This document shows positions 1-36,820 of a DNA stretch of 36,820 bases, one piece after another. The notes beneath the pieces were generated by a model, which was given only the letters and a program-made list of their open reading frames with translations, was not told the DNA's origin and did no database searches. Both the position numbers and the translations under genes were made by a program. Each line of letters begins with the position of its first letter. Position 1 is the first letter of the stretch. Source of the DNA: a virus; IMG/VR virus record IMGVR_UViG_3300032273_000082, positions 1-36,820 of that record; one strand, written 5' to 3'.

Positions 1-2217
1 TCAGGCTATTGATATATGGTGCTCAAACTCCTGTCCGAGCGGATCGACAATGGTCAATTTGAGCTGCTCATATGGCAGTTCTCCCTTGGCTTTCACATCC
101 AACTGGATCTCTTTATCCGCGTCATAAAAGACCTTGATTTTCAGGCTAGCCTGCTCAGCTTTCTGCCAGTTATGAGTGACTCCGTCATCATGGTATAAAA
201 GGTGTTCAGCACAACTGCGCAGATATACGAGACACTCTAATGAACTGAGATCTTGCGCTTCAACATGATTGGCAGAATCGGCCAAAGGCAATATTGAATC
301 CGGACGCAGAAAGAGCGCCATTTCGGCCAAATCCAGAGGCAGATAATGGTGTCCTTGCGGCATGACGTTTAAATCAAATTCATCATGCTGTTTGACCTTC
401 CACAACAACATGCTTTCTGGCAAGTAAACATAACGGCCGGAGGCATTCGGTTCGAGTACTGGCGCACACATTAAAGTGCGCCCGATCAGCAGCTGATCTT
501 CGACATTTTGCGCTGCCGGATCTGCGTATTCCAGCGGCAAAGGCCAGAATAGATTCTCGTTCTTTTGTGCAGCCTGCATAAACTCAGAGTAGAGATGAGG
601 GATCAACCGATATCGCAGCTTAATATGCTGCCGCATAATAGTGAGCGCCCGATCACCAAAGGCGTAAGGCTCTTGGCGGCGTGTTCCCAAACCGGAATGG
701 TTACGTAGCAGAGGAGTAAAGACCGCAAATTGTACCCAGCGACACATGAGTTCTCTTGTTGCATTGCCGGCAAAGCCACCGACATCTGCCCCACTATAGA
801 GGTAGCCACACATGTTTACGCCCGGCATCATGGCGACATTGAGCTTTAAGTGCTCCCACCAGCTATGGTTATCACCCAGCCAGATCCCCCCGTAACGATG
901 CCCGCCGATAGCTGATGCCCGCGAGAACATTAAAAAACGTTTGTCAGGATCAAGCAGCGCAAAACCTTCGGCAGCAGCCTGAGTCATTTTCTGGCCATAG
1001 AGGTTATGGACCTGTTCATGATTTATTCGGCTGCCATCTTCTATTTGATGCCAGATCGCCTGATAGTCTTCACGACGATTAGAGAGATTATCAAATGCAC
1101 CTTTGAGTTCGAAAAATTCATGCACGCCGATGTTTTTACCTTTGCATTTTTCGGCATGCTCAATGGCCTGCTGCAATCCTTGCGGCGAATAAAACAGCGC
1201 CGGTTCATTCATATCGTTCCAGAATCCGTCAATGCCCTGATCGGTAAGAAACTGATATTGCTTTCCCCACCACTGACGTACTTCCGGTTGGAAAAAATCA
1301 GGAAAAGCACACAAACCCGGCCACACCGCAGCCTGAAACTCTTCTCCAGTTTCCGTTTTGCAGAAATAGCCCTTTTTGTGCCCTTCCTGGTAAACACTGT
1401 AGTTCTCAGCCACTTTTACCCCGGCATCGATGATCGGGATCAGGCGAATGCCTTGCTGCTTAAGTTCAGCCACCCAGTGGGAAAAATCCGGAAAACGATT
1501 CTGATCTATGGTGAAGTCTTTAAACTCCTCCATATAATCAATATCGAGATAAACCGTGTCACAGGGAATATCAAAATGGTGAAAATTTCTCACCACCTCA
1601 TTAACCGCATTTTTATCATAGTATGACCAGCGACACTGCTGGTAACCAAACGCCCAGCGCGGCGGAATATAAGGCTGACCAATTAAACTGCGAAAATCAC
1701 GCACCTGCTGCTTGGCACTAGGGTCCGTAAATTCAAAAATTCGTACATTATGTGCAGGTATATGAATATAGAGCTGGTTGGGATCAGAAAAACCGAGATC
1801 CAGCGTCATCTCGCTGGGAAAATCAACAAACAGCGCAAAGTTGTTTTCGCCTTTTATCACCAGAAAAGGATGTGCACCATACAACGAGGTTTTATCCGGC
1901 AAGTGGCGAAACTCATCGTTGCACCAGGTTTTAAACAGCTGGCCACGCTTGTTCAGCTTGCCCATGTTTTGTCCCAGCCCATAAATGGCATCACCTTCTG
2001 CCATCGTATAACGAATATGGACACCATGAGCATCTTCTGTGATGGCAGCATACTGGCAGGGCACAGCTATTCCAGTCTTAGGTTGAAAGCCAGAGCTGGG
2101 TTCTTGTCTAATTTCTCGTTCATATTGGGGCTTGGCAATAATCGCGCCCGTTGCGAAAGGTTGCCCAAAAACAAAAGCAGTAATCGATGAGCTAAATTGT
2201 TGTATTGAGAATGGCAT
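1..2217 (-). CDS. GH31 family alpha-glucosidase
   Basis: A 738-residue glycoside hydrolase of family 31, which cleaves alpha-glucosidic bonds with retention of configuration and is probably cytoplasmic (no signal peptide seen). The family signature WNDMNEP is at residues 333-339, so D335 is the expected nucleophile. The WLGDN motif at 446-450 gives D449 as the expected acid/base. The N-terminal part (about 1-180) fits the beta-sandwich domain, 180-600 the TIM barrel, and the rest the C-terminal beta domains. The stop codon is the first three bases of the window and the ATG is at 2217, so the gene is complete. It reads leftward, away from the prophage, and there is no phage role for it; I take it as host chromosome. 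The exact substrate (maltose, isomaltose or other) cannot be read from the sequence. Confidence 0.9.
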   Translation of the reverse strand: MPFSIQQFSSSITAFVFGQPFATGAIIAKPQYEREIRQEPSSGFQPKTGIAVPCQYAAITEDAHGVHIRYTMAEGDAIYGLGQNMGKLNKRGQLFKTWCNDEFRHLPDKTSLYGAHPFLVIKGENNFALFVDFPSEMTLDLGFSDPNQLYIHIPAHNVRIFEFTDPSAKQQVRDFRSLIGQPYIPPRWAFGYQQCRWSYYDKNAVNEVVRNFHHFDIPCDTVYLDIDYMEEFKDFTIDQNRFPDFSHWVAELKQQGIRLIPIIDAGVKVAENYSVYQEGHKKGYFCKTETGEEFQAAVWPGLCAFPDFFQPEVRQWWGKQYQFLTDQGIDGFWNDMNEPALFYSPQGLQQAIEHAEKCKGKNIGVHEFFELKGAFDNLSNRREDYQAIWHQIEDGSRINHEQVHNLYGQKMTQAAAEGFALLDPDKRFLMFSRASAIGGHRYGGIWLGDNHSWWEHLKLNVAMMPGVNMCGYLYSGADVGGFAGNATRELMCRWVQFAVFTPLLRNHSGLGTRRQEPYAFGDRALTIMRQHIKLRYRLIPHLYSEFMQAAQKNENLFWPLPLEYADPAAQNVEDQLLIGRTLMCAPVLEPNASGRYVYLPESMLLWKVKQHDEFDLNVMPQGHHYLPLDLAEMALFLRPDSILPLADSANHVEAQDLSSLECLVYLRSCAEHLLYHDDGVTHNWQKAEQASLKIKVFYDADKEIQLDVKAKGELPYEQLKLTIVDPLGQEFEHHISIA

Positions 2218-2576
2218 TTAATCCTCACTGAATCATCCATAAAACAGAAGGCGGCCAATATACTGCAAGGAAAAAACGCTTAAAAGATCTTAATTTCAAT
2301 ACTTTACTTATGCTAGCGGCATCACAAAACGTACAGATTAAAACGCATCCAAGTCACAGAATGCGGTAATTACACTGGTTTAAAATGACCATTTACACTT
2401 GGCTTGATTGCCACTGTTCCTCAGCGTTTCATTACTTCATTGACTTTACTTATGACAAAACCAATAGCGCAATGTCGCTGGCTTTCTTTTATGATCAGCC
2501 TTCTCGTTGTTATAGAATGTGCCAGGTAAGCTGGGGATATAGCTTATTTATTTTTGTTTATCAATAAGGTTGAACT
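2218..2576. other. intergenic region between divergent genes
   Basis: This stretch of about 360 bases separates the leftward glucosidase from the rightward exported protein and must hold both promoters. It is AT-rich. I see no RNA gene, no long inverted repeat and no convincing operator. Confidence 0.4.
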
Positions 2577-3257
2577 GTGCTGAAACAATTCGTATTCATA
2601 GCCGCTGGCATATTCAGCACAACTGTAAATGCAGCATCGTATTTACCACTATTTAATGACATTGGTTTTACCGACGATATAGAGCAAATTGCATCACGTC
2701 CGAATGCATATGAGTGTTCCGATTTATACAATGCCAAAGCGTATTGCTTAGATAGACCGTCTTATTATGGAATAGACGATCTTACATTAGTGGTTTATAG
2801 CCAATTGACTTCTACTGCTATCGAAATCGGGAGAACCAAGCCATTATCCACAATAAAAAATGTTGAATTGAAAGCTCCACTCACCTTAATTAACTACAAT
2901 TCACTTCTTGCTAGTTTGCGTCGTGATGGTTATGTTTTTAGCTATCTGGAGGTAAATGGACAACATTTAGATGTCTTGGCTGGATTGCAAACCTTAGATC
3001 GCCAAACTCTAGATGATCAGATGTTTATGCTTGCCAATAGCGCCAGCTATAATGCACAGCGTAAGTATTTAATGATGGATAAGGCTACCTTCTCGCGTGC
3101 TTATCAAAAGGGTTACCGTAATATAAAACAATGGCGCAACATAGGTGAGGAGGGAAATCCAGAAAGTGAGGAAGATAAGCTTGCTACGTTCACGGTTGTT
3201 GATGACACCATCACTATATTATTTGAATATCCGTTTATGAAGCCAGGAAAACAATAG
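2577..3257 (+). CDS. exported protein of unknown function
   Basis: A 226-residue protein with a GTG start preceded by AAGG about seven bases upstream. Residues 1-20 form a typical Sec signal peptide: K3, then a hydrophobic core, then VNA as the likely cleavage site before residue 20. The mature part has two cysteines close together (in YECSD and AYCLD), which could form a disulphide in the periplasm. I do not recognise a domain. The gene stands alone and is followed by a bidirectional terminator at 3303-3325. It lies between the probable host gene and the first certain phage gene, so it could be host DNA or a lysogenic-conversion gene carried by the phage. Its AT-rich composition differs from the phage head genes. 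Confidence 0.6.
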   Translation: MLKQFVFIAAGIFSTTVNAASYLPLFNDIGFTDDIEQIASRPNAYECSDLYNAKAYCLDRPSYYGIDDLTLVVYSQLTSTAIEIGRTKPLSTIKNVELKAPLTLINYNSLLASLRRDGYVFSYLEVNGQHLDVLAGLQTLDRQTLDDQMFMLANSASYNAQRKYLMMDKATFSRAYQKGYRNIKQWRNIGEEGNPESEEDKLATFTVVDDTITILFEYPFMKPGKQ

Positions 3258-3302
3258 AATTTACATGACATCTCATATAGAAAATAGCATCAATCATGAA
3301 CG

Positions 3303-3325
3303 AAAAGCCCTCATAGAGGGGTTTT
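3303..3325. terminator. bidirectional intrinsic terminator
   Basis: CCCTC and GAGGG pair around the loop ATA (3308-3320). They are flanked by AAAA on the left and TTTT on the right, so both strands show a stem followed by a T run. It follows the exported-protein gene at 3257 and may insulate the prophage from the flank. Confidence 0.6.
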
Positions 3326-3396
3326 AAAACAAGCCTAACACATTGTTTTAAGTAATAAAAATCAAACCATCGACCACATTGTGACCGTTATCGAAA

Positions 3397-3417
3397 AGCC
3401 GCTTACTATAAGCGGCT
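3397..3417 (-). terminator. terminator of the leftward late operon
   Basis: A perfect 9-bp stem, AGCCGCTTA/TAAGCGGCT, with a 3-base loop. On the minus strand it is followed by TTTTCG; on the plus strand there is no T run. The only leftward genes reading into it are the terminase-portal-com-methyltransferase operon, whose last stop is at 3688. Confidence 0.6.
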
Positions 3418-3480
3418 TCACTTGCCTTTCATTTCCATCTACATACAATTACCGCATTGTCTGCCACTTTCGGTGCTGCT

Positions 3481-3711
3481 ATGTCCACCTACAAAGCCAT
3501 GTGCCCACTATGCCACGGTACCAAAACGGTTATACGAACCAGTAAGCGGATCACGCCTCGTTACCAACTTTTATATTGTGACTGTCTTAATGAAGACTGC
3601 CTCACTCGCTTTACCGTGGATTCAACCACCGGGCACATTATTCATACCTTAAATAAAAATACCCCACCACAAAAGCAGAACGACCAACTATCGCTCGAGC
3701 TCCCCCTCTAA
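3481..3711 (+). CDS. ogr: Ogr/Delta-type zinc-finger activator of late phage genes
   Basis: A 76-residue protein with the Ogr/Delta pattern: C8-x2-C11 and, after about 23 residues, C35-x4-C40, with an RTS..I..RY.. segment between as in P2 Ogr. In P2 this protein binds zinc and activates the late promoters through RNA polymerase alpha. An upstream TTG at 3457 would add eight residues, but the ATG at 3481 gives the usual Ogr N-terminus directly before the first cysteine pair. The gene is at the prophage edge, as in P2. Its last 24 bases overlap the end of the convergent methyltransferase gene. It contains a CTCGAG site at 3694. Confidence 0.82.
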   Translation: MSTYKAMCPLCHGTKTVIRTSKRITPRYQLLYCDCLNEDCLTRFTVDSTTGHIIHTLNKNTPPQKQNDQLSLELPL

Positions 3712-4734
3712 TTTTTCTCTCGCCTGCTCAAAAATATCAGCATCCATCTCAATACCAATAAATTCCCTATCCAATACCTGGCATGCCTTCCCAGTCGAAC
3801 CACTCCCCATAAAACAATCCAGCACTACATCCCCCTCACGGCTACTCGCCTTAATAATATGCTCAAGCAAGGCGGCGGGTTTTTCACAAGGGTGTTTACC
3901 AGGGTAATACTGCACCGAACCGAATGACCACACATCCGTAAAAGGAACGGCTTTCGTCACGGTAAAAGGCCGTCTAAGTCGTTGGTACTCAGCCTTCAAA
4001 TCATCGTACTGACAAACCAGCACCTGATAATCACTGTTTAATCCCTCAAGTCGAACACGCAGCGCATCATGACTTTCTGGCAAACTGGCTTTTTCATAAC
4101 GGGCGAACAAAGCCTGTAATTGTTCATACTGCACTTTGGAGGGCAGCTTCCATTGCGACGTACTGAACCAATGGGACGACATTTGCGTACCCGTCGCTTC
4201 ATTAATCGCTTTGGCAGGAATAGCAAGTCGCTCTTTCGCCTCTTTGAAATAACCAATCAAGGGTGAAAACACTTGCTGCTTGAGGTTTTGGCATTTCTGA
4301 TGATACGTTGACGCCCCCTTCGCAAACCCCTCAGCACCATAGTGACTACACATAATAATACGCTCAGTCGCGGGGAAGAATGCACGTAAACTTTCTTTGT
4401 TCGCTTTATTCCACGGTCCACTCGGCTTGGCCCAGATAATATGATTGAGCACATCAAAGCGTTGTTTGAGTAAGATTTCAGTTTCAGCCGATAAGCGAGA
4501 ACTGCAAAACAGGTACAAGGTGCCCGACGGTTTCAATACCCGCCATAATTGGGCGGCTACACTATCAAGCCAAGACAAGAACGCCTCGACATTCGGCCAC
4601 TGATTATCCCAGGCATCACGTTTGATTTGGTAATACGGCGGATCGGTGACAATCAGATCAATACTGTTGTCAGGCAGTGTCTTCAGGATGATTAAACAAT
4701 CATCCTGATGTAGAGTGAGGGGGTTTAGATTCAT
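3688..4734 (-). CDS. beta-class DNA adenine/cytosine-N4 methyltransferase
   Basis: A 348-residue AdoMet-dependent DNA methyltransferase. The catalytic DPPY motif is at residues 31-34, HPCEKP at 281-286, and the AdoMet-binding motif DCFMGSGSTG at 306-315. Motif IV before the target-recognition region and motif I near the C-terminus is the beta-class order. The middle (about 140-260) is the probable target-recognition domain. There is no cognate nuclease beside it, so it is an orphan phage enzyme, perhaps protecting phage DNA from host restriction. Its ATG lies inside the com-like gene (shared bases 4700-4734), and a perfect 10-bp hairpin sits in codons 10-17. This suggests translation tied to com. 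The target sequence cannot be predicted. Confidence 0.85.
   Translation of the reverse strand: MNLNPLTLHQDDCLIILKTLPDNSIDLIVTDPPYYQIKRDAWDNQWPNVEAFLSWLDSVAAQLWRVLKPSGTLYLFCSSRLSAETEILLKQRFDVLNHIIWAKPSGPWNKANKESLRAFFPATERIIMCSHYGAEGFAKGASTYHQKCQNLKQQVFSPLIGYFKEAKERLAIPAKAINEATGTQMSSHWFSTSQWKLPSKVQYEQLQALFARYEKASLPESHDALRVRLEGLNSDYQVLVCQYDDLKAEYQRLRRPFTVTKAVPFTDVWSFGSVQYYPGKHPCEKPAALLEHIIKASSREGDVVLDCFMGSGSTGKACQVLDREFIGIEMDADIFEQAREKLEGELER
4684..4707 (-). promoter_or_regulatory. RNA hairpin at the com/methyltransferase junction
   Basis: CAGGATGATT and AATCATCCTG form a perfect 10-bp stem with a 4-base loop. It begins 27 bases after the methyltransferase ATG on the minus-strand mRNA. The com stop codon (4702-4700) lies within it, so a ribosome finishing com would melt the stem. 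In Mu, Com acts on structure near the mom start; the parallel here is inferred. Confidence 0.55.
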
Positions 4735-4870
4735 TACTGTTTATTCCAGCATTGACGCTCGGGGCGTTCTGGTCAGTAATATACTTACAACGTGGGCACT
4801 TTATTTTGATGTGCCCGTATTCCATATAACAGAGCTTCTTTGAGCATCGAGGGCAAAGAACAGGTCGCAT
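4700..4870 (-). CDS. com: Mu Com-like zinc-binding translational regulator
   Basis: A 56-residue protein. Cysteines at 6, 9, 14, 25 and 28 give CPRC near the start and a second CPRC after a YMEYGHIKIK segment, the pattern of Mu Com. Com is a small zinc protein that binds the mom mRNA and allows translation of that DNA-modification gene. Here too the gene sits directly before a DNA modification gene and overlaps its start by 35 bases. The ATG at 4870 follows GAGAG about five bases upstream. A dyad at 4881-4908 precedes it. The pairing with a beta-class methyltransferase instead of Mom is the notable point. Confidence 0.8.
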   Translation of the reverse strand: MRPVLCPRCSKKLCYMEYGHIKIKCPRCKYITDQNAPSVNAGINSNESKPPHSTSG

Positions 4871-4880
4871 GGCAACTCTC

Positions 4881-4910
4881 GATATACTGTGTAAAACGCC
4901 AGTATATCAA
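4881..4910 (-). promoter_or_regulatory. promoter-like dyad upstream of com
   Basis: GATATACTG (4881-4889) and CAGTATATC (4900-4908) are perfect 9-bp inverted repeats with a 10-bp spacer, between the portal stop and com. On the minus strand they overlap TTGATA (4910-4905) and TATATC (4886-4881) with an 18-bp spacer, which resemble -35 and -10 boxes. There is no T run, so it is not a terminator. A regulated internal promoter or an RNA structure are both possible. Confidence 0.45.
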
Positions 4911-4936
4911 GCATTACCCCAAATAAAACACGCGCC

Positions 4937-5974
4937 TTATTCACCCACCATGCTGGGTTGCTCAAACTCAATACGCAGATTAGCCGGTAAGATAAGATTG
5001 ATCCCCGTAATGAGCTTTTGCATCGGCCTAACTTCATTCTCATAATACATGGCGCTGTACTGCAATGGATTGCCCAGACTCGCGCCTTCTGGTGGCAATA
5101 TCCCCCCCAATCCCGCAGGGTAACGGTGGGATACGATCACCTCTTGCGACGACACTTTCTTGATACCTTCGTATTCATCCTTGGTACCCGCATTACCCAC
5201 AGGGATAAGTTGCACACCTTTTTCTTGCCCGTTAGGGATATTAATCAACATGGATGAAAAATTACCAACACCTCTCGATTGCTTCAATGCCTCAGCTAGC
5301 TCATCTTCCGATGCAGGTGTCATATTGGGATCGGTCATATACAGGATAAACCCCATGTGCATGCCGTTTTTGTAATAGCGACGGCGAAAGCGGGTCGCAT
5401 CTTGCGACAATAACGCCGACTCAACACCGGATAAATAATCCGGTAACCCATAGATATTCTGGCGGGGGTCATACAGGCGTATTTGACAAATTTCATCCGG
5501 CTTATACCAGGTACGGGTATCATCGGCATTCAATCGCACAAAGCGGTTATTTTTACCGCGGCGCGTATATTGCGCCATAACATGACCCAGACGTAACGGT
5601 TGACCAAACACATTCCTAAAGACTTGTACGTAGGCATGCCCGAACGTCACCAAGTCCTTACACACGCACATCATGTCAGCAAACGATAACGTGTCGGTTT
5701 CCACAAAATCCTTTGACAGGATACGAGTTCGCGCTTCAACAATGGCCCCGTGGTACGAGTTGATCATGAGCATGTCAGACAACACCCCTGGCTCTATGGG
5801 CGGGGTATAAAAGCCTTCATACTCATCAAATTCCACATCGCTGCACGCAATGGGGTTATCGAGCTCCACGCGATCGATGCCCCCGAACGTAATGACCGCC
5901 GAATCCTTATCGACAGAAGTGTCCACTGCAGGGGAATTAACCGGCTTTCGGTTAACGTATCGTTTTTTTGCCAT
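4937..5974 (-). CDS. Q: phage portal protein (P2 gpQ type)
   Basis: A 345-residue portal protein of the PBSX/P2 gpQ type, which forms the dodecameric DNA channel at the capsid vertex and docks the terminase. Length matches P2 gpQ (about 340). The stretch around residues 115-165 (FGHAYVQVFRN, then WYKPDEICQI) and the run YDPRQNIYGLPDYL at about 168-181 are typical of this family. It is directly downstream of the terminase, sharing one base or so at 5974, and reads leftward, as P-Q do in P2 opposite to the other late genes. Confidence 0.9.
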   Translation of the reverse strand: MAKKRYVNRKPVNSPAVDTSVDKDSAVITFGGIDRVELDNPIACSDVEFDEYEGFYTPPIEPGVLSDMLMINSYHGAIVEARTRILSKDFVETDTLSFADMMCVCKDLVTFGHAYVQVFRNVFGQPLRLGHVMAQYTRRGKNNRFVRLNADDTRTWYKPDEICQIRLYDPRQNIYGLPDYLSGVESALLSQDATRFRRRYYKNGMHMGFILYMTDPNMTPASEDELAEALKQSRGVGNFSSMLINIPNGQEKGVQLIPVGNAGTKDEYEGIKKVSSQEVIVSHRYPAGLGGILPPEGASLGNPLQYSAMYYENEVRPMQKLITGINLILPANLRIEFEQPSMVGE

Positions 5975-7761
5975 TATAAATTTACTCGTATGATAGAGGT
6001 ACGTTGCACACTGGCATTGAGCTCTTCACAGGCCACCGCGTGCGCTATCGCAAAGAAATCATCCGCATGTCCGGTCTCCTCCGTCCGCTCCGCGGCAAAG
6101 GTCATGGTACCGTGACCGGTCTGTTTACGTTTGATGGCCATAAAAGACGGCGCAATCGTTGCAAAGTTAGCCGTCCACTTCAGGCGGCTGGTACTGATTA
6201 AGTCCATGACCTTGAGCACCAGTTTCTGTTTACTTTGTTGTGTATAGTTAATCAGCATCACATTGGGGTAAAACGCCTTGATCATCTCTCCGACACCGCT
6301 ACCAATCCCGCTGCAGTCAACCCCGATATGTCGCACGTTATAACGCGCCGTCAACGCTTGTACTTGTTCAGCCTGCCATGACCAGTGAAACCCTCGCCAC
6401 TCAAATTCTTCGATAACCCGAAACGGCCCACCTTTCTTTTTCGGCATGGCCAGCACATAACATTTCGCCAAGTCCCCGATACGGGCCGGGTCATAACCAA
6501 TAGCCACCTCCTCATCCCCCAATGGGCGAGCCAGTGACAAATCCACATCCGGCCAGGTATCTTCCCGAATACACCGGGTTAACGCATTCAGTGTAAAGAT
6601 ACTGTCCGCTTCATCCATGAACTCTGCATCGTAGAGATAAGCAAAGGAGTCTGCATTGCAGCGCTCTCTTAGGTCATCAATATCAATATCGGGGTTGCCA
6701 CCATCGATGGCATCTTGCAAGGTGATGACATAACGCCATCGCTTATCAGGGCAAAGCTGGGGATGCTTACGCAACGTATCTTTGGAGGGGAACGGCACAT
6801 CGGCCCTGTCCATGTTGCCTTTTTTCCAATACGCACCCGACCACACCCGATAGGCTCCGTGTTGGCGGGTAGACGGGGTGGAAATCACCGTGATACGGCG
6901 GTCTTTCAGGGTACTCATTGCCCCAGCGGTTTCGTATATCCCCTCGAACTTGCCTATCCAACAGGCTTCATCGATGTACAAATCAGAGCTGTACGATTGG
7001 GCGGTATTACGGTTGGTGCCGATGAACCGAAACTCCGCCCCATTGGGCAGGCGTATCGGGTTGCCTTTTAATTCAATATCAAAGTATTTAAGCGCAAGCT
7101 GGGTAATGTACGAGCGAAACACTTCCGCCTGGGCGCGAGAGGCTGATAAGAACGTCTGGTTACGCCCGGTCTCCATGGCGACATACAGTGCTTCACCCGC
7201 CGCCTCAAACGTTAAACCCACTTGGCGGGACTTAATCGTCCAGCGCTCTTTTTGATGGCGCGCTTTAAATAACACTTTCTGGTAGTAATAAAGACCGTCT
7301 ATCCACTGCTGCCAGCGCGGATCGTCAACGGCAGGAATATCATTCTTGCGTTTTCTTTTTTTCTTTTTATCACCACCAGATGATGCGTGATGTTCACTCA
7401 CGTCACCCGAGGCCAATGCCGCCTCTTGCACCCGCAAGCTCAACTCGCGCTCTTTCAGTCGCATGTTGGCATCTTGCAGCTTGATAAGGTTAGCGACCAA
7501 GCGGTCTATCTCATCGAGCTCACACCGTTTTTTAAAATCGCGGTTAGTCAGTTGCGCCAAGCGGCATTCAAGCTGTTTTTCAGCCCCAAAGGCGGACAGT
7601 AAGTCATTCCAGCCTTCTTTGTTTATCCAGTTGTAAACCGTCCTAACGCTATTGATATCGAGCTTTTGCACGATTTCTTTAGGCGTCATGCCGGCAAGAT
7701 ACAGATCTTTGACCTGCTCTTTTATGTCATCTGAATAACAGCTGCTTCTACTTGTTTTCAT
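5974..7761 (-). CDS. P: terminase large subunit (P2 gpP type)
   Basis: A 595-residue terminase that packages DNA by ATP hydrolysis and cuts it at the cos or pac site. Residues about 10-50 form an HTH of the terminase ATPase N-terminal type (DLYLAGMTPKEIVQKL). The Walker A-like SRQVGLT is at 178-184 and Walker B LYIDEA at 261-266. The RNase H-like nuclease domain has D424 (GYDPA), D482 (VDCSG) and D567/D568 (HADDFF). A very basic run of lysine and arginine at 132-139 separates the HTH and ATPase parts. It is the first gene of the leftward late operon, facing the scaffold gene across the 7762-7897 promoter region. Confidence 0.93.
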   Translation of the reverse strand: MKTSRSSCYSDDIKEQVKDLYLAGMTPKEIVQKLDINSVRTVYNWINKEGWNDLLSAFGAEKQLECRLAQLTNRDFKKRCELDEIDRLVANLIKLQDANMRLKERELSLRVQEAALASGDVSEHHASSGGDKKKKRKRKNDIPAVDDPRWQQWIDGLYYYQKVLFKARHQKERWTIKSRQVGLTFEAAGEALYVAMETGRNQTFLSASRAQAEVFRSYITQLALKYFDIELKGNPIRLPNGAEFRFIGTNRNTAQSYSSDLYIDEACWIGKFEGIYETAGAMSTLKDRRITVISTPSTRQHGAYRVWSGAYWKKGNMDRADVPFPSKDTLRKHPQLCPDKRWRYVITLQDAIDGGNPDIDIDDLRERCNADSFAYLYDAEFMDEADSIFTLNALTRCIREDTWPDVDLSLARPLGDEEVAIGYDPARIGDLAKCYVLAMPKKKGGPFRVIEEFEWRGFHWSWQAEQVQALTARYNVRHIGVDCSGIGSGVGEMIKAFYPNVMLINYTQQSKQKLVLKVMDLISTSRLKWTANFATIAPSFMAIKRKQTGHGTMTFAAERTEETGHADDFFAIAHAVACEELNASVQRTSIIRVNL

Positions 7762-7804
7762 TCGCGCAGTCTATCAACTCCCCCCACTATCCCGTGCTGA
7801 AAAA

Positions 7805-7831
7805 AGTTGTAAACAGGGGGGTATCACAACT
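7805..7831. promoter_or_regulatory. candidate late activator site between divergent late operons
   Basis: AGTTGT (7805-7810) and ACAACT (7826-7831) are inverted repeats with a 15-bp spacer, in the short region between terminase and scaffold. P2 late promoters carry a TGT/ACA dyad bound by Ogr at about -55. The half-sites fit, although the spacing is a few bases longer than in P2. I did not find clear -10 boxes. Confidence 0.35.
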
Positions 7832-7897
7832 CTCACCAGTACCCATTTTCCTGCCCGCGTTTTATTGTCACGCCATCACATAAGAGGAATACGTGTT

Positions 7898-8932
7898 ATG
7901 CCATTACAGAGTGGGTTTCTTAACGTCGGGACCAGCGGTAAAACCGTGGACGGACGCACCATTGAGGTGTCATGGCTGGAAGAGGCCGCTGAAACATACG
8001 ATCCCGACTTGTATACCGCCGTTATCGACCTTAATCACTGGGATCCACGCTGGGCAGGCACGTTTGGCAAAGTGCTTGCCATCAAGATGGGCAAGAACAA
8101 GCTGGGTGAGCCCACATTATTAGCCAACCTTGAGCCCAATGAAGCGCTGATTGCCATGAGCAAAAAAGAGATGCTATTTAGCTCCGTGTCACTGTTGCCT
8201 GATTTCAGAGAAACCGGCAAGCACTACCTTGAAGGGCTTGCAGTCACCCCTAAACCCGCTTCGGTGGGTACAACCCAGCTTAAGTTCGCCAGCAAAGCAG
8301 GCAATGACAACGCGATCTCAACGGACTTTATCCCCATAGAATTGAGTTTCACCGATAACATGGACGTGCCGCCGGACGATGACAAATTATTTAGCCGCTT
8401 CCTCAAGCGCATGTTTACCCATGATGACAGTGTTACCCCTCATGAACAGGACACCACTATGAGCACCGCAGCATTAGAAAAGCGCTTCGACGCCCTCGAA
8501 GAGAAAATAACGACCTTTTTTGCCAAGCAGGATAAAACACACCCTGACACGCCCACCGCTGACACCTTGGCGGAGGCTGAAAAAGTGCTAAAAGCCAATG
8601 GTTATTCACTGACCAAAGAGCCTAGCAAGGAAGAGTTAAGTGCCGCGCAAGCCTTACTCAAAGCCAAAGGGTTTGCGGTTGAAAAAGAAGCCAGCAAAGA
8701 AGAGATTGCCGCTGCGCAAGCCTTGCTTAAGACAAAAGGCTTTGCCGTGTCAGAGCCCACAACGACGGACAAGCCGAAGGATGATGCCGTGAGTACGGGC
8801 AAAGAAACCACCATTACCCGTGAAGAATTTGCCGTGCTTCAGGAAAAGTTTGCAGATGCCAAAGTGACCGAGTTCAACTTCACGGCCAACAACGACAATG
8901 CAGGTAGCCAAGGGGACGACGAGTTCCTATAA
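7898..8932 (+). CDS. O: capsid scaffolding protein with protease domain (P2 gpO type)
   Basis: A 344-residue protein. In P2 the N-terminal half is a serine protease that matures the capsid and the C-terminal half is the scaffold. The conserved DLNHWDPRWAGTFGKVLA stretch is at about residues 48-65 (likely histidine of the catalytic centre) and LFSSVSL at about 93-99 (likely serine). I chose the ATG at 7898 because AGAGGA lies nine bases upstream; a TTG at 7865 would add 11 residues without a ribosome binding site. Residues about 225-285 hold two to three tandem helical repeats of about 25 residues (AAQALLKxKGFAV), an unusual expansion in the scaffold half. Confidence 0.85.
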   Translation: MPLQSGFLNVGTSGKTVDGRTIEVSWLEEAAETYDPDLYTAVIDLNHWDPRWAGTFGKVLAIKMGKNKLGEPTLLANLEPNEALIAMSKKEMLFSSVSLLPDFRETGKHYLEGLAVTPKPASVGTTQLKFASKAGNDNAISTDFIPIELSFTDNMDVPPDDDKLFSRFLKRMFTHDDSVTPHEQDTTMSTAALEKRFDALEEKITTFFAKQDKTHPDTPTADTLAEAEKVLKANGYSLTKEPSKEELSAAQALLKAKGFAVEKEASKEEIAAAQALLKTKGFAVSEPTTTDKPKDDAVSTGKETTITREEFAVLQEKFADAKVTEFNFTANNDNAGSQGDDEFL

Positions 8933-8977
8933 CACAGGCCATCACTCACTATCATTTATCAATTTTAAGAGGTCACC

Positions 8978-10303
8978 ATGGCACAATCCGCTTTCTGCGA
9001 CACCGCCACCACCAAACGCATTGGCGACATGCTTGCACGCACCCGAAAAGCTTACAGCACCACCCGTGATGGGGTGTTCTTCTCCATTGATGCGCCCAAA
9101 GAAACCAAACTCAAAACAGCCATCATGGAGTCCAATGATTTTCTAAAAAAAATCAACACGTTCGATGTGCAGCAAATCAAAGGGCAAGCCGTTACCGTTG
9201 GCAGTGACACCCTCTCGACAGGCCGTGATAAAGAACGCTTCAAAGGGATCACCCCGAACATTGACGGCTACGAATACGAGCTGGCTGTCACGGACAGCGT
9301 GGTGTACATCACCTGGGCGCGGTTAGCCGAATGGGCCAACTCAGGCGGTCAAAAAGAGTTCGAGAAAAAACTCATGGCCTATGTCACCACCCAAGTAGGC
9401 AATGACATGCTCCGCATCGGCTGGAACGGCACCCACAGTGCCATCATTACCGACCCAAAAGCATACCCGAACGGGGAAGATGTGAATGAGGGCTGGCATG
9501 CCCGCGCTAAACGCCTTGCACCTGGACAAATTGTCGGGGCCACTCCCGGGGATGCCGATATTTATTTCGACCCGGACGGTACCCGTGACCCAACCACAGG
9601 CGAGGCATTGTTTGATTACAACACCCTAGATGCCATGGCGTCGGATTTGATCAACAACGTGCTACATCCTGCCTTTCGTGAAGCCTCAGATTTAGTGGTA
9701 CTGGTCGGACGCGATCTCATTGCTGCGGCCCAGTACCGCCTATTCAGTGAAGCGGACAAACCGAGCGAGCACAATGCCGCCCAAAAACTGGATAAATCCA
9801 TCGCAGGACGCCCTGCTTACGTGGTGCCATATTTCCCTGGCTCACGCATGGTGGTGACATCACTGAAGAACCTGTCTATTTACACCCAAAAGGGCACCCG
9901 CAAGCGCAAGGTGAAAGACAATGACGACTTAGGCCGTCTGGAATCCTTTTACTGGCGCTTTGAGGGCTACATGATAGAAGAAGTCACCAAGTACGCTGCC
10001 TTTGATGAAAACAGCGTCATTATTGGCGTACGCCCTGAGGTACCCGATGGTCCGGTTATCACGACCCCATTAACCGATATCACCGTGGTGATTGGAACCG
10101 ATGCCGTATTCACCATTACTGCCGATAACACCGACCGTTACATCTGGACAGTGGGTGGCACAGTGCAAAGTGAAGTAAGTGACACACTGACCGTGGACAC
10201 TACCGCACAGGGCGTCGGCAGCTTTGCCGTGACGGTTGAATGCATCGGGGATGGCGGCAGCGAAGCCAGCAGCGCCACCTTGAACATTAACGTTGCCGCA
10301 TAA
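8978..10303 (+). CDS. N: major capsid protein (P2 gpN type) with C-terminal Ig-like domain
   Basis: A 441-residue HK97-fold capsid protein of the P2 gpN family. AAGAGGT lies just before the ATG. Residues 1-353 match the usual gpN length (P2 gpN is 357), with a typical ending around SVIIGVRPEVPDG. Residues 354-441 are an extra domain of alternating beta strands (VFTITADN, YIWTVGG, TLTVDTT, FAVTVECIG, ATLNINVAA), which reads as a bacterial Ig-like domain displayed on the capsid surface. Such domains are known as decorations on other phage capsids, where they may help attach to carbohydrates or mucus. The gene lies between scaffold and small terminase, as in P2. Confidence 0.88.
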   Translation: MAQSAFCDTATTKRIGDMLARTRKAYSTTRDGVFFSIDAPKETKLKTAIMESNDFLKKINTFDVQQIKGQAVTVGSDTLSTGRDKERFKGITPNIDGYEYELAVTDSVVYITWARLAEWANSGGQKEFEKKLMAYVTTQVGNDMLRIGWNGTHSAIITDPKAYPNGEDVNEGWHARAKRLAPGQIVGATPGDADIYFDPDGTRDPTTGEALFDYNTLDAMASDLINNVLHPAFREASDLVVLVGRDLIAAAQYRLFSEADKPSEHNAAQKLDKSIAGRPAYVVPYFPGSRMVVTSLKNLSIYTQKGTRKRKVKDNDDLGRLESFYWRFEGYMIEEVTKYAAFDENSVIIGVRPEVPDGPVITTPLTDITVVIGTDAVFTITADNTDRYIWTVGGTVQSEVSDTLTVDTTAQGVGSFAVTVECIGDGGSEASSATLNINVAA

Positions 10304-10313
10304 GGATCAAACC

Positions 10314-11045
10314 ATGGTATCGCCACTACAGCGCCGACGTCAGCGCATTAAAGCGACGGTTGAGGCCACTCGCGCCATACAGGCTCACGCTGACGACACA
10401 GGCAGTGGCGACCTCATAAAGAGCGATTCACCACAACCGGGTGAATGGTCTGTGGTGCGTGCTGCGATAAAAAAAGACAAAGCAGCACTAAAAGGCATTA
10501 AACCCCTCAGCGACAAACTGGCCTACAAGGCGCGCATCTTGCCCCAGTACGACGACTATTTAGCGCGCAGCGATGCACCTGATGACATCACCATGCAGCT
10601 CATGGTGTGGCTGTTTGATTGCGGCAACTTACAGCGTGCTATGCCTATCGCGCTCAAGGGCGTGGCAAGTGGGGCCGCTATGCCGGAAGGATTTAAAGGG
10701 GATGTACCGACCTTCATTGCCGATGTGGTACTGGCCTGGTCAGAAGCACAGTTTCGGATAGGTCACAGCCCCGAGCCGTATTTTAGTGAGACGCTGGATA
10801 AGCTCATCAATGACTGGCACCTGTTTGAAGTGATAACCGCCAAGTATTACAAACTGGCGGGCTTAATGGCCCTGGGTAAATACAAGGCCAACATCAAACA
10901 CGTTAGCGAGCCCGACGCCCTGAAATCGGCGCGGAGCCTATTTGAAAAAGCCGAACAGCAGTACTTAAAAATCGGGGTCGGCACCCGTATCGAACAAATC
11001 ACATTACGTCTGGAAAAGATTGCACAATCGGTGCCGGACAACTAA
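10314..11045 (+). CDS. M: terminase small subunit (P2 gpM type)
   Basis: A 243-residue DNA-binding subunit of the packaging enzyme, which recognises the packaging site and loads the large subunit. P2 gpM is 247 residues. Typical stretches are YDDYLARSDAPDDITMQLMVWLFD-like helices around residues 75-105 and RIGHSPEPYF around 145. The ATG at 10314 has AAGGA seven bases upstream; seven codons of open frame before it lack a site. The gene follows the capsid gene by ten bases and is followed by a hairpin. Confidence 0.85.
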   Translation: MVSPLQRRRQRIKATVEATRAIQAHADDTGSGDLIKSDSPQPGEWSVVRAAIKKDKAALKGIKPLSDKLAYKARILPQYDDYLARSDAPDDITMQLMVWLFDCGNLQRAMPIALKGVASGAAMPEGFKGDVPTFIADVVLAWSEAQFRIGHSPEPYFSETLDKLINDWHLFEVITAKYYKLAGLMALGKYKANIKHVSEPDALKSARSLFEKAEQQYLKIGVGTRIEQITLRLEKIAQSVPDN

Positions 11046-11091
11046 GTAAAACGACTCTAGCAGCACCGTGGCCAGGTATAAAACGGCTATC

Positions 11092-11118
11092 GCCAAGGGG
11101 CATACTTGGCTGTTTTTT
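11092..11118 (+). terminator. candidate intrinsic terminator inside the late cluster
   Basis: GCCAAG (11092-11097) and CTTGGC (11105-11110) form a 6-bp stem with a 7-base loop, followed by TGTTTTTTAT. It lies in the 108-base gap between the small terminase and head completion genes. It would lower expression of the tail genes relative to capsid genes unless read through. Confidence 0.5.
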
Positions 11119-11153
11119 ATCACTCATGGCCACACTCATTTAAAAGGCACGAT

Positions 11154-11621
11154 ATGTACCAGTACCGGATAACACCAGAAACCAGCACGCACACCGATAC
11201 CATCACTAACGATGGGGGATTCTGGCCCGATATTGTGATGGCTAATTTTGTCAAAGAAGCCCGTATCCCGCCGCAATATGATGACGGGCAACAATATAGC
11301 GCCCTCATCAGAGCCATGGCCACCGCCAATATCGAACTCGCGAGCTGGACCGCCCGTCAGATTGAGCAAGGTAAAACCAGCTCCGACAAGGCAGGTCAAA
11401 TTATCAATGGTGAGGGCGTAGCCACCGCTTTGTACAAAGATGCCGTCTATAACCGCGCGAAAGCCAATTTGCTGACGCACTTTGCCACCCTGAACCGCAA
11501 GGACGAGGCAGAAGCGCTCGCCAAAGAAAGCCAAGAGACCTATGACCGGTTGATCACTGAATACCAAAAATCCATTCGAACCATTCAGGACACTATTACC
11601 GTGTCAGTGAGGCTATTGTGA
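11154..11621 (+). CDS. L: head completion/stabilisation protein (P2 gpL type)
   Basis: A 155-residue head completion protein that closes the filled head and prepares the neck for tail joining. The GGFWPDIVMANFVKEARIPPQYDDGQ-type start and the following helix ALIRAMATANIELASW are characteristic of gpL. I use the ATG at 11154, which has AAAAGG nine bases upstream, not the open frame from 11106, which runs through the terminator. Its stop overlaps the next start (GTGATG). Confidence 0.82.
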   Translation: MYQYRITPETSTHTDTITNDGGFWPDIVMANFVKEARIPPQYDDGQQYSALIRAMATANIELASWTARQIEQGKTSSDKAGQIINGEGVATALYKDAVYNRAKANLLTHFATLNRKDEAEALAKESQETYDRLITEYQKSIRTIQDTITVSVRLL

Positions 11622-12127
11622 TGGGAAGTCAAGTTTATGATTCTTACCTGCAAGCGCTGGGCGATCACATTGTGATCTGGCTGGAGCGCAAAGTGGGTGC
11701 CTCGGTAAAAGAGCAGTTTAGTGCCTATATCGAGGACGGGGAAATTGTACCGTCATTTAAAAATATGGGTGATGGTGTTATTGCGTGCTACTTCAAGTAC
11801 AAGGCCTCCTTCAGCATCGAGGGGATTCAATACGGGCTGATCAACCAGAACGCCCTGATAGCCCGCATTATCGCCTGGCTTAGCGAGCACGACACCACTC
11901 GAGCCCGATTCAAACTCGGCAACCCCGTCATAGAGATAGATGCGTATGACAGCAGTGCCATGGCTGACATTGATATCGAGGTGCATTTTGTGGATGTGAT
12001 CAGCATGCGGGAAGTGACCTCGGGCCTGGGGGATGTGGAGTACAACGGCAAGCAATGGGACATCGAGCCGTATGTCATTCATACCGCCGAGGAAGGCGAG
12101 GTAAAACCGAATGACATCCACGCTTAG
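11618..12127 (+). CDS. tail completion protein (P2 gpR-like position)
   Basis: A 169-residue protein (GTG at 11618, or ATG at 11621) between the head completion gene and the gpS-like gene, the place of P2 gpR. It begins with helices and then alternates strands (ARFKLGNPVIEIDAYDSSAMADIDIEVHF), as tail terminator proteins do. Sequence likeness to gpR itself is weak by eye, so the call is mainly from order, size and fold-like pattern. It overlaps both neighbours by a few bases, which suggests coupled translation. Confidence 0.65.
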   Translation: MMGSQVYDSYLQALGDHIVIWLERKVGASVKEQFSAYIEDGEIVPSFKNMGDGVIACYFKYKASFSIEGIQYGLINQNALIARIIAWLSEHDTTRARFKLGNPVIEIDAYDSSAMADIDIEVHFVDVISMREVTSGLGDVEYNGKQWDIEPYVIHTAEEGEVKPNDIHA

Positions 12128-12776
12128 CCTGACGCTACCCAAAGCTGACATAACCCGCGCGTTTAACACGTTAAAAATGTGCCGGTTAACGAACAAGCGG
12201 CGCAAGCAGATACTAAAACGAGTGGGCCGTGCGGTACACAAAAAAGCCCAGCTCAATATTCGACACCAAAAGACCGTCAATGGCCAACCGTTCGCCAAAA
12301 GGCAAAGCAAGAAAAAGCGTAAAAAAATGCTCATGAAGTTGGGCCGAACGCTAAGCGAAACATCATCGGTTAACCACGTCGATGTTGGGTATAAAAATGC
12401 ACTCGTGGGTCAGACCGCCTATCGTCAGCAACACGGCACACCGGAGCGATTCACCGCAAGACGCTTTAAAAAGTCGCGACGAAAAACCGATCCGCCCCCT
12501 GGCACAAAAGCCAGTCGTCAGCAAGCGAGAGCATTAAGGAAGGTCGGTTACACCGTCCCTAAAAAGCGCGGCAAGGGCGAGAAAACGCCCAGTATAGGGT
12601 GGATAACCAGCCACATAGACGGGGCCCAGGCAGGCGTGATGATCCGGTATTTACGCAATAAGCAAACAAAATCGAGCTGGGCAATACAAGGCCCTCCAAG
12701 ACCGTACTTAGGTTTGAGTGAGGCAGAAGGCCAGCAACTCTTAGCGGATGAAATCTTAAAAGTCATGAATAGGTAG
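12111..12776 (+). CDS. S: virion morphogenesis/tail completion protein (P2 gpS type)
   Basis: A 221-residue, very basic protein (KRRKQILKRVGRAVHKKAQ near residue 30) of the phage virion morphogenesis family, to which P2 gpS belongs. Such proteins finish the tail end that joins the head. The RQQHGTPERFTARRFKKS and the C-terminal GPPRPYLGLSEAE stretches are typical; R-P-(Y/F)-L-G-L is the family hallmark. It overlaps the previous gene by 17 bases and lies four bases before the sheath gene. It is longer than P2 gpS (150) by a basic middle insert. Confidence 0.8.
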   Translation: MTSTLSLTLPKADITRAFNTLKMCRLTNKRRKQILKRVGRAVHKKAQLNIRHQKTVNGQPFAKRQSKKKRKKMLMKLGRTLSETSSVNHVDVGYKNALVGQTAYRQQHGTPERFTARRFKKSRRKTDPPPGTKASRQQARALRKVGYTVPKKRGKGEKTPSIGWITSHIDGAQAGVMIRYLRNKQTKSSWAIQGPPRPYLGLSEAEGQQLLADEILKVMNR

Positions 12777-12780
12777 CACT

Positions 12781-13911
12781 ATGTTAGGAACCGTTACAGT
12801 CAACAATTTAAACGCCTACCAAAACAGCGTCGGCGAGGTTGAACGCCGATTCTTGTTTGTTGGGAAAATTGAAAAAGCGGACTTGCAAAAAAAAGTCACA
12901 CCTTTAAATGCCAATACCGATTTGGTGGCACTGTTTGGGGAAGATGATACACCCAGCACCACCAACCTGATTGTCACTGCAGCGCAGCTGAACGCAGGAG
13001 CCAACTGGGAAGCGGCCTTTGTGGGATTGCCAGCAAAAGATTTCACGTGGCAAGCAGCACTGGATTTAGCCAACACCACCAACAACTATGAAGCGATAGT
13101 GGTGTGCGATCCCATCACCACAAAAAAAGATCTTGAAGATGCATCCGCTAAAATGGCCAGCGTGCAAGCTAAAGACGCCCGCTACATGTTCGCCATGCTG
13201 TGTGCGCCAGCCATTGACTCAGAAGCCAGTACAGGGCAATCGTGGGCAGATTACATCGCGGCGAGCGGCGCACTGGTCAGCGATTTTGTCAGCGAACGCG
13301 TAATGTGTATTCCGCTCCTCTTTGGAAATGACGTGGGTGTTTTGGCGGGCCGCCTGTGTAAGCGCAGTGTCACCGTCGCGGATTCACCGATGCGCACCAA
13401 GACCGGTGTGCTGTTAGGGCTGGGAGAAGCCTCGCTGGACATGGACGGAGAGGCCATGCCGGAGACCATTTTTTCTTCCCTTGATGCATTGAAACTCAGC
13501 GTGCCACAAACCTACCCTGGGGAGGCGGGTTTCTACTGGGCCGACGGTAACGTGTTCGACCTCGATACAGGTGATTACAAGGTTATCGAAAACTTACGGG
13601 TCGTGCTCAAGGCGTGCCGCCGCGTGTACAAGGTGGCTATTCCCACCATTGCTGATCGAGCATTGAACAGCTCACCGTCAAGCATAGCTCGAAACAAACA
13701 ATTGTACATGAAGCCACTGCGCGAGATGGCCACACCGGTGCGCATCAATGCCGTGCCGTTCCCTGGGGAAATTTATCCACCGGGTGATAGCGCCATTGAG
13801 ATCAACTGGCAGTCATGGACGAAAACCATTATCACCATCACCCTTCACCCTTACAACAGCCAAAAATCCATTGTGATTGGTGTCGGGCTGGATGTAAGTC
13901 AACACAAATAA
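12781..13911 (+). CDS. putative tail sheath protein (DUF2586 type)
   Basis: A 376-residue protein recognised as the DUF2586 type found in K139-like P2 relatives in place of P2 gpFI. It begins MLGTVTVNNLNAYQ and has a Rossmann-like middle (YEAIVVCDPITTKKDLEDAS at about 108-127). The C-terminal part (YMKPLREMA, then IEINWQSWTKTIITITLHPYNSQKSI) resembles the end of contractile tail sheaths, which donate strands to neighbours. Position before a 150-residue tube-like gene supports sheath. This is inference from family and order, not proven structure. Confidence 0.75.
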   Translation: MLGTVTVNNLNAYQNSVGEVERRFLFVGKIEKADLQKKVTPLNANTDLVALFGEDDTPSTTNLIVTAAQLNAGANWEAAFVGLPAKDFTWQAALDLANTTNNYEAIVVCDPITTKKDLEDASAKMASVQAKDARYMFAMLCAPAIDSEASTGQSWADYIAASGALVSDFVSERVMCIPLLFGNDVGVLAGRLCKRSVTVADSPMRTKTGVLLGLGEASLDMDGEAMPETIFSSLDALKLSVPQTYPGEAGFYWADGNVFDLDTGDYKVIENLRVVLKACRRVYKVAIPTIADRALNSSPSSIARNKQLYMKPLREMATPVRINAVPFPGEIYPPGDSAIEINWQSWTKTIITITLHPYNSQKSIVIGVGLDVSQHK

Positions 13912-13932
13912 CATTAACCGGAGGGCAATTCG

Positions 13933-14385
13933 ATGCCACAACTTTCAGGTTTAGAGGTCGACATCAGCTTTGACGGCGTCGATATCACGGTTCAAAAAAT
14001 CAATCTCACGGTCACCGATAACTCAAAGGCGGCCACCTCACGCGGGATGCCCGATGGCACACTGCGCGGCAGTATCGAGGCATCGGGTAGCATTGAGCTT
14101 GATACGTACAATTTCAAATTACTGTCAGAAGAAGCTGACCGTGCGGGGTCATGGCGGGGAATGAAACCCTTTGATCTCATCTTTTTCGCCGATGCAGCCA
14201 CCGATATAAAAATTGAATCATTTGGCAACAAGCTAAAAATATCTGACTTGATTGATGTCGATCCGAACAGTGAGGAAGCACTGGTGCACAAACTGGATTT
14301 TGATGTTACCGGGCGCGATTTTATCCGTATCAATGGCACGCCTATCTTGATGGCCAAAGAGATAGAGCACCTATCGTCTGATTAA
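13933..14385 (+). CDS. putative tail tube protein (DUF2597 type)
   Basis: A 150-residue protein of the DUF2597 type. It is rich in beta strands (LEVDISFDGVDITVQKINLTVTDN; GSIEASGSIELDTYNFKLL), as tail tube proteins are, and it follows the sheath-like gene, where P2 has tube gene FII. A GGAGGGC ribosome binding site lies upstream of the ATG. Function is inferred from order, size and strand pattern. Confidence 0.7.
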   Translation: MPQLSGLEVDISFDGVDITVQKINLTVTDNSKAATSRGMPDGTLRGSIEASGSIELDTYNFKLLSEEADRAGSWRGMKPFDLIFFADAATDIKIESFGNKLKISDLIDVDPNSEEALVHKLDFDVTGRDFIRINGTPILMAKEIEHLSSD

Positions 14386-14396
14386 GGGGGCTTACT

Positions 14397-14723
14397 ATGC
14401 TGCAAAATTTCACTCACAAGATAAGCGAAAGTGGCCCTTTACTTTATATGTTTTTGTTGGCGTGTGTAGCAAGCCTATTGCGAACCGATGAATACAGCAT
14501 CAAGTCGGTATTTGGCGGCATCATCACCGCAGGCTTTGTCGCGTACACCGTGAACTTATGCCTCATTGATTACCCGCTAGCAGAAAATACCCGCGTCGTT
14601 ATCGTCGGGTGCTGTGCGTACTTGAACCGGTATCTATTAGATTCACTCAATAAAGTGGGTGCCAACATTGCCAACAACCCCAAGCAGGCGCTGGATAACT
14701 TGCGCTCGTTGTGGAAGAAGTAA
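14397..14723 (+). CDS. phage holin
   Basis: A 108-residue membrane protein with three likely transmembrane helices at about residues 14-28, 37-57 and 64-84, and a basic C-terminal tail (RSLWKK). Holins open the inner membrane at a set time so that endolysin can reach the cell wall. It is directly before the putative endolysin and the spanin pair. The arrangement resembles LydA-like phage holins. Confidence 0.75.
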   Translation: MLQNFTHKISESGPLLYMFLLACVASLLRTDEYSIKSVFGGIITAGFVAYTVNLCLIDYPLAENTRVVIVGCCAYLNRYLLDSLNKVGANIANNPKQALDNLRSLWKK

Positions 14724-14738
14724 CCCAGGGAGAATACC

Positions 14739-15218
14739 ATGATCAATGCACAACAATTTCGTGACTACATCGTCATCCCGACCCTCAAACGCATTAACCT
14801 GCACAGCGACGCTGCAGTGCAGTTAATCATAGGTACGTTCTGGCAAGAGTCTGACGGCGTGACCTTCATCAAGCAGCTAGGCAATGGCCCTGCATGTGGG
14901 GGCGCCCAATGCGAACCGGCAACACACCATGATATCTATGACAACTATCTCGCGTACAAACCCGACCTAGAGGCACAGGTACGTGCACAGGCCAATGCTT
15001 ATGAGCACACAGAACGCTATCCCGACGATTCGCTGATTAACAATCTCGCCTATCAAGTGGCAGTGTGCCGTGTGCATTACTTACGCGTACCCGCACCACT
15101 GCCTCATGCCAACGATATTACCGCGATAGGTGAATATTGGAAAAAATACTATAACACCCCATTAGGCAAAGGCACTGTTAACGAATTCATCCATCACTTC
15201 CCCTCTGAAATAGTATGA
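14739..15218 (+). CDS. putative endolysin (lysozyme-like)
   Basis: A 159-residue soluble protein between holin and spanin genes, the standard place of the endolysin. The stretch GTFWQESDGVTFIKQLGNG with E37 (in FWQES), then GPACGGAQCEPATHHDI, resembles lysozyme-like or transglycosylase-like phage enzymes with a catalytic glutamate in an ES(D/G)G setting. There is no signal peptide, so it would depend on the holin. Its stop overlaps the start of the inner spanin (ATGA). The exact bond it cuts is not known. Confidence 0.6.
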   Translation: MINAQQFRDYIVIPTLKRINLHSDAAVQLIIGTFWQESDGVTFIKQLGNGPACGGAQCEPATHHDIYDNYLAYKPDLEAQVRAQANAYEHTERYPDDSLINNLAYQVAVCRVHYLRVPAPLPHANDITAIGEYWKKYYNTPLGKGTVNEFIHHFPSEIV

Positions 15219-15613
15219 ATATTTGGGGCAAAGGATTCATCTTATTAGGCATTATTTCATCGCTTGTCTTTGTGGGCGCTCAAATATACGACGCAGGCTA
15301 TCAATCTGCATCATTACACTATGAGAAAGCAATAAACGAACAACGTAATGAATTAAAAAAACAACAACAAGCACTTGAAAATACGGTTTATGGCGTCGAA
15401 AAAGAAGCGGTTAAACAGATTGATGACGTGCAAACAATTTATGTCCCCGTTGAAAAAGAGATCATTAAATATGTGTCTACATCGCCCCCTAGCCGTTGTG
15501 ATAATAATTTTAGTGAATGGGTGCGCCTCCACAACGCTGCCGCCACCCCCTATTCAGATAAGGCCGCCAGCGGTATTGATGACACCACCGCCGAAAACAC
15601 TGGCACAAATTGA
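15215..15613 (+). CDS. Rz-like inner-membrane spanin
   Basis: A 132-residue protein with one N-terminal membrane helix (about residues 8-24) followed by a coiled-coil-prone stretch (SLHYEKAINEQRNELKKQQQALENT, about 32-57). This is the plan of Rz-type i-spanins, which link to an outer-membrane lipoprotein and fuse the two membranes in the last step of lysis. The Rz1-like gene starts inside it in another frame. The C-terminal third, which overlaps Rz1, is low in structure. Confidence 0.75.
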   Translation: MNIWGKGFILLGIISSLVFVGAQIYDAGYQSASLHYEKAINEQRNELKKQQQALENTVYGVEKEAVKQIDDVQTIYVPVEKEIIKYVSTSPPSRCDNNFSEWVRLHNAAATPYSDKAASGIDDTTAENTGTN

Positions 15614-15767
15614 CAGTAAACAATTTGCGCACAACAGGCAATGCAACGATATACGGTTAGCCCTGCCGACCATTAGTCGAAATTACAAAACCTATTACCG
15701 GGTAGCCCAGCAATTAATTGGACTACAAGATTACATTCAGCAATTAAGCATCACCAATAAGGAATGA
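15441..15767 (+). CDS. Rz1-like outer-membrane lipoprotein spanin, nested out of frame
   Basis: About 108 residues in the +1 frame relative to the inner spanin. A basic start (SPLKKRS) is followed by a hydrophobic stretch and the lipobox LVNGC. The mature part is proline-rich (LPPPPIQIRPPAVLMTPPP), as in Rz1. Starts at 15441 and 15471 (both ATG) each keep the signal sequence; neither has a strong ribosome binding site. It runs 154 bases past the inner spanin and has a C-terminal helical part (YYRVAQQLIGLQDYIQQL). Its stop overlaps the next start. Confidence 0.7.
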   Translation: MSPLKKRSLNMCLHRPLAVVIIILVNGCASTTLPPPPIQIRPPAVLMTPPPKTLAQIDSKQFAHNRQCNDIRLALPTISRNYKTYYRVAQQLIGLQDYIQQLSITNKE

Positions 15768-15772
15768 ACACC

Positions 15773-16132
15773 ATGAAAATCGAATTGGCCGACGCAGCAA
15801 TAACAGATAATCAAACCCCCTCAGCAATTGATATTTTAAAGTCCATGCAGGGCACCAAAACTATCACGGTTCCACTCATCTTAAATGGCCAAAAAGTCCA
15901 CGATGGCCTGGTGTTTAATGTGGGTGTACTGGAGTACAACAACTTCCTCAATGAAAGCCAAAACCAGAAAATCAGCATGACGGCCTCCGCGGCCAACTTT
16001 CTAAAGCGCAGCGTAGCCAAAGACGATGCCACTGTGCTCGCCGAAGCAATCAAAGTACCCGGGTTATTGGATTTTTTCATGGGGGCTATCGTGCCTAAGG
16101 TGCAACCTGACATCGCTGAATCCTTGGACTAG
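15773..16132 (+). CDS. phage tail assembly chaperone
   Basis: A 119-residue protein of the putative tail assembly chaperone type found before tape measure genes in these phages (role of P2 gpE or lambda gpG). It keeps the tape measure soluble during tail building. AAGGA lies nine bases before the ATG at 15773; the ATG at 15764 is only one base from that site and overlaps the Rz1 stop. The run VLEYNNFLNESQ, then KISMTASAANFLKRSV, matches the family. A second open frame follows directly in the -1 frame (see 16120-16320). Confidence 0.72.
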   Translation: MKIELADAAITDNQTPSAIDILKSMQGTKTITVPLILNGQKVHDGLVFNVGVLEYNNFLNESQNQKISMTASAANFLKRSVAKDDATVLAEAIKVPGLLDFFMGAIVPKVQPDIAESLD

Positions 16133-16320
16133 TCACCGCCCTGGCAAAAGCGTTAGGTAAAAACCGGCTCAGTCAGCTATTGGCACTGCGACAGCACTAC
16201 TTACCGGGCGAGCCGGACACCATTGAAAGCTGGGCCAGGGCGCAATGGTTGGATGACCACCACGCTGACATGATGGCGTTGGCGGTCAATAAAGGGATCA
16301 ACATGTGTTTTAAAAAGTAG
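16120..16320 (+). CDS. small ORF in the -1 frame after the chaperone (E'-like or separate gene)
   Basis: The -1 frame is open from 16120 to the TAG at 16318 and encodes a protein-like stretch of about 63 residues after the chaperone stop (LGKNRLSQLLALRQHYLP, later WLDDHHADMMALAV, ending NMCFKK). In P2 and lambda the chaperone is extended by a programmed -1 frameshift just here. The overlap available for a slip is only 16120-16132 and shows no classic slippery heptamer. A separate gene from the TTG at 16180 (46 residues) is the alternative; it could be a DUF6890-type small protein, from memory and unverified. Composition and position say it is coding. Confidence 0.6.
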   Translation: MLGLVTALAKALGKNRLSQLLALRQHYLPGEPDTIESWARAQWLDDHHADMMALAVNKGINMCFKK

Positions 16321-16327
16321 GTCTGCC

Positions 16328-16999
16328 ATGAGTGATGCACTGTATGACGAAATTGTAAAAAACGGACTGGGGCTCAATAGCCCCACTATTGACATCATGG
16401 ACGGTGGCATTGGGACGCTCAATGATGCCAGCCATGCAGTGGATTCTCTACCGATTGCCGAACCACCTGCCACCGTGGGCGTACCGCAGTCGCTCGTTGA
16501 TGACACGAATGCGGCGATTAATGGTGCATCGGCATCAATGACAGGCACGCGAACGCACATGCAGAATAAGGTGGACAATGTCTTTTCAGACATTGTGTCC
16601 GCCAGTACTGCTAACCGCATCGAGGATGCATTGGGCTGTGATTACGTCGCCAACTTAACGGGCTCGATCATGGGTGACGCAGATGCATTCATTGACGGGA
16701 TCTCAAGCAACGCGCAATCACAAATAGACGCTATCAGCGACTACTTATCAGGTAAAACAGACATTGACGGCTTAACCGCTGCCTTGGAAGCGGCCAACGG
16801 GGCCTATAAGGGGTTCGAAGACAGCTTAAACGCCCTCATCGATCGCGAGGCCGCGCTCATGAAAACACTTCAAAACAAAATTACGTCGTCAAGCCTAACC
16901 AAAAGTGTGGCCTTGCTGTGGAACGACCCTTGCGCACAAGCAATCTTAGACAATACCTTGTCGGATGATGTGAAGGATATCCTTAACCATGGCGAGTAA
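16328..16999 (+). CDS. tail-region protein of unknown function
   Basis: A 223-residue acidic protein between the chaperone and tape measure genes. It is mostly helical by pattern, with long alanine- and serine-rich stretches (AAINGASASMTGTRTHMQNKVDNVFSDI at about 62-89). It has no signal peptide or membrane helix. Its end overlaps the tape measure start by 11 bases, which suggests coupled production. I do not recognise a family; a tail structural or assembly role is inferred only from position. Confidence 0.6.
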   Translation: MSDALYDEIVKNGLGLNSPTIDIMDGGIGTLNDASHAVDSLPIAEPPATVGVPQSLVDDTNAAINGASASMTGTRTHMQNKVDNVFSDIVSASTANRIEDALGCDYVANLTGSIMGDADAFIDGISSNAQSQIDAISDYLSGKTDIDGLTAALEAANGAYKGFEDSLNALIDREAALMKTLQNKITSSSLTKSVALLWNDPCAQAILDNTLSDDVKDILNHGE

Positions 17000-18794
17000 C
17001 CGGCTCAATTATTCCGTCTGGCTATCCGATAAAACCCAGAAAGGCTTTAATTCTGTTAAGAAAAGCTTTTCGGGTATGCAGAGCATGGCCCAAAAGAGTC
17101 AGGCAAGCTGGCAAACGGTAGGCACCGGTGGCGCGGGTCTTTGGGGGGTTGCAGCATCGGTTAACGCCATGACAGCACCCGCGCGTGAAATGAACAGCGC
17201 ACGCGGTGAACTTGCATCCTTACTCGGCGATAATGCAGGTTCAACGCTTGATCTTGTCCAGAATCAAGCCATGGCTTTTTCCGAGGACTACGGCAAAAGT
17301 GCCAGTGAGTTTGTGTCAGCATCCTATGATATCCAGAGCGCCATTGATGGCCTAAGTCCTGATAACCTAGCCTCATTCACTACCGCCTCTGCAGTACTGG
17401 CTACCGCAACCAAAGCTGACACTGCTACTATCACCAACTACATGGGTACGATGTATGGCATTTTTAAACGCAACGTCAATGCCATGGGTAAATCACAATG
17501 GATTGAACAATTAGCAGGGCAAACCGCTACTGCAGTACAGATGTTTAAGACTACGGGGGATGCGATGAACGAAGCCTTTGCTGGCTTAGGTTCACGCGCA
17601 GCGAATCAGAACATCAGCGCTGGTGAGCAATTCGCGGTGTTAGGCACCCTACAAAGTACCATGAGAGGTGGCACAGCCGGTACCGCCTATGCGGGCTTTC
17701 TTGATGCCCTACCTAACGCAGAAAAAACGCTCAACCTTTCTCTTTCTGGTGCGAACGGTAAAGCACTCGGAATGATAGATATCATTGATAAGCTCAAAGC
17801 GAAACTCGGGGATGACTTAGGTGTACAGCAACTCGGCTGGCTAAACAAAGCCTTTGGTACTAATGCTGCTGGCATGATCCAGAATCTATGGACTCAGACA
17901 GATACCCTCAAAAGTAGTATTGAATCGCTTAATAATGTCAGTGGAATGGATAAAGCAATCACGATGGCAAAAGCCATTGCCGATCCCTACGAACAACTTG
18001 CCCAAGCAGGTAACAATATTCGTGTTGTCTTTGGGCAAGCCTTCAGCCAGAGCATCCAACCTATGATCGCCTACATGATAGGTGGCGCGCAGACTTTGCG
18101 CACCTGGATAACTCTATTTCCCAACATTACCAAATTGGTAGGTTATCTCACTCTCGGCATTCTGGCTCTCACTGCGGGCATGGCCACCATGGCTATTATC
18201 ACAGGCACAACCACACTCGCCTGGACTGGCTTAACCGCAATCTGGTTTGTCGCCAAATTTTTGACCGGTGGATTATGGTCAGGCATTGCAATGCTAGCCA
18301 AGGGGTTATGGAAACTTGTCCCCGCCGTTTGGAGCGTGGGGTCAGCATTTGTAGCCACCTTTGGCTGGATACCGATCGCTATTATTGCCGTTATCGCTGC
18401 CGTAGTGGCTCTTTGGTATTGCTGGGACCAACTCACCGCACTTATTGCCAATGCCGATTGGTTTAAAGCGGTATCAAGTGCTTTTGATTCATTCATCGAC
18501 AAATTAAAAACTGTGCGCCAATGGGCCTCATCCATATGGACTGATATGTCGAGCTGGTTTGGTGATGACAGCAAAATAACCATCGACCAACAAGTCGAAG
18601 CACTCAACCAACACGCACCCGTCAGCCGGGCAACGAGCGTCGCCAACAGCGGACCATTACCGCAGCAATTTACGCAGTCAATCAGTAATAAAAACAGCAC
18701 GCAAACACAGCATATAGGACAAGTTAATTTCAATACAAGCAACGCACCGACACCGCAACTACTCAATGAATATATAGGAATGAGCGCGCCATAA
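16989..18794 (+). CDS. T: tail tape measure protein
   Basis: A 601-residue tape measure protein, which sets tail length and crosses the host envelope during DNA entry. The segment of about residues 60-330 matches the TP901-type core (SASEFVSASYDIQSAI, then FAVLGTLQSTMRGGTAGTAYAGFLDALPNA, and LGWLNKAFGTNAAGMIQNLW). Two or three hydrophobic segments lie at about 378-480 (LGILALTAGMATMAIITG; IPIAIIAVIAAVVALWY), as expected for membrane insertion. It is shorter than P2 gpT (815), so a shorter tail is expected. The last 100 residues are hydrophilic. Confidence 0.88.
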   Translation: MASNRLNYSVWLSDKTQKGFNSVKKSFSGMQSMAQKSQASWQTVGTGGAGLWGVAASVNAMTAPAREMNSARGELASLLGDNAGSTLDLVQNQAMAFSEDYGKSASEFVSASYDIQSAIDGLSPDNLASFTTASAVLATATKADTATITNYMGTMYGIFKRNVNAMGKSQWIEQLAGQTATAVQMFKTTGDAMNEAFAGLGSRAANQNISAGEQFAVLGTLQSTMRGGTAGTAYAGFLDALPNAEKTLNLSLSGANGKALGMIDIIDKLKAKLGDDLGVQQLGWLNKAFGTNAAGMIQNLWTQTDTLKSSIESLNNVSGMDKAITMAKAIADPYEQLAQAGNNIRVVFGQAFSQSIQPMIAYMIGGAQTLRTWITLFPNITKLVGYLTLGILALTAGMATMAIITGTTTLAWTGLTAIWFVAKFLTGGLWSGIAMLAKGLWKLVPAVWSVGSAFVATFGWIPIAIIAVIAAVVALWYCWDQLTALIANADWFKAVSSAFDSFIDKLKTVRQWASSIWTDMSSWFGDDSKITIDQQVEALNQHAPVSRATSVANSGPLPQQFTQSISNKNSTQTQHIGQVNFNTSNAPTPQLLNEYIGMSAP

Positions 18795-19114
18795 TGAGTA
18801 ATTCAATTTATCGAGACCTTTATATCGTTGATGGCGACATTGTATTAGATGCAGGTAAAAATCCGGTGATATGTACTGATCGCATTGTCATTGCTCAAGA
18901 TATAAAACATGCCATTTTAGACAGCGGCTTAGCCGTCGAGTTGGTCGCAGAACGCAGTCCAACAGAAATTAACGACGTCGAATATAAGATAGTCCTACTG
19001 TGTGAAAATGACCTACGCGTTATACCAGGCACAGCCCGCATAAAGATACTCGATGAAAAGCGCTTACTGACGGCTAAAACCTATGATTTTGGAGAGCTTG
19101 AGACATGGCTATAA
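18794..19114 (+). CDS. baseplate wedge protein, DUF2590 type (gpW/gp25-like position)
   Basis: A 106-residue protein recognised as the DUF2590 type. It begins YRDLYIVDGDIVLDAGKNPVICTDRIVIAQDIKHAI, which has the layout of gpW/gp25 baseplate wedge proteins: a start-site strand, then a helix that begins with IAQD. It lies between tape measure and J, where the wedge protein is expected. Its ATG shares a base with the tape measure stop (TAATG), and its end overlaps J by ten bases. Confidence 0.7.
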   Translation: MSNSIYRDLYIVDGDIVLDAGKNPVICTDRIVIAQDIKHAILDSGLAVELVAERSPTEINDVEYKIVLLCENDLRVIPGTARIKILDEKRLLTAKTYDFGELETWL

Positions 19115-20298
19115 GCGATAACCCACAAAAAGACTTTAAACAAGTGTTAGAAAACGCAGGCATTCCCACTACCGAGGATGCAGTATTAACCGAGTTTAAT
19201 CAGGAAGTCGAAGATCAAGGTTCAACCATTAATAACGATTCTAGTTTCTCGCCTTTCTGGCGGCTTATCGAAGCCATGATCGTCAAACCGTATTTCTGGT
19301 TACTGTCAGTGTTATTGAAAACAGTTTTCCCTCAATCCTTTGTCTATACCGCGACCGGCTATTTTCTGGATATGTGGCTATGGTCAGTTGACCTCACCCG
19401 AAAATTAGCCAGTAAAACACAAGGAAACGTTATTTTTGAACGTGAACCGACCGCGCCAGAAATAATATTACCAGCGGGTTTTACGATCAGTACAGAACGT
19501 ATTAACGGCGTTATCTATCAGCTAATCATCAAAGCCGAAACCACATTACCGGCAGGTGTTGAAACCATGAGCGTTGAATGTGAGGCCCAACAAACTGGCA
19601 GTGATTACAATCTGGCTGGCGGTTATTACCAAATTCCACAAACGCCACTACCAGGCCTCATCCGCGTGTATAACCCTAATGATTGGTTAACAACACCTGG
19701 CGCAGATAAAGAACTCGATATCGATGCTCGCGAACGATACCGCGCACAATATCAGGCGGTTTCAGGCTGGTTCATTGATGATAAATACAAATTAATCATG
19801 TCAGAATTTGGTAATGTTAAAACAGATCAAATCTATATAGAACACGGTGCCCCGCGCGGCCCTGGCAGCGCTAACGCCTACATATTGCTAGACAGTGGCG
19901 TGCCGTCCGAACCCTTTTTAGATGCCATCAACACTGCAGTACGTGACAATGGCTATCACGGCTTAGGCGACAATATGCTCGCGCTGTCCCTGCCCGAAAA
20001 AAATATTGATATCACCTTTAAGGTATTGCCTGCAGCCAACCTAAAAGACAGCGACAAAGCGGCGTTATTATCAAATATTAAACAATTCATTCGGTGTTCA
20101 TTCCGCGAGAACCAGGCGTATAGCCATATCACGTTAACGTGGCCACAAGCTTTATACAGCTTTTCGACACTGAATCAGGAAGTGCGAAACGAGTTTAAAA
20201 GCATCGAGAGTTTATATACACCTAACTTGGACTTTTTAACCGGCTTAGAAATCGCCCGCATTAATACCCTGACAATTACCGAACAACCGAGGGTATAG
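19105..20298 (+). CDS. J: baseplate assembly protein J
   Basis: A 397-residue baseplate J family protein, part of the wedge ring around the tail tip. The ATGYFLDMWLWSVDLTRKLASKTQGNVIFER stretch at about 90-120 and the AQQTGSDYNLAGGYYQIPQTPLPGLIRVYNP segment at about 158-188 are typical of J (polar beta domain then the conserved asparagine-proline turn). DIDARERYRAQYQAVSGWF at about 208-226 is the family's D-x-x-x-R-x-R-Y/F motif. It ends two bases before gene I. Confidence 0.9.
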   Translation: MAISDNPQKDFKQVLENAGIPTTEDAVLTEFNQEVEDQGSTINNDSSFSPFWRLIEAMIVKPYFWLLSVLLKTVFPQSFVYTATGYFLDMWLWSVDLTRKLASKTQGNVIFEREPTAPEIILPAGFTISTERINGVIYQLIIKAETTLPAGVETMSVECEAQQTGSDYNLAGGYYQIPQTPLPGLIRVYNPNDWLTTPGADKELDIDARERYRAQYQAVSGWFIDDKYKLIMSEFGNVKTDQIYIEHGAPRGPGSANAYILLDSGVPSEPFLDAINTAVRDNGYHGLGDNMLALSLPEKNIDITFKVLPAANLKDSDKAALLSNIKQFIRCSFRENQAYSHITLTWPQALYSFSTLNQEVRNEFKSIESLYTPNLDFLTGLEIARINTLTITEQPRV

Positions 20299-20299
20299 C

Positions 20300-21493
20300 A
20301 TGCATAAAATCACCCTACCTTTTTGGATGAACAAAGGGGAACTAAAAAAACTCATTGATACAGGTCAACGCTTTTGGGAAAAAGTCGAAGCCTGGTTACG
20401 CATCCCGCTAATACAGTTCGACCTTATGACGTGCGATCTCATTATTGTTGATTACATTGCGTGGCAACGAAAAATTGAACGCCTCGAAGGTGAAAACGAA
20501 ACCATATACAGAAAACGTATTGATTTCGCTTATGTCAACGCACAAGACGCTGGAATGACGCGAGGTATTTACAATATTTTCGGACGCCTAGGCATTACCA
20601 TAATGGATATTAAGGAACGCCAATTAGGTCGAGATTGGGACATAATTACTCTAGAGCTAGATGACCAAACACTATCTGACAATAAAAAACTGATTAACTT
20701 ATTAATCAAAACTTACGGTGCCACATGCCGCCGATATGAATACAACATTTCAACTTATTTAGAACAGAAGACATTTCACGGTGACATGGCTTGGACACAT
20801 AAAACCCAGTGCGCAGGCTTTTTAAAAACAGTCACCAATATAGAAATTAAACCAGCATCCATTGATTTGATAATAGGCGAAACATTGCAGCTATTAACCA
20901 CGGTAACCTATTCAAATGGTAAAACAAATAGCGCGGTAACATGGAAAAGCAGCGATAAAAGCATAGCCACAGTGACAGATTACGGGCTGGTAAAAGCCAT
21001 TAAAAATGGTGATATAACAATAACAGCTACATCAATACATGATGACACGAAATCAAATACCGCTATCGGCTCAATTATGCCACCGCCTGATATGAAAATA
21101 ATCATAGGCCGCACCAGTACAGTACCAACTTATTATATTGGTTATTCAACACGGTACTCTATTGGTAAGGTTTTACCCGCAACAGATAACTATAAAATAA
21201 CAAATGATCATAAAGGCGATGCCAATGCCGTTTATCTAAAAGCATTTAGCAGCATGGATGGAGTTTCATACTCGTTTTCGTTTGGTTGCGATCAAGAGCA
21301 AAAATGGTTATCAGCAAAAGACATTACGATAACGCTATACGATAAAAATGATAAAACACAAGCAACTGTAGAGGCAAGTTGGCGTAATGATTTGGATCGT
21401 TATATAGGAATGACCCCATCAGGAAAATTAGTTGATTGGATAAACAATCATTACGAAATTGAAGCCTATGTATTTATAACCCCTTCATATTAA
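20300..21493 (+). CDS. I: tail protein I with inserted Ig-like (Big2) domain
   Basis: A 397-residue protein. Residues 1-160 look like the P2 gpI family, which links the wedge to the tail fibre (RKIERLEGENETIYRKRIDFAYVNAQDAG at about 57-84). Residues about 181-258 form a bacterial Ig-like group 2 domain with the hallmarks IEIKPASIDLIIGETLQL, VTWKSSDKSIATV and ITATS. Residues 265-397 are another beta-rich part that I do not recognise. P2 gpI is 176 residues, so this is more than twice the usual length. The extra domains probably stick out from the baseplate. Confidence 0.8.
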   Translation: MHKITLPFWMNKGELKKLIDTGQRFWEKVEAWLRIPLIQFDLMTCDLIIVDYIAWQRKIERLEGENETIYRKRIDFAYVNAQDAGMTRGIYNIFGRLGITIMDIKERQLGRDWDIITLELDDQTLSDNKKLINLLIKTYGATCRRYEYNISTYLEQKTFHGDMAWTHKTQCAGFLKTVTNIEIKPASIDLIIGETLQLLTTVTYSNGKTNSAVTWKSSDKSIATVTDYGLVKAIKNGDITITATSIHDDTKSNTAIGSIMPPPDMKIIIGRTSTVPTYYIGYSTRYSIGKVLPATDNYKITNDHKGDANAVYLKAFSSMDGVSYSFSFGCDQEQKWLSAKDITITLYDKNDKTQATVEASWRNDLDRYIGMTPSGKLVDWINNHYEIEAYVFITPSY

Positions 21494-21515
21494 ATAATTA
21501 CATGGATAGAAAACT

Positions 21516-23009
21516 ATGAGCCAAAACATTTTAACTAATGCGTTATCAACTTATAAAGCCCAGTGTGAGGCTGAAAATAAGCCCTTAGTATTGGACAAGT
21601 TTGTTTTTGCCTATGTACCAGGACAAGATCCAAATACGCCTATAGACCCTGACGAAACATTACCCCCCAACGAACAAATACAAGGCATATTTGATGTGTC
21701 ACAAAAGGGATTTATTAACCCTGACGCCGTGGTCTATTCCATTATCTTAGGTACTGACATTGGTACATGGCCGTTTAACTGGATTGGCCTCATCAACAGT
21801 GAAACAAATTTAGTTGGCGCTATCATCCACACCGTTGACCAAACTAAAGAGTCATCTGAACCACTTTCAGGGATTGAGGGCGATACACTAACGCGCAATA
21901 TCATTACGACGTATACCAACGCCACAGACCTAACACAAATTGTAGTGAGTGCAGACGTTTGGCAGCTTGATTTTAATAACCGCCTCATGGCAATGGATGA
22001 TCGAGTCAGACAAAACAACTTAGCTAATTATGGTGACGCCGCATTCATTAAGAATGGCTGGAGAGTAGTTAATATCGCAGGCGAGACAATCGCAACGGTT
22101 ACACCTGGCATTAGTTATGTTGGCGGCTTAAATTGTACCAACCCAACAACGCAAGTTTTAGATATCAGCAAGGAAGTGCTACCAAAAACTGTCTACCTAG
22201 TCTCAAGCTTTCAAGGCACGGTTAACAGTAAATGGGAAACACAGTCAGAGTTACGCATCACCGACACACTCGCAGCAACTTGGGTAGAAAACGGCGTTAC
22301 TTATTATTCATCCCCCCTATCAAGCTTGACCAGCACAGCGGACGCGGAAGATCTCCGGTACATCTATAAACCTATTACTTTTTACGATACAGCAACGTTA
22401 GAAAAAAAAGGGATCGTCCAACTCAGCAACGCCATCAATTCCGATGATGAAACAACAGCGGCAACGCCGAAAGCTATACGTGATGTAAAAAAAATAGCAG
22501 ATGAAAAGTGGTCGGCTCAAGATGCGACATTAGAACAAAAAGGAATAGTCCAACTCAGCAACGCCATAGATTCTGATGACGAAACAACAGCGGCAACGCC
22601 GAAAGCTATACGTGATGTAAAAAAAATAGCAGATGAAAAGTGGCCAGCTCAAGATGCGACATTAGAACAAAAAGGAATTGTCCAACTCGAAACAATGATA
22701 TCGGATGATGAAACAAAGGCGGCAACACCAAGGGCTGTAAACATCGTACTCGAAAAAACCGAAGGAAAATTAAACCAAATAGATGATCAGTTTGTTTTCG
22801 GAATGCCGGCACGAAGAGATAAAGATATTAGCTATGGTAAAGAAGTTACATTTACCAGTGAAGATTGGTTAATACCAGCAACCGCCGCGGGAACGTTCTT
22901 AGGAGGAACAGCAACGTTTATAAGAGTAGGCACTTATAAATGTTTAGGGGCTTCGAGGCAAACTCTCGGAGACCCTGATCGTGTGTGTTTATGGCAAAGG
23001 GTTTTTTAA
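21516..23009 (+). CDS. H: tail fibre protein H
   Basis: A 497-residue P2 gpH-like fibre that binds the host receptor. Residues 1-165 fit the baseplate-binding collar domain (ALSTYKAQCEAENKPLVLDKFVFAYVPGQDP...). At about residues 294-425 there are three repeats of 44 residues, with the first two nearly identical (TLExKGIVQLSNAI, DDETTAATPKAI, VKKIADEKW); these are tail-fibre repeats expected to form the shaft. The tip (about 430-497) ends with CLWQRVF, as many P2-type fibres do. No fibre assembly gene (P2 G) follows. The tip is short, so recognition may be limited or another module was lost. Confidence 0.88.
   Translation: MSQNILTNALSTYKAQCEAENKPLVLDKFVFAYVPGQDPNTPIDPDETLPPNEQIQGIFDVSQKGFINPDAVVYSIILGTDIGTWPFNWIGLINSETNLVGAIIHTVDQTKESSEPLSGIEGDTLTRNIITTYTNATDLTQIVVSADVWQLDFNNRLMAMDDRVRQNNLANYGDAAFIKNGWRVVNIAGETIATVTPGISYVGGLNCTNPTTQVLDISKEVLPKTVYLVSSFQGTVNSKWETQSELRITDTLAATWVENGVTYYSSPLSSLTSTADAEDLRYIYKPITFYDTATLEKKGIVQLSNAINSDDETTAATPKAIRDVKKIADEKWSAQDATLEQKGIVQLSNAIDSDDETTAATPKAIRDVKKIADEKWPAQDATLEQKGIVQLETMISDDETKAATPRAVNIVLEKTEGKLNQIDDQFVFGMPARRDKDISYGKEVTFTSEDWLIPATAAGTFLGGTATFIRVGTYKCLGASRQTLGDPDRVCLWQRVF
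22395..22790 (+). repeat. three 132-bp tandem repeats in the fibre gene
   Basis: Units start at 22395, 22527 and 22659, exactly 132 bases apart. Units one and two are nearly identical at the DNA level; the third diverges after GTCCAACTCG. They encode the 44-residue shaft repeats and could change in number by recombination. Confidence 0.85.
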
Positions 23010-23018
23010 ACAAAGCAT

Positions 23019-23870
23019 ATGAATATAATTAGATTTCCACCATCAACACAAAATATTCATGATCAACTCTCTAGTTTTATTGGACAGCTAAAAGCACATG
23101 TTAGCAACCAAGCTGAAAAATTGGACGAGTTAGTCATACACACACCATCAGAACTTGCCGAAGACGCGGTCAATCTTTCAGGCATCAATGACCAAATCAC
23201 AAATTTGCTCTTTACTGGTTACGGGCTAGCGTTTACCCCGTATCAATATCGAATCGGTAATGACGGACTATTAGCCGCCGATACAGCGCTATCCTTTGCC
23301 GCCGAAAAATTAACAGACAGTTTAGATCTGGTTAATGGATCATATGGCTTAGCCCTTGTCGTTACCGCATCCGATGAATCAACGTTAGCCAGTCGGTTAC
23401 AGGCAATCACGAAATTGTTAGCCTTTCCTGAATGGCTAGCTGCCGCCGACCATGCAACAAAACACGCAGTATTAGCCATTGAAAAATTACAGATACCAGG
23501 CGAACGCCTTAATCCGTATTGGCATGCAGACGACTATGCATTACAACAACCGCTGGCTAGCACCCAAGTACAACTCTGTGCCGAGAACGCCACCATTGAA
23601 GCTATAGCAGAAAGTAACATCAGCCCCACAGACCGGTTAAAACAATTGGCTACTCAACAAAACACCCGATTAACGCAACTATTGGCCGATATGACGCAAC
23701 TCATTGCCTTATTTAGTGGATCTTGCAGTGCTATCAAGTTAACTGGCACACCCAACCAAATGGCTAAGACACTAAAAGAATCCAGTATCAGTAGCGAACC
23801 TTATAGCGTGCTTTTCCTGTTAGTCAGCAGCACTAAGCCCACCTTTTTTTATGAAATGGTAAACGTATGA
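23019..23870 (+). CDS. unknown tail-region protein after the fibre gene
   Basis: A 283-residue protein with mixed helix content, from an ATG ten bases after the fibre stop. Near residue 200 there is a helix-rich stretch (TDRLKQLATQQNTRLTQLLADMTQLIALF). It has no signal peptide or membrane helix that I can see, apart from a hydrophobic end (PYSVLFLLVSS). It is not a P2 gpG-type fibre chaperone by sequence. It overlaps the next gene by four bases, so it belongs to the baseplate operon. A DNA-circulation-like or hub assembly role, as in Mu-type tails, is possible but not shown. Confidence 0.55.
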   Translation: MNIIRFPPSTQNIHDQLSSFIGQLKAHVSNQAEKLDELVIHTPSELAEDAVNLSGINDQITNLLFTGYGLAFTPYQYRIGNDGLLAADTALSFAAEKLTDSLDLVNGSYGLALVVTASDESTLASRLQAITKLLAFPEWLAAADHATKHAVLAIEKLQIPGERLNPYWHADDYALQQPLASTQVQLCAENATIEAIAESNISPTDRLKQLATQQNTRLTQLLADMTQLIALFSGSCSAIKLTGTPNQMAKTLKESSISSEPYSVLFLLVSSTKPTFFYEMVNV

Positions 23871-24454
23871 CATTACGACTCAATAACGAAGAAATATTGG
23901 GCAAAGAATTTAATGTCAATATTAAGCTACCCTTTACCGATTCTGACATGTCAGGCCAAAGCAGCAGTACAGACAGCGCCGAACAAGGCACCAAGGCCAA
24001 AGAATTAACAGTTTCTTATGTTGTGCCTTTTGACGATTCCGATTATTTAACACGCATCGCGGGCCTTGCCGAAGCCGTAGACGAAAAAACGGGGCGCCGC
24101 ACCACTTACCGCATTGGCCATGATGCAGCCGAAGCCATCGGATTCTACCAGGCCAAGTTTTCTGGTGAATTAAACATACAGGAAATGACCGATATTCAAG
24201 GCTGGACAGTCACCTTTACTATGAAAGAAAAATTATCTGTACCCGAGCGCAAAGGCCAGCGCGTTAGCCTGTCCCCAGCCCAACAACAAACACGAGGTGG
24301 CGATACTGAAACAGGAACAACCACACCCGATAACGACGCTCTCCCCCCTAGCACAAGCCTGACTGACACCGAGCGATTTTTTAAAAATATCGATGAGTCA
24401 CTGGGCGAGTACATGAACATGCCGACAGAAGGAGCGGCAAACAATGAAGTTTAA
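23867..24454 (+). CDS. probable baseplate hub-region protein, unknown family
   Basis: A 195-residue protein. Its N-terminal part (LRLNNEEILGKEFNVNIKLPFTDSDMSGQSSSTD) and the middle (ELNIQEMTDIQGWTVTFTMKEKLSVPERK at about 103-131) are strand-rich, as hub adaptors are. The end is low-complexity with many threonines (GGDTETGTTTPDNDA). It overlaps genes on both sides (four and 11 bases). The place between fibre and spike genes suggests part of the central hub. I do not recognise the family. Confidence 0.55.
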   Translation: MTLRLNNEEILGKEFNVNIKLPFTDSDMSGQSSSTDSAEQGTKAKELTVSYVVPFDDSDYLTRIAGLAEAVDEKTGRRTTYRIGHDAAEAIGFYQAKFSGELNIQEMTDIQGWTVTFTMKEKLSVPERKGQRVSLSPAQQQTRGGDTETGTTTPDNDALPPSTSLTDTERFFKNIDESLGEYMNMPTEGAANNEV

Positions 24455-25124
24455 CGAGCGTTTATATCTTGGTAGTAAGCAAGTTGAGCCGATTAGCTGG
24501 AACGGCTTGTTAAGTTACCGTAATCCAGGCACCGCACAAGTTGTGACCAACGAAAAGCCGACAATGCAAGAAATCATAGCCTACGAATTTGGGTATGATA
24601 ACCGGCTAACACGTTGGTTTACGGGTTACGTTGACAGCTACACGCAATTGAATGACGGGAAATATTCACTTTTTTGCCGCGAGTTAACCGGCACGTTTCG
24701 CAATCCATTGCCGTTGTTTGATCAACACCTAACGCTAACCGAGTTACTCACAAAAATAGCAGCTAGAACAGCGCTACATTTCATCACATCAGATGAAGAT
24801 TATACGCGCACCATAGCGCCATATATTTGCAATCACGGCACAGGATACGCGCTGTTAGATAGTTTAGGCGACATCTACAACATAGACCGTTACATGTGGC
24901 AACAACAAGGCGACGGGCGGATCTATGTAGGAAGTTGGGATCAGTCCGCCTGGTATAGTCGTAATATCGTTTTACCCTATAACCAAATAGAAACAGCCAG
25001 CATGGACTCCGCCATCATTTCAGCGAGTCCACTTTTGCGGCCAGGCGTGCTCATCAATGGTCAACGCATCCGAAACATTCAGCACAGCAAAGACAAAATG
25101 GTGATCACATGGATGACAAAATAA
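24444..25124 (+). CDS. probable baseplate hub protein (gpD-like)
   Basis: A 226-residue protein starting KFNERLYLGSKQVEPISWNGLLSYRN. The strand-helix pattern (WFTGYVDSYTQLNDGKYSLFCREL, then TLTELLTKIAARTALHF) is that of hub proteins of the gpD/gp27 group, which form the ring at the tube end above the spike. It overlaps the spike gene V by 16 bases. It is shorter than P2 gpD (387), so the hub job may be shared with the gene before it. Confidence 0.6.
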   Translation: MKFNERLYLGSKQVEPISWNGLLSYRNPGTAQVVTNEKPTMQEIIAYEFGYDNRLTRWFTGYVDSYTQLNDGKYSLFCRELTGTFRNPLPLFDQHLTLTELLTKIAARTALHFITSDEDYTRTIAPYICNHGTGYALLDSLGDIYNIDRYMWQQQGDGRIYVGSWDQSAWYSRNIVLPYNQIETASMDSAIISASPLLRPGVLINGQRIRNIQHSKDKMVITWMTK

Positions 25125-26104
25125 GCCGCATCATCAAAAAACACTACCCTGAAATCGCCAATGGCTGGCACGTTCCAATATGGGCCGTCATCACCACGAT
25201 TAACGAAAATACGCACGAAGGGGATTTAGGGAACAGATACCGCCCACGATACGCGGCTAGCGTGCGTCTTTTAGATAAAAATGGGGATATCGTTGTCACC
25301 GCCCCACCCATGCAAAATATAGCCATCGCGGGAAACTTTAACAGCAGCGGCGGTATATTAATGCTACCCGAACCAGGTAACACCGTAGAGCTCTCTTTTG
25401 CATTTGGGCATCCTGACAAACCGTATATCAGTAATGTTTTGCCCTGGTCGGTCACACTCCCCGACCACAAGCCTGGCGAGATGACACTGCAGGCGCGTAA
25501 AGGCGCACGGATGCACATCGATAACGCCGGTAATATCACGCACGATACAGATAGAAAGCTCACTCAACTGGCGGCAGAGCTTGAACAAATCATAGGCAAA
25601 ATGACCGTATCAGCCACAGCGCGTACTACAGAGATAAAATCACACGATAAGATAACGGTCGGTGGTAAATATCATTTAGAGGCGTTAGGTGCGCTTTTGC
25701 TGCTTACAACAGGTCACGTTGAATTATCCAGCTTAGACAGCATGAACTTTACGACAGCCAGTGACTTAAACGAAAATATTGCTGGCAAACGTCAAAGCAT
25801 GATCAAGGAATTATTATCACTAGCCGTTAAAGACAAGGGCGAAATACGATTAGACAGCAGTGGATTATCACTGACAGTGAACAAAGGTTATGTGACTATA
25901 GGAAGAAATAACGCCGATGTTGTGAAGGTACTTTACGATCTGATAGATACCGTTAGCCAACTAGCAAACGCACTCACCATGCATACTCACCCGCACCCAG
26001 AAGGGCCAACTGGTCAACCCATGAACGCAGGTGATATTGCCGGACAAGGCGCACAGGCAGAAGCTCTTGCCAATCAACTTAAACCCATAGTGAGACACGG
26101 GTAG
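25109..26104 (+). CDS. V: baseplate spike protein V
   Basis: A 331-residue protein, the P2 gpV-type spike that pierces the cell surface. The N-terminal part has an OB-fold-like region (YAASVRLLDKNGDIV, ILMLPEPGNTVELSFAFGHPDKPYISNVLP at about 50-108). The middle holds a repeated-strand region. TMHTHPHP at about 290-297 near the C-terminus is a histidine cluster of the kind that binds a metal ion at spike tips. P2 gpV is 211 residues; the longer middle would give a longer spike. It is the last gene of the rightward late cluster. Confidence 0.75.
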   Translation: MDDKISRIIKKHYPEIANGWHVPIWAVITTINENTHEGDLGNRYRPRYAASVRLLDKNGDIVVTAPPMQNIAIAGNFNSSGGILMLPEPGNTVELSFAFGHPDKPYISNVLPWSVTLPDHKPGEMTLQARKGARMHIDNAGNITHDTDRKLTQLAAELEQIIGKMTVSATARTTEIKSHDKITVGGKYHLEALGALLLLTTGHVELSSLDSMNFTTASDLNENIAGKRQSMIKELLSLAVKDKGEIRLDSSGLSLTVNKGYVTIGRNNADVVKVLYDLIDTVSQLANALTMHTHPHPEGPTGQPMNAGDIAGQGAQAEALANQLKPIVRHG

Positions 26105-26106
26105 AT

Positions 26107-26140
26107 ACGCAGTCTGAATAATCCCAAACTGCGTTCTTAT
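26107..26140 (+). terminator. terminator of the late gene cluster
   Basis: ACGCAGT (26107-26113) and ACTGCGT (26128-26134) make a 7-bp stem with a 14-base loop, followed by TCTTATTTTATATTTT. It lies between the spike gene and the convergent ImmA gene. Confidence 0.6.
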
Positions 26141-26141
26141 T

Positions 26142-27275
26142 TTATATTTTCATAAGTGGAGTATTCAGCACCGAAGATAAGACGGGAGCTGGTAACGAAA
26201 TACCCGGCAATAGATATTGAACAAAATTATGAGTAAGACCTAATGAATATAGAGTTTTCTGCCAACAATTTCTATCTATATTATTTAATAACTCACCAAG
26301 TAAATGCGGCCTTTCCATAGGAATTTGGTCATCTAAAAGTTCAACTTTACTATATCCTTTTTTATTGAGATATATATAACCCGAACGCATTTGATCGTCA
26401 TTAATCAAACCTAGAGATTTAGCTCGATATAATAACGCCTTAAAACTCACCTTAAAATAAAGCTTTAACTTATTTAAACTCTGCCAATTTAAGCTTTTAG
26501 TACCTTTGATCAGTGGATATTTTCGAACAGCATTAATAAACGTAGTCCTTGGCATCAAAAAAGAGCTAGCAAAAAAGTTTGCTTGCTTTTCAGTTTCTTT
26601 ACAACCCGTAATAATACCGTCATGCATGACTAAGTGACCTAACTCATGAGCAAGATCAAACCGAAAACGACACGGACTATTTTTCGCACTATTTCGAATG
26701 ATAATTGGTCGTTTCCTTGACATTGAAAACGCATCTACCTTTTCATCTACACCATCAATCGATGCAACAATAACCCCTGAGTTTTCGATAACTATTGTAA
26801 TATCATCAATAGGACCATTATTAAGGTTCCAGTAATCACGCATTTTCATTGCGATTTTTTCTATATCATTAATATCGCTTATATTAAAATCTGACACATC
26901 AGGTAAATTGAAGTCAGGAAGTTCAAAATAACCTTCAATTTCCTTAATTAATAAATCTAATATCTCTGCTCGAGCCATAACTGTATTAGTTAATGTTTTT
27001 GTTCTAGAACGAACAGACCGAAAATGACACTGTTCTTCAATAACAGGAACATTTCTAACTGTATAAAAATACGAGCGATTAACACTAAGTAAATTACACA
27101 ATAATGGAAGCTGTTCATCTGTTGGCTCTTGCCCTGCTTCCATTTTATGAATATTCTGCCTTGTTACACCAATGGCTTGTCCTAGTTCTTCAAGAGAAAA
27201 GCCTTTTGCAATTCTTATTAATCTTAATTTATCCCCTCTGTAAGGGTCTATATTAAATAACTCACTCATCACCAT
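26142..27275 (-). CDS. XRE-family HTH fused to an ImmA/IrrE-type metalloprotease
   Basis: A 377-residue protein. Residues about 14-72 form an XRE helix-turn-helix (LRLIRIAKGFSLEELGQAIG, then RQNIHKMEAGQ). HELGH at 210-214 is the zinc-protease motif of the ImmA/IrrE family, with E229 in the TEKQAN stretch as the expected third ligand. In ICEBs1 ImmA cleaves the repressor ImmR, and IrrE/PprI cleaves DdrO after DNA damage. Fused HTH-protease forms are found in many stress and toxin-antitoxin-like units. It overlaps the 215-residue partner by 14 bases and shares its promoter. ATG at 27275 is used; 27269 (ATG) is also possible. The last 120 residues are not recognised. Confidence 0.8.
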   Translation of the reverse strand: MVMSELFNIDPYRGDKLRLIRIAKGFSLEELGQAIGVTRQNIHKMEAGQEPTDEQLPLLCNLLSVNRSYFYTVRNVPVIEEQCHFRSVRSRTKTLTNTVMARAEILDLLIKEIEGYFELPDFNLPDVSDFNISDINDIEKIAMKMRDYWNLNNGPIDDITIVIENSGVIVASIDGVDEKVDAFSMSRKRPIIIRNSAKNSPCRFRFDLAHELGHLVMHDGIITGCKETEKQANFFASSFLMPRTTFINAVRKYPLIKGTKSLNWQSLNKLKLYFKVSFKALLYRAKSLGLINDDQMRSGYIYLNKKGYSKVELLDDQIPMERPHLLGELLNNIDRNCWQKTLYSLGLTHNFVQYLLPGISLPAPVLSSVLNTPLMKI

Positions 27276-27909
27276 TAGTCTTCTTTTCTATCACTTTAGA
27301 TACTACCGACTGCCTTGCAACTGTGCTTGCTTCCGGCAAATCATCGTTTACTACATGTAACTCACCTCGAATTACAGTTTGAGATTGCCACATCGCTTTT
27401 ATTTCATTTGAATATTGGTCATAACCTACAAGTACAACTCTATAGTCATCTTCTAAATCTTCGAGATCACTCCCCATAGTCGCGGGTTCTTGTATGAACA
27501 ATCGCCATACCAAAGACGCGGCATCATCATCTTCAGACTGCATAAAAAACATCGTCATTTGACACTGTTCTGATGTATTTTGAAAAAATATTTTACTTTT
27601 CTTTGGAGCCTTAGGATCATCCCTGAAAACGCGAATAGGAAGACCAAAAACCACAGGAACATAATCCATTGCTCGGCGCGTCAACTTAATCCACGACTTA
27701 GATTTATCTTTGTCCAACGAAATAAATAGTTGACGAACTTGTCCAAAAATTGATGTCTCAACAGTGTAATTGTCATGATACGCACCTACATGTGTAGTAT
27801 TAACTGTATTATCAACAATCTCTAGTATTTTCTGTGATAGTTCATCCAAACACGATTCATCTAACTCAGGGCAGTATTCAAATGGCGTTTTATATTCTTT
27901 AGCGATCAT
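27262..27909 (-). CDS. unknown partner protein of the HTH-ImmA gene
   Basis: A 215-residue acidic protein, first gene of a two-gene operon with the HTH-ImmA gene. Residues 1-130 alternate helices and strands (CLDELSQKILEIVDNTVN; VRQLFISLDKDKSKSWIKLTRR; RVFRDDPKAPKKSKIFF). It has no membrane helix, signal peptide or catalytic motif that I recognise. It could be the substrate, sensor or toxin of the pair. The promoter at 27945-27973 lies directly upstream, so expression does not depend on phage late control. AT-rich composition points to separate acquisition. Confidence 0.65.
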   Translation of the reverse strand: MIAKEYKTPFEYCPELDESCLDELSQKILEIVDNTVNTTHVGAYHDNYTVETSIFGQVRQLFISLDKDKSKSWIKLTRRAMDYVPVVFGLPIRVFRDDPKAPKKSKIFFQNTSEQCQMTMFFMQSEDDDAASLVWRLFIQEPATMGSDLEDLEDDYRVVLVGYDQYSNEIKAMWQSQTVIRGELHVVNDDLPEASTVARQSVVSKVIEKKTNGDE

Positions 27910-27944
27910 AATTTATTTTGTCTTTAGTGAAATGCGTATAGAAT

Positions 27945-27978
27945 ATTATTGTGCTTTTTTTGTCATACGTCAACCAAA
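27945..27978 (-). promoter_or_regulatory. sigma70-like promoter and possible operator of the ImmA operon
   Basis: On the minus strand TTGACG (27973-27968) and AATAAT (27950-27945) are separated by exactly 17 bases. The direct repeat GTCAACCAA occurs at 27970-27978, covering the -35 box, and again at 28000-28008, 30 bases away. The repeats could bind the HTH domain for autoregulation. Confidence 0.6.
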
Positions 27979-27990
27979 AAGGTGCTTTAA

Positions 27991-28107
27991 ATGAAAAATG
28001 TCAACCAAGCATCAAACCAACCAATTAGACTGCCAACATCTCAACTTACAAGCCACCCAGACCGCAAGCTAACACTCCTACTTTCTCACCTTAAGCAAAT
28101 GATTTAG
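27991..28107 (+). CDS. possible 38-residue small protein
   Basis: ATG at 27991 follows AAAGGTG by seven bases, and the frame stays open to the TAG at 28105. It would read divergently from the ImmA operon and overlap its upstream repeat. The peptide is basic with a helical end (RKLTLLLSHLKQMI). Nothing else supports it, so it may be chance. Confidence 0.25.
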   Translation: MKNVNQASNQPIRLPTSQLTSHPDRKLTLLLSHLKQMI

Positions 28108-28237
28108 ATAGCCACACGACAACTCACCTGCAGATGATTTACACATAATCCGCCCTCCCCTAAAATTATCTCTGAAAAAAAATCTTTAAAAAAAACAACT
28201 CATCCGCACACACCTCGGGGCTTTTCGTGTTAGGTTT

Positions 28238-28531
28238 TTGCCATTAAGGAAGTTTGCCAACGCCCTTGCAGGCCCCGCCGTATATAGGGTTATGCGATTA
28301 TGCGCCAAATTCTTAATGGCACAGATGGCAATTAAGGAGCAATTTGTGCAACGTTTTTTCACAGAAAAAATTACAACTCATTGATATATTGACAATTAAA
28401 AATTTTCAGGATTTTTTAAGGCTTAAAAAGCTGTTATTCCAACGACCACAAAAAAGCCTGAAAAATCTTTATATATCAAATGAGTAGAATCAAATTCATC
28501 CAATTCCTTAATGGCACTCGTGCCATTAAGG
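28238..28531. repeat. cluster of palindromes in non-coding DNA
   Basis: This lies in a stretch of about 890 bases (27910-28800) without a clear gene. CCTTAATGGCAC and GTGCCATTAAGG form a perfect 12-bp palindrome with a 2-base spacer at 28506-28531. Related half-sites occur at about 28239 and, as an imperfect inverted pair, at about 28311-28336. Between them, 28376-28485 forms a nested inverted repeat: ACTCATTGATATAT with its near-perfect reverse at 28471-28485, ATTTTCAGG (28402-28410) with CCTGAAAAAT (28457-28466), and an inner arm TTTTTAAG/CTTAAAAA at about 28412-28429. The function is not known. Confidence 0.6.
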
Positions 28532-28800
28532 GGCAACAAACAAAAAATCACGTTCATCAAAAAAATGGCATTTTGCTCATTTGAAAAATTAAAAAATCAT
28601 GTGGTTTTAATTTTTTCCGCTCTAATCTGGCACGCACAACTAAACCGAACATCTAGTAGTTTAAGTATGAACTTCCGTTAACATGAAAATGGACATAAAT
28701 CAGTTTCGGAAAATTATACATTAGCGCTCTCTCAATAATTAAAAGTATGGCAAAGCCACTCAATAGAGTGCTTGTTTTGGGAGGATAATAGCTTTGTGCT

Positions 28801-29056
28801 TTACTATAAACCTTTGGCGGAAGAACATTTTCTCTCGTGTAGGTAATCCTTACCGTAACGTTTACCAGCTACGCCACACATACGCTTCGTGGATGTTGAA
28901 CTACGCGAATGTGGACATCGCCTACCTAGCCCAACAGATGGGCCACAATAACTTTTGATGATCGCCAATGTCTACGGCAAATGGATGAAAAACACGAATA
29001 TGTCAGAGAATGAAAAAGCTTGGGAGGCTTTGAAAGGCATTAGTTCTAGTGGGTAA
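28801..29056 (+). pseudogene. remnant of a tyrosine integrase (C-terminal part)
   Basis: The plus strand encodes INLWRKNIFSRVGNPYRNVYQLRHTYASWML followed by YLAQQMGHNNF, the R-H and G-H motifs of tyrosine recombinases, up to a TGA at 28956. The frame continues one base over as MIANVYGKWM and ends at the TAA at 29054, with the tyrosine-containing motif in VYGKWM. So there is a frameshift between the last two catalytic motifs, and there is no clear start or N-terminal domain. This is a different integrase from the complete one at 35852. It marks an older insertion or the edge of a cargo island. Confidence 0.75.
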
Positions 29057-29061
29057 AGAAA

Positions 29062-29082
29062 AGCCTCGCATGTGCGAGGCTT
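29062..29082 (-). terminator. terminator of the restriction-modification operon
   Basis: AGCCTCGCA and TGCGAGGCT form a perfect 9-bp stem with a 2-base loop (29062-29081). On the minus strand it is followed by TTTTCTTT. It lies 30 bases after the restriction endonuclease stop. Confidence 0.7.
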
Positions 29083-29110
29083 GAATATTCTGTTTTACTA
29101 TCTCTAACCT

Positions 29111-29845
29111 TTAGCCGCCAAAGTCTGCGAATAGGTTACAGTGGTTGGTCAGTTGTTGAATAAATGCGTCAACGCTAGTTGAACCGCTTAAATTACGATA
29201 ATCACCTGCACCACTATTTTCACTTGAAGCGGCCATAACCGAAGCCGCATCATAAATACGTCTAGCCATAAGCTTACGACACAAAATTTCATAGCGTTCT
29301 AGATAAGAAACACCAGCAGCTCGCGGATATTTGCCATTTACTGGTTGATAGTTTGCATCCCTGCTATTTTCATCAGCTAAGAACCCCTGCATCACAGGGA
29401 AGTAATCCATACTGATTCGAGCAGAACGCCTCGTAGTTTCTGAATCTTCAACTAAAATAAGGTACCCCATAAATGGGCGTACGCTTGGCAAGAATGCATT
29501 TTCTTCTATTGCGGTGCTAAGGTCCAATCCACTACCCAGAACTTCTTCTGTACGGTTATTAAAGTTATTACCGATTGATCCTACTTGCGATTTCAACTCA
29601 ACAGCTGCGACTAAGTAACCGTTGGAAGTTACAACAATATCCCATGACTTATGAGGCCTGAAATACCCAGGTAATTGAGAGGTATTTTTCCCAGTGTGGA
29701 TTTGGAAATCTTCAAGATTCGAAGACTCAACAACTCGACTGATTAGAGCAATAAATCCATCTAGCGTTTTTCCACCTAATACACCAGTGCCACCATCTCT
29801 TACTGTCCAGAAGTTTCTAACAGCACTTTTTACTAATTCGTTCAT
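29111..29845 (-). CDS. type II restriction endonuclease, PaeR7I/XhoI type
   Basis: A 244-residue enzyme like PaeR7I (246 residues), which cuts C^TCGAG. Typical stretches are NFWTVRDGGTGVLGGKTLDGF near the start and AAVELKSQVGSIGNNFNNRTEE. The likely PD-(D/E)xK centre is D69 (SWDI), E83 and K85 (ELK). The start ATG lies three bases after the methyltransferase stop, so both are made from one mRNA with the methyltransferase first, a sensible order on entry to a new cell. The CTCGAG specificity is inferred from the family and has not been tested here. Confidence 0.85.
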   Translation of the reverse strand: MNELVKSAVRNFWTVRDGGTGVLGGKTLDGFIALISRVVESSNLEDFQIHTGKNTSQLPGYFRPHKSWDIVVTSNGYLVAAVELKSQVGSIGNNFNNRTEEVLGSGLDLSTAIEENAFLPSVRPFMGYLILVEDSETTRRSARISMDYFPVMQGFLADENSRDANYQPVNGKYPRAAGVSYLERYEILCRKLMARRIYDAASVMAASSENSGAGDYRNLSGSTSVDAFIQQLTNHCNLFADFGG

Positions 29846-29848
29846 TTA

Positions 29849-31510
29849 TTAACCTAGCAACTGTCTTTCTTGTTTATTTAAATTATATAGTTTGGATGTT
29901 AAGAGAATTGATTTCTCAATATCATTATTTATAGCTACCTCTGAGAGAGCAGTAGCTAAATCAGAATCAACGTCTTCCCACCGTGGTAAGCAAATTCGTC
30001 TTAAATGTTGAGCTTGAAACCTCAAATTGCCCCCAGCTACTTTCGTTGAGTAGTTCTCAACGAAAAGCTGTCCGATGCCCGATATTAGAACACCTTGTAA
30101 AGCTCTCAAATCCCAATTAGATGAGCAGATATAGTAAATGGAGTTATTTGGGTGATACTGACCAGAATCATATACAGTAGTCAACTTAGACTTGATATCA
30201 GGTATCAATAGTTTCTCTTGGGCCGCACGTTCTGGGTAAACCCGATCAATTGTCTTAAACCAGTGGTGTGGCGATTTCTTAGCAACATGCCGTTTTTGTA
30301 AAACTTCTTGATGCTGAGTTAAGTATTCTTCGAGCATTGGAAAGTCTGTCAGTTCGACTACACCATTTTCGTCATAAGTGTTCACGATGAACTTACCCGA
30401 AGGCACCAATGTGCCTGTACGAATCTCAGTTGCAGTAACCAAAGGTACTTTACGGCTAGGCTCTAGTACCGCATCATCACTAACTATATATACTTTATTA
30501 TTTCCTGTTGCAGCCCCGATGTAGACCTTGCAACCGACATCTTCCATTTTAGGGAAGTCTTTCTCTAACCTTTTAATTAGATTTAGCTCGTCTGCACACC
30601 CAAACAACCAAGGCTTCTCATCATCGATAATGTCTTTTCTCTCAGTTAGTTTATTTGAGCACTTTTCTTGCCCTGTGAGCATTAAATAAACTGAATCTGA
30701 AAGCTCGAAATCTATCTCTGGGTTATGCAGTATTTTTGTTGAGCTATGCTTCTGCCTTGATATCTGCGTAATCGCTGGGTACGTTAACACATCGGATTGA
30801 AATGCTGATTGACCATAAAGGTCTACGTAAAGGTCAAGTTGATAGCTAGCTGATATAAACCCCCGTAATGACGAACCGTAACTGTTCTTAGTCCATCTAT
30901 CCGTACAAATAAAAGACAAGACCCCTTTTGCCTCGAGTAGCTCTAAACATTTCTGATAAAACGCAATGTATAGATCTGCACGTTCTTTCATTGTGTGGTA
31001 GCGAGAGCGATACGCTGAAAGTAAAGATGGTGGGATGTTCTCGATCCTAACGTATGGCGGGTTACCAATTGCATGACTGAAGTACGTAGAGAAGTCAGTT
31101 AACAAGAAGTCGCCGTGATAGAACCAGCTTTCAACAATTGAGTCAGCCTCTTCAGCCGTTAGGGCTTGCATTAACACTTCACTGGTTTTCTGCTTAGCAA
31201 TTGCAATATTTTCAGCTGAAATATCGAAGGCCTGAACAAGGCCTTTAATAAAGTCTACAGAATAGTGTTCTTGGTTATCTGTTACATTTGCAACCAAAAG
31301 CTTAGCAATTGCGATAACAAATTCACCTTGCCCACATGATGGCTCTAGTATACGAGCGCTCTTCGAGTTAATGGCATTGGTAATACCAGAGGTTTTTAGC
31401 ATAAAGTTAACAATTTTGGGGTTTGTAAAAACCTCGCCTTTTTCTTGATCTGAGGCCCCCCATGCTAAGGAATCTAAATGGTTTTCAATCTCTGGAATAG
31501 CTAGCTGCAT
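29849..31510 (-). CDS. N6-adenine DNA methyltransferase, PaeR7I type
   Basis: A 553-residue gamma-class enzyme. The AdoMet-binding motif ILEPSCGQGEF is at residues 54-64 and the catalytic NPPY at 150-153, in the order I then IV. The C-terminal half (about 290-553) is the target-recognition part, with TATEIRTGTLVP and a late LRFQAQHLRRICLP stretch as in related enzymes. M.PaeR7I (532 residues) methylates adenine in CTCGAG; the same site is expected here. It has no obvious ribosome binding site before the ATG at 31510, and a CTCGAG site lies within it at 30932. Confidence 0.85.
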   Translation of the reverse strand: MQLAIPEIENHLDSLAWGASDQEKGEVFTNPKIVNFMLKTSGITNAINSKSARILEPSCGQGEFVIAIAKLLVANVTDNQEHYSVDFIKGLVQAFDISAENIAIAKQKTSEVLMQALTAEEADSIVESWFYHGDFLLTDFSTYFSHAIGNPPYVRIENIPPSLLSAYRSRYHTMKERADLYIAFYQKCLELLEAKGVLSFICTDRWTKNSYGSSLRGFISASYQLDLYVDLYGQSAFQSDVLTYPAITQISRQKHSSTKILHNPEIDFELSDSVYLMLTGQEKCSNKLTERKDIIDDEKPWLFGCADELNLIKRLEKDFPKMEDVGCKVYIGAATGNNKVYIVSDDAVLEPSRKVPLVTATEIRTGTLVPSGKFIVNTYDENGVVELTDFPMLEEYLTQHQEVLQKRHVAKKSPHHWFKTIDRVYPERAAQEKLLIPDIKSKLTTVYDSGQYHPNNSIYYICSSNWDLRALQGVLISGIGQLFVENYSTKVAGGNLRFQAQHLRRICLPRWEDVDSDLATALSEVAINNDIEKSILLTSKLYNLNKQERQLLG

Positions 31511-31692
31511 GTTTTGATCGATACTATGAAAAATTGAGTTAAGCGTACCAGAAATTCAGGTTCAGACATACAGTAAAGCTTAATTTCTAGATATACTGAA
31601 TTTGGATAACTTTAGGTAGGGCAAATGCACATTAACAGGATATGAATGAGTATTTGATCTACCAAATAATGGGCATAAATCTCTTATAAAAT

Positions 31693-32004
31693 TTAAGCCT
31701 CAACCTGCTGACTAAAGACAAGGGGAGTAACTAACTTAGCCTCATCAGCATAGCGATTCCTTGTATCCCATAGATCCACAGCATGTTGAATGTTCAACCA
31801 GAACTCTGGAGTATTACCCAATGCAGCCGCTAATTTAATCGCAAGTGGAGCCGTCAGAACCCCACCATTAATCAAGTGGCTTACGGTATTTCTATGAACA
31901 CCCATTGCTTCAGCTAAAGTCTTAGACGTAATTCCCACAGGGTCTAAAAATTCAAGCTTTAACATTTCACCAACGGTTACTGGACGACGTTTTGTCTTAC
32001 GCAT
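31693..32004 (-). CDS. higA: HigA-type antitoxin
   Basis: A 103-residue HTH protein of the HigA/VapI type. The stretch TSKTLAEAMGVHRNTVSHLING (about 22-43) is the XRE helix-turn-helix, and AAALGNTPEFWLNIQHAVDLWD (about 64-85) is the HigA hallmark. It neutralises the toxin encoded upstream and represses the operon. AAGGAG lies eight bases before the ATG. It is the second gene of the pair (toxin first), ten bases after the toxin stop. Confidence 0.88.
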   Translation of the reverse strand: MRKTKRRPVTVGEMLKLEFLDPVGITSKTLAEAMGVHRNTVSHLINGGVLTAPLAIKLAAALGNTPEFWLNIQHAVDLWDTRNRYADEAKLVTPLVFSQQVEA

Positions 32005-32014
32005 TATACGCTCC

Positions 32015-32302
32015 TTAATACTTATGAGGGTCTAGGTATGTATTCATAGCTACACCATCAACCCACTGAAATATCAAACGATATTGTTTATTAACTCTAA
32101 TTGAACACCAATCGTTCAGATTTCCTGATAAATGTTCAAATCGATTACCAGGTGGCACACGTAAGTCCGACTCATCTTTCGCGGCATCCAATAGTTCCAA
32201 CTTTCGGTACAGTGCACTATCAATAGTACTTGGTATCAACCGATGGCGAACATCATCCTCATAAAAGGATTCCAACCACTTATCTTTAAATTCTACTGAC
32301 AT
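32015..32302 (-). CDS. higB: HigB-type mRNA interferase toxin
   Basis: A 95-residue RelE-fold toxin. FKDKWLESFYEDD near the start and RVPPGNRFEHLSGNLNDWCSIRVNKQYRLIFQWVDG are typical of HigB, which cuts mRNA on the ribosome. I chose the ATG at 32302 because AAGGTGG lies just upstream and the usual HigB starts here; the open frame goes back to 32338 without support. It stabilises the cargo region or aborts infection by other phages. Confidence 0.87.
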   Translation of the reverse strand: MSVEFKDKWLESFYEDDVRHRLIPSTIDSALYRKLELLDAAKDESDLRVPPGNRFEHLSGNLNDWCSIRVNKQYRLIFQWVDGVAMNTYLDPHKY

Positions 32303-32352
32303 ACCCACCTTAACATTGCACATACGTTGCATGTTCATTGTGCATACTAACG

Positions 32353-32381
32353 ATAATAGCGCACAGTGTGACTGTGCACAA
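32353..32381 (-). promoter_or_regulatory. higBA promoter with operator in the spacer
   Basis: TATTAT (minus, 32358-32353) and TTGTGC (32381-32376) are separated by 17 bases. The inverted repeat GCACAGT/ACTGTGC (32361-32377, 3-base spacer) fills that spacer. More TGTGCA-type half-sites occur at 32317-32322 and 32339-32344. This is the expected layout for HigA autorepression. Confidence 0.6.
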
Positions 32382-32508
32382 GATGTATGAAATGTTTAAA
32401 CATGTTCTTTGATATAATTCTTACAGCGTACCCTTCACTCTTCCCGAACAGAAAAGTCAATACCACCTCAAATCTCGCTTTATCTTTATTTACTGCCCTA
32501 GCCATCGC

Positions 32509-32623
32509 GTAGCGATAAAGCTACCCCATAACAATCATCGTGTACCTTACTTTCCTGTCGCATGACAAAAAACACTAACAGCGCGTTCTCATAACCTCCT
32601 AGCCGCTCATATGGTAGCGATAA
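32509..32623. repeat. iteron-like direct repeats
   Basis: GTAGCGATAA occurs at 32509-32518 and 32614-32623. Each copy is preceded, six to nine bases before, by CCTAGCC and followed by an ACC within a few bases. The copies are 105 bases apart. They may bind the initiator, but only two are present. Confidence 0.4.
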
Positions 32624-32744
32624 CCACCACACCTATAGATTACCTCGACGGGGCCCGTTTAATTGCCCTGTGATGCTAACAAGGCAGATATACTTAAATC
32701 AATTCAATGGGAACTACCTTGCTCTATTCTTGAGGCCTATCTAA

Positions 32745-32767
32745 ATAAAGTTATTTAATAACTTTAT
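32745..32767. repeat. 23-bp perfect palindrome
   Basis: ATAAAGTTATT and AATAACTTTAT flank a single central T. It is AT-rich with no T run, so it is more likely a protein-binding site or a strand-opening element than a terminator. It lies between the iteron-like repeats and the DnaA box. Confidence 0.6.
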
Positions 32768-32870
32768 GGATTTGAGGCACGAAAAAACACCTAAAAGATC
32801 TAAGACTAAAAACTACCCCCGCTTCTTACTTCCAATCCTTACTTCCATTTCAAACCCATAGCACACAGGG

Positions 32871-32942
32871 TTATCCACAACGCCCACCTTTGCGCCCAAA
32901 AAGGATCGCAAAGGATCATATTTTCGAACCCTCTAGAGAGGG
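32871..32942. other. candidate oriR with DnaA box
   Basis: TTATCCACA at 32871-32879 is a perfect DnaA box. It is followed by AAGGATC at 32901-32907 and 32911-32917, ten bases apart and carrying Dam GATC sites, then an AT-rich stretch and the inverted repeat CCCTCT-AG-AGAGGG at 32929-32942. In IncFII-type plasmids oriR with a DnaA box lies just downstream of repA; here it lies 180 bases after the RepA-like stop on the same side. Confidence 0.5.
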
Positions 32943-33056
32943 GCGTATTGAAATGTCTATTAATCGCCAGACAACAATCATTAAAACCTATCAATGTTTT
33001 ATACAGACGTACGAAAGCCTCCGCGGGAGCGGATTATTCAAAAATTAGAGGGTTAT

Positions 33057-33695
33057 TTAAGCGCTGCTGAAAATGCCAGCTTGGTATTGCGCTGGGACGT
33101 CATCATGTGCCACAGGCTCGCTGTGGGCTTGCTTGGCGTATTTTCGGGCCTTATTAAATATCTTGTACCCATACCAAATACAAGAACGCCCTTGGTCAAT
33201 ACGAGAAGCAACACACTTTGCGCGTGACTCTCGAATATCTTTCTTATGCTCAAGGTTAAGATCACTAAAAAATAGCTTGGTGAACTCTTTTAGGGAAGCG
33301 ATAGAGCGGATTAATGGAGACTCATCCGTTTCCTCAATGGTTAGTGCAGATTTTGAGACGATATAGCCTGCATTCACAAGCTGTTTGATAGCGCGATACC
33401 AACGACCTTCGGTGATAGACTCACCAAACATCTCCTTATAGCGCTTCATTAAATTGATATGTGTAATGCCATGCATCGCATCAACATTACATATACCAAC
33501 TTGGTTATTTTCCGCATCCATTGCAGCCAACATAACGCGGATCACACGCACCAGCGTAATCCGCTGGCGTTTCTGTAGCGGCTTAATATTGCTATTGACC
33601 ATCCACAGGCGCTTAAACATATGTGGCGCATTGACAAACTTGTCGAACGCAGCCGAATAACGTTTAGCGTAATGGGTTAACTTAGCCATTTTCAC
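33057..33695 (-). CDS. RepA-like replication initiator
   Basis: A 212-residue basic protein that looks like the IncFII RepA family. The winged-helix part has RQRITLVRVIRVMLAAMDAENNQVGI (about 43-68), then ITEGRWYRAIKQLVNAGYI (about 93-111), matching RepA's order of strand, helix and glycine turn. The next segment, FFSDLNLEHKKDIRESRAKCVASRIDQG, parallels the RepA stretch after the wing. RepA plasmids' proteins are about 285 residues, so this is short. GTG at 33695 overlaps the previous stop (TAGTG); ATG at 33689 is an alternative. No P2 gpA-like nickase is in the window, so this is probably the phage replication protein. The family call is by eye. Confidence 0.55.
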   Translation of the reverse strand: MKMAKLTHYAKRYSAAFDKFVNAPHMFKRLWMVNSNIKPLQKRQRITLVRVIRVMLAAMDAENNQVGICNVDAMHGITHINLMKRYKEMFGESITEGRWYRAIKQLVNAGYIVSKSALTIEETDESPLIRSIASLKEFTKLFFSDLNLEHKKDIRESRAKCVASRIDQGRSCIWYGYKIFNKARKYAKQAHSEPVAHDDVPAQYQAGIFSSA

Positions 33696-33919
33696 TAACT
33701 GGGATCACATGAAGTAACGATTAACGATCCCGAAAAGAAACAGATAGATTCCTGCCGCTCGATTGCACTGTGTATTTCAGCGAGTTCTGTTAATGGTAAG
33801 TGTGAGTACGTTTTAGACTTTATGTAGTTAGCGACAGTCTCTTTCGGGAGCGCGACAATTTCACGGCCGTTATGAAAGAAACGGGCACCGTCGGTTATTT
33901 GGATATTGATATTCATCAT
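33695..33919 (-). CDS. small early protein of unknown function
   Basis: A 74-residue protein starting MNIN after an ATGATG; GGAAGTGAG lies just upstream of the ATG at 33919, which overlaps the previous stop (ATGA). The stretch ITDGARFFHNGREIVALPKETVANYIKS looks like a short beta-hairpin followed by a helix. It has no known domain that I can name. It is in the early operon between an unknown protein and the RepA-like gene. Confidence 0.6.
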   Translation of the reverse strand: MMNINIQITDGARFFHNGREIVALPKETVANYIKSKTYSHLPLTELAEIHSAIERQESICFFSGSLIVTSCDPS

Positions 33920-34260
33920 CTCACTTCCCTTTCTGAACATCTCCTTAGAAAGTCACGATAGCGGGCTCTATATTCGGCAAACCGAGCATCGCCGCATTGT
34001 TTTTGAATGGCGATGAGATGAAAAATATAGTCCCCAGTAAATCGCTCCATCGTCCTTTCGAAATACGCAAAGTCCGCCGCCCGAAGATAAGAATGATCCA
34101 GAAAATCTGGATTAACAAAAGCAGTTAAACCAACCACCCAATCATAAGCGGGCTGACCTTCTGGCTTCTGCCTCATTAACTGCCATGCAAGCTTCCAGCC
34201 CTGCTTAGGTGTTAGAGGGCCTTCTGGGGTGGGCATTTTAATATCAATCTCAATTTTCAT
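33916..34260 (-). CDS. early protein of unknown function
   Basis: A 114-residue protein. It has a proline-rich start (IKMPTPEGPLTPKQGW) followed by helical stretches rich in aromatic residues and arginine (YRARYRDFLRRCSEREVR). The ATG at 34260 shares a base with the previous stop (TAATG), so it is translationally coupled. It lies in the early operon with the replication gene. The family is not recognised. Confidence 0.6.
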   Translation of the reverse strand: MKIEIDIKMPTPEGPLTPKQGWKLAWQLMRQKPEGQPAYDWVVGLTAFVNPDFLDHSYLRAADFAYFERTMERFTGDYIFHLIAIQKQCGDARFAEYRARYRDFLRRCSEREVR

Positions 34261-34526
34261 TAGAACGGTAACCCCTCGAAATACACCAACTTTCTAAAAT
34301 CACTTTTTACAACTAAGCAATCGCACTGTTCACGCGAATCAAGTGCTTTCTTTGCATAACAAAAGATGCGGCTAATAAGCTCTGAATTACCCTCGCTCTC
34401 TGCAAAGTGCTGCTCGACACGCTTGATATCGGCCAGCAATGGGTAGCCATACTTATCTGACTCAAACCGCCTTGCTATTCGATACATTTCTTTGAACAAT
34501 TTCTTAGTTGTAAATTGTTTTTCCAC
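34260..34526 (-). CDS. early protein of unknown function
   Basis: An 88-residue basic, helical protein. The GTG at 34526 has GGAG six bases upstream; a TTG at 34532 would add two residues but lies too close to that site. The run KKLFKEMYRIARRFESDKYGYPLLADIKRVEQHFAESE suggests a helical bundle. There are two cysteines close together (EQCDC). It has no recognised domain. Confidence 0.58.
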   Translation of the reverse strand: MEKQFTTKKLFKEMYRIARRFESDKYGYPLLADIKRVEQHFAESEGNSELISRIFCYAKKALDSREQCDCLVVKSDFRKLVYFEGLPF

Positions 34527-34528
34527 AT

Positions 34529-34651
34529 TCAACTCCGGTAAAAAATAGCCTCATCCTGAGGCCCAAAGACTGTGTCCTCACAGCCCTCCGTAACGGGGAG
34601 AATTCGACTCATTAACGTAGGTAGTGCACGTTTGCCGTATTCGGTGTTCAT
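34529..34651 (-). CDS. possible 40-residue early peptide
   Basis: ATG at 34651 with AAGG six bases upstream, ending at the TGA at 34529, which overlaps the start of the next gene, as in the rest of this tightly packed operon. The sequence runs MNTEYGKRALPTLMSRILPV, then EGCEDTVFG and DEAIFYRS. An overlapping 32-codon frame (starting MEYSF) uses the same bases, so the choice of frame is not certain. A 24-bp repeat lies inside it. Confidence 0.45.
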   Translation of the reverse strand: MNTEYGKRALPTLMSRILPVTEGCEDTVFGPQDEAIFYRS

Positions 34652-34750
34652 TTTTAGCCTTAAAGCTGTATTCCATTTCAATATAAGGAGTGCCACTTCC
34701 CTGTGGCCATGCAGACTATTGTTATCCCCGTAACGTGGGGAACCGACTCG
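34586..34750. repeat. pair of hairpin-forming repeats
   Basis: CTCC-GTAACGG-GGAG (34586-34600) and CCCC-GTAACGT-GGGG (34726-34740) are short hairpins with a common GTAACG core and similar flank (AATTCGACTC and AACCGACTCG), 140 bases apart. They sit in the 34527-34878 gap of the early operon, which otherwise has only the possible 40-residue peptide. Confidence 0.5.
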
Positions 34751-34878
34751 GTGCGCGGCTAGTACGCGTCTGTTTGATTAGGATTTCTACCAACCAACCC
34801 AACAAAAGAGGTAAAAATACCGCCCTACGTGGCAATTGAATAACAAGTACACCCGCTATTCGATTGCCTAGTCAGGGA

Positions 34879-35136
34879 TTAAACTGGCGTAGGTGAATTG
34901 CCATATAGCTCAAGTGATTGTGCTTCCATTTGAAATTTACGCGCTAACTCCCCATCCCCCATGTCATGCGCAATGTCAGCCAATGCATTCAACTGATTAG
35001 CAACACGCTCATTAAGACGCGAAATACAAAAAGCAGCTGTGTTTTCTGGCGTCTGATTTTCAGCATGACAAGCCACTGTGAATTGGTAATGGTTCACCAC
35101 GCCGTTATAGATCTCGCTAATTGATGAAATGATCAT
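34879..35136 (-). CDS. early protein of unknown function
   Basis: An 85-residue protein. ATG at 35136 overlaps the Cox-like stop (TGATG). One helix-rich stretch, ENTAAFCISRLNERVANQLNALADIAHDMGDGELARKFQMEAQSLE, covers most of it, so it is probably a small helical bundle. It is directly after the Cox-like gene, where P2 keeps small early genes such as orf78 and B; it does not look like gpB to me. Confidence 0.6.
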   Translation of the reverse strand: MIISSISEIYNGVVNHYQFTVACHAENQTPENTAAFCISRLNERVANQLNALADIAHDMGDGELARKFQMEAQSLELYGNSPTPV

Positions 35137-35384
35137 CACTTAAACCCCTCGAAACGATCTTTCCAGCTAAGCCACTCTTCATCCGCATTTTCAACTTGCT
35201 CAACCGCATGTGCATGTAATGCATGCATATTTATAAACCAAGTTCGCTGTCCGTTACGGCGAGGCTTTGTCGGTAATTCACCGCGCTGGCACATCTTTTT
35301 TACTGCCCCTTCGGTCATGCCAAAAAGATCTGCTACACCCCTTGCGGTCATGTATGACGGCGGGACAGTTAGTTGACTTTCCAT
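35136..35384 (-). CDS. cox: Cox-like excisionase/repressor
   Basis: An 82-residue DNA-binding protein with a MerR/Cox-type helix-turn-helix (YMTARGVADLFGMTEGAVKKMCQRGELPTKPRRNGQRTWF, about 11-50). P2 Cox (91 residues) turns off the repressor promoter and directs excision of the prophage with integrase. It faces the C-like repressor across the 35385-35485 control region, as in P2. I use the ATG at 35384, with AGAGGA upstream; the longer open frame to 35492 would run through the operator region. Confidence 0.75.
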   Translation of the reverse strand: MESQLTVPPSYMTARGVADLFGMTEGAVKKMCQRGELPTKPRRNGQRTWFINMHALHAHAVEQVENADEEWLSWKDRFEGFK

Positions 35385-35407
35385 CTTGTGGTATCCTCTA
35401 AGGTTGT

Positions 35408-35424
35408 GTGTCTGGACGTGTCTG
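35408..35424. promoter_or_regulatory. direct repeats in the immunity control region
   Basis: GTGTCTG occurs at 35408-35414 and 35418-35424, exactly ten bases apart (one helical turn), between the divergent cox-like and C-like genes. P2 C and Cox both bind directly repeated sites in this region. Which of them binds here is not clear. Confidence 0.45.
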
Positions 35425-35461
35425 AATATGTACAGGTCACACTTAGCATCTGATTTAACCA

Positions 35462-35467
35462 TATAAT
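35462..35467 (+). promoter_or_regulatory. -10 box of the repressor promoter
   Basis: A perfect TATAAT 19 bases before the repressor ATG at 35486. There is no good -35 box at the right distance, so the promoter may depend on or be tuned by Cox or C binding nearby. Confidence 0.45.
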
Positions 35468-35485
35468 ATGTGGGATACCCATAGA

Positions 35486-35785
35486 ATGTCAATAAACACA
35501 GCTGAAAAGTTAATAGTAATGCGTGAAAGTGAGCGCATTACACGCAAAGTGATGAGCGAACTCACTGGAATTCCTTATGGATCATTAACAGACTACGAAC
35601 TAGGGAGAGGGAATATGGGGCTAAAAGCCGCACAAAAAATCTTAGGCCACAACAGATTCAAAAAGTACACTATGTGGTTCTTGTTTGATGAAACAGACCC
35701 TGCCGCTGGACAAATTAGCCCGGCTCTCGCACACATTGGGCGAGACGGAACAATATCACCCCCATCAGACGAGAAAACTGGCTAA
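35486..35785 (+). CDS. C: P2 C-like repressor
   Basis: A 99-residue repressor, the same length as P2 C, with very similar features: NTAEKLIVMRESERITRKVMSELTGIPYGSLTDYELGR (HTH at about 18-41), TMWFLFDE, then QISPALAHIG and a C-terminal end close to P2 C (SPPSDEKTG). It keeps the lysogenic state by blocking the early leftward promoter. The ATG at 35486 gives the P2-like start; the open frame from 35468 adds six residues and overlaps the promoter. Unlike CI of lambda it lacks a self-cleavage domain, so it would not respond to RecA directly. Confidence 0.88.
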   Translation: MSINTAEKLIVMRESERITRKVMSELTGIPYGSLTDYELGRGNMGLKAAQKILGHNRFKKYTMWFLFDETDPAAGQISPALAHIGRDGTISPPSDEKTG

Positions 35786-35851
35786 CCATATGGCTAAAAT
35801 CATGTTTATTTAATCGAGCAACTAATGATGACTTATTCGAGGAGGTTGAAT

Positions 35852-36820
35852 ATGTCAATTAAGAAGCTCGATAACGGTCAATACCAGGTGGATGTTAGGC
35901 CTGCTGGTATGAAAGGAAAACGATATCGCAAGAAGTTTGATCGTAAAACCGAAGCGACAACTTATGAGAAATTTGTTATTACAAATTTCCACGATAAAGA
36001 TTGGTGCGAGAAACCAAGCGATAAAAGATCACTATCCGATCTTATAGAGCTCTGGTTCCGGCTTTATGGTCAAAGTCTGAAAACGGGAATAAGAGAACGA
36101 AAAAGACTTTTGCGAATAAATAAGCTTATGGGAAACCCTCGCGCTTATCAGATAGCAAAACCGTTCTTTATTCGCTTTAGAGCATCCCGTATAGAAAAGG
36201 GCATACAAGCATCAACATTTAATCGAGATCATAACAGTCTCAGCAGTGTTTTTACTGCGCTAATTGATGCGGGAGAATACCTTCACGAGCACCCTTTAGT
36301 AGGCATCGCTAAACTTAGAGAGAAACCATCAGAGATGAGCTTTTTATCTGACAGCGAGATACAGCAACTACTTGATGCTTTACAGGGAGACTCGGCAATA
36401 ATTGCAAAATTATGTTTATGTACAGGAGCGCGATGGAGCGAGGCAAATGACTTGCGAGGTGAACAGGTAGCTAATGGACGGGTGACATTTTTAGATACAA
36501 AGAATAATAAAAATAGAACCATTCCAATTGGGGATAAGTTAAATATACAACTTAAAGAAAAAGGATCTGGACGTCTCTTTAAAAGCTCTTATGCTGACTT
36601 TTATAGTGCACTAAAAAATCTTGACTTTAACCTTCCCAAAGGACAGGCAAGCCATGTTTTAAGGCATACTTTTGCAAGTCATTTTATGATGAACGGCGGA
36701 AATATTTTAACACTACAGAAAATATTAGGGCACAGCGATATTAAACATACATTGCTATATGCCCATTTTTCGCCGGATTATTTGGTTGATGCCATCAAGT
36801 ATAATCCATTAGGTGAATGA
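35852..36820 (+). CDS. int: P2-type tyrosine integrase
   Basis: A 322-residue tyrosine recombinase close to P2 Int. The start IKKLDNGQYQVDVRPAGMKGKR is the arm-site binding domain; residues about 58-150 are the core-binding domain. Catalytic residues are R194 (GARWSE), H268 and R271 (SHVLRHTF), H294 (LGHS) and Y303 (LLYAHF). GAGGAGG lies eight bases before the ATG at 35852. It inserts phage DNA between attP and attB; in P2 attP lies just after int, so attR is expected just past the window edge. The stop codon is the last three bases of the window, so the gene is complete. Confidence 0.92.
   Translation: MSIKKLDNGQYQVDVRPAGMKGKRYRKKFDRKTEATTYEKFVITNFHDKDWCEKPSDKRSLSDLIELWFRLYGQSLKTGIRERKRLLRINKLMGNPRAYQIAKPFFIRFRASRIEKGIQASTFNRDHNSLSSVFTALIDAGEYLHEHPLVGIAKLREKPSEMSFLSDSEIQQLLDALQGDSAIIAKLCLCTGARWSEANDLRGEQVANGRVTFLDTKNNKNRTIPIGDKLNIQLKEKGSGRLFKSSYADFYSALKNLDFNLPKGQASHVLRHTFASHFMMNGGNILTLQKILGHSDIKHTLLYAHFSPDYLVDAIKYNPLGE

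Follow-up and report, generated by a model that had tools for sequence, protein, structure and literature searches.

A plasmid-type initiator and origin cassette as the probable replacement of gpA in a Vibrionaceae P2-type prophage

Replication systems of P2-type phages and marine plasmids

Replication by gpA is usually taken as a defining trait of P2-type phages, and the P2 rolling-circle module consists of gpA with an internal nick site. P2-type packaging takes single genome circles (PMC8537503). Plasmid R1 replicates unidirectionally by the theta mode, and the DnaA box beside which its RepA binds lies downstream of repA (PMC5883639). The pVT1_88 family (pVT1_88, VVP68, PBPRC0066, and p23023) has been described as homologous to the RepA of pRA2, which was shown to be essential for pRA2 replication, and has been called a novel replicon type (PMC3033894). 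The study of pVT1 reported neither iterons nor DnaA sites, and an attempt to clone the pVT1 homologue together with the DNA around it was unsuccessful in both E. coli and V. cholerae (PMC3033894).

Prophage organization and the Rep protein

The DNA analyzed here (the window) is a virus contig of 36,820 bases. Its left end (1–2217) is a host glycoside hydrolase 31 (GH31) gene, the 738-aa ORF of which is 82% identical to a gene in a Vibrionaceae genome, and DNA similarity to that genome ends near position 2365. Judged from this junction, the window is an integrated prophage joined to Vibrionaceae host DNA at its left end. The last bases of the record are the integrase stop codon, and a few prophage bases past the integrase may be missing. 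By model matches, the packaging, capsid, and sheath genes (4937–13911) are P2-type: portal and terminase (assigned by PHROGs) lie on the minus strand, and the GPO scaffold (PF05929, E = 1e-36), P2-family capsid (PF05125, E = 1e-86), and sheath on the plus strand. At the other end are a tyrosine integrase (35825–36820, plus strand; phrog_1, E = 1e-70; Pfam Int_N and Phage_integrase), a prophage repressor (35468–35785, plus strand; phrog_147, E = 7.8e-32), a Cox-like excisionase/repressor (35136–35492, minus strand; phrog_575, E = 1.5e-9), and an early operon (33695–35139, minus strand), which leads into rep and has four small ORFs that the sister phages retain in part.

The interior carries further genes. 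An XhoI-like restriction endonuclease (PF04555, E = 6.5e-58) adjoins an Eco57I/TaqI-type adenine methylase at 29111–31510, so that the prophage cargo includes what looks like a complete restriction-modification cassette, and a HigBA-type toxin–antitoxin pair (31693–32338) adjoins the origin region described below. The segment 28840–29060 (plus strand) resembles a tyrosine recombinase C-terminus (...YQLRHTYASWML...) and is apparently a broken gene. A protein with HTH and IrrE-like peptidase parts (26142–27275; phrog_2439, E = 1e-104) lies beside a partner ORF (27262–27909; phrog_5786), possibly a second regulatory or defence pair.

As originally predicted, a gpA-like nickase was not found. Phage_GPA (PF05840) had no match in the window at E up to 10 and was not detected in three sister phages (L003, L004, and L005); the positive controls phiO18P (E = 3e-89) and C5a (E = 9e-64) have capsids that place them among the nearest of the named P2-type phages. 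A gpA hidden at the left end of the window was rejected, since the 738-aa ORF there is the host GH31 enzyme. Among the window proteins scanned, none was recognized as the product of another replication gene. Those scanned from the early region and the left end with Pfam and PHROGs included no ParA/ParB-type protein, and an Rfam scan of 28000–36820 gave no CopA-type antisense RNA.

The candidate replication initiator, Rep (33057–33695, minus strand), has 212 codons from a GTG. Translation more probably starts at the ATG at 33689, because Rep of L003 and L004 begins MIKLTH, whereas the window reads VKMAKLTH. Rep matches no Pfam, NCBIfam, or PHROG model, the IncFII_repA/incFII_RepA models of Pfam and NCBIfam included. 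Homologues are encoded by 186 Vibrio, Photobacterium, Shewanella, and Aliivibrio plasmids (tblastn, E up to 1e-24), including p23023, pPBPR1, and pVIBHAR, and are unannotated or named "hypothetical protein" among the matches listed; the sequences of virulence plasmids among the matches (such as pVA1 and pPHDD1) were left out of the comparison. On plasmids, these genes stand alone ahead of long non-coding regions. The pPBPR1 protein is 60% identical to a protein near the end of pVT1. Family members are present in 37 of 296 Vibrionaceae species genomes; a search of genome contigs gave no match with the single Rep protein as query and matched Photobacterium plasmid contigs with the Rep alignment as query. 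Weak chromosomal matches (L053–L060) were set aside, as they are without P2 genes of the window's type. By homology, Rep thus belongs to the pVT1_88 plasmid replication-protein family, and the match is to a replication family rather than to a non-replication one. Some plasmids of this family have the gene in duplicate, an unusual arrangement if it encodes the only initiator.

The original prediction had the early operon end in a RepA-like protein and proposed a profile search against RepA families. In hhalign, a profile of 32 Rep members aligned collinearly with 11 IncFII/I/L/M RepA proteins over 137 columns (E = 1.1e-7, probability 94%), the E value having been 4.7e-5 with fewer sequences. 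On this alignment, Rep is remotely related to IncFII RepA, and the predicted protein is a homologue of a plasmid replication family with distant IncFII kinship. The predicted combination of a P2-type virion with a plasmid-type replicon likewise stands, given the capsid, scaffold, and terminase models and the family of Rep. Structure prediction, also proposed at that time, was less telling: the AlphaFold2 model (mean pLDDT 73, pTM 0.74) combines a winged helix, roughly residues 42–140, with a disordered or low-confidence C-terminus, but the fold search gave generic winged helices and no strong match to any initiator. The RepA_N initiator domains (4pql, 5kbj, and 4pt7) were rejected, with fold Z scores of 5.7–5.9 tied with many others, and a PDB sequence search with Rep returned generic winged helices alone.

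The conserved region downstream of rep

About 570 non-coding bases after rep are strongly conserved, in alignments with the window, in L003, L004, and L005 (Rep 60–65% identical) and in the G086 element (L091–L093; contig C3, ~1.814 Mb), which has a Rep 88% identical to that of the window, an integrase, a repressor, and the origin. The G086 element carries transposases in place of P2 virion genes and is apparently a decayed or rearranged relative. The putative origin region (ori; 32497–33056, minus strand) is conserved in the sister phages up to the boundary at 32497, past which the cargo differs: HigBA and the XhoI restriction system in the window, a cytosine methylase in L003.

Directly after rep lies a hairpin-TCTGT element (TCCGC..GCGGAGG..CGTACGTCTGT; 33004–33035, minus strand), which recurs nearly identically after the IncFII repA of Enterobacter pENT01 (blastn, 88% over 42 nt). 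At 32871–32879, 178 nt past the rep stop and close to the 180 bases predicted, is a perfect DnaA box, TTATCCACA; at least one exact box is expected in a shuffled 620-nt copy with P = 0.006. The box is kept in G086 and in L003–L005, and lies at +119 to +181 from the rep stop in most relatives. The GATC-bearing tandem repeats and inverted repeat that were also predicted are present in the window (32887–32917), as AAAGGATC at 32900 and 32910 and the 8-nt CCTTTGCG/CGCAAAGG at 32887–32914, but are absent from G086, despite the close similarity of its Rep, and from L003–L005. They are therefore probably not functional, and the tandem repeats were rejected as iterons because the nearest relatives are without them.

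Farther from rep, an AT-rich palindrome, ATAAAGTTATT-A-AATAACTTTAT (32745–32767), is kept in the sister phages with a shifted left arm. It is followed by a covarying stem-loop (CCCA-stem...stem-CGGGCCC; 32651–32711, minus strand), a candidate single-strand priming (G-site-like) signal. The arms pair at 7–8 of 8 bases in 16 of 17 distinct members (mean 4.6 for arms exchanged between members), and this covariation indicates that the stem itself is probably selected; by single-strand folding energy alone, the window's own strand favors a different fold. The TTTTTTGTCATGCGACAGGAAAG element (GTCATnCGAC; 32550–32575, minus strand) is common to plasmids of the window's Rep family. The position that the stem-loop and the GTCATnCGAC element occupy in the window is, in R1, that of the primase (G) site. 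The element of the block farthest from rep is a GTAGCTTTATCGCTACGCGATGGCT hairpin (32500–32524, minus strand), found partly in pVSAL54.

The spacing of the landmarks from the rep stop is near-constant across plasmids and phage-plasmids. In the window, the DnaA box, CCCAT, ACGGGCCC, and TTTTGTCATnCGAC lie at 178, 345, 399, and 487 nt, respectively; in plasmids and phage-plasmids, the DnaA box is at about +120 to +181, CCCAT at +311 to +413, ACGGGCCC at +367 to +469, and TTTTGTCATnCGAC, the GTCATnCGAC element, at +319 to +543. The GTCATnCGAC element was present in 22 and all four landmarks in 9 of the 34 members of the non-redundant set, and neither that element nor the four together occurred once in 6,800 shuffled sequences. 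Wherever all four were found, their order was identical (14 of 14 members). The order of Rep, DnaA box, and conserved elements is thus seen on plasmids also, and the IncFII-type layout, with a DnaA box at +178 and a conserved block downstream of rep, is present in the window.

In Aliivibrio plasmids, the GTCATnCGAC element follows a different Rep, an IncFII/L/M-like RepZ. Small Aliivibrio plasmids (L014, 1525–1601; L064; L065) carry a 77-base block 82% identical to the window origin, and the position of this block downstream of a Rep of an unrelated family indicates that the origin is partly shared across Rep families. A scan of IMG/VR with a 20-base GTCATnCGAC pattern recovered five phage contigs (L072–L076), whose IncFII/L/M-type RepA proteins are 65–74% identical to the Aliivibrio RepZ proteins. 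The integrase of L072 and L073 is 54% identical to that of the window. All four contigs searched (L072, L073, L075, and L076) have a P2-fold capsid with 30% identity to the window's, and none has gpA. Plasmid-type replicons therefore occur in two P2-capsid phage groups, which, by sequence comparison, have different Rep proteins and a common origin element.

Proposed replication mode and comparison with known systems

It is quite probable, from the gene content and homologies described above, that the P2 rolling-circle module (gpA) has been replaced in this prophage by a plasmid initiator/origin cassette. Most likely, the IncFII-like initiator and origin would be used instead of gpA for theta replication after induction. 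Rep would be produced from the end of the early operon and, by analogy with R1, would bind just downstream of its own gene beside the DnaA box; Rep and DnaA would then open the region near 32870, allowing helicase loading. The fork would run away from rep, past the stem-loop and the GTCATnCGAC element, which, 350–500 bases on, may serve as a primase or primosome strand-start site. During the lytic cycle, theta replication of the excised circle would yield closed monomers, the substrate of P2-type cos packaging, so replacement of gpA by a plasmid replicon fits the packaging of closed monomeric circles.

Other roles for the cassette have been weighed. The original prediction allowed for an episomal state, and the cassette might also maintain the prophage episomally at low copy, which would make it a true phage-plasmid with integration as the alternative. 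Phage-plasmids such as p-ED287, and probably K303 as well, replicate by means of this Rep and origin, and in the metagenome contig L003 the portal–methyltransferase side is joined directly to the integrase side, which means that a free, non-integrated form exists. That junction, however, is equally expected from virion or replicating DNA. The window itself is joined to the Vibrionaceae GH31 gene, host similarity ending near 2365, and has Int, Cox, and a repressor, whereas a ParA-type gene was not recognized among the proteins scanned; because the element is integrated and this gene was not found, an episomal prophage is unsupported, and we regard it as unlikely.

Plasmid genes do enter phages, and the degraded, transposase-bearing G086 element still has its closely similar Rep, as would be expected if rep were a relic or a hitchhiking plasmid fragment while an unrecognized phage protein or host functions replicate the phage. 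Yet Rep is intact, and four independent phage contigs (60–65%) retain it together with the entire origin block despite changing cargo; the proteins scanned included no alternative replication protein that could be recognized, which makes a relic improbable. The weak PadR-like and generic winged-helix matches of Rep could instead mark a transcription regulator of the early operon, the conserved downstream region being a regulatory or packaging site. This is very improbable, as the plasmid homologues stand alone before their non-coding regions with DnaA boxes at constant spacing, the Rep profile matches IncFII RepA (hhalign, as above), and a published tie links the family to an essential plasmid RepA (PMC3033894).

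On this comparative evidence, replacement of gpA by a plasmid replicon remains the preferred reading. Taking in the second P2-capsid group, we somewhat favor the view that Vibrionaceae P2-type phages swapped rolling-circle replication for a plasmid-derived IncFII-like theta replicon at least twice, with a common origin core (the covarying stem-loop and the GTCATnCGAC priming element) serving two Rep families. Phages appear to exchange whole replication systems with plasmids, and such exchange would link integrative phages directly with phage-plasmids and plasmids. In addition, the comparison reveals a conserved putative origin of a large, widespread, and little-studied marine plasmid family, in which an earlier study could not find one, and the origin so exposed can be tested directly by cloning.

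Among described systems, the RNA-based MRB replicon of Vibrio is different from that of the window. The VBR1 replicon, which has a two-gene initiator, vrp1A/vrp1B, and a four-repeat oriV, and whose Vrp1B has an AAA ATPase domain (PMC12753305), was rejected as a counterpart, since the window has a single winged-helix Rep without such a domain. The phiO18P, C5a, and K139 group resembles the window in virion genes (capsid identity 47–52%), integrase, Cox, and repressor, but phiO18P and C5a have a gpA nickase above the Phage_GPA cut-off, which the window is without. The Vibrionaceae phages L072–L076 share with the window the GTCATnCGAC element and a plasmid-type Rep; theirs, however, is of the Aliivibrio RepZ family, and their tail genes are Mu-like, unlike those of the window. 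The Vibrio phage-plasmids K303 and p-ED287 are tailed phages whose Rep family and origin architecture match those of the window, but they are siphovirus-type with ParA, and p-ED287 has a circular plasmid form, whereas the window has a P2-type virion and is integrated.

The IncFII, IncI, and IncL/M replicons of the R1 type have, like the window, a Rep gene followed by a hairpin, a DnaA box, and conserved downstream elements; the window differs in having no Pfam IncFII_repA or NCBIfam match and no CopA-type RNA by Rfam, and, among those examined, only Vibrionaceae versions of these replicons have the TTTTGTCATnCGAC element in common with it. In the pVT1_88/pRA2 RepA-type replicon (pVT1, pYJ016, pPBPR1, p23023, and Shewanella plasmids), the initiator is homologous to the window Rep, which is 29% identical to the pPBPR1 protein, and the origin elements of pPBPR1 recur in the window in the same order and spacing. 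The plasmid Rep proteins have 240–300 aa, whereas the window Rep has 212 aa, without the N-terminal extension, and the replicon sits here on an integrative P2-type phage rather than on a plasmid.
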